64,000 nucleotides of DNA from Paracoccus versutus (GTDB taxonomy: Bacteria > Pseudomonadota > Alphaproteobacteria > Rhodobacterales > Rhodobacteraceae), in NCBI RefSeq assembly GCF_000763885.1, contig NZ_JRKO01000018.1:1-64000 (forward strand), in the 5' to 3' direction. Below are positions 1 to 64,000 of this stretch, in pieces (the stretch's first letter is position 1; the number at the start of each line of letters is the position of its first letter). Under the pieces are notes generated by a model that did not search any database, was not told the origin of the DNA, and saw nothing but the letters and a program-made list of their open reading frames with translations. The position numbers and the translations under genes are program-made.

Positions 1-85
1 GGGTGGAACCATCGGGGCCGCGACTGCCGATTGACCCGCGGCAGCGCCCGGTGAAATGCCTTTTGAAAGGCCCTGTGAAAGGCAA

Positions 86-117
86 GGTGTGGGGCGGCGG
101 AACGCGCGCCCCGCACC
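86..117 (-). terminator. Hairpin downstream of efp
   Basis: A GC-rich inverted repeat lies just past the efp stop: arms GGTG-GGGGCG and CGCCCC-CACC, one mismatch, 10-nt loop. No T-run follows on the minus strand, so it may be a Rho-assisted terminator or an mRNA-stabilising hairpin rather than a classical intrinsic terminator. The first 85 bases of the window contain nothing else I can identify. Confidence 0.35.
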
Positions 118-127
118 GGATCAGGAA

Positions 128-694
128 TCAGCTCTTGGCGCGCTCGACATAGGTCAGGTCGGCGGTGTTGATGACGACCTTGGTGCCCACGCCGATATGC
201 GGCGGCACCATAATGCGCACGCCGTTATGCGCCATCGCCGGCTTGTAGCTGGACGAGGCGGTCTGGCCCTTGACCACCGGCTCGGTCTCGACCACCTCGA
301 CCGTCACCTTCTGCGGCAGCTCGATGGCGATGGCGACGCCGTTATGGACCTGCAGGAAGACGCTGATGCCGTCTTCCAGGAACACCTTGTCGTCGCCGAC
401 CACGTCGGGCGAGACCACGACCTGCTCATAGCTTTCCGGCTCCATGAAGTGGAAGCCCTCGCCGTCCTCGTAGAGGAAATTATAGGCGCGTTCGTCGACA
501 TGGGCGCGCTCGACCTGTTCGGTGGTCTTCCAGCGCTCCGAGACCTTGTTGCCGTCCGAGATGCGGCGCAGCTCGACCTGGGTCGTTGGCGTGCCCTTGC
601 CGGGGTGGAAGTTGGTCGCGGTCAGGACGACATGGAGCTTGCCGTCGATCTCGACGACATTGCCTTTGCGAAGGCTGGAGGCGATGACTTTCAA
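128..694 (-). CDS. efp: Elongation factor P
   Basis: 188-residue EF-P, the usual length. EF-P binds between the P and E sites of the ribosome and relieves stalling at polyproline stretches. The N-terminal KOW-like domain carries the loop NFHPGKGTP with Lys33, the position that is beta-lysylated in the gammaproteobacterial protein; two OB-like domains follow (about residues 65-188). The start ATG at 694 gives the conserved [14 protein letters not shown]-terminus. The divergent neighbour is the EF-P lysine ligase epmA, so target and modifying enzyme share one intergenic region. Lys33 together with EpmA suggests this factor is lysylated and not rhamnosylated; that is inference from family knowledge. 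Confidence 0.97.
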
Positions 695-826
695 GGCGGT
701 TCCCTTGCCTGCTTTTCAAATTCCGGGATGCCGGATACCAAGTCCGGCAGATGACATCCCATAGCGTTTTTCCCAGCTTTGCGCCAGCCGCAAGCGGAAA
801 ACGACACAGATGCAAGAGGTGCGCGC

Positions 827-1876
827 ATGAAACCCGCCGACGAAAGCCCCTGGTGGGACCAGGGCCGCCATGCCGGGCGCCGGCCGCTGCTGCTGGCGCG
901 AAACCGCATCCAGGCCGCGATCCGCGACTGGCTGGGCGCGCAGGATTTCGTCGAGGTCGATCCGCTGGCCCTGGCCGTCAGTCCCGGCAACGAGGCGCAT
1001 CTGCATGCCTTCGCCACCGACCAGATCGGCAACGACGGCGTGCCGCGGCGGATGTATCTGCATACCAGCCCGGAATTCGCGATGAAAAAGCTTCTGGCAG
1101 CGGGCGAGGCGCGCATCTTCGCCTTCAGCCATGTCTGGCGCAACCGCGAGTGCGGGCCGCTGCACAGCCCCGAGTTCTGCATGCTGGAATGGTATCGCGC
1201 GGGCGAGGATTATCGCGTGCTTTTCGACGATTGCGCGCAATACCTGCGCCATGCCGCCGAGGTCGCGGGCGCCGAGATGCTGCGCTTTCGCGGCGCCGAA
1301 TGCGATCCCTATGCCACGCCCGAGGTGATGACCGTGGCGCAGGCCTTCCGCGAATTTGCCGGCATCGACCTGCTGGCGACCTGCGACGGGGCCGAGACAG
1401 ACGTGGCCGCCCTGCGCGCCCAGGCCGAGGTGCAGGGGGTGCGCCTGGCCGCGGACGACGGCTGGTCCGACATCCTGTCGCGCGTGCTGGTGCAACGGGT
1501 CGAGCCGCATCTGGGCCATGGCCGCCCGCTGATCCTCGACCGCTACCCGGCGGCCGAGGCGGCGCTGGCGCGGCCTGCCGCGGACGAGCCGCGCGAGGCC
1601 GAGCGGTTCGAGCTTTACGCCTGCGGCGTCGAGCTGGCCAACGGCTTCGGCGAGTTGACCGACCCCGCCGAACAGCGCCGCCGCTTCCAGCTGGAGATGG
1701 CGGAGAAGGTCCGCATCTATGGCGAGCGTTACCCGCTGGACGAGGATTTCCTGGCCGCGCTGGCCTTCATGCCGCCGGCCGCGGGCTGCGCGCTGGGGTT
1801 CGACCGGCTGGTGATGCTGGCCACCGGCGCGCCGCGGATCGACGAGGTGATCTGGACCCCGCTGCAAGCCGAATAA
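827..1876 (+). CDS. epmA: EF-P--(R)-beta-lysine ligase (PoxA/GenX family)
   Basis: 349 residues resembling only the catalytic core of class II lysyl-tRNA synthetase, without the anticodon-binding OB domain, which is typical of EpmA. Motif 2 is visible in FSHVWRNRE followed by HSPEFCMLEWYR, and motif 3 in GCALGFDRLVMLATG near the C-terminus. The enzyme adenylates (R)-beta-lysine and attaches it to the conserved EF-P lysine. I chose ATG 827; an in-frame ATG at 779 would add 16 residues without a clear ribosome site. It is divergent from efp. The partner aminomutase EpmB is not in the window and would have to lie elsewhere. Confidence 0.93.
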   Translation: MKPADESPWWDQGRHAGRRPLLLARNRIQAAIRDWLGAQDFVEVDPLALAVSPGNEAHLHAFATDQIGNDGVPRRMYLHTSPEFAMKKLLAAGEARIFAFSHVWRNRECGPLHSPEFCMLEWYRAGEDYRVLFDDCAQYLRHAAEVAGAEMLRFRGAECDPYATPEVMTVAQAFREFAGIDLLATCDGAETDVAALRAQAEVQGVRLAADDGWSDILSRVLVQRVEPHLGHGRPLILDRYPAAEAALARPAADEPREAERFELYACGVELANGFGELTDPAEQRRRFQLEMAEKVRIYGERYPLDEDFLAALAFMPPAAGCALGFDRLVMLATGAPRIDEVIWTPLQAE

Positions 1877-1905
1877 GGCCCTGGTGCCGCCCGAGCCTGC
1901 CGAAA

Positions 1906-1930
1906 GGCGGCCTCTTGCCGCCGCGGGTTT
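1906..1930 (+). terminator. Possible intrinsic terminator after epmA
   Basis: GGCGGC-CTCTT-GCCGCC forms a 6-bp GC stem about 30 bp after the epmA stop and is followed by GCGGGTTTTCC, a short T-run. The position fits the end of epmA before the lytic transglycosylase gene. The T-run is short and interrupted. Confidence 0.45.
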
Positions 1931-1995
1931 TCCGGCTTTCGGCGCAGGAAAACGGACGCTAGGCTAGGACAAAAGGCTCGACCAAGGGGACAGGA

Positions 1996-3270
1996 ATGCG
2001 GCTTTCATTGCGACTTTCGGCAACGCTCACGGCCATGGCTCTGCTGCTTGGCGGCTGCGCCGGCCAATATCCCGGCGCGGGCGTTCCCCAGCAAAGCCAG
2101 GAGATCAAATGGGGCCGCTACCAGAGCCCGCCGGCCGAAAAGGTCGCCGGGCTGCGCAACTGGGTCGAAGGCTTCAAGGCCAGCGCCCGCGGCCAGGGCA
2201 TCAGCGACAGCACGCTGGAGTTCGCCTTCCGCGACGTGACCTACAACCCCGAGGCGCTGCGCCGTTCGCAGAACCAGGCCGAGTTCAAGAAATCCCTGTG
2301 GGAATACCTGGAGAACGCGGTTTCGGAAAAGCGCCAGACCAACGGCCGGGCGGCGCTGGCGCAATATGGCGGCGTGCTGAGCCGGATCGAGGCGACCTAT
2401 GGCGTCGACAAGGAGGTCGTCGCGGCGGTCTGGGGCATGGAATCGACCTATGGCGAGCGGCGCGGCGACCTGCCCCTGATCGAAAGCCTGGCCACCCTGG
2501 GCTATGAGGGCTATCGCGGCGCCTTCTTCCGCAGCCAGCTGATGGCGGCGCTGAAGATCCTGCAATCGGGCGACATCGACCCCGGCCACATGACCGGCAG
2601 CTGGGCCGGCGCCATGGGCCACACCCAGTTCATCCCGACCACCTATCTCAGCTTCGCGGTCGATTTCACCGGCGACGGCCGGCGCGACATCTGGTCGAAC
2701 GACCCGTCCGACGCGCTGGCCTCGGCCGCGAACTACCTGGCGAAATCGGGCTGGCAGCGCGGCCTGCCGGCGGCGGTCGAGGTCACTCTGCCGCCCGGCT
2801 TCAACACCGCGCTGGCCGGCAAGGGCAAGCGGCGCAGCGTCGCGGAATGGCAGTCTCTGGGCGTGCGCCAGGCCAACCAGCGGCCGCTGCCGCCCGCAGG
2901 CACCTCGACCGAGCTGATCGTTCCCGGCGGTGCCTCGGGCGCGGCCTTCCTGATCACCCGCAACTTCCACGCCATCCTGCGCTACAACAATGCCGACAGC
3001 TATGCGCTGGCGGTGTCGCATCTGGCGGACCGGCTCAAGGGCTATCCGGGGTTGGCCAATCCCTGGCCGGCCGACCATCCCGGCCTGCGCATCGAGCAGC
3101 GCAAGGAGATGCAGCGCCTGCTGACGGCCCGCGGCTTCGACACGCAGGGGGTGGACGGCAACGTCGGCTCGAACACGACCAGCGCCATCCGGGCCTATCA
3201 GGCCTCGCGCGGGCTGCCGGTGACGGGCGAGCCCTCGGCCGCATTGCTCGAGCAGTTGCGCCGCGGCTGA
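1996..3270 (+). CDS. MltB-type lytic murein transglycosylase lipoprotein with peptidoglycan-binding domain
   Basis: 424 residues. The N-terminus is a lipoprotein signal ending in LLLGGC, with Cys21 as the predicted lipidated residue, which places the mature protein on the outer membrane facing the periplasm. The transglycosylase domain (about 45-340) has the catalytic context VWGMESTYGERRG, with Glu149 as the likely acid/base, and the AMGHTQFIPTTY segment of the family. Residues about 363-424 form a PG_binding_1 domain. It cleaves MurNAc-GlcNAc bonds to give 1,6-anhydro ends. A GGGGACAGG ribosome site supports ATG 1996. No partner gene is adjacent; the next feature is a 437-bp gap. Confidence 0.93.
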   Translation: MRLSLRLSATLTAMALLLGGCAGQYPGAGVPQQSQEIKWGRYQSPPAEKVAGLRNWVEGFKASARGQGISDSTLEFAFRDVTYNPEALRRSQNQAEFKKSLWEYLENAVSEKRQTNGRAALAQYGGVLSRIEATYGVDKEVVAAVWGMESTYGERRGDLPLIESLATLGYEGYRGAFFRSQLMAALKILQSGDIDPGHMTGSWAGAMGHTQFIPTTYLSFAVDFTGDGRRDIWSNDPSDALASAANYLAKSGWQRGLPAAVEVTLPPGFNTALAGKGKRRSVAEWQSLGVRQANQRPLPPAGTSTELIVPGGASGAAFLITRNFHAILRYNNADSYALAVSHLADRLKGYPGLANPWPADHPGLRIEQRKEMQRLLTARGFDTQGVDGNVGSNTTSAIRAYQASRGLPVTGEPSAALLEQLRRG

Positions 3271-3707
3271 CGAATGCCGGAAACGGCCGGGCCGGCGCCA
3301 CCCTGCGCCTGCCCGGATCGGTTCCCGCTTGCCGCCGGGCCGCTAGGAAAGCGGTCGGTCCCCCTGTTTGCAGTTCCCTGCCGGGACTTTCCCCTCCGCC
3401 GGCGTGGTCCCGAGGTCGGGGTCTGCGATGTCAGGTTGGGGGGCGGCGCCAGCCTCGTGCGGCCTCGGGGCCAGCGTCGGATCGCCGAGTTTATCGGCCG
3501 TCCCGATTACCTTGCATGACTCGCTGCACGGCCGTTCAGGACGGCTTCTGCTGGTGTCACGCGGCCTTGTTGGGTCTATCCGCCCTCTTCCGCGTCCTGC
3601 AGATCTTCGTGTCAAACGACAGCAGATGAGGGGCTTTGTGTCACTCTTGCGCCACGAAAGCGCCAAGAAACGCCTTGAAATTATCGCTATTCTTTCAAGA
3701 AGTTAAA
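3271..3707. other. 437-bp intergenic region without a recognisable gene
   Basis: Between the lytic transglycosylase and tRNA-Phe. Short open frames on both strands overlap each other, lack ribosome sites and resemble no family I know. Base composition drops toward the tRNA end. I see no intrinsic terminator with a T-run and no clear repeat. A small RNA cannot be excluded. Confidence 0.5.
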
Positions 3708-3783
3708 TGGTGCCCGGAGGCGGATTCGAACCACCGACACGCGGATTTTCAATCCGCTGCTCTACCAACTGAGCTATCCGGGC
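3708..3783 (-). tRNA. tRNA-Phe(GAA)
   Basis: 76-nt cloverleaf on the minus strand including an encoded CCA. Acceptor GCCCGGA pairs with TCCGGGC; the D arm contains AGCTCAGTTGGTAGAGC; the anticodon loop is TGAAAAT with anticodon GAA; the T arm contains GGTTCGAATCC. It sits directly downstream of the infA-maf-rng-yacG operon on the same strand. Confidence 0.97.
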
Positions 3784-3859
3784 GCCGAGCGTCTTGCTTC
3801 GGACTGGCGCGTTGTTATGGCAGGGCCGCTCCGCTGTCCAGAGCCAAAAAACAAAATTT

Positions 3860-4009
3860 TCACTCTTCCCTGTCATTATCCGGCACCCGCTCGCCGGGAA
3901 TGCGGTAGTCGCCACGCAGCCAATGCGCCAGGTCCACATCCGCGCAACGGCGCGAGCAGAAGGGGCGATAACGCTCGGCGGCGGGCTTGCCGCAGATCGG
4001 GCATTTCAT
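3860..4009 (-). CDS. yacG: YacG-type zinc-binding protein (DNA gyrase inhibitor family)
   Basis: 49 residues. The four-cysteine zinc motif CPIC...FCSRRCADVDLAHWL is diagnostic of YacG, whose E. coli member binds gyrase GyrB. Start ATG 4009 overlaps the stop of the upstream RNase gene as ATGA, so it is translationally coupled. Length is slightly shorter than the roughly 65-residue enteric protein, with a D/E-rich tail. It is the last gene of the infA-maf-rng-yacG operon. Because the upstream RNase lacks the usual Zn-link cysteines, the CPIC motif at the very start of this overlapping gene is notable. Confidence 0.9.
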   Translation of the reverse strand: MKCPICGKPAAERYRPFCSRRCADVDLAHWLRGDYRIPGERVPDNDREE

Positions 4010-5067
4010 GCCATGTCCTCCGGCCGGGCAAGGCGCGCCAGCGGCACGCGGTCGCGCTTGCGGCTGATCTCGTAAAGCCCCATCGCGGTCCAGCCGATCA
4101 GCACCGTCTCGGCCGGGTCGGGGCGGAAGGCGGCGCGCAGCACCTGATCCAGCGTGCCGCGGTCGCGCTTGGGCATGGGCGCGAAATCCACCACGATCTG
4201 GCCGCCAAGACCGCGCAGCCGCAATTGCCGCGACAGGTCGCGCGCCAGGGCAATATTCGCCTTGAGCCCCGCCGCCGGCGAATGGTCGCTGCCGGTGTTG
4301 ACGTCGATGGCGACCAGCGCGCGCAGCGCCTCGATCTCGGCCCAGGCGCCGCCGCCCAGGTCCAGCCGCGGGTGCAGCAGTTGCAGCGCCGCCGCCTCGG
4401 CCCCGGTCGCCGCGAAGGCATCGGGCCCGTCCTCGACGGCGTCGGGCGCCGGGTCGGCCCAATCCTGCCAAGCCTGTTCGGCGGGCTCGGGCGCGTCGAG
4501 CAGCAGCTCGGGTGCCCCTTCGCAATCGGCCGTGACGGCTTGCGCCAGCTCAAGCAGCTGCCCAAGCTCGGCCGCGATCTCGTCCTCCTGGGCCGTGGCC
4601 GCGACGGAGCGAAAGACGATGCCGGGCGCATCCTCATGGCCGTCCAGGGCGGACGAGCCAAGGCGCACCAGCCCCTCGCGCAGCGCGGCGTCGCGAATCC
4701 GGCGCGAGACGTTCACGCCCGGCGCGCCGGGCGTCACGATGACGTGCCGGCCGCGGAAATTCAGCCGGGCCGAGACCGGGACCGCCTTGCCGTCCTCGGC
4801 GCAGCCGCTGACCTGGACCAGCAGCGACTGGCCCTCGCGCAGCCCCGAGCGGTCGCGCAGGAAGCCGCGGGCGCCGTTCGGCAGGCGCAGGAAGACGCCG
4901 CCCTGGCCTTTGACCAGCCGGTCCACCCTGGCGCGGCAGATCGCGCCGGGGGCAAGCGGGGTCGCGCCCGCCGGATCGACGATCAGATCCTCCAGCCGGC
5001 CGTCCTGCATCAGCGCCGCCGCATCGCGGCCGAAGATCCGTCCCAGGACGATCTGGCGTCCCTTCAT
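4006..5067 (-). CDS. rng: Ribonuclease E/G family protein, short form without Zn-link
   Basis: 353 residues, much shorter than the roughly 490-residue RNase G. The N-terminal third carries an S1-like RNA-binding segment with the [12 protein letters not shown] loop. The DNase I-like catalytic region retains both metal-binding motifs, AIDVNTG and IVVDFAPM. The protein ends at [11 protein letters not shown] plus 16 residues, so the CPxCxG Zn-link that normally follows and joins RNase E/G dimers is absent. The start MKGRQIVLG at 5067 overlaps the maf stop as ATGA, and the stop overlaps yacG likewise. Expected role is 5'-monophosphate-sensitive endoribonuclease in rRNA or mRNA maturation; oligomeric state is uncertain. 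Confidence 0.9.
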
Positions 5068-5696
5068 GTCGTTTTTCCTTGGATTCCGATGGCGGCCAGA
5101 AGGGCCGCGGTTTCGGCCAGCGGCAGCCCGACGACGCCGCTGTAGGAGCCCTGCATCCAGATGGCAAAGGCCGAGGCATGGCCCTGGATGGCATAGGCGC
5201 CGGCCTTGCCCAGCCATTCGCCGGTGGCGAGATAGGCTTCGATCTGCGTGGCGGTAAGGGGGCGGAAGCGGATCGCGGTGTCCACCAGCCGTTCGCGCAG
5301 CCGGCCGCCATGGGCCAGCGCGACCGAGGTCAGCACCCGGTGCCGGCGACCCGAGAGCAGCTGCAGGAAGCGCCGCGCCTCGGCGGCATCGGCGGGCTTG
5401 CCCAGGATCCGGCGCCCCGCCACGACGGCGGTGTCGGCGCAAAGGACGGCGTCCTCGGCCCGGCCGGCAAGCGCCGCGGCCTTTTCGCGCGCCATGCGCC
5501 GGACATAGTCGCGCGGGTTTTCGCCGCGATGCGGGGATTCGTCGATTTCCGCCGGCAGGATCCTGTCCGGCACGATGCCGATCTGGGCCAGCAGTTCCAG
5601 CCGGCGCGGACTGGCCGAGCCGAGGATCAGCGCCGGCGCGGCGGCGCTTTGCGGCGGGGACTGGGCAGCGCCCCGCAGGTCTTGCGGCGCCGTCAT
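5064..5696 (-). CDS. maf: Maf family nucleoside triphosphate pyrophosphatase
   Basis: 210 residues. Family motifs are [13 protein letters not shown] at the phosphate loop and [19 protein letters not shown] around the catalytic Asp; the conserved ESPHRGENP segment is also present. Maf/YhdE/YceF proteins hydrolyse dTTP/UTP or modified m7GTP to monophosphates and are linked to septum inhibition. The N-terminus has about 20 extra Ala/Pro/Gln-rich residues before the first strand, so a later start is conceivable. It is coupled to the downstream RNase gene by an ATGA overlap and preceded by infA with a 26-bp gap. Confidence 0.93.
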
Positions 5697-5722
5697 CCTA
5701 GGCTCCCGGACGGTCGGCGGGC

Positions 5723-5941
5723 TTACTTGAAGCGGTAATTGATCCGCCCCTTGGTCAGGTCGTAGGTGTTCATTTCCACCTGGACCTTGTCGCCGGCGAG
5801 GACGCGGATGCGGTTCTTGCGCATCTTTCCTGCCATATGCGCGATGATCTCATGGCCGTTCTCTAGCTCGACCCGGAATGTCGCGTTGGGCAGGAGTTCC
5901 TTCACGACACCGGGAAATTCGAGCATTTCTTCCTTGGCCAT
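5723..5941 (-). CDS. infA: Translation initiation factor IF-1
   Basis: 72 residues, the exact family length, forming one S1-type OB fold. Conserved stretches are [33 protein letters not shown] and [12 protein letters not shown]-1 occupies the ribosomal A site during initiation. A strong AGGAGAG ribosome site lies just upstream of ATG 5941. It is the first gene of the infA-maf-rng-yacG operon; the promoter must lie in the repeat-containing region above 5941. Confidence 0.98.
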
Positions 5942-6125
5942 GTTCTCTCCTGTAGGATGACCCGCGCCTTGGGCGGGCGCAAGCTACATGCGTCCAGACG
6001 GGCGGTTTTTCAAGGGGAATCTGGACCTGGGCGGGCTTTCCTGGGCCGGATGGCCTGTCAGCGTGGCTATTTCGCAGAAAAGTTGCGCGATTGCGGCTAT
6101 AGGGGCGAGGCTGCGCCGGATGGGT

Positions 6126-6832
6126 TGGCCGGCCTTGACCATGGCCGACATCTGCTTGGCGGTGCGAAGGAGGATCGGGTGGCCAGGATCCGTGAGCGGT
6201 AGTCGGCCGGGGCTGCGCGCCAGGGTTATCCCCCTGAGCAACAGCGGCTCCGGCTCGGCAGCGCGGAATGCGCCGGGCGGCCAAGATCCGCCAGCGGCCA
6301 TGGGGCAGGGCTGTGCGACGACAGGTCATCCAGGCTTGACCATGGTGGGCAGCGGCTGGGCGGTGCGGGGGTATCATGTGGTCAAGATCTGCGAGTGGCA
6401 ACCTGTCGGGGTCGTGCGCCAGGATCATCTCCCTGACCAATGGCGGTTCTGGCTCGGGGGTGTGGAATGCGCCGGATGGCCAAGATCCCTGAACGGCAAT
6501 TGAGCAGGGTTATGTGTCGGTGGTTCATCCGGTGCTGACCATGGGCGGCAGCGGCTCGGCAGCGCAGGGGCGTCGAGGAGCAAGATTCGCGAGCGGTAGT
6601 CGGGCGGAACTGCGCGCCAGGATTATCCCCCTGAGCAACGGCGGCTCCGGCTCGGCAGCGCGGAATGCGCCGGGCGGCCAAGATCCGCGAGCGGCCATGG
6701 GGCAGGGCTGTGCGACGACAGGTCATCCGGCCTTGACCATCGGTGGTTCTGGCTCGGCGGGGCGGAAGGCATCGGGGTGGTCGAGATCCGCGAGCGGCAA
6801 TTCGGCCTGGTCGGCGGGCGTCATCCCCTCGG
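6126..6832 (-). repeat. Array of degenerate copies of the SPOA-gene 3' end
   Basis: Seven imperfect units of about 100 bp start near 6136, 6234, 6338, 6433, 6536, 6632 and 6733. They alternate between two subtypes, giving a basic period of about 198-200 bp. The unit at 6733-6832 is the coding 3' end of the SPOA-domain gene. Its stop triplet (plus-strand TCA at 6723) is echoed at 6525 and 6326, spacings of 198 and 199 bp. The 6234 and 6632 units differ at only a few positions, so a 398-bp block seems to have been duplicated more recently. This array fills the 781-bp gap between infA and the SPOA gene and holds no other recognisable gene. Confidence 0.85.
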
Positions 6833-7895
6833 GCGGCGGTCCGAAGCCTTCCGCCCGCCAGCCGTCCTGCGCGGGCGAAGGGGTGGCGGGCGCCGCGTCC
6901 TGGCTGATGTCGCGCAGGCGGATGGCGTGGAACCCGTCCTTTTCGCCCAGCCGTCCGCGGGCCAGCAGCTGGCCGCGCGCGGTTTCCACCCTGGCTTCGT
7001 CCAGCACGTTCTGCGGCAGGGGCAACAGCGATCCCGGCGTCAGGCTGCGCAGTTGGTGCAGGCTCAGACTGCGGCGGCAGAGAATGCCGGCCAGCCGCAC
7101 CGGCGCCTGCTGCACCGGCCCGGTCAGCGTTGCCGGCACGGGCGGGGTCCCGGCCGGGGCGGGCAGTTGCGCCTGGTTCCCGGCGCCGGGCGAAGGCGGA
7201 TCGGCAAGCGTCCCCGGCTCGACCGGCAGGGCGATCATCAGCCGGCCGTCGCGCTGCCCGCCGCTGCCCAGGCGGAGGCGGAAGTCCAGCCGCGCCATCT
7301 CGCCCTCTTCCAGCATCAGCAACAGCGGGCGGGGATCGTCCAGATAGGTCGCATAGCGGAAGGCGCCGAAATCCGGGCAGCCCGGCTGCGCCGCGCATTC
7401 CCGGCCCAGTTCGGCCAGCAGCACGTTCACGAAATCGGCCGAGATCGCGGCATCCGTTCGCGTCGGCTTGCGCGGCGGGGCGGGGCGCGAGGTCACGCGG
7501 CCGATCGCCTGCATCTCGATCAGCGCGGCCAGCAGGTCGGGGCAGACTGCGACCACGCCAAGCGCGTCGCGCCGCCCCCCGATCACGGCCAGCAAGGCGC
7601 GCTCGGGCAGGAGTTCGGGCAGTTCGGCCGGCACCATGCCCGAGCGTTCCACCTTTTCGACAAAGACCGGCAGGCGCAGCTGCTTCTCGGCCGCGCGGGC
7701 CAGGGCGGTGGCGGCGGCACGCTCCAGCCGGAATTCGGCGACCTGCCGGGCCGAGGGGCCGGCCGCCGCGCGGGCCCGGTCGCGTTCGGCGATCAGGCGG
7801 CGCAGCACCTGGCCGGGGGCCGGGGCGGCGGACCCGTCCCGATCCGCCCCGGCCTGTCCGGGGTCGTCCGACTGTTGCCTTGCTACGCTTTCCAT
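6723..7895 (-). CDS. FliM/SPOA-domain protein with Pro-rich C-terminal tail
   Basis: 390 residues from ATG 7895. A helical N-terminal region (about 15-75) is rich in Arg/Ala; a FliM middle-domain-like part follows; residues about 265-335 resemble a FliM/FliN C-terminal SPOA domain (VRLAGILCRRSLSLHQLRSL then DGFHAIRLRDI). SPOA modules form switch-complex C-rings in flagella and type III secretion sorting platforms. The last roughly 55 residues are a low-complexity tail that belongs to the repeat array downstream. No other flagellar gene is in the window and Paracoccus is generally described as non-motile, so a flagellar role is doubtful. It lies 59 bp after the hybrid kinase gene on the same strand. 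Confidence 0.72.
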   Translation of the reverse strand: MESVARQQSDDPGQAGADRDGSAAPAPGQVLRRLIAERDRARAAAGPSARQVAEFRLERAAATALARAAEKQLRLPVFVEKVERSGMVPAELPELLPERALLAVIGGRRDALGVVAVCPDLLAALIEMQAIGRVTSRPAPPRKPTRTDAAISADFVNVLLAELGRECAAQPGCPDFGAFRYATYLDDPRPLLLMLEEGEMARLDFRLRLGSGGQRDGRLMIALPVEPGTLADPPSPGAGNQAQLPAPAGTPPVPATLTGPVQQAPVRLAGILCRRSLSLHQLRSLTPGSLLPLPQNVLDEARVETARGQLLARGRLGEKDGFHAIRLRDISQDAAPATPSPAQDGWRAEGFGPPPEGMTPADQAELPLADLDHPDAFRPAEPEPPMVKAG

Positions 7896-7954
7896 TGCGG
7901 CCCGAATCGATGCTGCCTTTGGCGCAAGATGGCACGGACTGGTTGCCGAAAGGT

Positions 7955-10612
7955 TTAACCCGTCGCATTTTCGGCATTTTCCGCCCGGCGCGGCGGGCGG
8001 GGCGGCAGCGCGATGCGAAAGCAGGCGCCGCCCTGGCCCGGCAGATAGCTGATCGAGCCGCCAAGGAACCCCATGATTTCCTTGCAGATCGCCAGCCCCA
8101 GCCCGGCGCCGCCGGCGCGCGAGGGATCGTCCAGCCGGGCGAATTTCTCGAAGATCAGCGCGCGGTTCTCGGGGCCGATGCCCGAGCCGTTGTCGTGGAT
8201 GTCGATCTCGGTCCCGCCCTGGGGGCTGCGGCGGGTGTCGATGCGGATTGCCGGCTCGCCGGCGTCGCAATATTTCCGCGCGTTCGAGATCACGTTGATG
8301 AGCACCTGCAACAGCCGGTCGGGGTCGGTGATGACAGGCAGATGCTCGGCCAGGGGGTTGCGGCGGATGGCGAAATCGCGTCCCGCGGCGCTTGCCCCGC
8401 CCGCGGCCAGCGCGCGCTCGATCAGGTCGTGCAGGTTGACGACGCCGGGCTTCAGCTGCGCCCGGCCCGATTCCAGCACCGAGATGTCCAGCAGGTCGTC
8501 CAGCAGCCGGGTCATGCGGGCGGCCTCGTCCTGGATGATCCCGGCAAAGCGGCTGCGGTCGGCGGCGGGCAGGTCCGGCTCCATCAGGATCTCGGAAAAG
8601 GCGCGGATCGAGGTCATGGGCGTGCGCAATTCATGGCTGATCTGGCCCAGGAAGGCGTCCTTCTGCGCCGAAAGCACGGTCAGTTTCTCGTTGCTTTCCC
8701 GCAGCATGGCGGCGGTCCTGGCCAGTTCGGCCGAGGTCAGCTCCAGCCGGCGGTTGTCCTCGCGCGCGCGGCTGGCCTCGCCCGCAACCTCCATCAGCTC
8801 GGCCACGGTGACGGAGCCGCGCCCGCCGACCCGCGCCATCAGCGCCGAGGCGGTGGCCGCGCCCACCGTCCCGGCCAGATGGCGTTCGAAATCCGCCAGG
8901 AAGCGCGGGGTCAGGTCGGGAAGATAGCCGGACTTGCCCTGGTTCTCGGCGGCCTTGCGGAACACCTCGAGCGCGTGGTCGTTGCCCCAGATCCGCCCGG
9001 CCAGCGTCAGCAGCGCCTCGGCCTGCACCGCGGGGGCGGTTTCGCTGGCGGCGGCATCGGGGGCGATGGCATGGACGAAGGACAGCGCCTGCAGCCGCTC
9101 GGTCGGGTCGGGGAAATCGACCAGCGAGATCAGCACCAGAAGCAGCAGGTTCACCGCCAGCGCCAGCAGCACCGCGCCGGCGAAGGCGTCGATTCCCGCC
9201 GGAAAGGCCGGCGGCGCAGCGAGGCCCAGCGAGGGCAGGAAGATCGCCCCGCCCCAGATCAGCGCGCCGGCGACGATGCCGGCAATGGCGCCGCGCCGGG
9301 TCGCGCCGCGCCAGACCAGCCCGGCGACCATGGCCGGCAGCACCTGCGCCATGCCGGAAAAGGCGACCGTGCCCATGGCGGCCAGCGCCGTGGTGCCGCC
9401 GGTGGTGCGGTGGTAAAGCCAGCCCGCGCCGATCACCGCGACGATGGCCAGCCGCCGCGCATTCAGCATCAACGTGCCCAGATCCTCGCGCGCCTGCGCC
9501 GGTTCGGACAGCGCGGTCTGGCGCAGCCAGAGCCACAAGGGCACCAGCCAATGGTTCGCCATCATCGTCGACAGCGCGATGGCGCTGACCACCACCATCG
9601 ACATGGCCGAGGAAAAGCCGCCCAGGAACACCAGCGCCGCCAGCGTGTCGCGGCCCTGCGACAAGGGCAGCGCCAGGACGTAGAGGTCGGGGTTCGAGCC
9701 CCTGGGCAGCAGGTCCATGCCGACCACGGCGATGGGCAGGACCAGGAAGGACATGGCGGCCAGATAGGCGGGAAAGGCCCAGCCGGCCTGGCGCAGGCGG
9801 TTCTCGTCGCTGGCCTCGACCACCAGGACGTGGAACATGCGCGGCAGCACCATGACCGCGGCGCCCGACAGCGCGATCAGCGTGAACCAGCGCTCGGGCC
9901 GGATCTGCCAGCCCTCGCCCCCGGCCGAGACGGCCATGCGGTCGATGCGCGCCAGCACGTCGGCCGGCCCGTCGGCGATGCCCCACAGCACGAAGGCGCC
10001 GACGGCGAGAAAGGCGGCGAGCTTGACCACCGCCTCGACCGCGATGGCGATGACGACGCCGTGGTGGCGCTCGTTCGCGGCCAGGTTGCGGGTGCCGAAC
10101 AGGATGGCAAAGGCGGCCAGCCCGACCGCCACCCACAGCGCGATATTGCCGGGCAGCGGATGGCCGCTGGTGGCGAAGGCCGACAGCGCCATCGAGACCG
10201 ATTGCAATTGCAGCGCGATATAGGGGGTCGAGGCCAGCACGCCGATCAGCGTCACCAGCGCGGCCAGCGCGGCGGATTTGCCGAATCGGCTGGAGATCAG
10301 GTCGGCGATCGAGGTCACGCGATGCAGCCGCGCCACCCGCACCAGCCGCCTGAGCCCCCACCAGGCGCCGGCAAAGACGATGCCGGGGCCAAGATAGATG
10401 GTCAGGAACTCCAGCCCCGAGCGGGTGGCGTAGCCGACGGCGCCGTAGAAGGTCCAGGCCGAGCAATAGACCGACAGCGACAGGGTATAGATCACCGGCC
10501 GGTCCATCCAGCGCCAGCGGCCGGCCGCGGCGGCGCGGTCGGCGGCATGGGCCAGCAGGAACATCAGCGCGACATAGACCACCGAGGCGGCGCCCAGGGT
10601 TTCAGGCGTCAT
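7955..10612 (-). CDS. Sodium/solute symporter-histidine kinase hybrid (CbrA/CrbS-like)
   Basis: 885 residues. Residues 1-500 form about 13 membrane segments of the SSS transporter family (for example SAWTFYGAVGYATRSG and GGFSSAMSMVVVSAIALSTMMANHW split across helices). A linker (about 505-640, STAC-like then coiled coil) leads to a HisKA domain with QISHELRTPMTSIRAF, His660 being the phosphoacceptor, and an HATPase domain with NVISNARKY, DNGSGIG and GGAGLGLAI. Relatives sense or transport small substrates (histidine in CbrA, acetate in CrbS). It overlaps an 80-residue membrane protein gene by 11 bp and is probably cotranscribed with the stand-alone receiver upstream. The ligand cannot be read from the sequence. 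Confidence 0.9.
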   Translation of the reverse strand: MTPETLGAASVVYVALMFLLAHAADRAAAAGRWRWMDRPVIYTLSLSVYCSAWTFYGAVGYATRSGLEFLTIYLGPGIVFAGAWWGLRRLVRVARLHRVTSIADLISSRFGKSAALAALVTLIGVLASTPYIALQLQSVSMALSAFATSGHPLPGNIALWVAVGLAAFAILFGTRNLAANERHHGVVIAIAVEAVVKLAAFLAVGAFVLWGIADGPADVLARIDRMAVSAGGEGWQIRPERWFTLIALSGAAVMVLPRMFHVLVVEASDENRLRQAGWAFPAYLAAMSFLVLPIAVVGMDLLPRGSNPDLYVLALPLSQGRDTLAALVFLGGFSSAMSMVVVSAIALSTMMANHWLVPLWLWLRQTALSEPAQAREDLGTLMLNARRLAIVAVIGAGWLYHRTTGGTTALAAMGTVAFSGMAQVLPAMVAGLVWRGATRRGAIAGIVAGALIWGGAIFLPSLGLAAPPAFPAGIDAFAGAVLLALAVNLLLLVLISLVDFPDPTERLQALSFVHAIAPDAAASETAPAVQAEALLTLAGRIWGNDHALEVFRKAAENQGKSGYLPDLTPRFLADFERHLAGTVGAATASALMARVGGRGSVTVAELMEVAGEASRAREDNRRLELTSAELARTAAMLRESNEKLTVLSAQKDAFLGQISHELRTPMTSIRAFSEILMEPDLPAADRSRFAGIIQDEAARMTRLLDDLLDISVLESGRAQLKPGVVNLHDLIERALAAGGASAAGRDFAIRRNPLAEHLPVITDPDRLLQVLINVISNARKYCDAGEPAIRIDTRRSPQGGTEIDIHDNGSGIGPENRALIFEKFARLDDPSRAGGAGLGLAICKEIMGFLGGSISYLPGQGGACFRIALPPRPPRRAENAENATG

Positions 10613-10844
10613 CCTCGTCCTCCGGCTTTGCGCGGCCGATGGCGCGATGCAGGACGGCGGTGGCCGCGATGGTCAGCGCCCAGCTTGCCGCCAGCCAGAC
10701 CGCGCCGCGCGCATAGCTGAAATATTGCGGCAGCCAGACCGGCGGCAGCACCGCCAGCACCGCAAACAGCACCGGCAGGACGCGGATCGCGTCGCCCAGG
10801 CGGCGCTGGCGATAGGCGTCGCGGCCAAGGAACAGGCGGCGCAT
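10602..10844 (-). CDS. Small two-helix membrane protein in the symporter-kinase operon
   Basis: 80 residues: a basic start (MRRLFLGRDAYRQRRLG), two hydrophobic segments (about 22-36 and 48-62) and an acidic end (KPEDEDDA). I do not recognise a named family. Its stop lies 11 bp inside the start of the symporter-kinase gene and it begins 8 bp after the receiver stop, so the three genes are tightly coupled. The arrangement suggests an accessory subunit of the sensor; that is inference. I chose ATG 10844 because it follows the receiver gene directly and the longer frame upstream overlaps the receiver. Confidence 0.72.
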   Translation of the reverse strand: MRRLFLGRDAYRQRRLGDAIRVLPVLFAVLAVLPPVWLPQYFSYARGAVWLAASWALTIAATAVLHRAIGRAKPEDEDDA

Positions 10845-10852
10845 GCGCGACC

Positions 10853-11215
10853 TCAGCCCGCGTCCAGAAGCTCGCGCACCATGGCGCGCAGGTCGGCATT
10901 GGCAAAGGGCTTGGCCAGCGTCCGGTCGGCGCCCTGCGGCAGGTTGGCCATGCCGCGCGCGCTGAGCAGCAGCACCGGCAGCGCCTGCAGATCGGGATCG
11001 GCGCGCAGGTCGGCCAGCACCTCGGCGCCGCTGCGGCCGGGCAGCATCACGTCGAGGATGACCAGCCGCGGCGCCAGCGCGCGGATGCGCTGAAGCGCGT
11101 CGCTGCCCTCGGGCCATTGCTCGCATTGCCAGCCCTCGCGCGACAGGATGAAGCGCACCGCCTCGGCGATGCTCGGCTCGTCCTCGATCAGCAGCACATC
11201 GACACCTGTGGTCAC
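10853..11215 (-). CDS. Stand-alone response regulator receiver
   Basis: 120 residues, a single CheY-like domain with no output domain. The acidic pocket is IEDE (residues 10-13), the phosphoacceptor is Asp55 in LVILDVMLPG, the conserved Ser is at 85 in LLLSARG and Lys102 is in LAKPF. It is the first gene of a three-gene unit with the 80-residue membrane protein and the symporter kinase. It probably acts by protein-protein interaction or as a phosphate sink or relay. The partner kinase is almost certainly the one encoded 240 bp downstream. Confidence 0.92.
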   Translation of the reverse strand: MTTGVDVLLIEDEPSIAEAVRFILSREGWQCEQWPEGSDALQRIRALAPRLVILDVMLPGRSGAEVLADLRADPDLQALPVLLLSARGMANLPQGADRTLAKPFANADLRAMVRELLDAG

Positions 11216-11290
11216 GAGCGGCCCTCCTGGGGTTTTGCGGCGATCATGCGGGCGGGCGGGGGCGTTGTCAAAATCACGGGGCGCCCCAGA

Positions 11291-12577
11291 TCACACGGGG
11301 CCCAGGATCGAGGGCTCGTGCCGCGCGGTGCAGGCGGGGCGCGGGCAGATGCGGCAGGCCGGCCCCACCCCCAGCACCGGCCGGGCGTCGCGGCCGGCGG
11401 CGGGGTGGATCAGCATCTGCGCCCGGCTGAGCGCGGGGCCGTCGAAGCCCATGGGCAGCAGCCGCTCGGCCACGGCCCAGGCGGCGAAGCGGTTGCCGTT
11501 CGCGGTCTCGATCAGCCGCGCCACCGGCAGCTGCGGCTGGGCCAGCGCCTCGAACAGCGGCCAGAGCGCGCAGCCCTCGCCGGGGCGCGGAAGCTCGAAG
11601 CCGGGCGCGGCCAGGCGGAACAGCGTCGCGCCCGAGCCGTCGCAGACCACCAGCCCGGCCTGCGCCCAGGGGCCGGGGCGCAGCATGCCCAGCCGGCGCA
11701 GCACCAGGTCCAGCGGCCGTCCCAGCCGCGCGGCGATCAGCGCCGGGTCGTCGGCCGCCTCGCCCGCCCCGTCTACCGCCGCCGCCAGCGCCGCGTCGGG
11801 CAGGGCCGCGCGGTCGCGCGCCTGCGCCGCCAGCAGATCCTGCGCCATGGCCCGCGCCGCGTCCGAGGCGAGCTCCGCCGCCTCGGAGGGCTCGGGCTGG
11901 CCGGCGGCGATCCAGGCCTCGACCTCTTCCTGCGGCGACATCGGCACCGCCTCGTCCTCGAAACTGTCCAGATAGGCCACCAGCGACTGCGCCGTGCGCG
12001 ACAGGCGCTGGCTGTCGCTGTCCAGGTTGGCATGGAAGCGGTCGCGCCATTCCGGCTCGATCTCGGGCGTTTCGGCCAGGATCGAGGCGGTCGAGCGCAA
12101 TGCCGTCACCGCCGACTGCACCTCGTGCAGCGTGGCCAGCAGATAGGGGTCGCGGGTCATGCGGTCCGACAGCGCGACCAGCCGCCGCTCCAGCGCATCG
12201 GCGCGGCGCGCCGCCCCGGCCAGCGCCGAGGCCCAGCCGGGAAAGCGGGCGGCGAATTCGGCGATCTGGTCCAGCTCGACCGGGGCGCCGGGCTGGTCGG
12301 CGGCGCGGGCCGCCGCCTCGCGCAGGGCGCCGACCAGTGCCTCCTCGCGGTCCGAGGCCAGTTCGGTCGCGTCGATCTCCAGCGCCTGGGCCAGCCGCGA
12401 CAGCAGTTCCTCGCCCACCGGGCGGCGGTTATGCTCGATCAGGTTCAGATATGCGGCCGAGATCTCGGCCCGTCGCGCCACCTCGGTCTGGCGCCGGCCA
12501 AGCGACAGGCGGCGCTCGCGGATGCGGGTGCCGATCAGGGGGCGGGCGACGGGATGGCGGGGCAAGGAACGTGGCAT
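11291..12577 (-). CDS. XRE-family regulator, ScfR/RamB type (short-chain fatty acid regulator)
   Basis: 428 residues. The N-terminal HTH_3 domain (about 14-70) contains RIRERRLSLGRRQTEVARRAEIS and AYLNLIEHNRRPVGEELL in separate helices. The long C-terminal part ends in a cysteine cluster ICPRPAC within the DUF2083-like region found in RamB/PrpC-activator/MccR-type regulators of acetate, propionate and glyoxylate metabolism. The ImmA/IrrE HExxH motif is not visible, so it is not a peptidase. It lies 75 bp upstream of the receiver/symporter-kinase unit on the same strand, and that unit itself resembles acetate sensors, which fits a carboxylate-sensing theme (inference). Confidence 0.82.
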   Translation of the reverse strand: MPRSLPRHPVARPLIGTRIRERRLSLGRRQTEVARRAEISAAYLNLIEHNRRPVGEELLSRLAQALEIDATELASDREEALVGALREAAARAADQPGAPVELDQIAEFAARFPGWASALAGAARRADALERRLVALSDRMTRDPYLLATLHEVQSAVTALRSTASILAETPEIEPEWRDRFHANLDSDSQRLSRTAQSLVAYLDSFEDEAVPMSPQEEVEAWIAAGQPEPSEAAELASDAARAMAQDLLAAQARDRAALPDAALAAAVDGAGEAADDPALIAARLGRPLDLVLRRLGMLRPGPWAQAGLVVCDGSGATLFRLAAPGFELPRPGEGCALWPLFEALAQPQLPVARLIETANGNRFAAWAVAERLLPMGFDGPALSRAQMLIHPAAGRDARPVLGVGPACRICPRPACTARHEPSILGPV

Positions 12578-12583
12578 GATGGC

Positions 12584-13258
12584 TCAGATCCCGTCGCGGG
12601 TCTCCTCCAGGTGGCGGATCGCCTTGACGACCAGGTCGGCAAAGCTTTGCGCCGACAGCTTGTCCTTGAGCGTCTGGCTGACGTTCGAGACGGTCTTGTA
12701 GCTGATGTTGGCCCGCTCGGCGATCTCGCGATAGCTCAGCCCCTCGGCGATGGCGCGCAGGATGTCCAGCTCGCGCGGGGTCAGGCGCGGGCGGGGCGGG
12801 GTGGCGCCGGGCCGTTCCAGCAGGGCGATGCGGCGCGCCAGGTCGGCCGGGACGTAATCGCCGCCGCCCGCCACCGCGCGCAGCGCCTCGCAGATCTCGT
12901 CCGAGGGCGAATCCTTCATGATGATGCCGTTGCAGCCGGCCTGCAGCGCGCGCCGGGCAACCAGCGGGCTGCGATGCATGGTGAAGACCAGGATCGGCTG
13001 GGTCGCGCCCGCGGCGCGCAGCCGCTCGATCAGCCGGGCGCCGGCCAGCTTGGCCTCGCCCATGGTCAGGTCCACGACGATCACGTCCGGCGCCTGCCGC
13101 CGCCAGGCCCGCCAGCCCTGCGAGGGGGTGGCGGCGGCGATCACCTGGCAATCCAGGCGGCCGCGGGTGATCCATTCCCAGCCCTCGGCCACGACCGGGT
13201 GGTCGTCCACGATCAGCACGCGCAGGGGCTTGGGCGGGGCAAGGGCGGTTGCGTTCAT
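12584..13258 (-). CDS. NarL/FixJ-family response regulator
   Basis: 224 residues. The receiver domain has the pocket VDDH (17-20) and phosphoacceptor Asp63 in VIVVDLTMGEAKLAG; the LuxR-type HTH (about 155-215) reads LTPRELDILRAIAEGLSYREIAERA in two helices, then ISYKTVSNV. It binds DNA as a phosphorylated dimer. Start ATG 13258 overlaps the stop of its cognate kinase as ATGA. Its own stop lies 6 bp from the XRE-regulator gene start, so that gene could be cotranscribed. Targets are not evident. Confidence 0.93.
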   Translation of the reverse strand: MNATALAPPKPLRVLIVDDHPVVAEGWEWITRGRLDCQVIAAATPSQGWRAWRRQAPDVIVVDLTMGEAKLAGARLIERLRAAGATQPILVFTMHRSPLVARRALQAGCNGIIMKDSPSDEICEALRAVAGGGDYVPADLARRIALLERPGATPPRPRLTPRELDILRAIAEGLSYREIAERANISYKTVSNVSQTLKDKLSAQSFADLVVKAIRHLEETRDGI

Positions 13259-14673
13259 CGGGCTGGTCCTTGGTCGGTCGGGCAGGGCAGATGGCATTCG
13301 GTCAGGGTCCAGCCGCCCTCGCGCCGGGGCGGCCGGTAGCGCCCGCCAAGCGCGCCGGCGCGGTCGCGCATCCCGGTCTGGCCCAGCCCTGCCTGGCCCA
13401 GCCGGGCGCGGTCCTGCGCCGGCGGGCCGCCGCCGTCGTCGGCGACCTGGGCGGTGATCCCCCGGCCCTCGCGCGCCAGCCGGACCCGCACCCTCGCCGG
13501 CGCGGCATGGCGCAGCGCGTTCAGCACGCTTTCGCGCACGAAGCGGTAAAGCGCGATCCGCCCGGCCTCGCCCGGTTCGGGCAGGTCCGGCGGGCAGTCG
13601 AGCGTGATGGCGGTATCGGGCGCGATCTCGGAAAATTCGATCAGCAGCTCTTGCAGCATCTCGGCCAGGCTCGCGCCCTCGGCCGGGGCCAGGCGCAGGT
13701 CGTCGATGGCGGCGCGGGCGCTTTGCCGGATCGCCTGGGCGTGGCGCGAGACGGCGGCCAGCGCCTCGGCCAGCGCCGGGTCGCGGGCGGTGTCGGCGGC
13801 GCGGCCGGCCTGGCCCACGGCCGCCTGCAGCGCGAAGAGCTGCGGGCCGATGCCGTCGTGCAGGTCGCTGGCGATGCGGGCGCGCTCGGCCTCGGCCAGG
13901 GTCAGCATCCGGCCTTGCAGGCGGCGGTTCTCGGCCCGCTCGGCGGCCAGGTGGGCGGCCAGCGCGTTGACCCCCTCGGTCAGCGTCGCCAGTTCCGCCA
14001 GCCCGGTCTGCGGCGCGGGATGGTCCAGGTCGCCCGCCCGCATCCGGCCAAGCGCCGCACCCAGCAGCCCCAGCCGCCGCAGCACCAGCCCGGTGATCGC
14101 CATGGTCACGCCGATCGCCGCCAGCGCCATGGCGGCCAGCAGCGGCAGGATCAGCCGGAAATCGGCCCAGGCCTCGGCGATCTCGTCGCGGGGATCGCTG
14201 CGGATCTCCAGCACGCCCAGCACATTGGGATATTGCGCGATGGCGATCAGCTCGCGCTGCGGCTCGGGGCGGATCAGCGCGGCGAACCATTCCGGCACCC
14301 GCTCGGGCGGCAGGCGCGGCGGCAAGGCCAGCGCGACCGGCTGGCCGGACGCATCGCGCAGCTCGGCCGACAGGTGGCGCTGCGCCTCGATCTCGGCGGC
14401 GATGCGGGCGGCCTGCTCCATCATGTCCCGCCGCTCGAACGAGGTGGGCAGGTGCAGCGTGGCAAAGGCATTGGCGAGGCGAAAGGCCGAGCCGGTCTCG
14501 TCGCTGACCGAGCCGCGGGCATTGAGGATCAGCACCGAGGCGACGATGGCGCACATCGCGAGCCAAGCCAAGGCCGAGCCGCCAAGCGCCAGAAGCCGCA
14601 ACGCCACGCCATGCGACCGCCCGCGCCGGGCAGGCGCGTCATCGGCAGCCGCGATGTGGCTGGTTGCGTCCAT
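13255..14673 (-). CDS. NarX/UhpB-type sensor histidine kinase
   Basis: 472 residues. Membrane segments at about 26-50 and 174-198 flank a periplasmic sensor domain of about 120 residues; a HAMP follows (about 198-250), then a HisKA_3 dimerisation domain with DLHDGIGPQLFALQ, His272 being the phosphoacceptor, and an HATPase domain with VRESVLNALRHA and DDGGG. A GGGAGAAAG ribosome site precedes ATG 14673. It is coupled to the NarL-type regulator by an ATGA overlap. The signal is unknown; the periplasmic domain has no recognisable motif. Confidence 0.92.
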   Translation of the reverse strand: MDATSHIAAADDAPARRGRSHGVALRLLALGGSALAWLAMCAIVASVLILNARGSVSDETGSAFRLANAFATLHLPTSFERRDMMEQAARIAAEIEAQRHLSAELRDASGQPVALALPPRLPPERVPEWFAALIRPEPQRELIAIAQYPNVLGVLEIRSDPRDEIAEAWADFRLILPLLAAMALAAIGVTMAITGLVLRRLGLLGAALGRMRAGDLDHPAPQTGLAELATLTEGVNALAAHLAAERAENRRLQGRMLTLAEAERARIASDLHDGIGPQLFALQAAVGQAGRAADTARDPALAEALAAVSRHAQAIRQSARAAIDDLRLAPAEGASLAEMLQELLIEFSEIAPDTAITLDCPPDLPEPGEAGRIALYRFVRESVLNALRHAAPARVRVRLAREGRGITAQVADDGGGPPAQDRARLGQAGLGQTGMRDRAGALGGRYRPPRREGGWTLTECHLPCPTDQGPAR

Positions 14674-14762
14674 CTTTCTCCCTGCCGGCGGCGGCGGCTC
14701 CTCGGGGAAAGACTAGGATGCGGATCGGGGCGGGGCAAGCGGGCTGCGGGGGCAAAGCGAAA

Positions 14763-14794
14763 GGGCCGGGGCGCACGCGTGCTGGCCCCGGCCC
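14763..14794 (-). terminator. Terminator of the acrAB operon
   Basis: A perfect 10-bp GC stem (GGGCCGGGGC / GCCCCGGCCC, 12-nt loop) lies 25 bp past the acrB stop and is followed on the minus strand by TTTCGCTTT. It separates the pump operon from the two-component pair. Confidence 0.75.
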
Positions 14795-14819
14795 CCCTGT
14801 CGTTTCCCGCGACCCCGGC

Positions 14820-17800
14820 TCAGGCGCGCGAGCCGGCGGGCTCGGTCGGTTCGGGGCGGCCGAGCGCGCGGCGCACCAGCACGAAGAACAGCGGCACGAA
14901 CAGCACCCCCAGCACCGTGGCCGAGACGGTGCCGCCCAGCACCGTGGCGCCGATGGTGTTGCGGCCGTTCGCGCCGGCGCCGGCGGAGAGCACCAGCGGC
15001 AGCACGCCCAGCGAGAAGGCGACCGAGGTCATGATGATCGGCCGGAAGCGCTGGCGCGCCGCCTCGACCACGGCCTCATAGAGCGGCTTGCCCTGCTCGG
15101 CCTGCTCGCGGGCGAACTCGACGATCAGGATGGCGTTCTTGCCGGTCAGGCCGATCACCGTCAGCAGGCCGACCTGGAAGAAGACGCCGTTGTCGAAGCC
15201 GCCCAGCCAGGCCCCGACCAGCGCGCCCAACACGCCGATGGGCATGGCCAGCATCACCGCGAAGGGGATCGACCAGCTTTCGTAAAGCGCGGCCAGGCAC
15301 AGGAACACCACCGCCAGCGACAGGCCGTAAAGCAGCATGGTCTGGTTGCCGGCCTGCTGCTCTTCCAGCGAAAGCCCGGTCCAGGCCACGTCGAATCCGG
15401 CTGGAAGCTGCCCGGCCAGTTCCTCGATCGCGGCCATGGCCTGGCCGCTGGATACGCCGGGCGCCGGGCTGCCCTGGATCTGCATGGCGGGCACGCCGTT
15501 ATAGCGGTCCAGGCCCTGCGGCCCATAGCTCCAGCGCCCCTCGGCGAAGTTGGAAAACGGCACCAGCCCGCCCGAGTTGTTCCTGACCCGCCACTTGTCG
15601 ATGTCGGTCGGCAGCGCGCGCGATTCGGATTCGCCCTGCACATAGACCCGCTTGATGCGGCCGCGGTCGATGAAGTCGTTCACATAGCGCCCCGCCCAGG
15701 CCACCGAGAGCAGGCTGCCCACGTCGGTCGCCGTGACCCCCATGGCGCCCGCCTTGCGCCAGTCGATGTCGAGGTTGTATTGTGCCGCGTCCTCCAGCCC
15801 GTTCGGCCGGGCCGAGGCGATGCGCCCGTCCTGCGCCGACATGCCCAGCAGCTGGTTGCGCGCGTCCAGCAATTGCTCGTGCGCCTGTCCGGCGCGGGCC
15901 TGCAGGTAGAAGTCGAAGCCCGAGACGTTGCCAAGCTCGATCACCGAGGGCGGCACGATGGGAAAGACCATGGCGTCGCGGATGCCCATCAGCGCCGGGA
16001 AGGCGCGCCCGGCGATGGCCTGCACCGATTGCCCGGCGCCCGGCCGCTCGTCCCAGTCCTTCAGCCGCAGGAAGGCGATGCCCATGTTCTGCCCCGAGCC
16101 GGCGAAGCTGAAGCCCGAGACGCCGAAGAAGGATTCGACATTGTCGGATTCGTTTTCCGCGAAGTAGCGCTGGATCTGGTCGATCACCGCATCGGTGCGC
16201 TCGGAGGTGGCGCCGGTCGGGCCCTGGACCAGGACGAACATGATGCCCTGGTCCTCGTCGGGCAGAAAGCCGGTGGGGGTGCGCAGGAACAGGAACACCA
16301 TGGCCGCGCCGATGCACAGATAGATCAGCATCATCCGCAGCGGCCGGCGGACCAGCCAGTTCACCGAATTGCCATAGCCCTGCATGGTGCGGTCGAAGCC
16401 GCGGTTGAACAGGCCGAAGAAGCCGCGGGTCTTGTGGCCGTGTTCATTGCGCAGCAGCGTGGCGCAAAGCGCCGGGGTCAGCGTCAGCGCCACCAGCACC
16501 GACAGACCCATGGCCGAGGCGATGGTGATGGCGAACTGCTTGTAGATCACCCCGGTCGAGCCGCCGAAGAAGGCCATGGGCACGAAGACCGCCGACAGAA
16601 CCAGCGCGATGCCGATCAGCGCCCCGGTGATCTGGCCCATGGACTTGCGGGTGGCCTCGCGCGGCTCGAGCCCTTCCTCTTCCATGATGCGCTCGACGTT
16701 CTCGACCACGACGATGGCGTCGTCCACCAGAAGGCCGATGGCCAGCACCATGGCCAGCATGGTCAGCGTGTTGATGGTGAAGCCAAGCGCCGCCAGCACG
16801 CCGAAGGTGCCCAAGAGCACCACCGGCACCGCCAGCGTCGGGATCAGCGTCGCGCGCCAGTTCTGCAGGAACAGCAGCATGACGAAGAACACCAGCACGA
16901 TGGCCTCGATCAGCGTCTTGACCACCTCTTCGATCGAGATCAGCACGAAGGGCGTGGTGTCGAAGGGGATCACGTAATCCATGCCCTCGGGGAAGAAGCG
17001 GGCGAATTCCTCCATCCGCGCCTTGACCCGCTCGGCCGTGTCCAGCGCGTTCGCGCCCGAGGCCAGGCTGATCGCCATGCCCGAGGCCGGCTGGCCGTTG
17101 TAGCGGGCATTGGTCATGTAGTCCTGGGCGCCGATCTCGACGCGGGCCACGTCCTTCAGCAGGATCAGGCCGCCGTCCTGTTCCGCGCGCAGCACGATCT
17201 GCTCGAAATCGCCGGGGGTGGAGAGCAGCGATTGCGCGGTGATGGTGGCGTTCAGCATCTGCCCCTGCGGCGCCGGCTGGCTGCCGAAGGAGCCGGCCGA
17301 GATCTGCGCGTTTTCCGACGAGACCGCCGCCACCACGTCCGAGGGCGTCAGCTCATAGGCGGCCAGCTTGGACGGGTCCAACCAGATCCGCATGGCATAT
17401 TGCGCGCCGAAGACCTGGACCGAGCCCACGCCCTCGACCCGGCTGAGGTCGTTGACCAGGTTCGAGATCAGGTAGTCGGCCAGGTCCACCTGTTCATAGC
17501 GGTCGTCCGACGAGGTCAGGCCGACGACCATCAGGAAGCCCGAGGCGGATTTCTCGACCGTGATGCCCTGGCGCTGCACCGGCTCGGGCAGGAGCGCGGT
17601 GGCCTGCGCCAGCTTGTTCTGCACCTGCACCTGGGCGATGTCGGGATCGGTGCCGGTCTCGAAGGTCAGCGTCGTCGTCGAGGTTCCGGCCGAGGTCGAG
17701 CTGGACGAGAAATAGCGCAGCCCGTCCAGCCCGGTCATCTGCTGCTCGATGATCTGGGTGACGGTATTGGCGACCGTATCGGCCGAGGCGCCGGGATAGG

Positions 17801-17942
17801 TGGCGCGGATCGTCACCGAGGGCGGCGCGATCTGCGGATATTGCGCCACCGGCAGCGAGACGATCGACAAGAGCCCCAGACCCATGATCAGGATCGAGAT
17901 CACCCAGGCGAAGACCGGACGGTCGATGAAAAAGCGGGCCAT
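14820..17942 (-). CDS. acrB: RND multidrug efflux transporter, AcrB/HAE1 family
   Basis: 1040 residues, the standard size for HAE1 pumps with 12 membrane helices and two large periplasmic loops (about 40-330 and 560-860). The N-terminus MARFFIDRPVFAWVISILIM is typical. The proton-relay motif in helix 4 reads LAIGLLVDDAIVVVENVER with the two Asp residues, and GAALIG-type helix 10/11 residues are present. It is driven by proton motive force and would form a trimer with the adjacent AcrA adaptor and an unlinked TolC-like channel. It starts 36 bp after acrA. No TetR repressor is adjacent. Substrates are not predictable. Confidence 0.95.
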   Translation of the reverse strand: MARFFIDRPVFAWVISILIMGLGLLSIVSLPVAQYPQIAPPSVTIRATYPGASADTVANTVTQIIEQQMTGLDGLRYFSSSSTSAGTSTTTLTFETGTDPDIAQVQVQNKLAQATALLPEPVQRQGITVEKSASGFLMVVGLTSSDDRYEQVDLADYLISNLVNDLSRVEGVGSVQVFGAQYAMRIWLDPSKLAAYELTPSDVVAAVSSENAQISAGSFGSQPAPQGQMLNATITAQSLLSTPGDFEQIVLRAEQDGGLILLKDVARVEIGAQDYMTNARYNGQPASGMAISLASGANALDTAERVKARMEEFARFFPEGMDYVIPFDTTPFVLISIEEVVKTLIEAIVLVFFVMLLFLQNWRATLIPTLAVPVVLLGTFGVLAALGFTINTLTMLAMVLAIGLLVDDAIVVVENVERIMEEEGLEPREATRKSMGQITGALIGIALVLSAVFVPMAFFGGSTGVIYKQFAITIASAMGLSVLVALTLTPALCATLLRNEHGHKTRGFFGLFNRGFDRTMQGYGNSVNWLVRRPLRMMLIYLCIGAAMVFLFLRTPTGFLPDEDQGIMFVLVQGPTGATSERTDAVIDQIQRYFAENESDNVESFFGVSGFSFAGSGQNMGIAFLRLKDWDERPGAGQSVQAIAGRAFPALMGIRDAMVFPIVPPSVIELGNVSGFDFYLQARAGQAHEQLLDARNQLLGMSAQDGRIASARPNGLEDAAQYNLDIDWRKAGAMGVTATDVGSLLSVAWAGRYVNDFIDRGRIKRVYVQGESESRALPTDIDKWRVRNNSGGLVPFSNFAEGRWSYGPQGLDRYNGVPAMQIQGSPAPGVSSGQAMAAIEELAGQLPAGFDVAWTGLSLEEQQAGNQTMLLYGLSLAVVFLCLAALYESWSIPFAVMLAMPIGVLGALVGAWLGGFDNGVFFQVGLLTVIGLTGKNAILIVEFAREQAEQGKPLYEAVVEAARQRFRPIIMTSVAFSLGVLPLVLSAGAGANGRNTIGATVLGGTVSATVLGVLFVPLFFVLVRRALGRPEPTEPAGSRA

Positions 17943-17978
17943 GTGCGGTTCCTGTGCTGTTCCCTCGCGGCGTTCGGG

Positions 17979-19334
17979 TCAGTTCGCCGGCTGTCCGGCG
18001 CCGGTCTCGGTTGCGCTCTCTGCACCCGCGCCTTCGGCGGCGGGCTGGTCTGCGGGTTGCTCTGCGGATTCCTCTGCGGGCTGTTCCGCGTTCCCGGCTT
18101 CGGGCGCAGGCTGTTCGCCGGCGCTTGCCGAGGCATCGGCGCCCGTCCCGGCTTCGGGCGCAGCGCCCTCGGCGGCCCCGTCTTGCGCGGCTTCGGCTGC
18201 GGCGGCCTGGCGTTCCTCGGGGGTCACGGTCATGCCCGGGCCGATCTTCTGCAGGCCCTCGACCACGATGCGGTCGCCGTCATGCAGCCCCTCGCTGACG
18301 ATCCAGCTGTTGCCCATGTCCTGCAGGATGGTCAGCTGGCGCTGCTCGACGGCGTTGTCGGCATTGACCACCAGCGCGATGGGCTGGCCGCGGCGGTCGC
18401 GGCTGACGCCCTCTTGCGGGGCAAGGATCACGTTCTGCGCCGTGGCCTGCTGCACGACCGCCTGGACATACATGCCGGGCAGCAGGGTGCGGTCGGGATT
18501 GGCGAAGGCCAGGCGCAGCGTCACCACGCCCGTCGTCTCGTTCACATAGGGCTCGGCGGCGGTCAGCCGGCCTTCCTGGTCGTATTCGGTGCCGTCGGCC
18601 AGGCGCAGCGTCACCTTGCGGTCCGACTGGCTCTCGGCGGATTGCGCCGCCATCTCGCGGCGGAATCGGATCAGCTCGGCCGCCGATTGCGTCACGTCCA
18701 CATGCACGGGGTCGAGCTTGCGGATCACGGCCAGCGGCGTCGGCTGGCTGGCCGTCACCAGCACGCCCTGGCTGGTCTGGGCCAGGCCGATCTCGCCGTC
18801 CAGCTCGGCGCGGATGGTGGTGCGCTCCAGCTCGATCCGGGCGGTCTGCAACTGCGCCTCGGCGACCTTGACCGCGGCCTCGGCGGAATCGCGGGCGGCG
18901 ATGGCATTGTCGGTCGTGCTTTCGCTGGCGACGCGGCGGTCGCGCAGGGCGCCCACGCGCTCGGCCTCGCGGCGCGCCGCCTCGGCCTGGGCGCGGGCCT
19001 GGGCCACGGCGGCCTCGGCCTGGGCGACGGCGGCCTGGTAGGTGGTGGCGTCGATGCGAAACAGCGGATCGCCGACCTTCACATGGCTGCCCTCGTCGAA
19101 CAGCCGTTCGGTGACGATGCCGTTGACCTGCGGCCTCACCTCGGCCTCGGCCGAGGCGGTGACGCGGCCGGGCAGCGTGGTGGTCAGGGCCACGTCCTGG
19201 GCGTGAAGCGTCACCACGGTGACGGGCGGCGGCGGCATCTGCGAGGGATCCTGCGCCAGGGCGGCCATGGGGGCAAGCCCCGCCGCAAGCGGAAGGATCA
19301 CGGAAATCGCCATGCGGCGCGATAGCGCGAACAT
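17979..19334 (-). CDS. acrA: RND efflux membrane fusion protein (AcrA family)
   Basis: 451 residues from ATG 19334, which has GGAG eight bases upstream; an ATG at 19367 adds 11 residues with no good ribosome site. A signal peptide spans about 1-28 (ILPLAAGLAPMAALAQ). Lipoyl/barrel-sandwich, alpha-hairpin (about 85-165, Ala/Glu-rich coiled coil) and beta-barrel domains follow in the order of MexA/AcrA. The last roughly 75 residues are an Ala/Glu/Pro/Gly low-complexity tail not present in the standard adaptors. It bridges AcrB and the outer-membrane channel in the periplasm. Confidence 0.94.
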   Translation of the reverse strand: MFALSRRMAISVILPLAAGLAPMAALAQDPSQMPPPPVTVVTLHAQDVALTTTLPGRVTASAEAEVRPQVNGIVTERLFDEGSHVKVGDPLFRIDATTYQAAVAQAEAAVAQARAQAEAARREAERVGALRDRRVASESTTDNAIAARDSAEAAVKVAEAQLQTARIELERTTIRAELDGEIGLAQTSQGVLVTASQPTPLAVIRKLDPVHVDVTQSAAELIRFRREMAAQSAESQSDRKVTLRLADGTEYDQEGRLTAAEPYVNETTGVVTLRLAFANPDRTLLPGMYVQAVVQQATAQNVILAPQEGVSRDRRGQPIALVVNADNAVEQRQLTILQDMGNSWIVSEGLHDGDRIVVEGLQKIGPGMTVTPEERQAAAAEAAQDGAAEGAAPEAGTGADASASAGEQPAPEAGNAEQPAEESAEQPADQPAAEGAGAESATETGAGQPAN

Positions 19335-19496
19335 CGTTTTGCTCCGGCTATTTGCTGACGGTTGCATAACGAACAGTTTCGCACGGGATGATCAATCCCA
19401 AAACCGTTTCGGACCGCGACGTTGCGCCACCGGCGAAACCCGGCCGCAGGCTTGGGGGCAAGGGGGGCCTGCCCGCCGCCCGGCTGCGCTGCCGAT

Positions 19497-19520
19497 GGAG
19501 TATTTGGGGAACGAAGAAGC
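19497..19520 (+). repeat. Dispersed element copy (GTATTT-N4-AACGAAGAAG)
   Basis: GGAGTATTTGGGGAACGAAG lies between acrA and tRNA-Gly. It shares the core GTATTT-N4-AACG-N-AGAA with copies at 21113-21135, 28794-28817 and 43506-43529 (inverted). A G/C-rich stretch precedes it, as at the other intergenic copies. Confidence 0.55.
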
Positions 19521-19578
19521 GCCGGGCGCAGATTGGTCTTGCGGCGGCCAGCGCGAGACAGTAAGCAATCCGGGCCTC

Positions 19579-19652
19579 GCGGGTGTAGCTCAATGGTAGA
19601 GCCGCAGCTTCCCAAGCTGAAGACGAGGGTTCGATTCCCTTCACCCGCTCCA
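19579..19652 (+). tRNA. tRNA-Gly(CCC)
   Basis: 74-nt cloverleaf including encoded CCA. Acceptor GCGGGTG pairs with CACCCGC; D arm AGCTCAATGGTAGAGC; anticodon loop TTCCCAA gives anticodon CCC; T arm GGGTTCGATTCCC. The first anticodon-stem pair is a G-A mismatch. Confidence 0.95.
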
Positions 19653-19834
19653 TCCTTCCAGGCTGGCCATTGTTTTTGCCGTGGGATGCGGGGGTTTCCC
19701 GTGCCGCGCCCCGTTGCGCAGGCCGCTCCCGGCATGCGGTTGGCTTCGGCAGGTGCGGGTTTCCTGCCTGGGGCGATGCCGATCCGACCGCCCAAGGCTT
19801 TCGGCGGTCGAATCGGCAAAAAGTTGCGCCGGGG

Positions 19835-21112
19835 TCAGCCGAGCATGGGTTTTCCCGCGACATAGGTCTGGGCGATGGCGCGGTCGTCGCCGAGAATCTG
19901 CAGGATGAACAGCTCTTCGGCCAGGGTCTCGGCCCGCTCCATGCGCAGCGCCATCGCCGGCGTCGCGCGGCTGTCCAGCACCACCAGGTCGGCGTCAGAG
20001 CCAGGCTCCAGCGTGCCGATGCGGTCGGCCATGCCGAGCGCCAGCGCATTGCCGCGGGTGATCCAGTGGAAGGCGGCGAGGGGATGCAGCTTCTGGCCGC
20101 GCAGCTGCAACACCTTGTAGCCCTCGGCCAGGGTTTGCAGCATGGAATAGCTGGTGCCGCCGCCGACATCGGTGGCGATGCCGCTGGTCACGCCCGCGGC
20201 GCGCAGGCCCGCCTCGTCGAAAAGCCCCGAGCCGAGGAACAGGTTCGAGGTCGGGCAGAACACCGCCCGGCTGCCGGTCTCGGCCATGCGGGCGATCTCG
20301 CGCGGCTCGAGATGGATGGAATGGCCGAGCAGCAGCTTGTCCGAGAGCAGCCCGTAGCTTTCGTAGATGTCGAGATAGTCGCGCGCCTGGGGATAGAGCT
20401 CCAGGGTGAAGGCGATCTCGTCGCGGTTTTCCGACAGATGCGTCTGGATGTGGCAGTCGGGATGTTCGCGCACCAATTGCCCGGCCATCGCCATCTGCTC
20501 GGGCGTCGAGGTGATGGCGAAGCGCGGGGTGATGGCATAGCGCTGGCGGCCGCGGCCGTGCCATTTTTCGATCAGCCGCTTGCTGTCGTCATAGCCCTGC
20601 TGCGGCGTATCGAGGACCGCCTCGGGGGCGTTGCGGTCCATCATCACCTTGCCGGCGATCATCGCCATGTCGCGCGCCTCGGCGGCCGCGAACAGCGCCT
20701 CGGCCGATTGCGGATGCACCGAGCAGAAGGCGACGGCGGTGGTGGTGCCGTGCGAAAGCAGCAGGTCGAGGAACTTCCCGGCCATGAGCGGGGCATGGCC
20801 TTGCTGGGCAAAGCGCGATTCCTCGGGGAAGGTATAGGTGTTGAGCCAGTCGAGCAGCTGTGCCCCCCAGCTGGCGATCACCTGCACCTGCGGGAAATGG
20901 ATATGCGGGTCGATGAAGCCCGGCAGGATCAGGTTCGGGCGGTGGTCGATTTCCGGCAGGCCGGGTTCGCGCAGGGCGGCGTAATCGCCCATTGCGACGA
21001 TCTTGCCGGCTTCGGTGACGATGGCGCCGTCCTCGTGATAGGCGAAGGCGTCCTCGGTTTCGGCGGGGTCGGCGTGGAAGGAGAGCGTGCGCCCCCGGAT
21101 CAGCTGTCGCAT
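19835..21112 (-). CDS. guaD: Guanine deaminase
   Basis: 425 residues, amidohydrolase family. Metal-binding motifs are LPGFIDPHIHFPQ (HxH), IQTHLSEN, LLGHSIHLE and SGIATDVGGGTS, matching GuaD. It converts guanine to xanthine, the substrate of the XdhAB enzyme encoded just upstream. Start ATG 21112 lies 13 bp inside the xdhC 3' end, so guaD is the last gene of an xdhABC-guaD operon. A dispersed repeat core overlaps the xdhC/guaD junction. Confidence 0.95.
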   Translation of the reverse strand: MRQLIRGRTLSFHADPAETEDAFAYHEDGAIVTEAGKIVAMGDYAALREPGLPEIDHRPNLILPGFIDPHIHFPQVQVIASWGAQLLDWLNTYTFPEESRFAQQGHAPLMAGKFLDLLLSHGTTTAVAFCSVHPQSAEALFAAAEARDMAMIAGKVMMDRNAPEAVLDTPQQGYDDSKRLIEKWHGRGRQRYAITPRFAITSTPEQMAMAGQLVREHPDCHIQTHLSENRDEIAFTLELYPQARDYLDIYESYGLLSDKLLLGHSIHLEPREIARMAETGSRAVFCPTSNLFLGSGLFDEAGLRAAGVTSGIATDVGGGTSYSMLQTLAEGYKVLQLRGQKLHPLAAFHWITRGNALALGMADRIGTLEPGSDADLVVLDSRATPAMALRMERAETLAEELFILQILGDDRAIAQTYVAGKPMLG

Positions 21113-21843
21113 GGGTATTTTTTCAACGAAGAAGCGGTTTCGGTAAGGCGGCCGATGAGCTCGGCGGCGGTGAAGGCGGCGATGATCTCGGGGCGCTTGT
21201 CGCGCGAATATCCCGCGCCGATGGGGCAGGTCAGCCGGTCGGTGTCCAGCCCCTGGGCACGGGCGAAGCGGCGGAACTGCGCCAGTTTCGTCCGGCTGCC
21301 GATCATGCCGATATAGGGCGCGTCCATGCGGCGCAGCGCCTCGGCCGCCAGCAGGAAGTCCAGCGCGTGGTCATGGGTGACGATGACATGGCTGGTGCCG
21401 AAGGGGGCGTTGCGGATCTCGGCCTCGGGCAGGGGGGTCAGGCGGGTTTCGCCCGTGGCCTGCCCGAGTTCGCCCATGCGCTGGTCGATCAGGATCGGGT
21501 GCAGCGGCAGCAGCGCCAGGGCCTTGGCGAGCGCGCGGCCGACATGGCCGGCGCCGAAGATCAGCACCTGCGGATATTCGGGCCCGGCCGGGGCCTCGGC
21601 CACGCGGATCAGCGAGAGTTCGACCCGGCCGCCGCAGCATTGGCCGATCTCGGGGCCCAGCGGCACGTCCATCACGGCCTGCGCCTCGCCGCGCGCCAGC
21701 ATCTGCCGGGCGCGGTCGATGGCCATGTATTCCAGCTGGCCGCCGCCGATGGTGCCGCTGAGGCCCTGGGGGGTGACGAACATCGCCGCCCCCTTCTCGC
21801 GCGGGGACGAGCCGCGGGTGCGGGTGATCTCGACCCGGATCAT
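21100..21843 (-). CDS. xdhC: Xanthine dehydrogenase accessory protein XdhC
   Basis: 247 residues. The N-terminal domain has RTRGSSPREKGAAMFV, GTIGGGQLEY and CCGGRVELSL, and the C-terminal Rossmann domain has QVLIFGAGHVGRALAKAL. XdhC binds molybdenum cofactor and delivers its sulfurated form to XdhB. ATG 21843 overlaps the xdhB stop as ATGA. The N-terminus is about 15 residues shorter than in many homologues, but longer frames would lie inside xdhB. The C-terminal residues SLKKYPCDS are encoded by a copy of the dispersed GTATTT...AACGAAGAAG element. Confidence 0.93.
   Translation of the reverse strand: MIRVEITRTRGSSPREKGAAMFVTPQGLSGTIGGGQLEYMAIDRARQMLARGEAQAVMDVPLGPEIGQCCGGRVELSLIRVAEAPAGPEYPQVLIFGAGHVGRALAKALALLPLHPILIDQRMGELGQATGETRLTPLPEAEIRNAPFGTSHVIVTHDHALDFLLAAEALRRMDAPYIGMIGSRTKLAQFRRFARAQGLDTDRLTCPIGAGYSRDKRPEIIAAFTAAELIGRLTETASSLKKYPCDS
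21113..21135 (+). repeat. Dispersed element copy inside the xdhC 3' end
   Basis: GGGTATTTTTTCAACGAAGA plus AGC carries the same core as the intergenic copies but lies within the last codons of xdhC, immediately before the guaD start region. Confidence 0.5.
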
Positions 21844-24152
21844 GGCCGCAGCCGCTCGATGGCCATCAGCACGCGCTCGGGGGTGGCGGGCGCGTCGATG
21901 CGCGGGTTCTCGGCATAGCCGTTGAACGAGGCCACCGCCATGTTCAGCGCCTGAAAGACCGAGATGCCCAGCATGAAGGGCGGCTCGCCCACCGCCTTCG
22001 AGCGCTTGATCGTCGCCTCGCGGTTCACCGACCAGTCGGCCAGCTGCACGTTGAAGACCTTGGGCCGGTCCGAGGCCAGCGGGATCTTGTAGGTCGAGGG
22101 CGCATGGGTGCGCAGCCGGCCCTTCTGGTCCCACCACAGTTCCTCGCTGGTCAGCCAGCCGGTGCCCTGCACGAAGGCGCCTTCGACCTGGCCCTTGTCG
22201 AGCGCCGGGTTCAGGCTGCGGCCCACGTCATGGAGCACATCGGCGCGCTCGATCACGTATTCGCCGGTCAGCGTGTCGACCGAGACCTCGGAGCAGGCGG
22301 CGCCATAGGCGAAGTAGTAGAAGGGCCGGCCCTGCCCGGTGTCGCGGTTCCAGTGGATCTTGGGCGTCTTGTAGAAGCCCGCGGCCGACAGCTGGACCCG
22401 CGCCAGATAGGCGGTGTTGACAAAATCCTGGAAGGGCATTTCCTCGGTGCCGATCTGCACCGTCTCGCCGATGCTGACCAGTTCCGGCGGCACGCCCTTG
22501 GCCTCGGCGGCGAAGGCGGTCAGCCGCTCGATCAGCTGGCGGCAGGCGTCCAGCGCCGCCATGCCGTTCAGGTCCGAGCCCGAGGACGCCGCGGTGGCCG
22601 AGGTGTTCGGCACCTTCTCGGTCGTGGTCTTGGTGATGCGGATGCGGTCGATGCTGACCCCCAGCGCCTCGGCCACCACCTGCGCGACCTTGGTGTTCAG
22701 GCCCTGGCCCATCTCGGTGCCGCCGTGGTTCAGGTGGATCGAGCCGTCCGAGTAGATGTGGATCAGCGCGCCGGCCTGGTTGTACCAGGTCGCGGTGAAG
22801 CTGATGCCGAACTTGACCGGGGTCAGGGCGATGCCCTTGCGGATCGCGCCGCCCTGTTCCTGGGCGCGGGCGTTCCAATCCAGCACCGCCTGGCGGCGGG
22901 CATGGTAGTCGCTGCTGGCCTCGAGTTCCTCGAAGATGCGCGGCAGGATCTGGTCCTCGACCTCCTGGTGATAGGGGGTGAGCTGGCCGTTCTCGTAGAG
23001 GTTCAGCTTGCGGATCTCCAGGGGGTCGCGGCCGAGGGCATAGGCGATGTCCTCGACGATGCGCTCGGCCATGACCACGCCCTGCGGGCCGCCGAAGCCG
23101 CGAAAGGCGGTGTTCGAGCAGGTGTTGGTCTTCATCGGATGGCTGCGCAGTTCCACCGCCGGGTAATAATAGGCGTTGTCGGCGTGGAACAGCGCCCGGT
23201 CCGTCACCGGGCCCGACAGGTCCGAGGACCAGCCGCAGCGGGCGTAGAAATCGGCGTCCACGGCGTGGATCCTGCCGGTCTCGTCATAGCCCACCTGGTA
23301 GTCGATGACGAAATCGTGCCGCTTGCCGGTGATCGAGAAATCGTCGTCGCGGTCGGGGCGCAGCTTGACCGCGCGCCCGAGCTTCTTGGCCGCCAGCGCC
23401 GAGATGCAGGCAAAGGGGTTCATCTGCGATTCCTTGCCGCCGAATCCGCCACCCATGCGGCGCACGTTCACCACCACGGCGTTCGAGGGCACGCCCAGCA
23501 CATGGGCGACCATGTGCTGCACCTCGCTGGGATGCTGGGTCGAGACGTTGACCACGACCTCGTCGTCCTCGCCGGGGATCGAGAAGGCGATCTGGCTTTC
23601 CAGGTAGAAATGCTCCTGCCCGCCGACGGTCAGCCGGCCTTCGATGCGCCGGGGCGCGCGGTCCATTTCGGCCATGTCGCCGCGCTTGAGCTTCAGGGGC
23701 TTGGTCACATAGCCCAGCCCGGCGTCGCGGGCGCTGATCGCGTCGATGGCAAAGGGCAGTTCCTCGTATTCCACGCGGGCCAGCTGGCAGGCGCGGCGGG
23801 CCTGGTCGCGGGTCTCGGCCACCACGGCGAAGATCGGCTGGCCGTGGAACTGCACCTCGTCCCCGGCCAGCAGCGGCTCGTCGTGCAGGCCGGTGGGCGA
23901 GATGTCGTTATGGCCGGGAATGTCCGCGGCGGTCAGCACCAGATGCACGCCGGGGGCCTTGCGCACCGCATCGAGGTCCATCGAGACGATGCGGCCATGC
24001 GCCACGGTCGAAAGCCCCAGATAGGCGTGCAGCGTGCCCACCGGCTCCATCAGGTCGTCGGTATAGTCGGCCCGGCCGGTGACGTGCTTTTCGGCGGAAT
24101 CGTGGATGATGGGCGTATGGGCGGCGCCCTTGACGAAGACGTCCTGTTTCAT
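21840..24152 (-). CDS. xdhB: Xanthine dehydrogenase, molybdopterin-binding subunit
   Basis: 770 residues, the usual XdhB length. Molybdopterin-binding motifs RRMGGGFGGKESQ and FRGFGGPQGVV are present, and the catalytic Glu is expected in KAVGEPPFMLG near the C-terminus. With XdhA it oxidises hypoxanthine and xanthine to urate, passing electrons to Fe-S, FAD and NAD+ in the cytoplasm. It overlaps both neighbours by ATGA (xdhA at 24149, xdhC at 21840), giving fixed stoichiometry in a tight operon. Confidence 0.97.
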   Translation of the reverse strand: MKQDVFVKGAAHTPIIHDSAEKHVTGRADYTDDLMEPVGTLHAYLGLSTVAHGRIVSMDLDAVRKAPGVHLVLTAADIPGHNDISPTGLHDEPLLAGDEVQFHGQPIFAVVAETRDQARRACQLARVEYEELPFAIDAISARDAGLGYVTKPLKLKRGDMAEMDRAPRRIEGRLTVGGQEHFYLESQIAFSIPGEDDEVVVNVSTQHPSEVQHMVAHVLGVPSNAVVVNVRRMGGGFGGKESQMNPFACISALAAKKLGRAVKLRPDRDDDFSITGKRHDFVIDYQVGYDETGRIHAVDADFYARCGWSSDLSGPVTDRALFHADNAYYYPAVELRSHPMKTNTCSNTAFRGFGGPQGVVMAERIVEDIAYALGRDPLEIRKLNLYENGQLTPYHQEVEDQILPRIFEELEASSDYHARRQAVLDWNARAQEQGGAIRKGIALTPVKFGISFTATWYNQAGALIHIYSDGSIHLNHGGTEMGQGLNTKVAQVVAEALGVSIDRIRITKTTTEKVPNTSATAASSGSDLNGMAALDACRQLIERLTAFAAEAKGVPPELVSIGETVQIGTEEMPFQDFVNTAYLARVQLSAAGFYKTPKIHWNRDTGQGRPFYYFAYGAACSEVSVDTLTGEYVIERADVLHDVGRSLNPALDKGQVEGAFVQGTGWLTSEELWWDQKGRLRTHAPSTYKIPLASDRPKVFNVQLADWSVNREATIKRSKAVGEPPFMLGISVFQALNMAVASFNGYAENPRIDAPATPERVLMAIERLRP

Positions 24153-25594
24153 TCGACCCTCCTCAGGCGGTGGTCTGCGCCCTGCTGTTCAAGCCAGAAG
24201 CGGCGGAAGAAGTTGGCGGCGAGTTGCTGGCGATATTCCTTGCTGGCCCGCCAGTCGCTGAGCGGCTGGAAGTCATTGGCGACCGCGCGCGCCGCGGCCT
24301 CGAAGGTCTCGGCGGTGAAGGGCTGGCCCTTCAGCGCCGCCTCGGCCTGGGTGGCGCGCTTGGGCGTGCCGGCCATGCCGCCGAAGGCCACGCGCGCGTC
24401 GATGATCGTCGCCCCGTCGGTTTCCACCCGGAAGGCGGCGGCCGAGGCGGTGATGTCGGCATGGTGGCGCTTGGAGACCTTGTAGGCGGCGATCCTGGCC
24501 TCGCCCTTCAGGGGCACGGTGATCGCCTCGACGAATTCGCCGGGGCGGCGGTCCTGCTTGCCGTATTCGATGAAGTAATCCTCGACGGGCAATTCGCGGG
24601 TGCCCTCGGCGCTGCGCAGCCGCAGGGTCGCGCCAAGCGCGATCAGCAGGGGCGGCGTCTCGCCGATGGGCGAGCCGTTGGCGACATTGCCGCCGATGGT
24701 GCCGGCATTGCGGACCTGCCAGCCGCCGATGCGCAGCCAGTAATCCACCGCCTCGGGGAAATGCTGGCGCAGGAAGGGCTCGAACTCGGAATAGGTCACA
24801 CCGGCGCCGATGGTGACATGGCCGGGGGCGATCTCGATCCGCTTGAGATCCTGAAGATGGCCGATGAACACCGCCGGAGAGATGTCGCGCAGGAATTTCG
24901 TCACCCACAGGCCGACGTCGGTGGCGCCGGCGACGATGGTGGCCTTGGGGTTCTGGGCCAGAACCTGCGCCAGGTCGGCGGCGTCGGCCGGCAGGATGGC
25001 GCGATCCTCGCCGCGCGCCACCTCGACGCGGTCGCGCGGGATCGCGGCCAGCGCGGCGGTGATGCGGTCGCGCTCGACATTCAGCGCGTCCATGTGCTGC
25101 CCGCCGGCCTCGGAAGCCGCGAAGGCCGCCTTCACGATCGGCTCGTAGCCGGTGCAGCGGCACAGGTTGCCTTGCAGCGCGGTTTCGATCGCCAGCATGT
25201 CGGGGCGCGGCTTGGACATCCACAGCCCGTAAAGCGCCATGACGAAGCCCGGCGTGCAAAAGCCGCATTGGCTGCCGTGATGCTCGACCATGGCGGCCTG
25301 GACCGGGTGCAAGCCCCCGTCCGCGCCGCGCAGATGCTCGACGGTGACGACATGGCAGCCATGGCACGAGGCCAGGAAGCGGATGCAGGCATTGATCGGC
25401 TCGTAATGCAGCCGGCCTTCGTGCAGCCGGCCGACCAGGACGGTGCAGGCGCCGCAATCGCCTTCGGCGCAGCCCTCCTTGGTGCCGGTCAGGCGGCGGT
25501 TGAGCCGCAGGAAGTCCAGAAGTGTGTCGCGCGATCCGGCCTCGGTCAGGCGGATCTCGGCGTCGTTCAGAAAAAAGCGCAATTCGTGGCCCAT
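24149..25594 (-). CDS. xdhA: Xanthine dehydrogenase small subunit (2x[2Fe-2S], FAD)
   Basis: 481 residues. The plant-type ferredoxin domain has GCAEGDCGACTV, the second [2Fe-2S] domain has HHGSQCGFCTPGFVM and NLCRCTGYEPI, and the FAD domain (about 190-470) has TIVAGATDVGLW and GTIGGNVANGSPIGE. It is the first gene of xdhABC-guaD. The 117-bp region upstream is shared with a divergent LysR-type regulator, which is the likely controller. Confidence 0.97.
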   Translation of the reverse strand: MGHELRFFLNDAEIRLTEAGSRDTLLDFLRLNRRLTGTKEGCAEGDCGACTVLVGRLHEGRLHYEPINACIRFLASCHGCHVVTVEHLRGADGGLHPVQAAMVEHHGSQCGFCTPGFVMALYGLWMSKPRPDMLAIETALQGNLCRCTGYEPIVKAAFAASEAGGQHMDALNVERDRITAALAAIPRDRVEVARGEDRAILPADAADLAQVLAQNPKATIVAGATDVGLWVTKFLRDISPAVFIGHLQDLKRIEIAPGHVTIGAGVTYSEFEPFLRQHFPEAVDYWLRIGGWQVRNAGTIGGNVANGSPIGETPPLLIALGATLRLRSAEGTRELPVEDYFIEYGKQDRRPGEFVEAITVPLKGEARIAAYKVSKRHHADITASAAAFRVETDGATIIDARVAFGGMAGTPKRATQAEAALKGQPFTAETFEAAARAVANDFQPLSDWRASKEYRQQLAANFFRRFWLEQQGADHRLRRVE

Positions 25595-25642
25595 TCGGTC
25601 CTCGCTCGCATGGCTGGGTATGGGAAAAGCCTAGATGCGAAT

Positions 25643-25670
25643 TGCTCTTTGCGAAATCTCGGATTGAGCA
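25643..25670. promoter_or_regulatory. Possible LysR-type operator between xdhA and the LysR gene
   Basis: An inverted repeat TGCTC-N18-GAGCA lies in the AT-richer centre of the 117-bp divergent region. Direct GCGAA repeats overlap it. LysR-type proteins usually bind such dyads next to their own promoter. The match is short, so this is a weak prediction. Confidence 0.3.
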
Positions 25671-25711
25671 TAAGACTTTCAGCGATTCCTTGAAAGAGGC
25701 GGGTTGAGACC

Positions 25712-26608
25712 ATGCCATATCTTGAAAGTCTGCGGGTCTTCGTCCGCGTGGTCGAACTGGGCTCGATCACCGCGGGCGGGCGCGACCTGCGCATGTCGCC
25801 GGCCGTCGCCTCGAACCGGATCAAGGATCTGGAGACGCGCTACGGGGTGCGGCTTCTGAACCGCACCACCCGCAAGCTGGTGCCGACCGAGGTGGGGCGG
25901 GCCTTCTACGACAATGCCCGCCGGGTGATCGAGACGCTGGACGAGGCCGAGGCGGTGGTCTCGGGCTTTTCCGGCATGCCGCATGGCGCCTTGCGGGTGA
26001 CGGCGCCCCTGGGCCTGGGGCGGCGGCTGATCGCGCCCCTGGTGCCGAAGTTCTGCGACGAATATCCCGGCGTCGAGGTGCGGTTGCGGCTGTCGGACCG
26101 CAACGTCGACATCATCGCCGACGGGATCGACCTGGCCTTCTTCCTGGGCGAGCCGCAGGATTCGGCGCTGAAATGGCGGCGGATCGCGGAATGCCGGCGC
26201 GCGCTGGTGGCGACCCCCGACTATCTGGAGCAGCATGGCCATCCCCAGCGCCCCGAGGATCTGGCCGCGCATAATTGCCTGCTGCTGCGCTATCCGAGGA
26301 GCCCGGAATACTACTGGGTGCTGGAAAGCTCCGAGGGGCCGCAGAAGCTGCTGGTGAACGGCAAGTTCGACGCCGACGATGGCGACGTGCTGAGCGGCTG
26401 GGCGCTGGCGGGCAGGGGCATCGTCAACCGTCCCCGCTACGAGGTGGCCGAGCATCTGGCCGCCGGGCGGCTGGTCGAGGTGCTGCCGGACCATCCGCCG
26501 ATCCCCTCGCAATTCGGCGTGCTGACGCCGCATCGCCGCCTGCAGGATCCCAAGGTGCGGCTGTTTGCCGATTTCATCGCGCGCGAGGTGCGGGGGGTGT
26601 TTGCCTGA
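25712..26608 (+). CDS. LysR-family transcriptional regulator
   Basis: 298 residues. The winged HTH is at about 1-60 (LGSITAGGRDLRMSPAVASN then RIKDLETRYGVRLLNRTTR), followed by a periplasmic-binding-like effector domain (about 88-295). It belongs to the CrgA/AaeR-like branch by its PHGALRVTAPLGLGR motif. Being divergent from xdhABC-guaD it probably regulates purine oxidation, with a purine or urate as effector; no residue proves that. It is convergent with the methyltransferase gene, 3 bp between stops. Confidence 0.92.
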   Translation: MPYLESLRVFVRVVELGSITAGGRDLRMSPAVASNRIKDLETRYGVRLLNRTTRKLVPTEVGRAFYDNARRVIETLDEAEAVVSGFSGMPHGALRVTAPLGLGRRLIAPLVPKFCDEYPGVEVRLRLSDRNVDIIADGIDLAFFLGEPQDSALKWRRIAECRRALVATPDYLEQHGHPQRPEDLAAHNCLLLRYPRSPEYYWVLESSEGPQKLLVNGKFDADDGDVLSGWALAGRGIVNRPRYEVAEHLAAGRLVEVLPDHPPIPSQFGVLTPHRRLQDPKVRLFADFIAREVRGVFA

Positions 26609-26611
26609 GCC

Positions 26612-27310
26612 CTAGTCCCGCACCCATTCCATGAGGTGCAGATAGGGCGCGCGGCGATAGCGCGCGACGCGCTCGGGATCGCCGCCCTGCGGGGCGGGCT
26701 CGTCGAAATGCACCAGCCGCAGCCCCTGCGCCAGCAGCGCCTGCATGTAGGCATTGAAGGGGCGATGCCAGTTGCGGATCAGGATGCCGCGCCAGCTGAC
26801 CCATTCCGCGCGCTCGTCCAGGTAGTTGTCGATCAGGTAGCCGGTGCCGGGATCGCCGTTCCAGCCGCCCGCCGTGCTGAATGAGTTCAGGTTGGCGACA
26901 AGCAGGCTGCCGCCGGGACGCAGGACGCGCACCATCTCGGCGATGGCGGCGCCGATGTCGTCGATGTCGATGAGCGTCAGGTAGCTGACCACCAGGTCGA
27001 AGCCGGCATCGGGCAGGGGCAGGGCCTCGGCGCGGGCCTGCACGTAGCGGCCCTTGTCGTCGCGGCTGCGCGCGGCCTCGATCAGCTTCGGCGTGGGATC
27101 GATGCCGGTCGCGGCGATGCCTTCAGCGGCAAGCATCCGGCAGAAACGCCCCTCGCCGCAGCCGACATCCAGGGCGTTGCGAAAGCCGCGGCCGCGGATG
27201 CGGGCCAGCATCGGGGCGTCGAGCACGTGGCGGCGCGAGAAATCGCCTTCCTCGCCCATGTCGGCGATCCAGGCCTCGGCGGAATCCTCCCAGCCATTCC
27301 CGCGGTCCAT
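26612..27310 (-). CDS. Class I SAM-dependent methyltransferase
   Basis: 232 residues. The SAM motif I reads NALDVGCGEGRFCRML, motif II-like IDPTPKL, and a post-motif region VVSYLTLIDIDD fits Methyltransf_11. The substrate is unknown. It sits 64 bp downstream of puuD on the same strand, so it may be cotranscribed with the urate oxidase gene. The sequence does not match UbiE or COQ5 closely and no specific role should be assumed. Confidence 0.85.
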   Translation of the reverse strand: MDRGNGWEDSAEAWIADMGEEGDFSRRHVLDAPMLARIRGRGFRNALDVGCGEGRFCRMLAAEGIAATGIDPTPKLIEAARSRDDKGRYVQARAEALPLPDAGFDLVVSYLTLIDIDDIGAAIAEMVRVLRPGGSLLVANLNSFSTAGGWNGDPGTGYLIDNYLDERAEWVSWRGILIRNWHRPFNAYMQALLAQGLRLVHFDEPAPQGGDPERVARYRRAPYLHLMEWVRD

Positions 27311-27374
27311 GCCTGCCTCCCTCGATGCTGCCGAACGGTGCAGCTAGCCGATCCGGCGGGCAGAGGCAAACAGG

Positions 27375-28622
27375 TCAGTTCCAGGCGAAGGTCTTGGGCA
27401 GGCCGCGATACCAGTCGATGATCGCCTGGCGTTCCTGCGGCTCCATGAAGCTGACATTGGCGGGCGGCATGGCATCGGTCACGCCGGCCTGGATGAAGAT
27501 CTCGCGCGCGGCGCGGGTGATGTCGTCGGGGGTTTCCAGCAGCACGCCCTTGGGCGCGGTGTGGATGCCCTCGTACGAGGGCTCCCTGGCATGGCACATC
27601 GAGCAGCGGCCCATGACCGCGTTATAGGCGTCATCCCAACCCGGCGCGTCGAGCATCGCCTGTTGCGAGGGGGTCAGGACGCGGGCCTCGGCCTCCTCGA
27701 GCGTCTGGCGGAACATGGGCGCGGTCGAGAGCCACATGACGATGATGAACAGGATCGTGGTCGCGGCCCAGGTCCACCACTTCATGCCGCCGCCGGCGTG
27801 CATGGTGTTGAAGAAATGCCGGATGGTCACGCCCATCAGGAAAATCAGCCCGGCGATCACCCAGTTGTATTCGGTGGCGAAGGCCAGCGGATAGTGGTTC
27901 GACAGCATCAGGAAGACGACCGGCAGCGTCAGGTAGTTGTTATGCGTCGAGCGCAGCTTGGCGATCTTGCCGTATTTCGGATCGGCGGGACGCCCGGCCT
28001 TGAGGTCGGCGACGACGATGCGCTGGTTCGGCATGATGATGAAGAACACGTTCGCCGTCATGATCGTGGCGGTGAAGGCGCCCAGGTGCAGCATGACCGC
28101 GCGGCCGGTGAAGACCTGGTTGTAGGCCCAGCCCATGACCATCAGCAGCGCGAAGAGGATCAGCATCAGCAGGGTCGGGGTCTCGCCCAGCCTGGACTTG
28201 CACAGGTTGGTATAGATCAGCCAGCCGATCGAGAGCGAGCCGGCCGAGATCAGGATCGCCTGCCAGGGCGCCAGCTCCATCTTGGCGGGGTCGATCAGGA
28301 ACAGCTCGGAGCCGACCCAATAGGTGACCATCAGGAGCGCCGCCCCCGAGATCCAGGTCATGTAGCTTTCCCATTTGAACCAGATCAGATGCTCGGGCAT
28401 GCGCTCGGGCGCGACCAGGTATTTCTGGATGTGGTAGAAGCCGCCGCCATGGACCTGCCATTCCTCGCCATGCGCGCCGGGGGGCAGGCCCGGCACCTTG
28501 CGCAGCCCGAGGTCGAGGGCGACGAAATAGAAGGACGAGCCGATCCAGCAGATGGCGGTGACGACATGCGTCCAGCGGATGGCAAAGGCGAGCCAATCCC
28601 AGATGACGGCGAAATCGGACAT
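27375..28622 (-). CDS. puuD: Membrane-bound cytochrome c urate oxidase (PuuD)
   Basis: 415 residues. Eight or so membrane helices (about 8-310, DUF989 urate hydroxylase domain, starting WDWLAFAIRWTHVVTAICWIG) are followed by a periplasmic cytochrome c domain with heme motif CSMCH at about 351. PuuD oxidises urate to 5-hydroxyisourate and passes electrons to the respiratory chain, replacing soluble uricase. ATG 28622 has AGGAG nine bases upstream; a 20-residue longer frame lacks one. uraH, whose product handles the next step, lies just upstream but is separated by a terminator. Confidence 0.94.
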   Translation of the reverse strand: MSDFAVIWDWLAFAIRWTHVVTAICWIGSSFYFVALDLGLRKVPGLPPGAHGEEWQVHGGGFYHIQKYLVAPERMPEHLIWFKWESYMTWISGAALLMVTYWVGSELFLIDPAKMELAPWQAILISAGSLSIGWLIYTNLCKSRLGETPTLLMLILFALLMVMGWAYNQVFTGRAVMLHLGAFTATIMTANVFFIIMPNQRIVVADLKAGRPADPKYGKIAKLRSTHNNYLTLPVVFLMLSNHYPLAFATEYNWVIAGLIFLMGVTIRHFFNTMHAGGGMKWWTWAATTILFIIVMWLSTAPMFRQTLEEAEARVLTPSQQAMLDAPGWDDAYNAVMGRCSMCHAREPSYEGIHTAPKGVLLETPDDITRAAREIFIQAGVTDAMPPANVSFMEPQERQAIIDWYRGLPKTFAWN

Positions 28623-28743
28623 ACTTTGTCTCCTGTCTAGCTGGGGAAAGACTAGCCGCTTCGCGGGGTTGCGAGTATTCACGCATTTCCCCTTGCTGTC
28701 TTAACGATGCGTTGAAAATCTTTCGCGGGGTGCTGCGGAAATG

Positions 28744-28767
28744 AAAAAGAGGGGGCTTTGCCCCCTC
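28744..28767 (-). terminator. Intrinsic terminator after uraH
   Basis: GAGGGGGC-AAA-GCCCCCTC followed by TTTTT on the minus strand, 58 bp past the uraH stop. It is the first convincing terminator downstream of the bhcABCD-permease-deaminase-uraH gene string. It is embedded in the larger dispersed element described at 28794-28817. Confidence 0.85.
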
Positions 28768-28793
28768 AGGCCCGTGCCGGGCCTTTCACCCCC

Positions 28794-28817
28794 AGGGTAT
28801 TTGGAAAACGGAGAAAG
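28794..28817 (+). repeat. Dispersed element copy with hairpin
   Basis: AGGGTATTTGGAAAACGGAG plus AAAG, joined through CCCCC to the G5C-N3-GC5 hairpin at 28749-28767. The same two-part structure recurs inverted at 43506-43554. Confidence 0.6.
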
Positions 28818-28824
28818 CCTGGGC

Positions 28825-29175
28825 TCAGCTGCCGCGATAGGTCGAAAAGCCGTAGGGCGAGATCAGCAGCGGCACGTGGTAATGGTCCTGTTCGGACATG
28901 CCGAAGCGCAGGGGCACCTGGTCGAGGAAGCGGGGCTTGGCCGCCTGGTGTCCCTGGGCGTCGAGCCAGGCGCCGACATGGAAGACCAGTTCGTATTCGC
29001 CGGTCTGGAACTCCGCCTCGGGCAGGATGTGCTTGTCGGTGCGGCCGTCGTGGTTGGTGACGGTCTGGGCGATCAGCCGGCGCTCGGGGTCGAGGCGGTA
29101 AAGCTCGATCCGCATGCCTTGCGCGGGCGTGCCGTTGGCGGTGTCGAGCACATGGGTGGTCAGATAGCCGGGCAT
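28825..29175 (-). CDS. uraH: 5-Hydroxyisourate hydrolase (transthyretin-like)
   Basis: 116 residues, family length. The N-terminal signature HVLDTANGTPAQGM and the C-terminal YRGS tetrapeptide that distinguishes enzymes from transthyretin are both present, as is the HYHVPLLISPYGFSTY strand. It converts 5-hydroxyisourate, the PuuD product, to OHCU. It follows the 8-oxoguanine deaminase gene by 17 bp on the same strand. The next enzyme, OHCU decarboxylase UraD, is not in the window. Confidence 0.97.
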   Translation of the reverse strand: MPGYLTTHVLDTANGTPAQGMRIELYRLDPERRLIAQTVTNHDGRTDKHILPEAEFQTGEYELVFHVGAWLDAQGHQAAKPRFLDQVPLRFGMSEQDHYHVPLLISPYGFSTYRGS

Positions 29176-29192
29176 TGTGGTCCTTTCCTTAG

Positions 29193-30536
29193 TCAATCGG
29201 CGAGCCGGGCGATGGCGGCGCGGGCCTGTTCGTTCAGGCGATTCGTGTCTGCGGTCAGCAGGTGGTGATCCTGCACCACGGCGCGGCCTTCCACATAGAC
29301 CGCGCGCGGGCGGATCGGCGCGCAAAAGACCAGCGCCGCCACCGGATCCCATTGGCCGGCGGCGGACAGTTCCGAGACGTCCCAGAGCACCAGGTCGGCG
29401 CGCTTGCCGGGTTCCAGCGCGCCGATGTCGCTGCGGCCCAGCACGCGGGCGCCGCCGAGCGTGGCGATCTCCAGTGCCTCGCGCGCGCCCATGGCGGCGG
29501 GGCCGTCCTTGAGGCGGGCGACCAGCATGGCCTGGCGCGCCTCGAGGCCCAGATGGCTGCAATCGTTGCTGGCCGAGCCGTCGACGCCCAGGCCCATCGG
29601 CACGCCCGCGTCGCGCATCCGCCGCACCGGGGCGATGCCCGAGGCGAGGCGCGCGTTCGAGCAGGGGCAATGCGCGACCCCGGTGCCGCTGCGGGCGAAG
29701 AGGTCGATTTCCTTGTCCGACAGTTTCACGCAATGCGCGTGCCAGACATCCTCGCCGGTCCAGCCCAGGCTTTCGGCGTAATCGCCGGGCAGCATGCCGA
29801 AGTTTTGCAGCGAATAGGCGATATCCTCGTCGTTTTCGGCCAGGTGGGTGTGCAGCCGCACGCCCTTGTCGCGGGCGAGGATCGCCGCGTCGCGCATCAG
29901 TTCCCGGCTGACCGAGAAGGGCGAGCAGGGGGCGAGGCCGACCTGCACCATGGCGCCGGGCCTGGGGTCGTGGAAGGCGGCGACCAGGCGCTCGCTGTCC
30001 TTGAGGATCGCGGCCTCGTCCTCGACCAGGGCGTCGGGGGGCAGGCCGCCCTTGGACTCGCCGATCGACATGGCGCCGCGGGTGGCGGTGAAGCGGATGC
30101 CGATCTCGGCCGCCGCCTCGATGCTGTCGTCGAGCCGGGCGCCGTTCGGGAACAGGTAGAGATGGTCCGAGGAACAGGTGCAGCCCGAGAGCGCCAGTTC
30201 GGCAAGGCCGATCCGGGTCGACAGGCGGATGTCCTCGGGACCCATGCGGCCCCAGATCGGATAAAGCGTCCTGAGCCAGCCGAACAGCGCCGCGTCCTGG
30301 GCCGCGGGCACGGCGCGGGTCAGGGTCTGGAACAGGTGGTGATGGGTGTTGACGAGGCCGGGGGTGACGACGCAGCCCCGCGCCTCGACCACCTCGGCGC
30401 CTTCGGCCGAGAGGCCGGGGCCGACGGCGGAGATCACCCCGCCCTCGACCAGCACGTCCCCGCCGGCGATCTCGCGCCGGGCGCCGTCCATGGTCACGAC
30501 CACTTCGGCGCCCCTGATGAGCAGGCGTTTCGTCAT
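29193..30536 (-). CDS. 8-Oxoguanine deaminase (amidohydrolase)
   Basis: 447 residues. Metal ligands appear in VTPGLVNTHHHLFQTLTR, RLHTHLAEN, WHAHCVKL and GLGVDGSASNDCSHLG. The CSSDHLYLFPNG segment is typical of the 8-oxoguanine deaminase/AtzB-like subgroup, which turns 8-oxoguanine into urate and so feeds the urate pathway directly. It is distinct from GuaD, encoded 8 kb away. Its ATG overlaps the permease stop by one base (TGATG). Assignment to 8-oxoguanine rather than a triazine or other aminopurine rests on family resemblance and context. Confidence 0.85.
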   Translation of the reverse strand: MTKRLLIRGAEVVVTMDGARREIAGGDVLVEGGVISAVGPGLSAEGAEVVEARGCVVTPGLVNTHHHLFQTLTRAVPAAQDAALFGWLRTLYPIWGRMGPEDIRLSTRIGLAELALSGCTCSSDHLYLFPNGARLDDSIEAAAEIGIRFTATRGAMSIGESKGGLPPDALVEDEAAILKDSERLVAAFHDPRPGAMVQVGLAPCSPFSVSRELMRDAAILARDKGVRLHTHLAENDEDIAYSLQNFGMLPGDYAESLGWTGEDVWHAHCVKLSDKEIDLFARSGTGVAHCPCSNARLASGIAPVRRMRDAGVPMGLGVDGSASNDCSHLGLEARQAMLVARLKDGPAAMGAREALEIATLGGARVLGRSDIGALEPGKRADLVLWDVSELSAAGQWDPVAALVFCAPIRPRAVYVEGRAVVQDHHLLTADTNRLNEQARAAIARLAD

Positions 30537-32017
30537 CAATGCGCCTCGGCTGCGTGGGCGGCGGCGGCGATTTCCTCGTCGCTGGTGTGCGGCGCGCCGT
30601 TGAAGAACCAGTTCAGCAGCACCGCGGCCACGGCGGCCAGAAGGATGCCGGAGTGGATCAGCGTGTGCATGGAATGCGGCAGCCACTGGTTGAAGTCGGG
30701 CGCGATCATCGGGACCATGCCCAGCCCCAGCGAGACGGCGACGATGAACAGGTTGTGCTTGTTGCCCTTGAAATCCACCGTCGAGAGGATGCGGATGCCG
30801 GTCGCGGCGACCATGCCGAACATCACCAGCCCCGCGCCGCCCAGCACCGTGGTCGGCAGCGATTCGACCAGCGCGCCCATCTTGGGGATCAGGCCCAGCA
30901 CGATCATGATCGCGCCGCCCGCCACGCAGACGAAGCGCGAGCGCACGCCGGTCACGCCCACCAGCCCGACGTTCTGGCTGAAGGAGGTATAGGGGAAGGT
31001 GTTGAAGAGCCCGCCGATTGCGGTGCCGAGCCCGTCGACGCGCAGCCCGGCCGAAAGCGCCTTGGGCGTCATGCGGCGGCCGCAGATGTCGGAAAGCGCC
31101 AGGAACATGCCGGTCGATTCGATCATGGTCACGAACATGACCAGCAGCATGGTCAGGATCATCACCGGGTCGAAGATCGGCATGCCGAAATGCAGGGGCT
31201 TGATCGGGGCGAACCAGGCGGCCTCGGCGATGCCCTCGAAATGCATCATGCCGAGCGCGGCGGCCAGCAGCCCGCCGATGACGATGCCCAGGAGCACCGC
31301 GATATTGGCGACGAAGCCGCGGGCGTAGCGGGCGATCAGCAGGATCGCGGCCAGCACGGTGATGCCGATCAGGATGCGCGGCAGCGAGGCATATTCGGGA
31401 TTGGCGACGGTCGGCATCAGCTTGACGCTGTCGGGGACGTCGCCGGCGGCGCGGGCGGCCTCCAGCCAGGCCTGGGCGGCGGGATCGACCAGTTGCGGCG
31501 CGGTCGGGCCGACCGGCAGGCCGAAGATCCAGTTGATGCCCACCGGCATCAGGCTGACGCCGATCACCAGGATCACCGTGCCGGTGACGACGCTGGGGAA
31601 AAAGCGCAACAGCCGGCTGACCAGCGGCGCGAAGAAGATCGAGATGAGCCCGGCGGCCATGATGGCGCCGAACATCATCCGCGCCCCCTCCTGCCCCGGA
31701 TTGGACGAGGCGATGGCGACCATCGGCCCGACGGCGGCGAAGGTCACGCCCATCATCACCGGCAGGCGGATGCCGAACCATTGCGTGGCGCCGAAGGACT
31801 GGATGATGGTGACGATGCCGCAGACGAAGAGGTCGGCGGAAATCAGGAAGGCCACGTCCTGCGGCGACAGCTGCAGGGCGCGGCCGACGATCAGCGGCAC
31901 CGCGATGGCGCCGGCATACATGACCAGAACATGCTGGAAGCCCAGGGCGAGCAGCCGAGGCGCGACGATGCGCTCCTCGACCGGATCAAAGCCGGGGCTG
32001 GTATCGATTGCTTGCAT
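30536..32017 (-). CDS. NCS2 family purine (xanthine/urate) permease
   Basis: 493 residues with about 14 hydrophobic segments. The nucleobase-ascorbate transporter signature is seen as SQNVGLVGVTGVRSRF, with Gln-Asn-X-Gly, and the preceding helix has VTMIESTGMFLALSDICGR. The family takes up xanthine, urate or uracil with H+ or Na+. GGGAGG precedes ATG 32017. It starts only 39 bp after the bhcD stop with no hairpin between, and its stop overlaps the 8-oxoguanine deaminase start. The context points to urate or xanthine uptake. Confidence 0.93.
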   Translation of the reverse strand: MQAIDTSPGFDPVEERIVAPRLLALGFQHVLVMYAGAIAVPLIVGRALQLSPQDVAFLISADLFVCGIVTIIQSFGATQWFGIRLPVMMGVTFAAVGPMVAIASSNPGQEGARMMFGAIMAAGLISIFFAPLVSRLLRFFPSVVTGTVILVIGVSLMPVGINWIFGLPVGPTAPQLVDPAAQAWLEAARAAGDVPDSVKLMPTVANPEYASLPRILIGITVLAAILLIARYARGFVANIAVLLGIVIGGLLAAALGMMHFEGIAEAAWFAPIKPLHFGMPIFDPVMILTMLLVMFVTMIESTGMFLALSDICGRRMTPKALSAGLRVDGLGTAIGGLFNTFPYTSFSQNVGLVGVTGVRSRFVCVAGGAIMIVLGLIPKMGALVESLPTTVLGGAGLVMFGMVAATGIRILSTVDFKGNKHNLFIVAVSLGLGMVPMIAPDFNQWLPHSMHTLIHSGILLAAVAAVLLNWFFNGAPHTSDEEIAAAAHAAEAH

Positions 32018-32056
32018 TCGTCCTATACCTCCCTAGTTTCAGGACGTTATGTCTCT

Positions 32057-33019
32057 TTAGATCTCGACTTCTTGCGCCAGTCCCTTTTCCTTTGCGATTT
32101 CAAGGACTTTCTGCGCAACCGCCAGATCCTGCAGCCCGACGCCGGTACCGTCGAACAGCGTCACCTCGGCGTCGACGCGTCCCGGATGGTCGCCCGCGAC
32201 CACGGCGCCGAGTTCGCCGATCTGATCCTCGCGGATCAGGCCCGATGCGATGGCATGCTGGCATTCGCCGATGCTGACCGACTGCGCGACCTCGTCGGTG
32301 AAGATCCGGGCGCGCGCGACCAGCGCCGGGTCCAGCTCCTGCTTGCCTTTCGTATCGGTGCCCATGGCGGCGATATGCGTCGGACCCTTCACATGCTGGT
32401 CCATCAGCAGGGGCGAGAAGGACGAGGTGATCGAGATGATCACGTCGGCCTCGGTGCCCAGCCGGTCCAGCTCGACCGCCTCGAAGGGCAGGCCCAGCTC
32501 GGCCGCGGTATCGGCAAGGCGCGACAGCATCTCGGGATGCGGGTTCCAGCCGATGACCTTCTCGAACGGATGCACATTGGCCGCCGCCCGCATCTGGAAG
32601 GCGGACTGGTGGCCGGCGCCGATCATGCCCAGCACCTTGGCCCCCTTGGGCGCCAGATACTTGATCGACACCGCCGAGGCTGCCGCGGTGCGCAGCGCCG
32701 TCAGCAGGTTGCCGCCCACCGCGGCAGTCACCCGGCCGGTGTCCGGGTCGAACAGGAAGACGGTGGACTGGTGGTTGATCAGGTTGTGCTTCTGGTTGTT
32801 CGGCCAGTAGCCGCCGGCCTTCAGCCCCAGCACCAGCGCCGAGGCGTCGAAGCCGCCCTTGAAGCCGTAAAGCGCATCCTCGTGGCCGATGGCCTCGCGC
32901 ACCACCGGGAAGTTATAGGCCTTGCGACGGGCCATCGAGGCGAAGATGGCCTCGATGGCCTCGAAGGCCGCCTCGGGGGTCATCAGACCCGCGATTTCCT
33001 TTTCGGCGACGACGAGCAT
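32057..33019 (-). CDS. bhcD: Iminosuccinate reductase (beta-hydroxyaspartate cycle)
   Basis: 320 residues of the ornithine cyclodeaminase/mu-crystallin family, with Rossmann motif VLGMIGAGHQSAFQMRA, RTAAASAVSIKYLAP and a C-terminal FDGTGVGLQDLAVA. Alone it could be called ornithine cyclodeaminase, but its place as last gene of bhcABCD identifies it as the NAD(P)H-dependent reductase that turns iminosuccinate into L-aspartate, regenerating the amino donor of the cycle. ATG 33019 overlaps the bhcC stop by one base. The cycle was described in Paracoccus denitrificans. Confidence 0.93.
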   Translation of the reverse strand: MLVVAEKEIAGLMTPEAAFEAIEAIFASMARRKAYNFPVVREAIGHEDALYGFKGGFDASALVLGLKAGGYWPNNQKHNLINHQSTVFLFDPDTGRVTAAVGGNLLTALRTAAASAVSIKYLAPKGAKVLGMIGAGHQSAFQMRAAANVHPFEKVIGWNPHPEMLSRLADTAAELGLPFEAVELDRLGTEADVIISITSSFSPLLMDQHVKGPTHIAAMGTDTKGKQELDPALVARARIFTDEVAQSVSIGECQHAIASGLIREDQIGELGAVVAGDHPGRVDAEVTLFDGTGVGLQDLAVAQKVLEIAKEKGLAQEVEI

Positions 33020-34182
33020 CAGTAGCCCTTTCCGCGCGCCGAAACCGGCCAGACCGTCTCGACCTTGCCGTTCCGAACGCCGACATACCAGTCGTGGACG
33101 TTGCAGGTCGGGTCGCAATGGCCGGGCACCAGCCGCAGCTTGTCGTTGACTTTCAGCACGCCGTCCTTGTCCTCGACCACACCATGCTCGTCGCTGCACT
33201 TGATGTATTTCACGTCGTCGCGGCCATAGACGAAGGGCAGGCCGCTATCGACCGACTGCGCCTTGAGCCCGGCATCGACCACCGCCAGGTGCGGCTTGGC
33301 ATGGCTCATGACCGAGGTCAGGATGAACAGCGCGTTCTCCCATTCGCCCTGGTCGATACGCTTGCCCTCGGCATCGTGGATGCGGCCGTAATCGGCATCC
33401 ATGAAGGCGTAGCTGCCGCATTGCAATTCGTTGTAAACGCCCGAATTGCTTTCGAAGTAATACGACCCCGTGCCGCCGCCCGAGACGAATTCGGGGGGCA
33501 AGCCCTCGGCTTCCAACGCCGCGACGGCTTCCTTGACCTGGGCGATGGCGGCGTCCAGCTTGGCCTTGCGGTCCTCGTAGCTGTCCATGTGCTGCATGGC
33601 GCCCTGATAGGCCTGGATACCCCTGAAGACCAGGTTCGGGGCGGCGTCGGCGGCCTTGGCGATCTCGACCACGGCTTCCTTGGTGGTCACGCCGCAGCGC
33701 CCGGCGCCGCAGTCGATTTCCACGAAGATGCCCAGTTCGGTGCCGTGCTTTTGCGCCGCCGCCGACAGGTCGGCGATGTTGGACACGTCGTCGACGCAGA
33801 CCGTCACCGTCGCGCCGGTCTTGGGCAGGCGGGCCAGCCTGTCGATCTTGGCCGGCTCGCGCACCTCGTTCGTGACCAGCACGTCCCCGATGCCGCCACG
33901 GGCAAAGACCTCGGCCTCGCTGACCTTCTGGCAGCAGACGCCGACCGAGCCGCCCAGCGACTCCTGCAGCTTCTGCACGTCCACCGACTTGTGCATCTTG
34001 CCGTGGCTGCGGTGGCGCATGCCATGCGCCTTGGCATAGTCGCCCATCTTCCTGATGTTGCGCTCCAGCGCGTCCAGGTCGAGGATCAGGCAGGGCGTCT
34101 GGATCTCGGCCTCGTCCATGCCCGGCAGGGCGGGGATGTCATAGCCGACCTCGTAGCCGGCGAAATCCGTTTTCGCGTTCAT
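33019..34182 (-). CDS. bhcC: beta-Hydroxyaspartate aldolase (D-threonine aldolase-like)
   Basis: 387 residues, PLP-dependent, fold type III alanine-racemase-like barrel. The PLP lysine lies in HRSHGKMHKS (Lys62 most likely); the metal site is expected in the C-terminal GHCDPTCNVHDWY. BhcC condenses glycine and glyoxylate to (2R,3S)-beta-hydroxyaspartate. It is located between bhcB (21-bp gap) and bhcD (1-bp overlap). Simple homology would suggest D-threonine aldolase; the cluster context decides the function. Confidence 0.94.
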   Translation of the reverse strand: MNAKTDFAGYEVGYDIPALPGMDEAEIQTPCLILDLDALERNIRKMGDYAKAHGMRHRSHGKMHKSVDVQKLQESLGGSVGVCCQKVSEAEVFARGGIGDVLVTNEVREPAKIDRLARLPKTGATVTVCVDDVSNIADLSAAAQKHGTELGIFVEIDCGAGRCGVTTKEAVVEIAKAADAAPNLVFRGIQAYQGAMQHMDSYEDRKAKLDAAIAQVKEAVAALEAEGLPPEFVSGGGTGSYYFESNSGVYNELQCGSYAFMDADYGRIHDAEGKRIDQGEWENALFILTSVMSHAKPHLAVVDAGLKAQSVDSGLPFVYGRDDVKYIKCSDEHGVVEDKDGVLKVNDKLRLVPGHCDPTCNVHDWYVGVRNGKVETVWPVSARGKGY

Positions 34183-34203
34183 GGGGCTCTCCTCAATTCG
34201 GGT

Positions 34204-35169
34204 TCAGTTCCAGGGCAGCTTGTCGAGATCGACATTGCCGCCGGTGACGATGACGCCGACGCGCTTGCCGGCAAAGGCATCCGGGTTCTTCAGGATGGTG
34301 GCCAGCGGCACGGCGCTGGAGGGCTCCATCACGATGCGCAGGTGCTTCCAGATCAGCTTCATCGCGTCCACGATCTCGGCGTCCGAGGCGGTATAGATCT
34401 CGTGGACGTGGTTCTTGACGAAATGCCAGGTCAGATCCTTGAGCGGCACCAGCAGGCCGTCGGCGACGGTCTTGGGCGCGTCGTCGGCGATGATGTAGCC
34501 GGCCTTGAAGCTGCGATAGGCGTCGTCGGCCTGCTCGGGCTCGGCCGCGATCACCTTCACCTCGGGCGCCAGCGTCGACAGCGTCAGGCAGGTGCCCGAG
34601 ATCATGCCGCCGCCGCCGATGGGGGCCACCACGGCGTCGAGCCCGTCGGTCTGCTCCATGAGCTCCTTGGCGCAGGTGCCCTGGCCCGCGATCACCCGCG
34701 GGTCGTTATAGGGGTGGACGAAATCGCCGCCGGTCTCGGCCTGCACCTTGGCGAAGGTCTCTTCCCGCGACGAGGTCGAGGGCTCGCATTCGGTGATCTT
34801 GCCGCCATAGCGGCGCACCGTGTCCTTCTTGGCCTGCGGCGCGGTGCGCGGCATGACCACGTTGCAGGGGATGCCCCGCAGCATGGCCGCGTAGCTCAGG
34901 CACGAGGCATGGTTGCCCGAGCTATGCGTGGCGACGCCCCTGGCCGCCTGCGCCTCGTCAAGGCCAAAGACCGCATTGGTGGCGCCGCGGACCTTGAAGG
35001 CCCCCGGCTCCTGGAAGTTTTCGCATTTGAAGAACAGCTGCGCGCCGGCAAGCTCGTTCAGATAGTCCGACGTGCGGATCGGCGTGCGGCGGATATGCGG
35101 CTTGATCCGCTCATGCGCGGCCAGCATGTCCTCGTAGGTCGGGATATACATCTCGCTGTCCTTCATCAC
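34204..35169 (-). CDS. bhcB: beta-Hydroxyaspartate dehydratase
   Basis: 321 residues, fold type II PLP enzyme related to serine/threonine dehydratases. PLP lysine in PGAFKVRGATNAV, the SSGNHASCLSY substrate loop and the PLP-phosphate glycine loop PIGGGGMISG are visible. It removes water from beta-hydroxyaspartate to give iminosuccinate for BhcD. Its ATG at 35169 overlaps the bhcA stop as ATGA. Confidence 0.95.
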   Translation of the reverse strand: MMKDSEMYIPTYEDMLAAHERIKPHIRRTPIRTSDYLNELAGAQLFFKCENFQEPGAFKVRGATNAVFGLDEAQAARGVATHSSGNHASCLSYAAMLRGIPCNVVMPRTAPQAKKDTVRRYGGKITECEPSTSSREETFAKVQAETGGDFVHPYNDPRVIAGQGTCAKELMEQTDGLDAVVAPIGGGGMISGTCLTLSTLAPEVKVIAAEPEQADDAYRSFKAGYIIADDAPKTVADGLLVPLKDLTWHFVKNHVHEIYTASDAEIVDAMKLIWKHLRIVMEPSSAVPLATILKNPDAFAGKRVGVIVTGGNVDLDKLPWN

Positions 35170-36356
35170 GCGGCTTTCTTCTGCGCGGCGGCGGTGGTCT
35201 GGCGGTAATGTTCCTGCGCGGCAGCGACGCCCGAGCCCAGCTTGATCGGCAGGCCCAGGTCGGCCATCACCATCTCGGCCGTGGCGATGCCGGACAGCGC
35301 CATGGCGTCGGTCAGGCTGCCCAGGTGGCCGATGCGGAACACCTTGCCTGCGACCTGGCCCAGGCCGGTGCCGAAGGCCATGTCATAGGTCTCCAGCGCA
35401 TGGCTGACGATCAGGTTGGCGTCGAAGCCCTCGGGGACGCGGATGGCGCTGACGCTGTCGGAATAAAGCTCGGGGCGGGCGGCGCAGAGCTTCAGCCCCC
35501 AGGCCTCGACCGCGGCGCGCACGCCGCCGGCGATGCGGTGGTGGCGGGCAAAGACGTTCTCCAGCCCCTCGGCCAGGATGCGCTCGCAGCTGGCGTTCAG
35601 CCCGTTGATCAGGCCGACCGGCGGCGTATAGGGATAGCCGTTGCGGGCATAGCCGGTCGCCATGTCGCGGATGTCGAAGAAGGTGCGCGGCAGGCGCGCG
35701 CTTTCGACCGCCGCCATGGCCTTGGGCGAGAAGCCGACGATGGCCAGCCCCGGCGGCAGCATGAAGCCTTTTTGCGAGCCGGTGACGGCGATGTCGACGC
35801 CCCATTCGTCCATGCGGAAATCCATCGAGCCGATCGAGGAAACGCCGTCGACGAACAGCATGGCCGGGTGCTTGGCGGCGTCCAGCGCGCGGCGGACGGC
35901 GGCGATGTCGGATTTCACCCCGGTTGCGGTCTCGTTATGCGTGGCCAGCACGACGCGGATCTCGTGGCCCTTGTCGGCGGCCAGGATCTCTTCGAAACGG
36001 TCGGCGGGGATGCCCTCGCCCCAGGGGGTCTCGACGAAGGTCACGTCCAGCCCGTGGCGCTGGCACATGTCGATCCAGCGGTGGCTGAACATGCCGTTGC
36101 GGGCCGCCAGCACCTTGTCGCCGGGCGACAGCGTGTTGGTGATCGCGGTTTCCCAGCCGCCGGTGCCGGTCGAGGGGAACAGGAAAACCTGCGCCTGCGT
36201 GGTCTTGAGGACTTTCTTCACCCCCTCCAGCGCCGGATGCAGCATCCGGCCGAACACCGGCGAGCGGTGGTCGATGGTGGGCATGTCCACGGCCTTGCGC
36301 ATCTCCTCGGGGATGTTGGTGGGGCCGGGGATGAAGATCGGGTTCTGACTGGTCAT
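35166..36356 (-). CDS. bhcA: Aspartate--glyoxylate aminotransferase
   Basis: 396 residues, class V aminotransferase (AGXT-like). PLP lysine is in AVTGSQKGFMLPPG; FIPGPTNIPEEMR at the N-terminus and the FRIGHLGSLTD C-terminal motif are typical. It transaminates glyoxylate with aspartate, giving glycine and oxaloacetate, the net product of the cycle. A strong AGGAGG ribosome site precedes ATG 36356. It is the first gene of bhcABCD and is divergent from bhcR across a 184-bp AT-rich region with inverted repeats. Confidence 0.96.
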   Translation of the reverse strand: MTSQNPIFIPGPTNIPEEMRKAVDMPTIDHRSPVFGRMLHPALEGVKKVLKTTQAQVFLFPSTGTGGWETAITNTLSPGDKVLAARNGMFSHRWIDMCQRHGLDVTFVETPWGEGIPADRFEEILAADKGHEIRVVLATHNETATGVKSDIAAVRRALDAAKHPAMLFVDGVSSIGSMDFRMDEWGVDIAVTGSQKGFMLPPGLAIVGFSPKAMAAVESARLPRTFFDIRDMATGYARNGYPYTPPVGLINGLNASCERILAEGLENVFARHHRIAGGVRAAVEAWGLKLCAARPELYSDSVSAIRVPEGFDANLIVSHALETYDMAFGTGLGQVAGKVFRIGHLGSLTDAMALSGIATAEMVMADLGLPIKLGSGVAAAQEHYRQTTAAAQKKAA

Positions 36357-36411
36357 GGCAATTCCTCCTGCGCTTGTGGACCAAGCTACGTTTTGCTGTC
36401 CATTGATGCAA

Positions 36412-36513
36412 TTTTTCTGAAAAATATTTCGCAATCGCGGAAAAATGGCCTAAAGTGACGTGGAATCAGCCGGTTGGTCTTTTCCAAAGCTAAGCCGTGA
36501 TTTTCAAGAAAAT
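36412..36513. promoter_or_regulatory. bhcA-bhcR divergent control region with IclR-like dyads
   Basis: Within the AT-rich 184-bp intergenic region, three inverted repeats stand out: TTTTTCTGAAAAA at 36412-36424, TTTCGCAATCGCGGAAA at 36427-36443, and ATTTTCAAGAAAAT at 36500-36513 (6-bp arms, 2-bp spacer), the last flanked by TTTTCCA and TGGAAAA. IclR regulators often bind GAAA/TTTC-type dyads. In P. denitrificans BhcR is reported to bind this region, with glyoxylate lowering affinity. Exact site boundaries here are my inference. Confidence 0.6.
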
Positions 36514-36540
36514 GGAAAAGTTGTCGAAAGGAAAAATTGA

Positions 36541-37380
36541 ATGTCGGTTCAGATCCGCAAAAGGGGCCGTCCCAGGGGCCGCGCCGGCGGCCTTGGCGCC
36601 GAGGATTCGGGCGGCATCCGGGCGCTGGACCGGGCGCTCGACATCCTCGACCTGATCGCGGTCTCCAGCGGGCTGACGCTGACCGAGATCGCGCAGCGCC
36701 TGGAGATGGCGCCCTCGACCGTGCATCGGGTGCTGGTGACGCTGGCGGCGCGCGGCGTGGCGGAAAGCGACAGCCAGACCCAGGCCTGGCATGTCGGGCC
36801 GACGGCCTTTCGCCACGGCTCGGCCTTCATGCGCCGCTCGGGCCTGGTCGAGCGGGCGCGGCCGCTGCTGCGCCGGCTGATGGAGGTGACGGGCGAGACG
36901 GCGAACCTGGGCATCCTGAACGGCGATGCCGTGCTGTTCCTGAGCCAGGCCGAGACGCATGAGACGATCCGCGCCTTCTTTCCGCCCGGCACGCGCTCGG
37001 CGCTGCATGCCTCGGGGATCGGCAAGGCGCTTCTGGCCCATGCCCGGCCGGCGGACCTGAAGCGGATGATCCGCGAGATGCGGCTGGAGCGGTTCACCGA
37101 GATGACGCTGACCGACCCCCAGGCGCTCCTGGACGATCTGGCCCGCATCCGCGCCCGCGGCTATGCCCTGGACAACGAAGAGCGCACGCCCGGCATGCGT
37201 TGCATCGCCGCGCCGATCTTCGACCTGGCCGGCGAGGCGGCGGCGGGGATCTCGGTCTCGGGGCCGAGCCTACGCATGTCGGACGCACGGCTCGAGGCCA
37301 TGTCCGAGGCGGTGATCGAGGCCGCGCGCGAGCTTTCCCTGGGCATGGCGCCGCATGCGGGGGCGGGCGAGGAGCGCTGA
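36541..37380 (+). CDS. bhcR: IclR-family regulator of the beta-hydroxyaspartate cycle
   Basis: 279 residues. The winged HTH (about 22-90) includes LTLTEIAQRLEMAPSTVHRV; the effector GAF-like domain (about 100-270) has FFPPGTRSALHASGIGKALLA and GMRCIAAPIFDL. A GAAAGG ribosome site precedes ATG 36541. It is divergent from bhcABCD. A positively charged N-terminal arm (IRKRGRPRGRAGG) precedes the HTH. Its control of bhc is established in the model organism and transferred here by context. Confidence 0.93.
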   Translation: MSVQIRKRGRPRGRAGGLGAEDSGGIRALDRALDILDLIAVSSGLTLTEIAQRLEMAPSTVHRVLVTLAARGVAESDSQTQAWHVGPTAFRHGSAFMRRSGLVERARPLLRRLMEVTGETANLGILNGDAVLFLSQAETHETIRAFFPPGTRSALHASGIGKALLAHARPADLKRMIREMRLERFTEMTLTDPQALLDDLARIRARGYALDNEERTPGMRCIAAPIFDLAGEAAAGISVSGPSLRMSDARLEAMSEAVIEAARELSLGMAPHAGAGEER

Positions 37381-37567
37381 TTCGTCTAATTGCGCCCGGA
37401 CCGGACCTTTTCTTTCCGGGCTGATGCGGGGATTTCCCGGCCATTTGTGCATTAACCGTCGATTCACGTTCAGTTCACGCCGCCCGGCCTAGCTTCGACG
37501 CAACCTGTGACCGCGTCCGCCTGCCGGGTCCGAAGGATCCGGCGCGTGTCCTGCAAGGAGCTTCGGC

Positions 37568-39244
37568 ATGGAAGATTTCGTTTCCCGATCCGGTCCCGGA
37601 TTCGATGGGATGCAGCAATTGCACCCCCGACCGGGTTGGGAAACGGAGGCGGCGGCGGATCCTGCGGAAGCCGCGGACATGCCCGGCCCCGCCAGCCGGC
37701 TTTACGGCGCCTGCAGCGTCGAGACCTATCGCGCCGCCGGTGCGCTGCATGCCGCCCATCGCGATGCGGGCGGGTTTCTGGATGCGGTGGACCGGTTCGC
37801 CACGCCGGATTTCTGGCGCCGGGACGCGGCGGTGAAGTCCTGGATCTACGACCGGCAGGCGATGGAACATGCGCCGGGCCGGGACATGGATTCGGTGCGG
37901 GTGTTCTATCACGCCGGCCATGGCCGGATGGGCGACGACGGGGTGTTCCACCTGCCGATGGGGGCGCTCTGGACCGGGACGGACGCCTGCCTGACCGCCG
38001 AACGGATGCGGCTTGGCACCGACGGCCTGCGCTATCTGTTCTGGTCCACCAGCCAGTCGCTGCGCGTCGGGCGGGGCTTCAGCCCGCTTTACAGCTGGGC
38101 GCGGGCCAATGCCGGGCTGCGGATGCTGTTCGGCTTCGATTCGATCTGCTGGGATTCCGGCCGCTATGGCGCGAATTTCTGGCGCCACTGGCAGATGGGC
38201 AAGCCCTTTGCCCAGGCCTGGCTGGACGGGGCCTGGGACGTGGCCCCCGACCAAAGCCCGGTCGCCTGCGCCTGCGCGCCCGACCGCGATGCGGCGCTGG
38301 CCATGCTGTTCGGCGAGCGGCGCTTTGCGGCGCAGCGCGGCGCGGCGCAATGCTGGGCCTGGCGCTGGCACGCGCCCCAGGCGCTTTACCAGCGCGAGGC
38401 GGCGCTGACCGAGCCCCCGGCCGAGTTCGGCGCCGTGCGGCTGGTCCCGGTGTCCGAGGATCGCGCCCTGGCCCGCTCGGTGCTGTCGCGGCTGGGGCTG
38501 GACCCGGCCCTGGCCGCCCTCGATGCGCAGGGCGCGCTTTCGGTGGGCCAGGGGGCGCTGCGCTTCCAGCGCCGGCCGGACGGGCACATCCTGCTGGAGC
38601 TGGAGCCCGCCGCGCCGGGGCGCGGCCTGCGCGAGATGCCGCCGCGCCGCGCCCTGGTCAGCCGCGCCCGGTCCGTGCTGCGGTCATACGGCTTTCTGCC
38701 GGCGGGGATCGAGCTGGTCTTCGACCGCGTCTCGCTGGCGCTTTCGGCGACGGCCAGCCTGCGCCGGCTGGACGAGCCCGCGGCGGAAAGCCTGGACGAG
38801 ATCATCGTGCAATTCCGCCAGGCGATCGACGGCATCCCGGTGCTGACCCCGGATGCCGGCACGCTGCGGCTGGCGATGCGGCCGGACGGCACCGTGCTGC
38901 GCATCGAATCGACCCTGCGCCGGGTGGCCGAGCGGATGCCGGTGCGCGCCCATCGCCACGGCCTGCCCGACGACCCGCCGCCGCCTGTGCGGCCCGAGGG
39001 CCTGCCCGAGCCCGAGCCGCAGTCGATCACCCGCATCCTGGCGCAGCATTCGGCGCGGCTGATGCGCGACCTGGCCGCGCGCGGCGCGGCGCCGCTGAGC
39101 CTGCGCACCCTGCCGGGCACCACGGAAATCGGATACGGAATCCGCAGCAACACCGCCCGTCTCGTCGCCCGCCAGGGCATCGAGATCGAATGCGTGCGCG
39201 GCTTTCGCAAGCGTTACTGGATCCAGTCTGACCTGGGTGACTGA
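37568..39244 (+). CDS. DUF6345 (caspase-like fold) protein, probable catalytic Cys missing
   Basis: 558 residues, no signal peptide. Residues about 45-245 match DUF6345: VRVFYHAGHGRMGDDGVFHL supplies the GHG motif, then LRYLFWSTSQSLRVGRGF, where the family strand usually ends in a Cys before Q-S-L but here reads Ser-Thr-Ser, and LRMLFGFDSICWDSGRYGANFW plus a later AWLDGAWDV. The C-terminal half (about 290-558) is predicted alpha/beta with no family I know. AAGGAG precedes ATG 37568. A 12-bp hairpin separates it from the pentapeptide-repeat gene. Its Arg/Trp-rich composition and lack of metabolic motifs argue for a regulatory or interaction role; the function is unknown. Confidence 0.75.
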   Translation: MEDFVSRSGPGFDGMQQLHPRPGWETEAAADPAEAADMPGPASRLYGACSVETYRAAGALHAAHRDAGGFLDAVDRFATPDFWRRDAAVKSWIYDRQAMEHAPGRDMDSVRVFYHAGHGRMGDDGVFHLPMGALWTGTDACLTAERMRLGTDGLRYLFWSTSQSLRVGRGFSPLYSWARANAGLRMLFGFDSICWDSGRYGANFWRHWQMGKPFAQAWLDGAWDVAPDQSPVACACAPDRDAALAMLFGERRFAAQRGAAQCWAWRWHAPQALYQREAALTEPPAEFGAVRLVPVSEDRALARSVLSRLGLDPALAALDAQGALSVGQGALRFQRRPDGHILLELEPAAPGRGLREMPPRRALVSRARSVLRSYGFLPAGIELVFDRVSLALSATASLRRLDEPAAESLDEIIVQFRQAIDGIPVLTPDAGTLRLAMRPDGTVLRIESTLRRVAERMPVRAHRHGLPDDPPPPVRPEGLPEPEPQSITRILAQHSARLMRDLAARGAAPLSLRTLPGTTEIGYGIRSNTARLVARQGIEIECVRGFRKRYWIQSDLGD

Positions 39245-39254
39245 CGATCCGGTA

Positions 39255-39284
39255 GCCCGGAGGCGGAGGCAGCCGCCTCCGGGC
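39255..39284 (+). terminator. Strong intercistronic hairpin
   Basis: A perfect 12-bp stem, GCCCGGAGGCGG / CCGCCTCCGGGC with a 6-nt loop, sits 11 bp after the DUF6345 stop and 48 bp before the pentapeptide-repeat gene. No T-run follows (ACTTGACTGG), so it may be an attenuator, a stability hairpin or a Rho-type site more than a full terminator. Confidence 0.55.
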
Positions 39285-39332
39285 ACTTGACTGGCCGCAC
39301 ACTCTTGGCGAGGACTGTCCGAGAGAGGGAGC

Positions 39333-40049
39333 ATGGCGGAATACACCCGCGCCGAGATCGTCCGGCGCATCGCGACGATGGGCCGTCTGCACCTGGCCGG
39401 GTCCGACCTGGCCGGGCTGGACCTGTCGGGCATGACGCTGGTGGGTGCCGACCTGTCCTATGCCGACCTGACCGAGGCCGACCTGACCGACGCGCAGCTG
39501 TCGGATGCAAGCCTGTGGTCGGCCCGCGCGCCGCGGGCGCGGTTTCGCAACGCCAACCTGTCGCGGGCCAGCCTGGGTCTGGCGGACCTGTCCGATGCCG
39601 ACCTGCGCGGCGCGGTGCTGGAGCGCGCCGACCTGACCGGCGCGCGGCTGGACCGCGCGGACCTGACGGCCGCGCGGCTGCGCGGCGCCTGGCTCGACAG
39701 CATGCAGCGGGCGATGGCGACGGGCGCGCCGCCGCTGCGCTATCCGCCGCGGCACCGGCCCATGACCTGCGTGCTGCACGAGGACCACATCTCGGGCCCC
39801 GTGGCCCTGCGCTGCGGCGACCGGCTGGAGGTGCATCTGAACAGCCTGTCCGAGGCCGCGGCCCGCGACCCCCGCCTGGCCCGGCTGCAGGGCGCCCCGA
39901 TCCTTGCCGGCCCCGAACTGCCCCGGCTGGATGCAGGCCCGCCCCTTGTCCTGGCCTTTGTCGCCGTCGCCCCCGGCCGCGCCCGGCTGGTGCTGGAGCC
40001 GGGCCGGGGCGGGGCGCCCATCGTGCTGGAGGTGCTGGTCTCGCCCTGA
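39333..40049 (+). CDS. Pentapeptide-repeat protein with chagasin-like C-terminal domain
   Basis: 238 residues. About 18 pentapeptide repeats of type A(D/N)L-X-X run from 19 to 120 (for example [20 protein letters not shown]), forming a right-handed quadrilateral helix. Residues about 140-238 look like an all-beta domain: [14 protein letters not shown] ... [21 protein letters not shown] ... VLEVLV, which in strand order resembles the I42/chagasin protease-inhibitor fold, although the NPTTGY loop is not present. It follows the DUF6345 gene on the same strand and ends 11 bp from the convergent SARP-like gene. The role is unknown; inhibition or scaffolding of its neighbour is speculation. Confidence 0.78.
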
Positions 40050-40060
40050 CCGCCGCGGCC

Positions 40061-41653
40061 TCAAAGCCCCGAGCGGGTGATCCCCATCAGCCGGGCCATG
40101 CGCAGCGGCGCGACCGGATAATCCGGCTCGGCCATCAGCTCGAGCGAGAAATCCGGCTCGATCCGGCGCAGGTGGCGCAGGGCGTCGGCGGCGCCGGCCA
40201 CGTCGCCGCGATGATAGCGCAGCGCCGCCAGGAAACGCAGCGAGGGCCGGTTGTCCGGGGCAAAGGCAAAGGCGGCCGCGGCCGAGTTCTCGGCATCGCC
40301 CAGCCGGCCCAGCCGCAGCTGCACCACGGCGCGGCGCATCAGCCACGAGGCCGGGCCCAGCTCGGCCAGGGCGCCGCGGGCGCCGCGCTCGGTCGCCTCC
40401 AGCGCCTCGAGGTCGCGGCCGACATCGGTCAGCGCCTGGGACAGCGCATGGCAGGCCAGCTCGTTGTCGGGATCGTTGCGGCAGGCGGCCTGCGCCAGCT
40501 CCAGCGCCCCTACCGCATCCCGCCGCCACGAGGCGGAAAGCGAGGCCACCGCCAGCACCGAGGGGTTGGCGGGCGCCAGGTCGCGCGCCTGCCGCGCAAA
40601 GGCCTCGGCCTCGTCCGAGCAGCGCGCCGGATCCTCGGTCAGCCGCTCGCTGATCAGCGTGTTGCGCAGATAGGAACGCAGCGCCAGCGCCACGCCGCTC
40701 TGCCGTTCCCGCGGCATCGCGGCAAGGATGCGGTCGGCCGATTCCAGCCGGTCGCGGGAATAGCTGAACACGTCCCAGACCGGGAAGGTCAGCCCCTGCG
40801 CCGGCGGGGCGGTCCGCCGCGCCCGGTCAAGCAGCGCCACCGCGATCTGCGCCACCGCATGGCGCATGGTCGCGGTCTCGTCGGCGGCGCGGATGGTGAA
40901 GCGCCGCGTCCAGCCGCGCGCGCCGGTGGCCAGGTCGCGCATCACCACCATCAGCGAGCAGTCGGTCCCCGCCGCATAGCAGATGGCGCCGATCTGGATG
41001 CCGGCCTGCGGCGCCCCGGCCGAGTGCCGGTCGGCCAGCACCGCCGGGATCATCTCGCAGGCGCGGGCGGCGGCCTCGTTCAGGATCATCTCGCCGATGA
41101 CATGGGCGCGGGCGTCGTTGCTTTCGACCGGCTGCAAGGCCACGACGTAATCGCCGGGGGCGGGCTCGCCCGCGCACCAGGGCTCGGGCAGGGGCGGGGG
41201 CGGCAGGGGCCGTTGCAGGAAGCTGGGACCGTCGCAATCCGGCGTCAGCCGCAGGCGCATGTCGCGCAACCAGGTCTCGAACTCGGGGTCGGGCACGTCG
41301 ATATCGGCGGCGAACTCGATCGGCGCGCCGCCGGCGTCATAGACCGGGGTGAGGTCGATGCGCAGCCGCTCGGCGTCCAGCCCCACCCAGCCCACGCCGG
41401 TCAGCAGGATGCCCTTTTCGGCACCCAGCGCGGCGCGCAGCTCGCGCAGCATCTGCCGCAGGCTGTCGGAACCGCGCTGCCGGCCCCGCTCGCTCCACAG
41501 CAGGTCTTGCAGCCGGGCGCGGCTGAGCCGCAGGTCCGGCGCCGTGCCCAGCAATGCCAGCGCGCCACGAGCCTTCTGGCTGCGGGGGGTGAGATCCGCC
41601 CCGCCGGCGCCGCGCAGGCGCACGGATCCCATCAGACTCAGCGTGGCAGGCAT
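40061..41653 (-). CDS. SARP-like transcriptional regulator with TPR domain
   Basis: 530 residues. The N-terminus (about 1-100) is an OmpR/SARP-type winged helix: [20 protein letters not shown], then [20 protein letters not shown] and [10 protein letters not shown]. The middle (about 160-265) resembles the FlgO/TolB-like domain seen in cyclase-type regulators, with [20 protein letters not shown]. The C-terminal half (about 330-515) is TPR-like helices. SARP proteins activate adjacent genes by binding direct repeats near the -35 region. It is convergent with the pentapeptide gene and divergent from purM. Start 41653 has no strong ribosome site, so the start is uncertain. Confidence 0.8.
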
Positions 41654-41842
41654 TTGATTCGCCGCATGGCTTCGTTATGGTCGCATATTGATCTTAATGC
41701 CCGGCGGCGGGGGCCGACAACAGCCGCCGCGCCGGATCGCGGCAGGGGCGCCGGGGCCAAATCCGCGCCCGGTCGCAGCGGGCACATTGCCTGCGCGGCC
41801 CGCCTGCGCTATCGGGGCGTCAAAGCAAAGGGGATCCCGAAG

Positions 41843-42892
41843 ATGACCGAGCAGCGCAAGAGCGGCCTGTCCTATGCCGAGGCCGGAGTGGATATCGACG
41901 CGGGCAATGCGCTGGTCGAGCGGATCAAGCCCGCCGCCGCCGCCACCCGCCGCCCCGGCGTGATGGAAGGGCTGGGCGGCTTCGGCGCGCTCTTCGACCC
42001 GCGCGCGGCCGGCTACGACGACCCGGTTCTGGTGGCCGCGACCGACGGCGTCGGCACCAAGCTGCGCATCGGCATCGACACGGGCGAGCTTGACGGGCTG
42101 GGCATCGACCTGGTGGCGATGTGCGTGAACGACCTGGTTTGCCAGGGTGCCGAGCCGCTGTTCTTCCTGGATTATTTCGCCACCGGCAAGCTGTCGGTCG
42201 ATGAGGCGGCGCGGGTCATCAACGGCATCGCCGAGGGCTGCCGCCGGTCCGGCTGCGCGCTGATCGGCGGCGAGACGGCCGAGATGCCGGGCATGTATGC
42301 GCGCGGCGATTTCGACCTCGCGGGCTTCGCCGTCGGCGCGATGGAGCGGGGCACGGCCCTGCCGGCGGGCGTCGCGGATGGCGACGTGCTGCTGGGCCTT
42401 GCCTCGGACGGGGTGCATTCCAACGGCTTCTCGCTGGTGCGCCGGGTGGCCGACCACGCCGGGCTCGACTGGTCGGCGCCCGCGCCCTTTGCCGCGGGCA
42501 CGCTGGGCCAGGCGCTGCTGGTGCCGACGCGGCTCTACGTGCGCCCGCTCCTGGCGGCGATCCGCGCCGGTGGCGTGCATGCGGCGGCCCATATCACCGG
42601 CGGCGGCATCACCGAGAACCTGCCGCGCGTCCTGCCCCAGGGCCTCGGGGCCGAGGTGGACCGCGACAGCTTCAGCCTGCCGCCGGTCTTCGACTGGCTG
42701 GCCGGGGCCGGCGACATCGCTGATGCCGAGATGCTCAAGACCTTCAACTGCGGCATCGGCATGATCCTGGCCGTGGCCGCCGACCGCGCCGCCGAACTCG
42801 AGGCGCTGCTGAAGGCGCAGGGCGAAACGGTGGTCCGCCTGGGCCATGTCCGCCCCGGCGCCGGCGTGCGCTACTCCGGCCGGCTGCGGTGA
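41843..42892 (+). CDS. purM: Phosphoribosylformylglycinamidine cyclo-ligase
   Basis: 349 residues. AIRS-synthetase motifs: [54 protein letters not shown] and [13 protein letters not shown]. It closes the imidazole ring of AIR in purine synthesis (step 5), using ATP. The ATG at 41843 follows GGGGATCCCGAAG. Its stop overlaps the GTG start of purN (GTGA). Purine synthesis here lies only a few kb from purine catabolism, with no evident shared regulator. Confidence 0.97.
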
Positions 42893-43485
42893 AACGCGTC
42901 GCCATCCTGATCTCGGGCGGCGGCTCGAACATGGTCCAGCTGGTCGAATCGATGACCGGCAGCCACCCGGCCCGCCCGGTGATCGTCGGCTCGAACGACC
43001 CGCAGGCGGCGGGGCTGGCCAGGGCGCAGGCCCTGGGCGTGCCGAGCTTCGCGGTGGACCACCGCGCCTATCCCGGCGACCGCGCCGGTTTCGAGGCGGC
43101 GCTGCTGGAACCGCTGCTGGCGGCGGAACCGGACATCCTCTGCCTGGCCGGCTTCATGCGCATCCTGACCCCGGATTTCGTGCAGCGCTTCCAGGGCCGG
43201 ATGCTGAACATCCACCCCTCGCTCCTGCCGAAATATCCCGGCCTGCACACCCATGGCCGCGCCATCGAGGCCGGCGATGCCGAGGCCGGGGCCACCGTCC
43301 ACCTGGTCACGCCCGAACTCGACGCCGGCCCGATCCTCGGCCAGGCGCGGGTGCCGGTCCTGCCCGGCGACACGGCCGAGACGCTGGCCGCCCGCGTCCT
43401 GGTCCAGGAACACCGGCTCTACCCCGCGGTGCTGCGCCGCTTCGCCCAGGGCGACCGGACGCCGATCACCCTCACCGCAGCGTGA
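42889..43485 (+). CDS. purN: Phosphoribosylglycinamide formyltransferase
   Basis: 198 residues with a GTG start at 42889 inside the purM stop (GTGA). Motifs: [12 protein letters not shown] (phosphate loop), [20 protein letters not shown] with the catalytic Asn, [20 protein letters not shown] with the catalytic His, and [11 protein letters not shown] with the catalytic Asp. It transfers a formyl group from 10-formyl-THF to GAR in purine synthesis. An AAAGGCGC hairpin follows the stop. Confidence 0.97.
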
Positions 43486-43487
43486 GA

Positions 43488-43509
43488 AAAGGCGCGGGTC
43501 TGCGCCTTT
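43488..43509 (+). terminator. Terminator of purMN
   Basis: AAAGGCGC-GGGTCT-GCGCCTTT, a perfect 8-bp stem directly after the purN stop, followed by CTCCGTTTT. The 3' arm overlaps the start of the inverted dispersed element. Confidence 0.65.
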
Positions 43510-43554
43510 CTCCGTTTTCCAAATACCCTGGGGGTGCGGGGGCAAAGCCCCCGC
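43506..43554 (-). repeat. Dispersed element copy with G5C/GC5 hairpin (inverted)
   Basis: CTTTCTCCGTTTTCCAAATA plus CCCT (43506-43529), then CTGGGGGT and the hairpin GCGGGGGC-AAA-GCCCCCGC (43536-43554). In the opposite orientation this matches 28749-28817 in both the core and the hairpin part. It lies between the convergent purN and livM ends, where it could terminate livM transcription. Confidence 0.65.
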
Positions 43555-43566
43555 GACGTCCTTTCA

Positions 43567-44907
43567 TCACTTCTCCGGCACCAGCCCCCGCGGCGCAAAG
43601 CGCAGCACCAGCAGCAGCACCAGCCCCAGCGCGATGAAGCGCATATGCGGCGCGCTGCCCAGCAGGTGGTCGCGCAATGCGCCCGCGGGCAGCGGCCCGG
43701 TGACAAGCCGCATCAGCTCGGGCCCCCAGACCTCGGCCTTGATCCACAGGAACCAGACCAGGATCGCCCCGAGCGCCGCGCCCCAGTTGTTGCCCGAGCC
43801 GCCGACGATCACCATCACCCAGATCAGGAAGGTATAGCGCAGCGGATTGAAGCTGTTGGGCGACAAAAGCCCGTCCAGCGTGACCATCATCGCGCCGGCC
43901 AGGCCGATCACCGCGCTGCCGATGACGAAGATCTGCAGATGCCGGCGGGTCACGTCCTTGCCCATGGCCTCGGCGGCGGTCTCGTTGTCGCGGATCGCGC
44001 GCATCATCCGGCCCCAGGGCGATTTCAGCGCCAGTTCCGCCAGCAGGATCAGCGCCAGCAGCACCGCCCCGAACAGGCCCGCGTAAAGCAGCTTGACCCA
44101 GACGCCCGAGGCGACGGCCGGGCTCATCCCCCATTCGGCGGCGCGGGCCACGAAATCGGCATTGCCCTGCAGGTCCAGCTCATAGGGCACCGGGCGCGGG
44201 ATGCCCGAGACGTTCTTGACCCCGCGCGACAGCCATTCCTCGTTGCGCATCACCGCGACGATGATCTCGCCGATGCCCAGCGTGGCGATGGCCAGGTAGT
44301 CCGAGCGCAGCCCCAGCGCCACCTTGCCGACGCCCCAGGCGGCCGCGGCGGCAAACAGCGCCCCCACCGGCCAGGACAGCAGCACTGGCCAGCCCAGCCC
44401 GCCGATATTGCCGGCGCGGGCGGAATTGTTCGCCTCGATCGCCATCACCGCCGGATCGAACAGCCAGCGATAGGCCACGAAGCCCGCCACCAGCACCGCG
44501 ACCAGCGCCGGGACGCGCCAGGCCCCGGAGATGCGCCGCCAAACCTGCGCCGCCAGCACCAGCGTGCCGAGCCCAACCAGAAGCGCCAGGATCAGCCGCG
44601 GCCCGCCGGCGGCCCAGGCGCCCTGCACCGGCGCGGTCGAGACCAGCACCGGCGCCAGCCCGCCAAGCGCCAGGAAGCCGACGACGCCGGCGTTGAACAG
44701 CCCGGCATAGCCCCATTGCATGTTGACGCCCAGGGCCATGACGGCCGAGATCAGCCCCATGTTCAGGATGGCCAGCGCCGTGTTCCAGCTGCCCGAGAAC
44801 AGCGCGTTGCGAAAGCTGCCCTCGGCCAGGAACAGCGCGGCCAGGATCAGGAACAGCACCGGCGCGCGCCAGGGGCTGACCGCTTCGGCTTGACGTGTAT
44901 TCGACAT
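43567..44907 (-). CDS. livM: Branched-chain amino acid ABC transporter permease LivM
   Basis: 446 residues with about 10 hydrophobic segments and the BPD_transp_2 signature, including GMGEIIV-like LGIGEIIVAVMRNEEWLSRG and the EAA-like loop SPWGRMMRAIRDNETAAEAMG that contacts the ATPases. GAGGAGGG precedes ATG 44907. It is the last gene of livK-livG-livF-livH-livM, 15 bp after livH. With LivH it forms the inner-membrane channel for branched-chain or related amino acids. Confidence 0.94.
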   Translation of the reverse strand: MSNTRQAEAVSPWRAPVLFLILAALFLAEGSFRNALFSGSWNTALAILNMGLISAVMALGVNMQWGYAGLFNAGVVGFLALGGLAPVLVSTAPVQGAWAAGGPRLILALLVGLGTLVLAAQVWRRISGAWRVPALVAVLVAGFVAYRWLFDPAVMAIEANNSARAGNIGGLGWPVLLSWPVGALFAAAAAWGVGKVALGLRSDYLAIATLGIGEIIVAVMRNEEWLSRGVKNVSGIPRPVPYELDLQGNADFVARAAEWGMSPAVASGVWVKLLYAGLFGAVLLALILLAELALKSPWGRMMRAIRDNETAAEAMGKDVTRRHLQIFVIGSAVIGLAGAMMVTLDGLLSPNSFNPLRYTFLIWVMVIVGGSGNNWGAALGAILVWFLWIKAEVWGPELMRLVTGPLPAGALRDHLLGSAPHMRFIALGLVLLLVLRFAPRGLVPEK

Positions 44908-44922
44908 GGATAAACGCCCTCC

Positions 44923-45924
44923 TCAGACGGATTTGCCGCGGAACAGGCCGGTCGGCCGGAACAGCAGGACCACGATCAGGATCACGAAGCTGACCGCGAA
45001 CTTGTATTCGGTGGACAGAAGCTGCAGCAGCCCCTGGGGCTCAAAGCCCAGGTAGGTCGCGATCTTGCGCCAGGGATAGGTCACGGCCACCTCGGAGAAG
45101 GCGACGATGAAGCCGCCCGCCACCGCGCCCAGCGGATTGCCGAGGCCGCCGACGATGGCGGCGGCAAAGATCGGCAGCAGGATCTGGAAATAGTTGAAGA
45201 CCTTGAAGGACTTGTCCAGCCCGTAAAGCGTGCCCGCCGTCACCGCCAGCGCGGTGGCGATCAGCCAGGTCAGGCGCACCACCCGCTCGGGGTCGATGCC
45301 CGACAGCAGCGCCAGGTCCTCGTTGTCGGAATAGGCCCGCATCGCCTTGCCGGCGCGCGAGCGGTTCAGGAAGCGGAACAGCGCCCAGCAGGCCAGCGCC
45401 GTCACCACCAGCGTCAGCGCCTGGCTGACGCGCAGCGACAGCCCCTCGGACAGCCCGGTCCAGGCGCGGAACTGCTGCACGCTGACCAGGAAGCGCGCGC
45501 CGTCGTCGAAGCGGATCTCGTCGACGCCGATGATCAGCCGCGTCAGCCCGTTCATGATGAACATGACCCCGACCGAGGCCATGACCAGGATGATCGGGGC
45601 CGAGCGCTTGCTGCGATAGAAGCGATAGACCACGCGGTCGGTGCCCAGGATGAAGACCGCGGTCAGCGCGATGCCGAAGGGCAGGGCCAGCAGCGCCGTG
45701 GGCAGCGGGCCCAGGCCGATGCCGATGGCCTGCAGCCCCCAGGTGATCAGGATCACCAGCGCGGCGCCGAAGGCCATGGTGTCGCCATGGGCGAAGTTGG
45801 AAAAGCGCAGGATGCCGTAGATCAGCGTCACCCCCAGCGCCCCAAGCGCCAGCTGCGCGCCATAGGAGGCGGCGGGGATCACCACGAAGTTCAGGATGGC
45901 CACGAGGGCGTTCAGCATGTCCAT
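44923..45924 (-). CDS. livH: Branched-chain amino acid ABC transporter permease LivH
   Basis: 333 residues, about 8 membrane helices. Family motifs: GVTLIYGILRFSNFAHGDTM near the N-terminus and RSRAGKAMRAYSDNEDLALL as the ATPase-contact loop, then AAAIVGGLGNPLGAVAGGFI. It begins 2 bp after the livF stop. A second ATG two codons in (45918) is possible. Confidence 0.95.
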   Translation of the reverse strand: MDMLNALVAILNFVVIPAASYGAQLALGALGVTLIYGILRFSNFAHGDTMAFGAALVILITWGLQAIGIGLGPLPTALLALPFGIALTAVFILGTDRVVYRFYRSKRSAPIILVMASVGVMFIMNGLTRLIIGVDEIRFDDGARFLVSVQQFRAWTGLSEGLSLRVSQALTLVVTALACWALFRFLNRSRAGKAMRAYSDNEDLALLSGIDPERVVRLTWLIATALAVTAGTLYGLDKSFKVFNYFQILLPIFAAAIVGGLGNPLGAVAGGFIVAFSEVAVTYPWRKIATYLGFEPQGLLQLLSTEYKFAVSFVILIVVLLFRPTGLFRGKSV

Positions 45925-45926
45925 CT

Positions 45927-46637
45927 TCAGCCCCCCAGGAAGGTGCGGCGGACCTCGGGATCGGCCAGCAACGCCTGCCCGCTGTCGGTGTAACGGTTGG
46001 CGCCCTGCACCAGCACATAGCCGATGTCGGCGATCTCCAGCGCCTGGCGGGCGTTCTGTTCCACCATCAGGATCGAGATGCCGGTGCGGGCGACCTCGAT
46101 GATGCGGTCGAACAGCTCGTCCATGACGATGGGGCTGACGCCAGCGGTCGGCTCGTCCAGCATCAGCAGGCTGGGCCGGGTCATCAGCGCCCGGCCGACG
46201 GCGACCTGCTGGCGCTGGCCGCCCGACAATTCGCCGGCGTTCTGCCTGCGCTTGTCGGCCACGGCCGGGAACAGCTCATAGACCTGGGCCATGGTGTCGC
46301 GGTAATCGTCCTCGCGGATGAAGGCGCCCATCTCCAGGTTTTCCTCGACCGTCATGGTCGGGAAGATGTTGTGGGTCTGCGGCACGAAGCCCATGCCCTT
46401 GCGCACCCGCTCCTGCGGGGTCAGCCGGGTGATGTCCTCGCCGGCCAGCGCGACCTTGCCCTCGCGTAGGGCCAGCATGCCGAAGACGGCCTTCATCGCC
46501 GTCGACTTGCCGGCGCCGTTCGGGCCGACGATCACGGCGATCTGGCCACGTTCGACCGTCAGGGTGCAGCCGTTCAGGATGTCGGCCTTGCCATAGCCGC
46601 CGCGCATGTCGGTGGCGGAAAGATAGGGCTCTGCCAT
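45927..46637 (-). CDS. livF: Branched-chain amino acid ABC transporter ATP-binding protein LivF
   Basis: 236 residues. Walker A GPNGAGKST at 38-46, signature ELSGGQRQQ, Walker B LLMLDEPTAG, switch His replaced by the usual LivF VEQN. It couples ATP hydrolysis to LivHM. Its ATG at 46637 overlaps the livG stop (TGATG). Confidence 0.96.
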   Translation of the reverse strand: MAEPYLSATDMRGGYGKADILNGCTLTVERGQIAVIVGPNGAGKSTAMKAVFGMLALREGKVALAGEDITRLTPQERVRKGMGFVPQTHNIFPTMTVEENLEMGAFIREDDYRDTMAQVYELFPAVADKRRQNAGELSGGQRQQVAVGRALMTRPSLLMLDEPTAGVSPIVMDELFDRIIEVARTGISILMVEQNARQALEIADIGYVLVQGANRYTDSGQALLADPEVRRTFLGG

Positions 46638-47515
46638 CACAGCTCTCCCGCTGGCTTGCCGTCGCCGCCACGGCCGGCCTCGGCCCCCAGGCCGGGCTGG
46701 GCGCCGTGGCTTTCGCCGAAGGCGGCTTCCTCGGCCACCTCGGCCGCGACCTTGTTCTTCAGGCCGGTGCCCAGATAGGCCTCGATCACCGCCTCGTTCT
46801 TCATGATGCTGTCGGCGGAGCCCTGGGCCAGAACCTTGCCCGCCGCCATGACGATCACCGGGTCGCAAAGCCGGCCGATGAAATCCATGTCATGCTCGAT
46901 CACGCAGAAGGTATAGCCGCGCTCCTTGTTCAGCCGCACGATGGCATCGCCGATGGTACCCAGCAGCGTGCGGTTCACCCCGGCGCCGACCTCGTCCAGA
47001 AAGACGATCTTCGCATCCACCATCATGGTGCGGCCCAGTTCCAGCAGCTTCTTCTGCCCGCCGGACAGGTTGCCGGCCTTTTCGTCGGCGACATGGGAAA
47101 TGGTCAGAAACTCAAGCACTTCGTCGGCCTTCTTGCGAAGCGCGCGCTCCTCCTCGCGGATGCGGCCGCGGCGGAGCCAGGTGTTCAGCAGCGTCTCGCC
47201 GCATTGGCCGCCGGGCACCATCATCAGGTTCTCGCGCACCGTCATCGAGGAAAACTCGTGCGCCAGCTGGAAGGTGCGCAACAGCCCCTTGTGGAACAGC
47301 TCGTGCGGCGGCAGGCCGGTGATGTCCTCGCCGGCCATGGTCACGCGGCCGGCCGTCGGTTTCAGAACGCCGGCGATGACGTTGAAAAGCGTGGATTTCC
47401 CGGCGCCGTTCGGGCCGATCAATCCGGTGATCGAGCCCGTCTCGATCGTCAGGCTGGCACCATCGACGGCGCGGAAGCCTCCGAAATGCTTGTGCAGGTC
47501 GTGGACCTGGATCAT
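46637..47515 (-). CDS. livG: Branched-chain amino acid ABC transporter ATP-binding protein LivG
   Basis: 292 residues from ATG 47515, where GGGGAG lies four bases upstream and the N-terminus MIQVHDLHKHFGG fits the family; upstream in-frame ATGs at 47533 and 47542 are possible. Walker A GPNGAGKST, signature NLSGGQKKL, Walker B IVFLDEVGAGVN (Pro replaced by Val), switch IEHDMDF. The C-terminal roughly 40 residues are a Gly/Ala/Glu-rich extension not needed for the fold. It probably follows livK in one transcript. Confidence 0.93.
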   Translation of the reverse strand: MIQVHDLHKHFGGFRAVDGASLTIETGSITGLIGPNGAGKSTLFNVIAGVLKPTAGRVTMAGEDITGLPPHELFHKGLLRTFQLAHEFSSMTVRENLMMVPGGQCGETLLNTWLRRGRIREEERALRKKADEVLEFLTISHVADEKAGNLSGGQKKLLELGRTMMVDAKIVFLDEVGAGVNRTLLGTIGDAIVRLNKERGYTFCVIEHDMDFIGRLCDPVIVMAAGKVLAQGSADSIMKNEAVIEAYLGTGLKNKVAAEVAEEAAFGESHGAQPGLGAEAGRGGDGKPAGEL

Positions 47516-47619
47516 AGTGCTCCCCAGCTTCATGCGTTGCATGAAGAATTTCCCTTACGGGATTGTTCTTGATTGTGAAAAGGGCCCGGAGACCGGACCC
47601 TTTCCGCGACCTGCGGGCC

Positions 47620-48804
47620 TTAGCGGTAGCCTATGACGTTCAGCTTGCCGCCCTTGAAATCGACCTCGCGATAGACGCCGGCGCTTTCGCCCGGCTCGAT
47701 CAGCTCGACCGAGGTGGCGCCGACATAGTCGATGTCCTGGCCCGCCGCGAGCAGCTCCAGCCCCTTGGCCAGCTCGCCCGGATAGATCTTTTCGCCCGGC
47801 TCGTTGGCGACTTCCATCACCTTGTCCTTGTAGACCGTGGGGTCCGAGGACTTGGCGGCCTGCATGGCCAGCAGCATCAGCGCGGCGGCGTCGTAGGATT
47901 CGCCGGCATAGGCCGAGGTGCCGTCGAAGCCGGCTTCCTTGGCGAGCGCGTCGAACTTGTCATGCCCCTCGCCCTCGGCCGAGGGGTTCTGGCCGAACGA
48001 GTTTTCCAGCTGGGTGCCGAACTTCTCGACCAGCACGTTGTTGACCATGCCGTCGGGCAGCACGAAGACCTCGAAGGCGCCGGTGTCGAGCGAGCCCTGG
48101 ATGACGCCCGAGCCGCCCTGGTCGGCATAGCCCGCCACGACCAGCGCATCGCCGCCCGCGGCCGCAAGCGCCGCGACCTCGGCCGAATAGTCGGCCTTGC
48201 CGTCGTCATGGGCCGAAACCACGGTGACGGTGCCGCCCTTGGCCTTGTAGGCGTCGGCGAAGCTGTCGGCCAGGCCCTTGCCGTAGTCGTTGTTGGTATA
48301 GGTCACCGCGACGCTGTTGATGCCGCGTTCCAGCACGATGTCGGCCATGACTTCACCCTGGCGCGCGTCCGAGGGCGAGGTGCGGAAGAAGAAGCCCTTG
48401 TCGTCGATGGTCGAAAGCGCGGGCGAGGTCGCCGAGGGCGAGATCATCACCACGCCCTGCGGCACGCCGACCTGTTCGAGCGAGGCGATGGTTTCGCCCG
48501 AACACATGCCGCCCATGACGCCCTTGACGCCTTCGGCAGTCACCAGCCGGGTGACGGCGGCAACCGAGGCGGCCGCGTCGATGCAGGTGTTGTCCGCGAC
48601 CACCGGGGTCACGGTCGAGCCGTCCAGCAGCTTGCCGCTGTCCGAGACCTCCTTCATCGCCAGTTCCGCGCCTTTCTGCATTGCCGGCGAGATCGATTCC
48701 AAGGGGCCGGTCAGGCCCAGCGAAATGCCCATCTTGATTTCCTCGGCGCCGGCGGCACCGGCAAGCAAGGCTCCGGCGGCGCTGGCCAGAAGAAGCTTTT
48801 TCAT
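47620..48804 (-). CDS. livK: Branched-chain amino acid ABC transporter periplasmic binding protein
   Basis: 394 residues from ATG 48804, which has GGGAG upstream. A signal peptide (1-20, KKLLLASAAGALLAGAAGAEE) precedes a type I periplasmic binding fold with IKMGISLGLTGPL and GGMCSGETIASLEQVGVPQGV. It delivers ligand to LivHM. The binding-site residues do not let me choose between leucine/isoleucine/valine and other amino acids or amides. A GlxA-type regulator is 124 bp away on the same strand. Confidence 0.92.
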   Translation of the reverse strand: MKKLLLASAAGALLAGAAGAEEIKMGISLGLTGPLESISPAMQKGAELAMKEVSDSGKLLDGSTVTPVVADNTCIDAAASVAAVTRLVTAEGVKGVMGGMCSGETIASLEQVGVPQGVVMISPSATSPALSTIDDKGFFFRTSPSDARQGEVMADIVLERGINSVAVTYTNNDYGKGLADSFADAYKAKGGTVTVVSAHDDGKADYSAEVAALAAAGGDALVVAGYADQGGSGVIQGSLDTGAFEVFVLPDGMVNNVLVEKFGTQLENSFGQNPSAEGEGHDKFDALAKEAGFDGTSAYAGESYDAAALMLLAMQAAKSSDPTVYKDKVMEVANEPGEKIYPGELAKGLELLAAGQDIDYVGATSVELIEPGESAGVYREVDFKGGKLNVIGYR

Positions 48805-48927
48805 CAGTCGTCTCCCTGAGTGGAACATTGTCCTGTCTGACAGGTTATAAGCGCGCGAATGAAAAGAAAAGCGTGTTGGCGACCGCGGAAGGCGCGCGAT
48901 CGGGCACTTGCCGCAGCGGAAGTTCCG

Positions 48928-49929
48928 CTAATGCGCCCCGGCCGCGCCGCGTTCGCGATAGGGCGTGCAACCATAGGTCGCGCGATAGCATTTCGAGAAA
49001 TGTACGGCCGAGGCGAAGCCGCAGGCCAGGGCGATCTCCATCACGCTCATCGGGGTCTGCAGCAGCAGGTGGCGCGCCCGTTCCAGCCGCAGCTCCATGT
49101 AATAGCGCTTGGGCGAGCGGCCCAGGTGGCGGGCGAACAGCCGCTCCAGCTGGCGCGGCGACAGGCCCGCCTCGGCGGCCAGCCGCGCGGGGCTGACCGG
49201 ATCCTCGATATTGGCCTCCATCCGGGCCAGAACCTGCGCCAGCCGGGGATGGTGCGCGCCGATCCGGCCGGGGCTGGACAGGCGCTGCTGGTCCTCTTCC
49301 GAGCGGATGGCGGTGTGGATCATCTGGTCGGCCACGCGGCTGGCCAGTTCCGCGCCGTGGTCGCGGGCGATCTGGCGCAGCATCAGGTCGATGGCGGCGG
49401 TGCCGCCGGCGGCGGTCAGCCGGTTGCCGTCCTCGACGAAGACGGTGCGGATCAGGGTGACATCGGGGAATTTCTCGGCAAAGCCGTCCTGGTTTTCCCA
49501 GTGGATGGTGGCGCGGCGGCCGTCCAGCAGCCCGGCCTCGGCCAGCACCCAGGCGCCGGTGCAAAGCGCGCCGATGCGGGTGCCGCGCCGCGCCTCGCGC
49601 CGCAGCCAGGCCAGCACCGGCCGCGTCGCGGCCCGCGCCACGTCCAGCCCGCCGCAGACCAGCACCGTGTCGCCGCGCCGGGTCTCGGCCAGCGGGCCGT
49701 CCAGCAGGATGCGCGCCCCGTTCGAGCAAAGCGCGGTCTCGCCCTGTTCGCCGATCAGCCGCCATTCGTAAAGCTCGCGCCCGGAAAGCCGGTTGGCCAG
49801 CCGCAGGGGCTCGATCGCGGCGGCGAATGAGACCATGGTGAAGCGGTCCAGCAACATAAACACATAGCGCAGCGCGGGGGCCGGATTCGGCCCCGGAGCG
49901 GGGGGGACTGCTGGATCGTGGTCTGGCAT
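48928..49929 (-). CDS. GlxA-family AraC-type regulator (DJ-1/PfpI + HTH)
   Basis: 333 residues. The N-terminal DJ-1/PfpI-like domain (about 20-190) has [25 protein letters not shown] and the nucleophile-elbow-like [17 protein letters not shown] with a Cys. The C-terminal AraC HTH (about 232-325) has [21 protein letters not shown] and [19 protein letters not shown]. Relatives (GbdR, CdhR, ArgR) activate glycine betaine, carnitine or arginine catabolism. It is upstream of the liv operon and might control it; divergent from the DAHP synthase gene. Effector unknown. Confidence 0.9.
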
Positions 49930-50047
49930 GTCGGTCGCGCGTCAGGAATTCGCGGCAGATCAGCAGGCAATCGCGGCGCGCGCAAGGCTTTTCCTTTGGT
50001 CCTGCACCCTCTATATGGCAGGCACCGCTTGCATGAAGGATAGGATC

Positions 50048-51457
50048 ATGGCACCGACGAATTCCAGTTCCGCGACCCCGGCACAGGCATGGGACAAGCG
50101 TGGCTGGCGCGCCTATCCGCGCGTCCAGATGCCCGACTATCCCGACCAGGACGCCGTCGCCGCCGTCGAGGCGCTTCTGGCCAAATACCCGCCGCTGGTC
50201 TTTGCCGGCGAGGCGCGCCGGCTGAGAGCCTCGCTGGGCGAGGTCGCGGCGGGCCGCGCCTTCCTGCTGCAGGGCGGCGACTGCGCCGAAAGCTTTGCCG
50301 AGTTCTCGGCCGACAACATCCGCGACACCTTCAAGGTCATGCTGCAGATGGCCGTCGTGCTGACCTGGGGCGCGCAGCTGCCGGTGGTCAAGGTCGGCCG
50401 CATGGCGGGCCAGTTCGCCAAGCCGCGCTCGGCCCCGATGGAGAAGATCGGCGAGCAGGAGCTGCCCAGCTATCGCGGCGACATCATCAACGGTTTCGAC
50501 TTCACCGCCGAGGCGCGCATCCCCGACCCGCAGCGCATGCTGGCGGCCTATACCCAGGCCGCGGCCTCGCTGAACCTGCTGCGCGCCTTCTCGACCGGCG
50601 GCTATGCCGACATCCACCGGGTGCAAAGCTGGATCAGCGACTTCACCGGCGGAGAGGAGGCGGCGCGCTATCGCGACATTGCCGACCGGATCAGCGACGC
50701 CATGGCCTTCATGGCGGCGGCGGGCGTGACCTCGGAAACCGCGCATGGGCTGGGGACGGTGGATTTCTACACCAGCCACGAGGCCCTGCTGCTGGAATAC
50801 GAAGAGGCGCTGGCGCGGATCGATTCGACCACCGGCCTGCCCGTCGCGGGTTCGGGGCACATGATCTGGATCGGCGACCGCACCCGCCAGGTCGACGGCG
50901 CGCATGTCGAGTTCTGCCGCGGCGTGCAGAACCCGATCGGGCTGAAATGCGGCCCCTCGATCAGCGAGGGCGACCTCAAGGCGCTGATCGCCCGGCTGAA
51001 CCCGGAAAACGAGCCGGGCCGGCTGACGCTGATCGCCCGCTTCGGCGCCGGCTCGGTCGGCGACCACCTGCCGCGGCTGATCAAGGCGGTGCGCGAAGAG
51101 GGGGCGAATGTCGTCTGGTCCTGCGACCCGATGCACGGCAACACCATCAAGTCGGCCTCGGGCTACAAGACCCGTCCCTTCGATTCGGTGCTGCGCGAGG
51201 TGCGCGAGTTCTTCGCCGTCCATCGCGCCGAAGGCACCATCCCCGGCGGCGTGCATTTCGAGATGACCGGGCAGGACGTCACCGAATGCATCGGCGGCGT
51301 GCGCGCGGTCACGGACGAGGATCTGTCGAACCGCTATCACACCGCCTGCGATCCGCGGCTGAACGCCAGCCAGTCGCTGGAACTGGCCTTCCTGGTGGCT
51401 GAAGAGCTGCGCAGCCGCCGCGTCAACGGCGCAAGCCGGCAGGCCAAGGCCGGCTGA
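50048..51457 (+). CDS. 3-Deoxy-7-phosphoheptulonate synthase, class II
   Basis: 469 residues, plant/mycobacterial type II DAHP synthase. Motifs: [12 protein letters not shown] with the metal Cys, [43 protein letters not shown] and [20 protein letters not shown]. It condenses PEP and erythrose-4-phosphate, the first step of the shikimate pathway. ATG 50048 has AAGGA eight bases upstream; ATG 50033 would add five residues. It is a single-gene unit ended by a good terminator. Confidence 0.96.
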
Positions 51458-51481
51458 ACCCGGCGCGACGGGAAATGACAG

Positions 51482-51513
51482 GGGCGGCGGGCCTTGGCCC
51501 TGCCGCCCTTTTT
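51482..51513 (+). terminator. Intrinsic terminator of the DAHP synthase gene
   Basis: GGGCGGC-GGGCC-TT-GGCCC-T-GCCGCCC followed by TTTTT, 24 bp after the stop. The 14-bp minisatellite starts on the next base. Confidence 0.9.
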
Positions 51514-51611
51514 CATGCGCGCCAGTCCATGCGCGCCAGTCCATGCGCGCCAGTCCATGCGCGCCAGTCCATGCGCGCCAGTCCATGCGCGCCGGTTCAT
51601 GCGCGCCGGCA
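51514..51611. repeat. 14-bp minisatellite, seven units
   Basis: Seven contiguous 14-bp units begin at 51514, 51528, 51542, 51556, 51570, 51584 and 51598. The first five are identical (CATGCGCGCCAGTC); the sixth and seventh end GGTT and GGCA. The unit resembles CATGGGCGCCGACA at 51752-51765, the edge of the next repeat copy. It lies between the DAHP synthase terminator and the duplicated PAS-gene 3' end and is not coding on either strand as far as I can see. Confidence 0.95.
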
Positions 51612-51900
51612 GAGGCCGGTTCCGAGATCAGGGCGAGTGCCGGGCGGCTTTGGCGACCTGTCGTTGCGGGCCAGGCGGAACCGCGCCCGGCGCTCCTCGG
51701 GCCTGGCATCGCGGGCAGGATGCGGCGGCATTATCAGGCGGCGCACCGGTCCATGGGCGCCGACAGAGGCCCGTTCCGCAATCAGGGACGGGAGCCGGGC
51801 GGTTTTGGCGGCTTGTCATTGCGGATCAGGTGGAACCGCGCGCGGCGCTCCTCGGGGCTGGCGTCGCGGGGTAGGGGCGCGGCGGCGTCGGCCGGCGGCG
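51605..51900 (-). repeat. Duplicated 3' end of the PAS_5 gene
   Basis: Sequence 51605 to about 51720 repeats 51759 to about 51875 in the same orientation at 154-155 bp spacing with roughly 80-85% identity by eye. The second copy is the real gene end; its stop triplet (plus-strand TCA, 51782) has a counterpart at 51628. A single-base indel lies just past the stop. The region between the minisatellite and the gene holds nothing else. Confidence 0.85.
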
Positions 51901-52558
51901 CGCCCTTCCAGCGCTGCGGTGGCTCGGCAAAGCCCTGCCGCGAGGGCGAGGGCTCCAGCACCCTGGCGCCGGGAATGACCGGCGAGACAATGTCCGAAAG
52001 CAGGTCGAAGCGGCGCGGCGCCTCGCCGATCCGGCCCTCGGCGACCAGGCAGCCAAGCGCCCGCGTCACGTCCCCCAGGTCCGAGCGCAGCGGCAGGAGC
52101 AGCATCCGCCCCTCCAGCGCCGGACGGCCGTAGCCGGCGGGAGAGGCCAGCGCGATCTCGGCGATCTGGGGCGCGCGGAACACGCTTTCCAGCACGTCCG
52201 ACAGCCGGCCGCGCGAACTGGTGTTCAGAAGGGCGCAAAGCGGCATGCCCCGCACCTCCATCCCCATCAGGTCGATGAGATGGCGCCCGGCCAGGCGAAA
52301 CCGGGCTGCGCCCGGCGCGATGCGTTCCAGGATGAAGGCATAGTCCAGCGACCGGCGGATGCCGCGCGGCTCGACATCGGCGCGGTCGGGAATGGGGCGG
52401 CCATGGCGCAGCCCTTCCCAATAGCCGCGCAATTCGCCCAGGGTGCGCTCGACCTGGACGGGTTCGTAATCGGCCAGGTGCAGCAGCTTGCCGGGCCGGC
52501 CCCGAGGCGAATCGGCCCCGTGCGGGGAATCCCCGTCCTGTCCGTGGTCGTTCGACAT
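51782..52558 (-). CDS. PAS_5-domain protein (alphaproteobacterial)
   Basis: 258 residues. Residues about 25-185 match the PAS_5 family: [20 protein letters not shown], then [20 protein letters not shown] and [17 protein letters not shown], common as stand-alone proteins in alphaproteobacteria; some relatives bind ligand or act in cell-cycle and motility control, but most are uncharacterised. The C-terminal roughly 60 residues are Pro/Ala/Arg-rich and correspond to the duplicated segment. It is divergent from gmk. Confidence 0.85.
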
Positions 52559-52743
52559 TCGTCCGGCCTTACCCTGCCACCCGTGAAACCAGCCCCTGCC
52601 GCAAATCTAGCCCCTTCGCCCCCGGCTGCCGAGCGATTTCTTTGCCGGTGGTTAAAAACCTGCGCCCCCGCGCGGGGCTTGACCCCGCTGGCGGGCGGGG
52701 TCATTCAGGCGGCGCTGGAACGCGGGGAACAAGGCGGAGAAGC

Positions 52744-53376
52744 ATGGAGCGCAGCGGACTTCTGGTGATCCTGTCGTCGCCCTCGGGGGCGGGGAAATCG
52801 ACGCTGGCGCGGCGGCTGATGGACTGGGATCCCGGCCTGCGCTTTTCGGTCTCGGCCACGACCCGCAAGCCGCGCCATGGCGAGGTCGAGGGCGAGCACT
52901 ACTATTTCCGCAGCCCCGAGCAGTTCCGCGCCATGGTCGGCGCCGGCGAGATGCTGGAACATGCCGAGGTCTTCGGCAATTTCTACGGCACCCCCCGCGG
53001 CCCGGTCGAAGAGGCGATGCGCGCCGGGCGCGACACGCTGTTCGACGTGGATTGGCAGGGCGGCCAGCAGATCCGCGCCTCGTCGCTGGGCGGGCATGTC
53101 ATCTCGATCTTCGTGCTGCCGCCCAGCCTGCGCGAACTGGAGCGGCGGCTGGTCGGGCGCCAGCAGGACGCGCCCGAGGTCATCGCCGCCCGCATGCGCA
53201 AGAGCCGCGACGAGATCAGCCATTGGGCGGAATACGACTATGTCATCGTCAACGACGACCTGGACCGCAGCGCCGAGGCGCTGAAGACCATCCTGCGGGC
53301 CGAACGGATGCGCCGCGCCCGGCAGGTGGGGCTGGGCCCCTTCGTCCGCGCGCTCATGGAGGAGGAAAGCGCATGA
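52744..53376 (+). CDS. gmk: Guanylate kinase
   Basis: 210 residues. P-loop [13 protein letters not shown]-binding [40 protein letters not shown] and the LID region with [18 protein letters not shown]. It phosphorylates GMP to GDP. GGAGAAGC precedes ATG 52744. Its stop overlaps the next gene as ATGA. In most relatives gmk neighbours rpoZ or yicC; here it leads a gamma-carbonic-anhydrase and kinase gene. Confidence 0.97.
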
Positions 53377-53900
53377 TCTGGGAACTGGACGGCATCGCGC
53401 CGCAAATCGCCGACGACGCCTGGGTGGCGCCGGATGCGCAGCTGATGGGCCGGATCGTGCTGGAGCCGGGCGCCAGCGTCTGGTTCGGCGCCGTGCTGCG
53501 CGGCGACAACGAGGAGATCCGCGTCGGCCGCAACTCGAACGTGCAGGACCTGACGGTCTGCCATACCGACATCGGCTATCCGCTGAGCATCGGTGCGAAT
53601 TGCACCATCGGCCACCGCGCCATCCTGCACGGCTGCACCATCGAGGACGGGGCGCTGATCGGCATGGGCGCGATCATCCTGAACGGGGCGCGGATCGGCG
53701 CCGGTTCGCTGATCGGCGCCGGGGCGCTCATCGCCGAGAACAAGGTGATCCCGCCCGGCTCTCTGGTCATGGGCGCGCCGGGCAAGGTGGTGCGCGAGCT
53801 GGACGAGGCGGCGCGCGAGCGGCTGCTGAAATCGGCCGAGGGCTATCACCGCAACGCCGCCCACTTCCGCAAGGGGCTGGCGCAGGTCGCCCGCGGATGA
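53373..53900 (+). CDS. Gamma-carbonic anhydrase family protein
   Basis: 175 residues, left-handed beta-helix built from hexapeptide repeats (about 20-140), then a C-terminal helix. Zn-ligand histidines appear in [10 protein letters not shown] and [12 protein letters not shown], as in the YrdA/PaaY/CaiE-like gamma-carbonic anhydrases. It may hydrate CO2 or act on a thioester; the exact activity of this subgroup is often undefined. ATGA overlap with gmk and with the following kinase gene. Confidence 0.92.
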
Positions 53901-54949
53901 TCGAAGAGCGGCTGCACGCGCTGCTGCGCGGCGTGCCGGTGGCCATGCTGGCGGTGGACGGCCATGCGCGCATCATCGGCGCGAACGAGGCGGCAGAGGC
54001 GCTTTTGGGCGCGGTGCCGGGCGGGCGGCCCTTTGTCACCGTGCTGCGCCACCCCGAGGTGAATGCCGCGCTGGATGCCGTGCTGGCCGGGCAGGAGCGG
54101 GCGCGGCTGGCCGTTACCCTGGGCGCGGCCGACCGGCGGGTGTTCTGCGAGGTGACGGTCACGGCCCTGCGGGCGCCGGGGCTGGTCGGCGCGGCGGTGG
54201 CGATCGAGGACCGCTCGCGCGACGAGGAGACCGAGCAGATGCGCCGCGATTTCGTCGCCAATGTCAGCCACGAGCTGCGCACGCCGCTGACGGCGCTGAT
54301 GGGCTTCATCGAGACCTTGCGCGGCCCGGCCCGCAACGATCCGGCCGCGCGCGACCGTTTCCTCGACATCATGGAGCGCGAGGCGGGGCGGATGAACCGG
54401 CTGGTCGCCGACCTTCTGTCGCTGAGCCGGGTCGAGCAGGACGAGCGCCGCCGCCCGGCGCAGAACCTGGACCTGGCCGGGCTCTTGCGCAGCGTGGTGG
54501 CGACGCTGGCGCCCGCGGCCACGGCTGCCGGGGTGCGGCTGGAGTTGCAGGCGCCGGCCGGCAAGGTGCCGGTGCCGGGCGACGCCGACCAGCTGGTGCA
54601 GGTGTTTCACAACCTGATCGAGAATGCGGTGAAATACGGCGGCGCCGGCGGGGTGGCCACGGTGACGCTGGAGCGGCTGGCGCATGAGCCGGTGCTGCGC
54701 GGCCCGGCCTGGTCGGTCTGCGTCGCCGACCAGGGCGAGGGGATCGATCCCCAGCACCTGCCGCGCCTGACCGAGCGCTTCTATCGCGTCGATACCCATC
54801 GCTCGCGCGAGCAGGGCGGCACCGGGCTGGGCCTGGCCATCGTCAAGCATATCGTGAACCGGCATCGCGGCCGGCTGCGCATCGAAAGCGAACGCGGGCA
54901 GGGCAGCCGCTTCACCGTCATCCTGCCCGAGCAGATCGGCCGCATCTGA
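53897..54949 (+). CDS. PhoR-like sensor histidine kinase without membrane anchor
   Basis: 350 residues. A PAS domain (about 5-105), HisKA with FVANVSHELRTPLTALMGFI (His125 phosphoacceptor) and HATPase (about 230-345) with LIENAVKYG, DQGEGI and GGTGLGLAIVKHIVNRHRG. It has no hydrophobic N-terminal segment, unlike full-length PhoR, so it is probably cytoplasmic. The ATG overlaps the upstream stop (ATGA). No response regulator gene is adjacent; PhoB is the usual partner for this subgroup and would be encoded elsewhere. Confidence 0.88.
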   Translation: MIEERLHALLRGVPVAMLAVDGHARIIGANEAAEALLGAVPGGRPFVTVLRHPEVNAALDAVLAGQERARLAVTLGAADRRVFCEVTVTALRAPGLVGAAVAIEDRSRDEETEQMRRDFVANVSHELRTPLTALMGFIETLRGPARNDPAARDRFLDIMEREAGRMNRLVADLLSLSRVEQDERRRPAQNLDLAGLLRSVVATLAPAATAAGVRLELQAPAGKVPVPGDADQLVQVFHNLIENAVKYGGAGGVATVTLERLAHEPVLRGPAWSVCVADQGEGIDPQHLPRLTERFYRVDTHRSREQGGTGLGLAIVKHIVNRHRGRLRIESERGQGSRFTVILPEQIGRI

Positions 54950-54977
54950 AGCCGGCGCGGCCCTGCCGGCTGCCGGA

Positions 54978-54999
54978 TCAGATCGCGTTCAGATCGCGT
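54978..54999 (-). repeat. 11-bp tandem duplication over a stop codon
   Basis: TCAGATCGCGT occurs twice in tandem (54978-54988, 54989-54999). On the minus strand the second copy contains the stop of the 89-residue ORF and the first is its downstream echo. It is a miniature of the larger 3'-end duplications nearby. Confidence 0.7.
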
Positions 55000-55258
55000 T
55001 CAGCATCGACTTTATCACATCGGCCGGCAGCGAGGGATGCACCGCCAGCTTGAGCGTGCGCTTGCCCTTGCGCGGGATCAGCAGCGCGCAGCGCGTGGCC
55101 AGGGCCTGCGAGCGCTTGGTCGAACAGGCGGCGATCACCCCCGCACACCAGCGGGAATGCGGGCCGAAGCGCATGACGCTTTCGATGGCGCCGGGCACAT
55201 AACCCTCGGTCTCGGCTGAATCGATCAGCGCGTCATGGATGATGGGGGGCAGGTACAT
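54989..55258 (-). CDS. Hypothetical 89-residue protein
   Basis: 89 residues, N-terminus MYLPPIIHDALIDSAETEGY, a Cys-containing centre (WCAGVIAACSTKRS) and a basic segment IPRKGKRTLKL. I recognise no family. No secretion signal or membrane segment is evident. The upstream sequence is AT-rich and contains a 25-bp dyad 20-44 bp before the ATG, which suggests a regulated promoter and supports a real gene. The ribosome site is weak. It is convergent with the PhoR-like kinase gene. Confidence 0.5.
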   Translation of the reverse strand: MYLPPIIHDALIDSAETEGYVPGAIESVMRFGPHSRWCAGVIAACSTKRSQALATRCALLIPRKGKRTLKLAVHPSLPADVIKSMLNAI

Positions 55259-55277
55259 GAAGGGATGGAACTTGGAG

Positions 55278-55302
55278 TTAACATTTTAATGTAAATTGTT
55301 AA
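55278..55302. promoter_or_regulatory. 25-bp AT-rich inverted repeat
   Basis: TTAACA-T-TTTA-ATG-TAAA-T-TGTTAA: two matched arms around a 3-bp centre, with one T/T mismatch position. It has one C and three G in 25 bp in a roughly 67% GC genome. It sits just upstream of the 89-residue ORF and is a good candidate operator for a dimeric regulator. Confidence 0.6.
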
Positions 55303-55429
55303 TCCTTGGCGCCGCCGATGAGTATATGCCCTTTTGAACAGGTCTGCCATACAAGCTCTGCGCGTATGGCGGCCACCCCGCTCGACCCCCGGCCGAAAGA
55401 GGCCGGATTACGCGGCGAAACGCCCATCC

Positions 55430-55888
55430 CGAGAAACCGGCGCAACCGTCCCGATAGGCAGAATCGCCCCCTGCAGCGGCCGGTCAGGGCGCAGCCAGGA
55501 TCGGCGTTCCGTCACGTCACGATAGACGTCCTCGACCTTGGCATCGGTGACGGCGCTGCAGCGGGCGGTCCGGTCCAGCTTTTGCCTGTAAAGGGGACAA
55601 CCTTCGGGCCCTGGCCGAGATCAAGCAGCGAGGCCACGGTCTCCAGGAATCGGCACGGCCGCCCCGTAGCGGCCGGCCAGGGCGCAGCCAGGATCGGCGT
55701 TGCGTCGCGTCATGATAGACGTCCTCGACCTTGGCATCGGTGACGGCAATGCAGCGGGCAGGCCAGTCCAGCTTTTGCCTGTAAAGGGGACAACCCTCGG
55801 GCCCTGGCCGAGATCAGGCAGCGAGGCCACGGCCTCCAGGAATCGGCATGGCCGCCCCGATAGGCCGAATCGCCCCCGCGGCGGCCGG
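55430..55888 (-). repeat. Two degenerate copies of the L,D-transpeptidase 3' end
   Basis: Copy 2 (about 55677-55888) and copy 1 (about 55484-55676) repeat, in the same orientation, the last roughly 150 bp of the L,D-transpeptidase gene plus about 55 bp beyond its stop. Spacings of equivalent points are 212 and 193 bp; copy 1 lacks 19 bp. Both copies share a 4-nt loss before the end and changes not in the gene, so they descend from one earlier duplicate. The stop triplet is TCA in copy 1 and CCA in copy 2. The codon for the catalytic Cys is kept, but the Gly before it is changed to Arg. No gene is seen between 55303 and 55430. Confidence 0.88.
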
Positions 55889-56401
55889 TCAGGGCGTGAT
55901 CAGGATCGGCGTGCCGTCGCGGACCATGGCATAGACGTCCTCGACCTCGGCATCGGTGACGGCGATGCAGCCGGCGGTCCAGTCCAGCTTCTGCCGGGAA
56001 AGGACGCGGCCCTCGGGGCCCTGGCCGTGGATGAAGATGTCGCTGCCGGCGCTGCGGCCCAGTTCGGCCGCCTGCACCGAGTCGTGCGGGTTGGGATAGG
56101 AGATGCCGATGGACAGGTGATAGCGGCTGTCGGGGTTGCGGCGGTCGATGTAGTAAAGCCCCTCGGGCGTGCGGCCGTCGCCCTCGAACTGCTTGTGGCC
56201 AAGGGGCTCGTTGCCCAGCCCGATGCGATAGGCCTTCAGCACCGTGTTGCCGTTCAAAAGCAGCATCTGCCGCGCGCCCTTGTTGACCACGACCTGGGTC
56301 ACGGGCGGGCCGGAATAGGTCTTGAACTTGCTGGGGCCGCAGGCCGCCAGCCCAAGCACAAGCACCAATGCGACGATACGTCCCAGCCAGCCCGTCATCA
56401 T
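55889..56401 (-). CDS. L,D-transpeptidase (YkuD) lipoprotein
   Basis: 170 residues from ATG 56401 (56398 is equally possible; a frame from 56476 adds 25 unlikely residues). The signal ends in LGLAAC, a lipobox, so the mature protein is lipid-anchored in the envelope. The YkuD domain has HGQGPEGRVL-type His and the catalytic DWTAGCIAVTDAEVEDV, with SxGC-like AGC. Such enzymes make 3-3 peptidoglycan crosslinks or attach proteins to the wall. The 3' end is duplicated twice downstream. Confidence 0.9.
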   Translation of the reverse strand: MMTGWLGRIVALVLVLGLAACGPSKFKTYSGPPVTQVVVNKGARQMLLLNGNTVLKAYRIGLGNEPLGHKQFEGDGRTPEGLYYIDRRNPDSRYHLSIGISYPNPHDSVQAAELGRSAGSDIFIHGQGPEGRVLSRQKLDWTAGCIAVTDAEVEDVYAMVRDGTPILITP

Positions 56402-56579
56402 GTCCCGCCCCCGGATCCGGTGTTTTGCCCCATTTTGCCCCGCTGCGGCCTGCCCGGCAATGCGGCGGGGGTTCACGAAATCCTGATGCGGCGCGGCTTG
56501 CCGTGGCAGATTTGCCAGCGCCGCGGAATCGCTGGGTTTTCCTGTTGCGGGAAATGCGCCTGCGGCTAATCATGCGGCC

Positions 56580-57875
56580 ATGAACGACGAAGACGAACAC
56601 CCCCAGCGCTATGCCCTGGTGAACGAATTGCACGCCCGGCCTTCGCCGCGGCTCAGGGCGCCCTGCACGGCGGTCTATCTGGCGATCAAGGAGCCGCGCG
56701 ACGCCGCCAACCGCGACCGGCGCAGGGATGTCGCGCATCTGGCACAGCTTTGCGCCCGCCACGGCGCGCCGCGACCCGACACCAGCGCGGGCCATTACAC
56801 GGCGCAGCTTGGCCGCCACCAGCTGCGCTGGGAAAGCCATACCGAGTTCGTCACCTATGCCGCCTTTGCGCCGGGGCTGCCGCCGCGGCCCTTCGACCCT
56901 TCGGCCGGAGCGATCTTTCCCGAGGACTGGCAGCACCAGGCGCCGGGCAAGCGAATCGCCGCAGCGATGATCCAGGTCGATTTCCTGCCCGACGACCCGG
57001 CCGAGATCCTGCCGCGGCTGTCGGAATGGTTCGCGGCCGACAGCATGGCCTCGGTCTGGGTGCTGGAGGAGGCGGCGGTGGTCGCCGGCGATTTCCGCAT
57101 CGACCCGGCCGGCTGGATGCGCTTTGCGCTTTTCGTCCGGCCCGACACCCAGCCCGGCCGGATCGGCCGCATCGTCCAGCGGCTTCTGGACCTCGAGACC
57201 TATCGCGCCATGTCCATGCTGGGCCTGGGCCGCGCCCGCGACCTGACCCGGCAGCTGAATGCGCTGGACCCGCAGCTCAGCGACATCGTCCAAGGCATGA
57301 GCGACGACGACCGCCCGGCCGATGCGGTGCTGCAGGACCTGCTGTCGGTCTCGACCCGGCTGGAAAGCGCCGCGACCCAGCATGCCTTCCGCTTCGGCGC
57401 CAATGCGGCCTATGAGGCCATCGTCATGGACCGTGTCGCCTCGCTGCGCGAGACCCGCTTCATGGGCGGGCAGATGCTGACCGAGTTCATGGCCCGTCGC
57501 TATCTGCCCGCCATGCGCACCGCGAAATCGGCCGAGAAGCGGCTTTCGGCGATGCTGGATCGCAGCGAACGCGCGGGCGAATTGCTGCGCACCCGCGTCG
57601 ATGTCCAGCGCAGCGCCCAGAACCAGGAGCTGATGCAACGCATGGATCGGCGCGCCGACCTGCAATTGCGGCTCCAGCACACGGTCGAGGGGCTGTCGGT
57701 GGTCGCGATCAGCTATTACGCGGTGGGCCTTTTGGGCTATGCGCTTTACCCGCTGGCCCAGGCGCTGCATATCGACAAGGCGGTGCTGGTCGCGGCCCTG
57801 ACCCCCGTTGCCGTGCTGGGCGTCTGGCTGGGGATGCGGCGCATCCGCGCCCGGCTGCATGACGCCGGCCACTAG
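56580..57875 (+). CDS. DUF3422 family membrane-anchored protein
   Basis: 431 residues. The N-terminal RYALVNELHARPSPRL is diagnostic of DUF3422. A largely helical body (about 100-370) with a predicted coiled coil (about 315-370) leads to two C-terminal hydrophobic segments (about 375-420, YYAVGLLGYALYPLAQAL then VAALTPVAVLGVWLGM). The topology suggests a cytoplasmic domain anchored at the inner membrane. The function of the family is unknown. It is followed by a 16-codon ORF and an ArsC/Spx-like gene on the same strand. Confidence 0.9.
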   Translation: MNDEDEHPQRYALVNELHARPSPRLRAPCTAVYLAIKEPRDAANRDRRRDVAHLAQLCARHGAPRPDTSAGHYTAQLGRHQLRWESHTEFVTYAAFAPGLPPRPFDPSAGAIFPEDWQHQAPGKRIAAAMIQVDFLPDDPAEILPRLSEWFAADSMASVWVLEEAAVVAGDFRIDPAGWMRFALFVRPDTQPGRIGRIVQRLLDLETYRAMSMLGLGRARDLTRQLNALDPQLSDIVQGMSDDDRPADAVLQDLLSVSTRLESAATQHAFRFGANAAYEAIVMDRVASLRETRFMGGQMLTEFMARRYLPAMRTAKSAEKRLSAMLDRSERAGELLRTRVDVQRSAQNQELMQRMDRRADLQLRLQHTVEGLSVVAISYYAVGLLGYALYPLAQALHIDKAVLVAALTPVAVLGVWLGMRRIRARLHDAGH

Positions 57876-57908
57876 CCCGTCCACCCCCCAAGAAGGAGCG
57901 AAGAACGC

Positions 57909-57959
57909 ATGACCCAGGCACCTTTCCTTTCCCACCCGCTTGCCCAGGGCCGTTCGTGA
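57909..57959 (+). CDS. Putative 16-residue upstream ORF coupled to the ArsC-like gene
   Basis: A strong AAGGAG ribosome site (57892-57897) precedes ATG 57909, which opens a 16-codon frame (MTQAPFLSHPLAQGRS). Its TGA overlaps the ATG of the ArsC-like gene as TGATG. The ArsC-like gene has no good ribosome site of its own, so it may depend on translation of this leader. It could also be the stump of a deleted gene. Confidence 0.5.
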   Translation: MTQAPFLSHPLAQGRS

Positions 57960-58303
57960 TGGCGGGGCGGCTTCAGATGTATGGCCTCGCCCATTGCTCG
58001 ACCTGCCAGAAGGCGCAGGCCGAGTTGCAGGCGGCGGGCTGGCAGGTGGAGTTCCGCGACGTCTCCAAGGCGCCGCTGGATGGCGACGAATGGCAGCGCA
58101 TGATCGCCGATTTCGGCGAGAAGCTGGTCAACCGGGCCAGCCTGACCTGGCGCGGCATGTCCGATGAGGAACGCGCGGGCACGCCCCTGCAGATGCTTTC
58201 GGCCAAGCCTTCGCTGATGAAGCGGCCGGCGATCGTCGAGGGCGACCAGCGGTTGCTGGGCTGGACCGCGAATGTCAAGCGCGCGCTGGGGGTGGCGGCC
58301 TGA
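57959..58303 (+). CDS. ArsC/Spx/MgsR-family thioredoxin-fold protein
   Basis: 114 residues. The redox motif CSTCQKA at about 13-19 matches the CxxC form of the Spx/ArsC-like family, and RPAIVEG is the cis-Pro loop. True arsenate reductases of the ArsC type carry a single Cys in this loop; the CxxC and lack of ars genes make an arsenate role unlikely. ATG 57959 is preferred to GTG 57956. The role is probably redox or stress related, but unproven. Confidence 0.88.
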   Translation: MAGRLQMYGLAHCSTCQKAQAELQAAGWQVEFRDVSKAPLDGDEWQRMIADFGEKLVNRASLTWRGMSDEERAGTPLQMLSAKPSLMKRPAIVEGDQRLLGWTANVKRALGVAA

Positions 58304-58316
58304 GCCGCCCCCTTAC

Positions 58317-58925
58317 CTAGACGACATAGCGGTCGCGGCGGTGGTTGATCGCGATCACCAGGTTCAGCACCAGCGCGCCCAGGAATGACCAGGCGACCAG
58401 CTGCCAGTCGCGCAGCATCAGCGCGCAGGCAAAGAGGCAGGCGTCGAAGATCAGCTGCGTCCAGCCGGCGCGAAAGCCGGTGGCATCCTGCAGATACAGC
58501 GCGACGATGCCCACCCCGCCCAGCGAGGCGCCGTGCCGGAACAGCGCCAGCAGCGCCGAGCCGGTCAGGAACCCCACCAGCAGCGCCCCGACCGCCGGGT
58601 GGACATGGCCGAATTGCAGCCCCGCCGGCAGGATGGCGACCAGCGTCGACATCGCCGCCACGGCGATGAAGGATTTCAGCATGAAGCCCAGCCCCAGCCG
58701 GCGATAGCCCAGCCAGTAGAACGGCAGGTTCACCACGAAGAAGACCGGCGCGAAGCCCCAGCCCGTCGCATAGGAGATCAGGATCGCCAGCCCCGCCGTC
58801 TGGCCGGTGACGAAGCCCAGATGCGTCAGCAGCAGCACGCCGACCGCGGCCATGAAACTGCCATAGGCCAGGCCCTGGGCATCTTCGATGGGGCTGTGGC
58901 GTGGGGAAGGGGTGTCGTCGCTCAT
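58317..58925 (-). CDS. YitT family membrane protein
   Basis: 202 residues with about five membrane helices. Start ATG 58925; segment GLAYGSFMAAVGVLLLTHLG followed by FVTGQTAGLAILISYATGWG and a C-terminal cytoplasmic end. The family (YitT/YczE-like, DUF161) is uncharacterised; some members are proposed transporters. It is convergent with the ArsC-like gene and 49 bp downstream of the binding-protein gene. Confidence 0.88.
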   Translation of the reverse strand: MSDDTPSPRHSPIEDAQGLAYGSFMAAVGVLLLTHLGFVTGQTAGLAILISYATGWGFAPVFFVVNLPFYWLGYRRLGLGFMLKSFIAVAAMSTLVAILPAGLQFGHVHPAVGALLVGFLTGSALLALFRHGASLGGVGIVALYLQDATGFRAGWTQLIFDACLFACALMLRDWQLVAWSFLGALVLNLVIAINHRRDRYVV

Positions 58926-58974
58926 GCGCCCCCTCTTGCCCGCGCCCGGCGGGACCGGCAAGGGGGCATCGCGA

Positions 58975-60000
58975 TCAGCGCAGCGGCGCGGCGTCGCGGT
59001 CTGGGGCGGCGGCTGCGGGTGGCGCGGCGCGGTCGCTGACGGCGGCGGTGAAGGCGCCCTGCGGGTCGCGGCGCAGCACCGCGCGGTCGCCGCCGCTGCG
59101 CAGGGTCTCGACCGTGCGGCGATAGTCGGCCTCGTCCAGCGCGCCGGTGGCTGACAGCAGCCCGGCGATGCCGCGCAGCATTCCCGCCTGCCGCTGCAAG
59201 GCGCCCGGATCGGGGTCGGGGCCAAGGATCAGCCGGGCGCTGTCCTCGGGTGCGGCGACCGCCTCGCGCCAGCCTTTCATGCTGGCGCGCAGGAACCGGG
59301 CCAGCCGCGCCTTGGCCTCGGGCCCGGCAAGGGTGCCGGGCAGGACATAGAGCCCGTCCTCCAGCACCGCGGCGCCTTGCTCCTGCGGGTCGAGTTCGAC
59401 CAGCCCCTCGCCCGTCGCCGGGTCGTGGCTGAGCGTGCTGATGCAGGCGGCCTGTTTCTGGCGCAGCATCTCGGCCCCCGGCCATTGCGCCAGCAGGGTG
59501 ACGCCGGACAGGCTGCCATCGGCCACCAGCCCCAGCCGGTTCAGCCAGGCTTGCAGCGGATATTCCGTGCCGCCGAACCAGCTGCCGATGGTCTTGCCGC
59601 GCAGATCGGCGGCCCCCGCCACCCCCGTCTCGCGCAGGCAGGTCAGGCGTAGCGCCGGACGGGCAAAGACCTGGGCGATGTTGACCACGGGCAGGCCGTT
59701 TTCGCGGGCGACCAGCGCAATGGGCATCCAGGCCACCGCCAGGTCGGCCTCGCCCCGCGCCAGCGTCTCGAAGGGCGGGGCCGCCTCGTCCGCGGGCAGC
59801 AGCCGCACGGTCAGCCCTTCCTCGGCGTAATAGCCGCGCGCCTGGGCGACCAGGAAGCCGGCGGATTCGGCCGGGGTCCGGCCGCGCAACTGCACCGCCA
59901 GTTCCTCGGCCCGCGCGGTCGGCGCGGCAAGGACCAGGGCCGAAATCAAGGCCAGGACCAGGGCCGCGGCCGGAAACAGGGGTTTCGTCATCCGTCTCAT
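58975..60000 (-). CDS. NMT1/THI5-like ABC transporter substrate-binding protein
   Basis: 341 residues. A signal peptide (about 1-31, LVLALISALVLAAPTARAEE) is followed by a type II periplasmic binding fold: LRGRTPAESAGFLVAQARGY then YAEEGLTVRLLP, and GSWFGGTEYPLQAWLN. The family binds thiamine pyrimidine precursors, aliphatic sulfonates or nitriles. No permease or ATPase gene is adjacent, so transport would need distant partners. The Ala/Pro-rich C-terminal tail is unusual. Start 60000 or 59991. Confidence 0.82.
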   Translation of the reverse strand: MRRMTKPLFPAAALVLALISALVLAAPTARAEELAVQLRGRTPAESAGFLVAQARGYYAEEGLTVRLLPADEAAPPFETLARGEADLAVAWMPIALVARENGLPVVNIAQVFARPALRLTCLRETGVAGAADLRGKTIGSWFGGTEYPLQAWLNRLGLVADGSLSGVTLLAQWPGAEMLRQKQAACISTLSHDPATGEGLVELDPQEQGAAVLEDGLYVLPGTLAGPEAKARLARFLRASMKGWREAVAAPEDSARLILGPDPDPGALQRQAGMLRGIAGLLSATGALDEADYRRTVETLRSGGDRAVLRRDPQGAFTAAVSDRAAPPAAAAPDRDAAPLR

Positions 60001-60069
60001 CGCCGGCCATGGTTAGACGGCCGGCCCCGGCCCTGCAAGCCGGCGCGCCCCACGATGCCGCGAGCGGGG

Positions 60070-61491
60070 TCAGCCGCGGGAATAGACATCCTCGTAGCGC
60101 ACGATGTCGTCCTCGCCCAGATAGGCGCCGGTCTGCACCTCGATCAGCACCATCGCCACCTTGCCGGGGTTTTCCAGGCGGTGGACGGCGCCCAGCGGCA
60201 CATAGATCGACTGGTTTTCCGTCAGCAGCGTCACGGTTTCGTCCACCGTCACCCGCGCGGTGCCGGAAACCACGATCCAATGTTCCGAGCGGTGGAAATG
60301 CGATTGCAGCGACAGCGCCGCGCCGGGATTGACCACGATGCGCTTGACCTGGAAGCGGTCGGCCAGCGCCAGCGTCTCGAACCAGCCCCAGGGGCGGTGG
60401 TCGCGCAGGAAATGCTCGGCCTGGCGCGCGCCCTTGGCCTTCAGCGCGCCGACCGCCTCGCGCACCTCTTGCGCGCGGTCCATGCCGGCGACCAGAACGG
60501 CATCGTCGGTGGCCACGACCATCACGTCGCGCAACCCGATGCCCACCACCTCGATCCCCTCGTCCTGCGAGCGCAGCAGCACGTTGTCGCAGTCGATCGC
60601 GGTCGAGCGGGTGTCGGTGACGGCGCCGCGCTCGGCCGGCTCGCCATCCTGGATCTCGCGCCAGACCGCGTCCCAGCCGCCAAGGTCCGACCAATGGCCG
60701 GAATAGCGCACCACCGACAGGTTCCGGGCCTTTTCCAGCACCGCATAATCCACCGACAGGTCGGGCAGCCGGTCCCAGGGCTCGGGCGCAAGCCGCAGGA
60801 AGCCCAGGTCCAGCCGCGCCTCGGTCAGCGCCGCCTGGACAGGGGCAAGGTAGTCGGGCGCATGGGTCTTGAAAGCGTCGATCATGGTGCGGGCGGCGAA
60901 AAGGAAGATGCCGGCGTTCCACAGGAAATTGCCCTGCGCGATCATGCGCGCCGCGTTCTCCGCGTCGGGCTTTTCGACGAAGCGCTTCAGCACCAGCGGG
61001 CCTTCGCCCTCGCCCTCGGCCTCCATGTAGCCATAGCCGGTCTCGGGCCGGCTGGGGGTGATGCCGAAGGTGACGATGCGGCCGGCCTGCGCGGCCGCGA
61101 GGCCCAGGTCCACAGCGCGGCCGAAAGCCTCGGTATCGGGGACGACGTGATCCGAGGGCGCGACCAGCAGCAGCGCATCGGCATCCTTTTCGGCGGCGGC
61201 CAGCGCGGCGGCCAGGATCGCCGGGGCGGTGTTGCGGCCGGCGGGCTCGATCAGGATGGCCGCGGGGGCAATGCCGATCTGGTCCAGCTGTTCGGCGACG
61301 ATGAAGCGGAAATCCGCGTTCGTCATCACCAGCGGCGCGGCGTAGCGCGGTCCCGACAGGCGGCGGGCCGAGGCCTGGAACAGGCTTTCCTCGCCCACCA
61401 GCGGGGCGAATTGCTTGGGGAAGCTCTTGCGCGAGACGGGCCAGAGACGGGTGCCGGAGCCGCCGGCCAGCAGAACAGGGGTGATCGTCAT
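60070..61491 (-). CDS. manC: Mannose-1-phosphate guanylyltransferase / mannose-6-phosphate isomerase
   Basis: 473 residues, bifunctional type II enzyme. The nucleotidyltransferase domain (about 1-340) opens with PVLLAGGSGTRLWPVSRKSF and has FVEKPD; the C-terminal cupin isomerase domain (about 350-470) has RPWGWFETL, QVKRIVVNPGAALSLQSHFH and RSEHWIVVSG. It makes GDP-mannose for exopolysaccharide or LPS. No other polysaccharide gene is next to it in the window. Confidence 0.95.
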   Translation of the reverse strand: MTITPVLLAGGSGTRLWPVSRKSFPKQFAPLVGEESLFQASARRLSGPRYAAPLVMTNADFRFIVAEQLDQIGIAPAAILIEPAGRNTAPAILAAALAAAEKDADALLLVAPSDHVVPDTEAFGRAVDLGLAAAQAGRIVTFGITPSRPETGYGYMEAEGEGEGPLVLKRFVEKPDAENAARMIAQGNFLWNAGIFLFAARTMIDAFKTHAPDYLAPVQAALTEARLDLGFLRLAPEPWDRLPDLSVDYAVLEKARNLSVVRYSGHWSDLGGWDAVWREIQDGEPAERGAVTDTRSTAIDCDNVLLRSQDEGIEVVGIGLRDVMVVATDDAVLVAGMDRAQEVREAVGALKAKGARQAEHFLRDHRPWGWFETLALADRFQVKRIVVNPGAALSLQSHFHRSEHWIVVSGTARVTVDETVTLLTENQSIYVPLGAVHRLENPGKVAMVLIEVQTGAYLGEDDIVRYEDVYSRG

Positions 61492-61610
61492 GAAAATCGC
61501 TCCATCGGCCTGGGGCCGTTACCATCCGCCCCGTTATCCGCCGGGTTCCTTTCGCGTGCAAGTTGCGCAAAACGGCAGGATTCCGGGGCCTGATGCCCGG
61601 AAACGGCCGG

Positions 61611-62528
61611 TCAATAGCCGCGCGCCCGGTCCACCAGATGCAAAAGCGGCGCACCCCGCATGGCGCGGCGCAGGTTCTCGGCCACGACATGGGCGGCGCT
61701 CTCGGGCCGGGTCTCGGCCGAGACATGCGGCGTCACCGTCACCTGCGGATGCGTCCAGAACGGGTGTTCGGGCGGCAGCGGCTCCTGCCGGAACACGTCC
61801 AGCACCGCATGGCCCAGGCCCTGATCGAGCGCCGCCAGCAAGGCCGCCTCGTCGATCAGGCTGCCGCGGCCGGCGTTGATGATCGTGGCGCCCGGCGGCA
61901 GCAGGGACAGCCGCGCGGCGTCCAGCAGGTTGCGCGTCCCGCCCGTGTCGGGCAGCAGGCAGACCAGGATCTCGGCCCGGTTCAGGGCCTGGGGCAGGGC
62001 GTCGCCCGCCAGCACCTCGATCCCCGGCACCGGGCGGCCCGATTGCGACCAGCCGGCGACGCGAAAGCCCAGGCCCGCCAGCGCCAAGGCCACCGCCCGG
62101 CCCAGCTCGCCCATGCCCAGCACGGTCACGCCGCGCCGCTGCGCCAGGGGTGGGGTCAGCTGGTTGCGCCAGACGCCGTCCTGGGCAAAGCGGTCCATGC
62201 CCAGATGCGCCCGCAGCGCCCAGCCGGTGCAATATTCCACCATGCCCTGCGCCAGTCCCGGATCGACCATGCGGCAGAGCGGCTGGGTCAGCGTGGGGTT
62301 GGTCACGATGCGCTCGACCCCGGCCCAGAGGCTTTGCACCACGCGGGCGCGGGTGAAGGGGGTGAAGTCCAGCACCCTGCCGTCCTCGGGGTAGCCGGGC
62401 GCATAGATCAGCGCGTCGAAGCACGCGGGATCGCCCTGCCGGCACAGCTCCATCTCGGGGCAGGCCGCGCGCAGGGCGGGGGACCAGGCATCCCACAGCC
62501 GCGCGGGGGCGGCGAACAGCACCCGCAT
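61611..62528 (-). CDS. ghrA: Glyoxylate/hydroxypyruvate reductase A (D-2-hydroxyacid dehydrogenase)
   Basis: 305 residues. The NAD(P)-binding domain has VTVLGMGELGRAVALALAGL, and catalytic residues Arg (INAGRGSLIDE), Glu (DVFRQEPLPPEHPFW) and His (VTVTPHVSAETRP) are in place. It reduces glyoxylate or hydroxypyruvate. ATG 62528 begins 5 bp after the rodA stop; ATG 62555 would overlap rodA by 23 bp. It could compete with the Bhc cycle for glyoxylate, but the two loci are 25 kb apart. Confidence 0.9.
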   Translation of the reverse strand: MRVLFAAPARLWDAWSPALRAACPEMELCRQGDPACFDALIYAPGYPEDGRVLDFTPFTRARVVQSLWAGVERIVTNPTLTQPLCRMVDPGLAQGMVEYCTGWALRAHLGMDRFAQDGVWRNQLTPPLAQRRGVTVLGMGELGRAVALALAGLGFRVAGWSQSGRPVPGIEVLAGDALPQALNRAEILVCLLPDTGGTRNLLDAARLSLLPPGATIINAGRGSLIDEAALLAALDQGLGHAVLDVFRQEPLPPEHPFWTHPQVTVTPHVSAETRPESAAHVVAENLRRAMRGAPLLHLVDRARGY

Positions 62529-62532
62529 CCCG

Positions 62533-63675
62533 TCAGCCCCTAGGCCGATGGACATGGGCCGATTGCACGATGCCGAAGGCCATCAGCAGGATCATCAGCG
62601 AGGTTCCTCCGTAACTGACCAGCGGCAGGGGCGAGCCCTTGGCCGGCAACATGCCCATCACCGTCGCCATGTTGATGGAAAAGTAAAGGAAGAACGTCCC
62701 GGCGATGCCGATGGTCAGCAGGCTGGCGAAGCGGTCGCGGTTGGTCAGCGCCGAATACATGCAGAACCCCAGGATCAGCACATAGAGGATCAGCAGCGAT
62801 CCCGCGCCGACGAAGCCGAATTCCTCGGCCAGCGAGGTGAAGATGAAGTCGGTGTGCTTCTCGGGCAGGAAGTTCAGCCGCGACTGCGTGCCCTGCATGA
62901 AGCCGCGCCCCGACCAGCCGCCCGATCCCAGCGCGATCTGCGCCTGGGCGATGTTGTAGCCCGCGCCCAAGGGGTCCGAGCCGGGGTCGAGGAAGGTGTC
63001 GATGCGGCGGAACTGGTAGTCGTGCAGCAATTGCCAGTCGGTGCCGCGGCTTTCCATGACCGCGGTGATGCCGGCGACGACGATGGCGATGACGGCGGCG
63101 AAATACCACAGGCTGACGCCGGCCGCGAACATCACGATGCCGCCCCCCGCGATCAGCATGATCGAGGTGCCCAGGTCGGGCTGCATCAGCACCAGCGCCG
63201 TCGGCAGCAGGATCAGCACCACCGGCACCAGCACCCAGAACGGGCGCGAGACCTTTTCCACCGGCAGCCAGTCGTAATAGGCTGCCAGCGTCAGCACGAA
63301 GGCGACCTTGGTCAGCTCGGACGGCTGGATGCGGATCGGTCCCAGCACCAGCCAGCGCTGCGCGCCCATGCCGACATGGCCCATCACCTCGACCAGCACC
63401 AGAAGGCCGACGCAGATCACGTAGGATGCGACCGAGATCGAGCGCCAGAACCAGATCGGCACGAAGGCCAGCGCGAACATCAGCACCATGCCGACGGCGA
63501 AGCGCTCCATCTGCGGGCCGGCCCATTTGTCGATGTCGCCGCCCGAGACGGAATAGAGCATCAGGAAGCCGATGCAGCTGACCGCCGTGACCAGGAAGAC
63601 CAGCGGCCAGTTCAGATACAGGATCTTGCGCCAGCCCGTCGGCACCTGCGCGACGTGATAGTCGAGATAGCTCAT
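62533..63675 (-). CDS. rodA: Rod shape-determining peptidoglycan glycosyltransferase RodA
   Basis: 380 residues, SEDS family with about 10 membrane helices. Motifs: GAQRWLVLGPIRIQPSELTK, TLAAYYDWLPVEK, LVLMQPDLGTSIML with the catalytic Asp, and the C-terminal GSPLPLVSYGGTS. It polymerises lipid II with PBP2 during elongation. It follows mrdA by 3 bp on the same strand, the conserved mre/mrd order. Confidence 0.97.
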   Translation of the reverse strand: MSYLDYHVAQVPTGWRKILYLNWPLVFLVTAVSCIGFLMLYSVSGGDIDKWAGPQMERFAVGMVLMFALAFVPIWFWRSISVASYVICVGLLVLVEVMGHVGMGAQRWLVLGPIRIQPSELTKVAFVLTLAAYYDWLPVEKVSRPFWVLVPVVLILLPTALVLMQPDLGTSIMLIAGGGIVMFAAGVSLWYFAAVIAIVVAGITAVMESRGTDWQLLHDYQFRRIDTFLDPGSDPLGAGYNIAQAQIALGSGGWSGRGFMQGTQSRLNFLPEKHTDFIFTSLAEEFGFVGAGSLLILYVLILGFCMYSALTNRDRFASLLTIGIAGTFFLYFSINMATVMGMLPAKGSPLPLVSYGGTSLMILLMAFGIVQSAHVHRPRG

Positions 63676-63678
63676 GGC

Positions 63679-64000
63679 TCAGGCCCTTGCGCGGCCCTCG
63701 CCCTTGCGGGCCGAGGGGGTCAGGTTCATGCGCGACCACATCTCCTGCACCTTGGCGCGCTCGGCCTCGGGATAGGCCGAAAGCGGCGGCAGGCCGTCCG
63801 CCAGCGCATAAAGCAGGATATCGCGGGCGATGGGGGCCGCGACCGCGCCGCCGCCGCCGCCATGCTCGACCACGACCGAGACCGCATAGCGCGGCATGTC
63901 ATAGGGCGCGAAGCAGACGAACAGCGCATGGTCGCGCCGGTTCCAGGGCAGCTGCTCGTTCGAGATCACGCCGCGGGCGCGTTCGGCGGCGGTGATGTTG
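63679..64000 (-). CDS. mrdA: Penicillin-binding protein 2, C-terminal part (runs off the window)
   Basis: The last 106 codons, open to the window end. RDHALFVCFAPYDMPRYAVS followed by VVVEHGGGGGAVAAPIARDI is the C-terminal strand region of PBP2 transpeptidases, just past the KTGT motif that lies outside. It is the partner of RodA in cell-elongation peptidoglycan synthesis. The start and active site are not in this window. Confidence 0.95.
   Translation of the reverse strand, partial: NITAAERARGVISNEQLPWNRRDHALFVCFAPYDMPRYAVSVVVEHGGGGGAVAAPIARDILLYALADGLPPLSAYPEAERAKVQEMWSRMNLTPSARKGEGRARA

Follow-up and report, generated by a model that had tools for sequence, protein, structure and literature searches.

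The beta-hydroxyaspartate cycle (BHAC) genes bhcABCD of Paracoccus versutus are followed on the same strand by genes for a predicted purine permease, 8-oxoguanine deaminase and 5-hydroxyisourate hydrolase (uraH). We think it likely, with a probability of ∼70%, that all these genes form a single transcription unit coupling uptake and breakdown of purines to assimilation of glyoxylate. The identities of the genes, their order and spacing, the conservation of the arrangement and the lack of glyoxylate carboligase (Gcl) are established by the comparisons described below. Co-transcription across the unit and its functional coupling are predictions that layout and conservation support well.

Organization of the bhc-purine locus

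Features found in the analysed stretch of 64,000 nt (the window) are listed in Table 1. Genes from bhcA to uraH are all located on the minus strand, with bhcR divergent. The BHAC cluster is complete, as BhcA, BhcB, BhcC and BhcD each exceed their own NCBIfam equivalog cut-off; the four proteins are 94.7–97.7% identical to the counterparts in P. denitrificans HAMBI_2443. The gene order and spacing described in the first-pass annotation proved to be exact at the level of coordinates: a 39-bp gap (32018–32056, minus strand) separates bhcD from the permease gene, the permease and 8-oxoguanine deaminase genes overlap by 1 bp, and the 8-oxoguanine deaminase gene is followed by uraH after 17 bp. Location on one strand, short gaps and a terminator-like site at the end give the whole group the layout of an operon.

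Table 1. Features of the bhc-purine locus (window coordinates)
Feature	Coordinates	Strand	Evidence
bhcR, cycle regulator (IclR family), divergent from bhcA	36541..37380	+	NCBIfam NF045644, 415.7 bits (cut-off 350)
Conserved element 5′ of bhcA, GAAAAA..TTTTCAAAAAAA type; probable BhcR operator	36412..36431	−	motif from family intergenic regions
bhcA, L-aspartate--glyoxylate aminotransferase	35166..36356	−	NF045640, 767.8 bits (cut-off 650)
bhcB, beta-hydroxyaspartate dehydratase	34204..35166	−	NF045641, 588.8 bits (cut-off 550)
bhcC, 3-hydroxy-D-aspartate aldolase	33019..34182	−	NF045642, 771 bits (cut-off 690)
bhcD, iminosuccinate reductase	32057..33019	−	NF045643, 581 bits (cut-off 500)
Small junction hairpin, Shine-Dalgarno (32028–32033) in loop	32019..32046	−	fold; similar stems in nearby Paracoccus species
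NCS2 permease, PbuX (xanthine permease) subfamily, predicted	30536..32017	−	TIGR03173, 511.7 bits (cut-off 414)
8-oxoguanine deaminase	29193..30536	−	NF006055, 699.4 bits (cut-off 532)
uraH, 5-hydroxyisourate hydrolase	28825..29175	−	TIGR02962, 124.8 bits (cut-off 87)
Terminator-like hairpin between uraH and puuD	28749..28767	−	8-bp stem, 7 G-C, T run
puuD, membrane urate hydroxylase	27375..28622	−	PF06181, 441.6 bits; annotated PuuD in relative SMMA_5_TC
xdhA, xanthine dehydrogenase small subunit	24149..25594	−	Pfam domains; P. ferrooxidans counterpart annotated as xdhA
xdhB, xanthine dehydrogenase large subunit	21840..24152	−	Pfam domains; P. ferrooxidans comparison
xdhC, accessory protein	21100..22137 (ORF as listed)	−	XdhC domains; 744-bp gene in P. 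ferrooxidans
guaD, guanine deaminase	19835..21112	−	amidohydrolase domain; annotated guaD in P. ferrooxidans

The purine block extends past uraH, the limit set in the first-pass annotation, and includes puuD, xdhA, xdhB, xdhC and guaD down to position 19835 (the true start of xdhC is probably located further inside the listed ORF). Profile matches place Xdh, urate hydroxylase PuuD and UraH together at the locus. UraD-PuuE (OHCU decarboxylase/allantoinase), UglY and ureidoglycolate lyase AllA are encoded elsewhere in the same genome; PuuE-UraD matches that of L070 at 65%, UglY is identical to an annotated P. ferrooxidans protein and AllA was detected with 177 bits. Presence of most later steps to glyoxylate in the genome supports the coupling. 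The best genome match to allantoate amidohydrolase has 250.7 bits and so stays below the AllC cut-off of 597.75, which counts against it. The puuE-uraD-uglY genes are situated ∼0.66 Mb from bhc on replicon NZ_CP035287 and allA is likewise absent from the bhc locus, a further point against the coupling.

The bhcD-permease junction and the end of the unit

Scanning of the bhcD-permease gap revealed no terminator-like site and none resembling a sigma-70 promoter (the sigma-70 model is ill-suited to this group of bacteria). The junction had been described as having no hairpin; this is not wholly accurate, as a small hairpin with stem CGTCCTG/TAGGACG is present. The absence of a terminator still holds, since the stem is not followed by a T run. 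Across the junctions compared, the distance from the bhcD stop to the permease start is 28–42 bp in 41 of 45 cases, barely more than a ribosome-binding site occupies. In two of the 45 the gap is long (93 and 302 bp) and contains GC-rich inverted repeats, which counts against a single unit.

The junction hairpin is distinct in the window and in close relatives. Its folding energy is −10.1 kcal/mol (z = −1.98, with 6 of 200 shuffled sequences folding equally well), while z is −1.42 in L144 and −0.62 in L148. In the other junctions among the 39 compared, stems are mostly of 5 pairs and near those of shuffles (mean longest stem 5.5 versus 3.6). Given the modest z-scores and the small distance of the other stems from shuffles, we keep the hairpin as a side observation.

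The hairpin between uraH and puuD is likely to be the end of the transcription unit. It is the strongest terminator-like site found by the scan within 27000–40000, in agreement with the earlier statement that the first good terminator follows uraH. A stem with a T run is retained at the corresponding position 3′ of uraH in P. denitrificans. The scan detected 7 terminator-like sites in this interval versus a mean of 5.8 in shuffled sequences, so that by itself it is weak proof; one of its sites, a weak one, is located within the 8-oxoguanine deaminase gene (29345–29330).

Conservation of the linkage

The permease gene is located directly downstream of bhcD, on the same strand, in 53 of the 76 Paracoccus genomes bearing bhcD. 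The gene order in P. denitrificans HAMBI_2443 is identical to that in the window. The adjacent permease is missing in 23 of the 76 genomes (some of them cases of broken contigs), and in two of these 23 the 8-oxoguanine deaminase gene occupies its place behind bhcD. Eight Paracoccus loci (L280–L287) were picked from the genomes without an adjacent permease; in seven of them bhc still has some purine gene in its vicinity, which in four loci is xdh or guaD only.

The family survey included 90 bhcD loci from 87 genomes, with ∼9 kb of DNA fetched on each side; L122, scoring below the BhcD cut-off, was left out. At least one of the genes puuD, uraH, puuE, allA and uglY is present around bhcD in 34 of the 90 loci, or in 32 of the 76 loci with >8 kb of downstream sequence. 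The fetched DNA of the other 56 loci contains no such neighbour, which counts against the proposed coupling; 14 of the 90 loci have <8 kb downstream. Outside the family, uraH is situated ∼17 bp behind bhcD in L277, and L273 carries oxoguanine deaminase-allA-uglY-puuE genes opposite uraH-xdh.

On a quick tree of BhcC and BhcD we counted at least 22 changes between the linked and unlinked states (the count is approximate and does not distinguish gain from loss). Weakly supported inner branches, 42 out of 102, were drawn open; the rows include L280–L287, five loci in which BhcC or BhcD was short or lacking were left out, and 12 rows with too little flanking sequence were left unlabelled. The permease has diverged to ∼72% identity while the short gap and the ribosome-binding site have stayed. 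This conservation, seen in several gene orders across genera, supports the proposal of the first-pass annotation that the cycle and purine breakdown are functionally coupled.

Other routes of glyoxylate metabolism

Gcl is the key enzyme of the other known net route of glyoxylate assimilation. None of the 198 family genomes has a Gcl candidate over the cut-off (a maximum of six candidates were scored per genome); the best match in the source genome has 353.6 bits, below the cut-off of 711.2. With no Gcl above the cut-off, the glycerate route for purine-derived glyoxylate is ruled out. Malate synthase would offer a further outlet for glyoxylate, a point against the coupling.

Genes of glycolate oxidase, glcD and glcE, were found near bhcD in none of the 90 family loci (∼9 kb on each side), which refutes glycolate oxidase as a natural bhc neighbour. 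Among all 171 loci scanned, four (L182, L187, L193 and L195) have glcD or glcE near bhc. The glcD-glcE genes of the source genome reside on contig C16 beside a divergent ORF, which we take to resemble a GlcR-type regulator.

BhcR and its predicted operator

A motif was learned from 75 family bhcR-bhcA intergenic regions, the present one included; the element is typically located ∼56 bp before bhcA and is a probable operator to which BhcR would bind. In P. denitrificans BhcR together with glyoxylate is described as activating the bhc promoter (PMC11323563). The bhcA promoter carries the only strong site in the window (best score 12.1). All 106 matches scoring >13 in the loci scanned precede bhcA, and at this strict score no BhcR-type site was found in these loci outside bhcA promoters. 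The puuE-uraD-uglY and allA stretches of the source genome contain no strong BhcR-type site; the site before puuE scores 4.4, and another one, elsewhere in the same stretch and unrelated, scores 5.3.

Proposed mechanism

Transcription would proceed from the bhcA promoter, reading through to the terminator after uraH. Purines would enter the cell via the permease, whose substrates are predicted. Guanine, xanthine and 8-oxoguanine would be converted to urate by GuaD, Xdh and 8-oxoguanine deaminase, and urate to glyoxylate, ammonia and urea by PuuD, UraH, UraD-PuuE, a putative allantoate amidohydrolase, UglY and AllA. BhcA–D would then turn two molecules of glyoxylate into oxaloacetate. The individual reactions are textbook knowledge for these enzyme families. 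As BhcR has a known response to glyoxylate, we propose a feed-forward loop in which this end product may increase, via BhcR, the expression of the genes for uptake and the first steps.

A more far-reaching version is put forward only tentatively. In the Paracoccus family the BHAC might primarily be the last module in the use of purine carbon, and BhcR a switch that senses glyoxylate and controls uptake and breakdown of purines; for algal glycolate, this module would then be lent to a glycolate oxidase encoded separately, and the Shine-Dalgarno hairpin would decouple translation of the permease from that of the cycle enzymes.

Alternative explanations

Purines may serve as a nitrogen source, with the cycle merely disposing of glyoxylate as a reactive by-product. 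In favour of this explanation, urate contains four nitrogen atoms for every two of its carbons that become glyoxylate, and purine genes occur both with and without bhc. PuuD is present in 188 of the 198 family genomes and BhcD exceeds its cut-off in 87; therefore, purine degradation does not require the cycle, and co-occurrence of bhc and purine genes is uninformative as a test because almost every genome of the family has PuuD. Response of BhcR to glyoxylate, as described in PMC11323563, argues against the nitrogen explanation, which we regard as a real though minority possibility. Less probable still is a wider role of BhcR, in which it would also bind the puuE/uraH promoters of relatives. 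Outside the promoters of bhc genes 26 sites score >6, and 10 of them are found no more than 250 bp ahead of uraH, puuE, allA or uglY; 5 of 33 divergent puuE-uraH regions score >6 versus 0.28 in dinucleotide shuffles, and the weak site before puuE in the source genome points the same way. The other 28 regions score ≤6, however, and a like element (TTTTCA..GAAAG, identified by eye) also occurs between puuE and uraH in some genomes that lack bhc, e.g. L228 and L240, so another regulator may own it. Given this element and the lack of sites at the strict score, we do not claim that BhcR controls the purine promoters of relatives.

The permease, oxoguanine deaminase and uraH genes could instead have a promoter and regulator of their own, the adjacency to bhc being inherited and non-functional. 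The 56 unlinked family loci fit this explanation, as do the many relatives outside Paracoccus with a divergent puuE-uraH promoter among the purine genes (the 33 regions above). Yet the short gap and ribosome-binding site are kept despite divergence of the permease, the ill-suited sigma-70 scan gave no promoter-like site in the junction, and linkage recurs in differing gene orders; we consider a separate promoter unlikely. As to genes being neighbours on a secondary replicon by chance, nothing was found in its favour: puuD occurs near bhcD in 24 of the 90 family loci versus ∼0.5 expected (binomial probability ∼2e-34 on the assumption of independent loci, which these are not). The Paracoccus and family surveys and the many changes on the tree rule chance adjacency out for practical purposes.

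Significance and comparison with known systems

The BHAC is a carbon-conserving route so far tied to algal glycolate. The layout of the genes suggests that in the soil bacterium P. versutus and many relatives the cycle also serves to salvage carbon from the bases of DNA and RNA. Should much of the glyoxylate entering the cycle come from purines, a widespread group of marine and soil bacteria would regain this carbon while avoiding the release of CO2 that the Gcl step entails. A cheap and clear test is feasible in the model organism P. denitrificans, where mutants in bhc genes and in bhcR are already available, as are proteomes of cells grown on glyoxylate and on ethylene glycol (PMC11323563, PMC12214560).

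All parts of the system are already known; its wiring, of cycle to purine genes, appears to be new. The linkage is not reported in the available text of PMC11323563, PMC12694930, PMC12214560, PMC11166783, PMC10878069, PMC11698098 and PMC4562309, or among the open-access full-text matches listed (the best 40 of 53 naming the cycle and the best 40 of 7,733). The bhcRABCD system of P. denitrificans, as presented in an mBio 2024 paper (PMC11323563), has in common with the window the five genes, their order, the divergent bhcR and the element 5′ of bhcA, but the substrates for which it is described are glycolate, glyoxylate and ethylene glycol. The words ‘permease’ and ‘xanthine’ are absent from its main text, and ‘purine’ is confined to the introduction, where it is mentioned as a source of glyoxylate, and to a reference; P. 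denitrificans HAMBI_2443 nonetheless carries purine genes behind bhcD. The four Bhc activities and their requirement for growth on glyoxylate are reported there for P. denitrificans DSM 413, while the enzymes of the window are assigned by homology.

The urate enzymes found here, PuuD, UraH and UraD, are the same as in the degradation pathway of PMC4562309, where P. denitrificans is cited as a reported urate degrader and the main text does not contain the word ‘glyoxylate’. The gcl cluster PA1498-PA1502 of Pseudomonas aeruginosa (PMC12694930) is, like the unit proposed here, a dedicated module for purine-derived glyoxylate; its Gcl-type genes are described as allantoin-induced and required for growth on allantoin as a carbon source. 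That cluster encodes the glycerate pathway (Gcl, Hyi and GlxR), whereas the window encodes the four BHAC enzymes and no Gcl. The E. coli AllR regulon, as outlined in PMC11323563, uses an IclR-family glyoxylate sensor to join allantoin breakdown to glyoxylate use, much as is proposed here for BhcR; AllR, however, is a repressor serving a Gcl-based route, while BhcR is an activator of BHAC genes.

Organization of the bhc-purine region

On the minus strand, bhcA, bhcB, bhcC and bhcD, the genes of the beta-hydroxyaspartate cycle (BHAC), are followed by genes for an NCS2 permease, 8-oxoguanine deaminase and UraH. The products of all seven genes, as well as of the divergent bhcR (an IclR-family regulator), passed the NCBIfam cut-offs of their named families in a profile search. 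Gene order and gaps in the first-pass annotation (39 bp, 1-bp overlap and 17 bp) were exact on a coordinate check, and a terminator scan likewise placed a terminator-like hairpin after uraH; its statement that the bhcD-permease junction has no hairpin has to be amended, as a small one is located there. Purine genes continue past the terminator-like hairpin (puuD, a methyltransferase gene, a plus-strand LysR gene, xdhA, xdhB, xdhC and guaD, in that order), so the bhc-purine unit is a portion of a ∼17 kb block. A gene for a DUF6345 protein lies immediately 3′ of bhcR, and Paracoccus sp. SMMA_5_TC has a DUF6345 gene at the equivalent position. An Rfam search of the window detected two tRNA genes and no other family at threshold.

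Features of the window discussed in the text
Feature	Position	Strand	Remark
bhcA to uraH	28825-36356	minus	
Junction hairpin	32019-32046	minus	CGTCCTG...GGGAGG...TAGGACG; permease ribosome-binding site (Shine-Dalgarno) in loop
Terminator-like hairpin	28767-28749		3′ of uraH
DUF6345 gene	37568-39244	plus	
tRNA gene	3711-3783	minus	
tRNA gene	19579-19649	plus	

The seven-gene region is 100% identical to the 1.74-Mb P. versutus replicon NZ_CP035287.1 and aligns at full length with P. denitrificans (93.3% identity). P. denitrificans HAMBI_2443 keeps this order from BhcR to PuuD, each protein aligning at full or nearly full length; the junction (41 bp) and a terminator-like stem are both at matching positions.

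Conservation in Paracoccus

A BhcD match (E up to 1e-100) was found in 76 of 125 Paracoccus genomes, 53 of which carry the orthologous permease gene directly 3′ of bhcD on the same strand. Judged by alignment ends, the spacing is at most 84 bp in 50 of these 53 genomes and 307-365 bp in the remaining three. Among 45 junctions read (two from other genera), the stop-to-start gap is 28-42 bp in 41; the other four have 58, 59, 93 and 302 bp. The permease position is taken by 8-oxoguanine deaminase in P. yeei and P. mutanolyticus, and 9 of 33 named Paracoccus loci have uglY and puuE on the far side of bhcR.

The folding energy of the junction hairpin is moderately below that of shuffled sequences. 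In close relatives the pair beneath the stem is A-T (L292) or C-G (L148, L154), a two-sided change. In L144 and L293 (CATCC/GGATG) the start codon itself forms an arm, and thus the pairs may not correspond to those of the window. A second Paracoccus clade has GTGGA/TCCGC flanking the same GGGAGG. Some species, L151, L157 and L294 among them, lack the hairpin. As a lead only, it might tune permease translation relative to the cycle enzymes.

Linkage of bhc and purine genes in other genera

The sample of 198 genomes (197 genera) came from the family of Paracoccus, which we take to be Rhodobacteraceae in GTDB. BhcD scored over the cut-off in 87 genomes and PuuD was found in 188; despite this, glyoxylate carboligase (Gcl) was over the cut-off in none of the 198, with at most six candidates scored per genome. 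We fetched 90 BhcD loci from the 87 genomes with ∼9 kb on each side (less at contig ends). Thirty-four of them contain at least one of puuD (24), uraH (27), puuE (28), allA (27) and uglY (26). Random placement of puuD would give ∼0.5 loci versus the 24 observed, a contrast for which a formal P value would be too small owing to relatedness of the genomes. None of the 90 loci contains glcD or glcE scoring above 100 bits within this range. A frequent order outside Paracoccus is uglY, bhcR, bhcABCD, permease-allA-puuE on the opposite strand, then uraH and puuD (e.g. L177, L180, L201). Pfam and NCBIfam profiles assigned the puuE, allA and permease proteins of L070; those of L086 were assigned with Pfam.

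Linked and unlinked states change at least 22 times on a quick BhcC+BhcD tree (105 rows, 93 labelled), so the bhc-purine link was probably gained or lost on many occasions. Among 385 genomes drawn across the class, BhcD was over the cut-off in 14, with 11 outside the family of Paracoccus. All 11 extra-family loci were fetched; two are purine-linked, with differing gene orders (uraH starting ∼17 bp behind bhcD in L277; an oxoguanine-deaminase-allA-uglY-puuE group opposite uraH-xdhABC in L273), and purine genes were not seen in the other nine.

Several genomes have two bhcD loci: G055 (L064, L079), G099 (L043, L044), G173 (L056, L073), G220, G251, G253, G279 and G304. In G099 a purine block is located beside one copy and none beside the other; in G055 one copy has the block and the other has uglY alone. 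The sole cases of glcD or glcE near bhc among 171 loci (L182, L187, L193, L195) are all from metagenome-assembled genomes.

Remaining purine steps in the genome

The genes for converting allantoin to glyoxylate lie away from the bhc block in P. versutus. Contig C29 carries a PuuE-UraD fusion gene with uglY directly 3′ of it (in NZ_CP035287, puuE and bhc are ∼0.66 Mb apart), and AllA is encoded on contig C96. No protein reached the AllC cut-off; the top-scoring one (250.7 bits, contig C31) is a candidate that may or may not be allantoate amidohydrolase. Gcl was not found in this genome by profile search (top score 353.6 bits, cut-off 711.2).

Putative regulatory elements

Upstream of bhcA we found the element GAAAAA..TTTTCAAAAAAA, then AAAAAATTGC, which we read as running into the −35 region. 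It scores >5 in 71 of 75 family intergenic regions, the same 75 from which the motif was learned. Its position is where the mBio 2024 paper (PMC11323563) puts the palindromic BhcR site, upstream of the bhcA −35 region, and we infer a putative BhcR binding site. In a motif scan of the window the one strong match is before bhcA and none is in the bhcD-permease junction, which fits one promoter for the whole unit.

A conserved TTTTCAAAAAAA..GAAAG-type element is located beside puuE in many relatives (puuE-uraH intergenic regions, e.g. L090, L062, L228). At divergent puuE-uraH promoters of relatives a related element scores >6 in 5 of 33 versus 0.28 in shuffles; none attains the score of 13 attained by bhcA promoters, and a similar element occurs in some genomes without bhc. 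On both counts, BhcR may or may not control the puuE-uraH promoters; the element could serve a different IclR-type purine regulator as operator.

Proposed function and relation to known systems

By the known reactions of these enzyme families, guanine, xanthine and 8-oxoguanine would most likely be degraded via urate to glyoxylate, ammonia and urea, and BhcA-D would convert this glyoxylate to oxaloacetate. BhcR is an activator when glyoxylate is present (PMC11323563); responding to glyoxylate, it would then raise the permease, the deaminase and UraH along with the cycle enzymes. The main rival explanation, that purine use is driven by nitrogen while the cycle merely clears glyoxylate, fits the genome data as well as carbon use does; we consider it rather unlikely.

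Purines are named as one glyoxylate source in the introduction of the mBio 2024 paper, which gives two known routes of net glyoxylate assimilation (PMC11323563). The main text of a 2025 P. denitrificans ethylene glycol paper does not mention purine, urate, xanthine or oxoguanine, a 2024 P. denitrificans metabolic model paper does not mention purine, urate, allantoin or xanthine, and an ethylene glycol review does not mention purine. Pden_3915 to Pden_3918 are named nowhere in the full texts searched. Within what could be searched, the wiring of these known enzymes and this known regulator is undescribed and appears to be new.

The arrangement does not belong to the Gcl routes. Functionally it would resemble the P. 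aeruginosa gcl cluster, which allantoin induces (PMC12694930), and the E. coli AllR regulon; the module employed here is a different, carbon-saving one.
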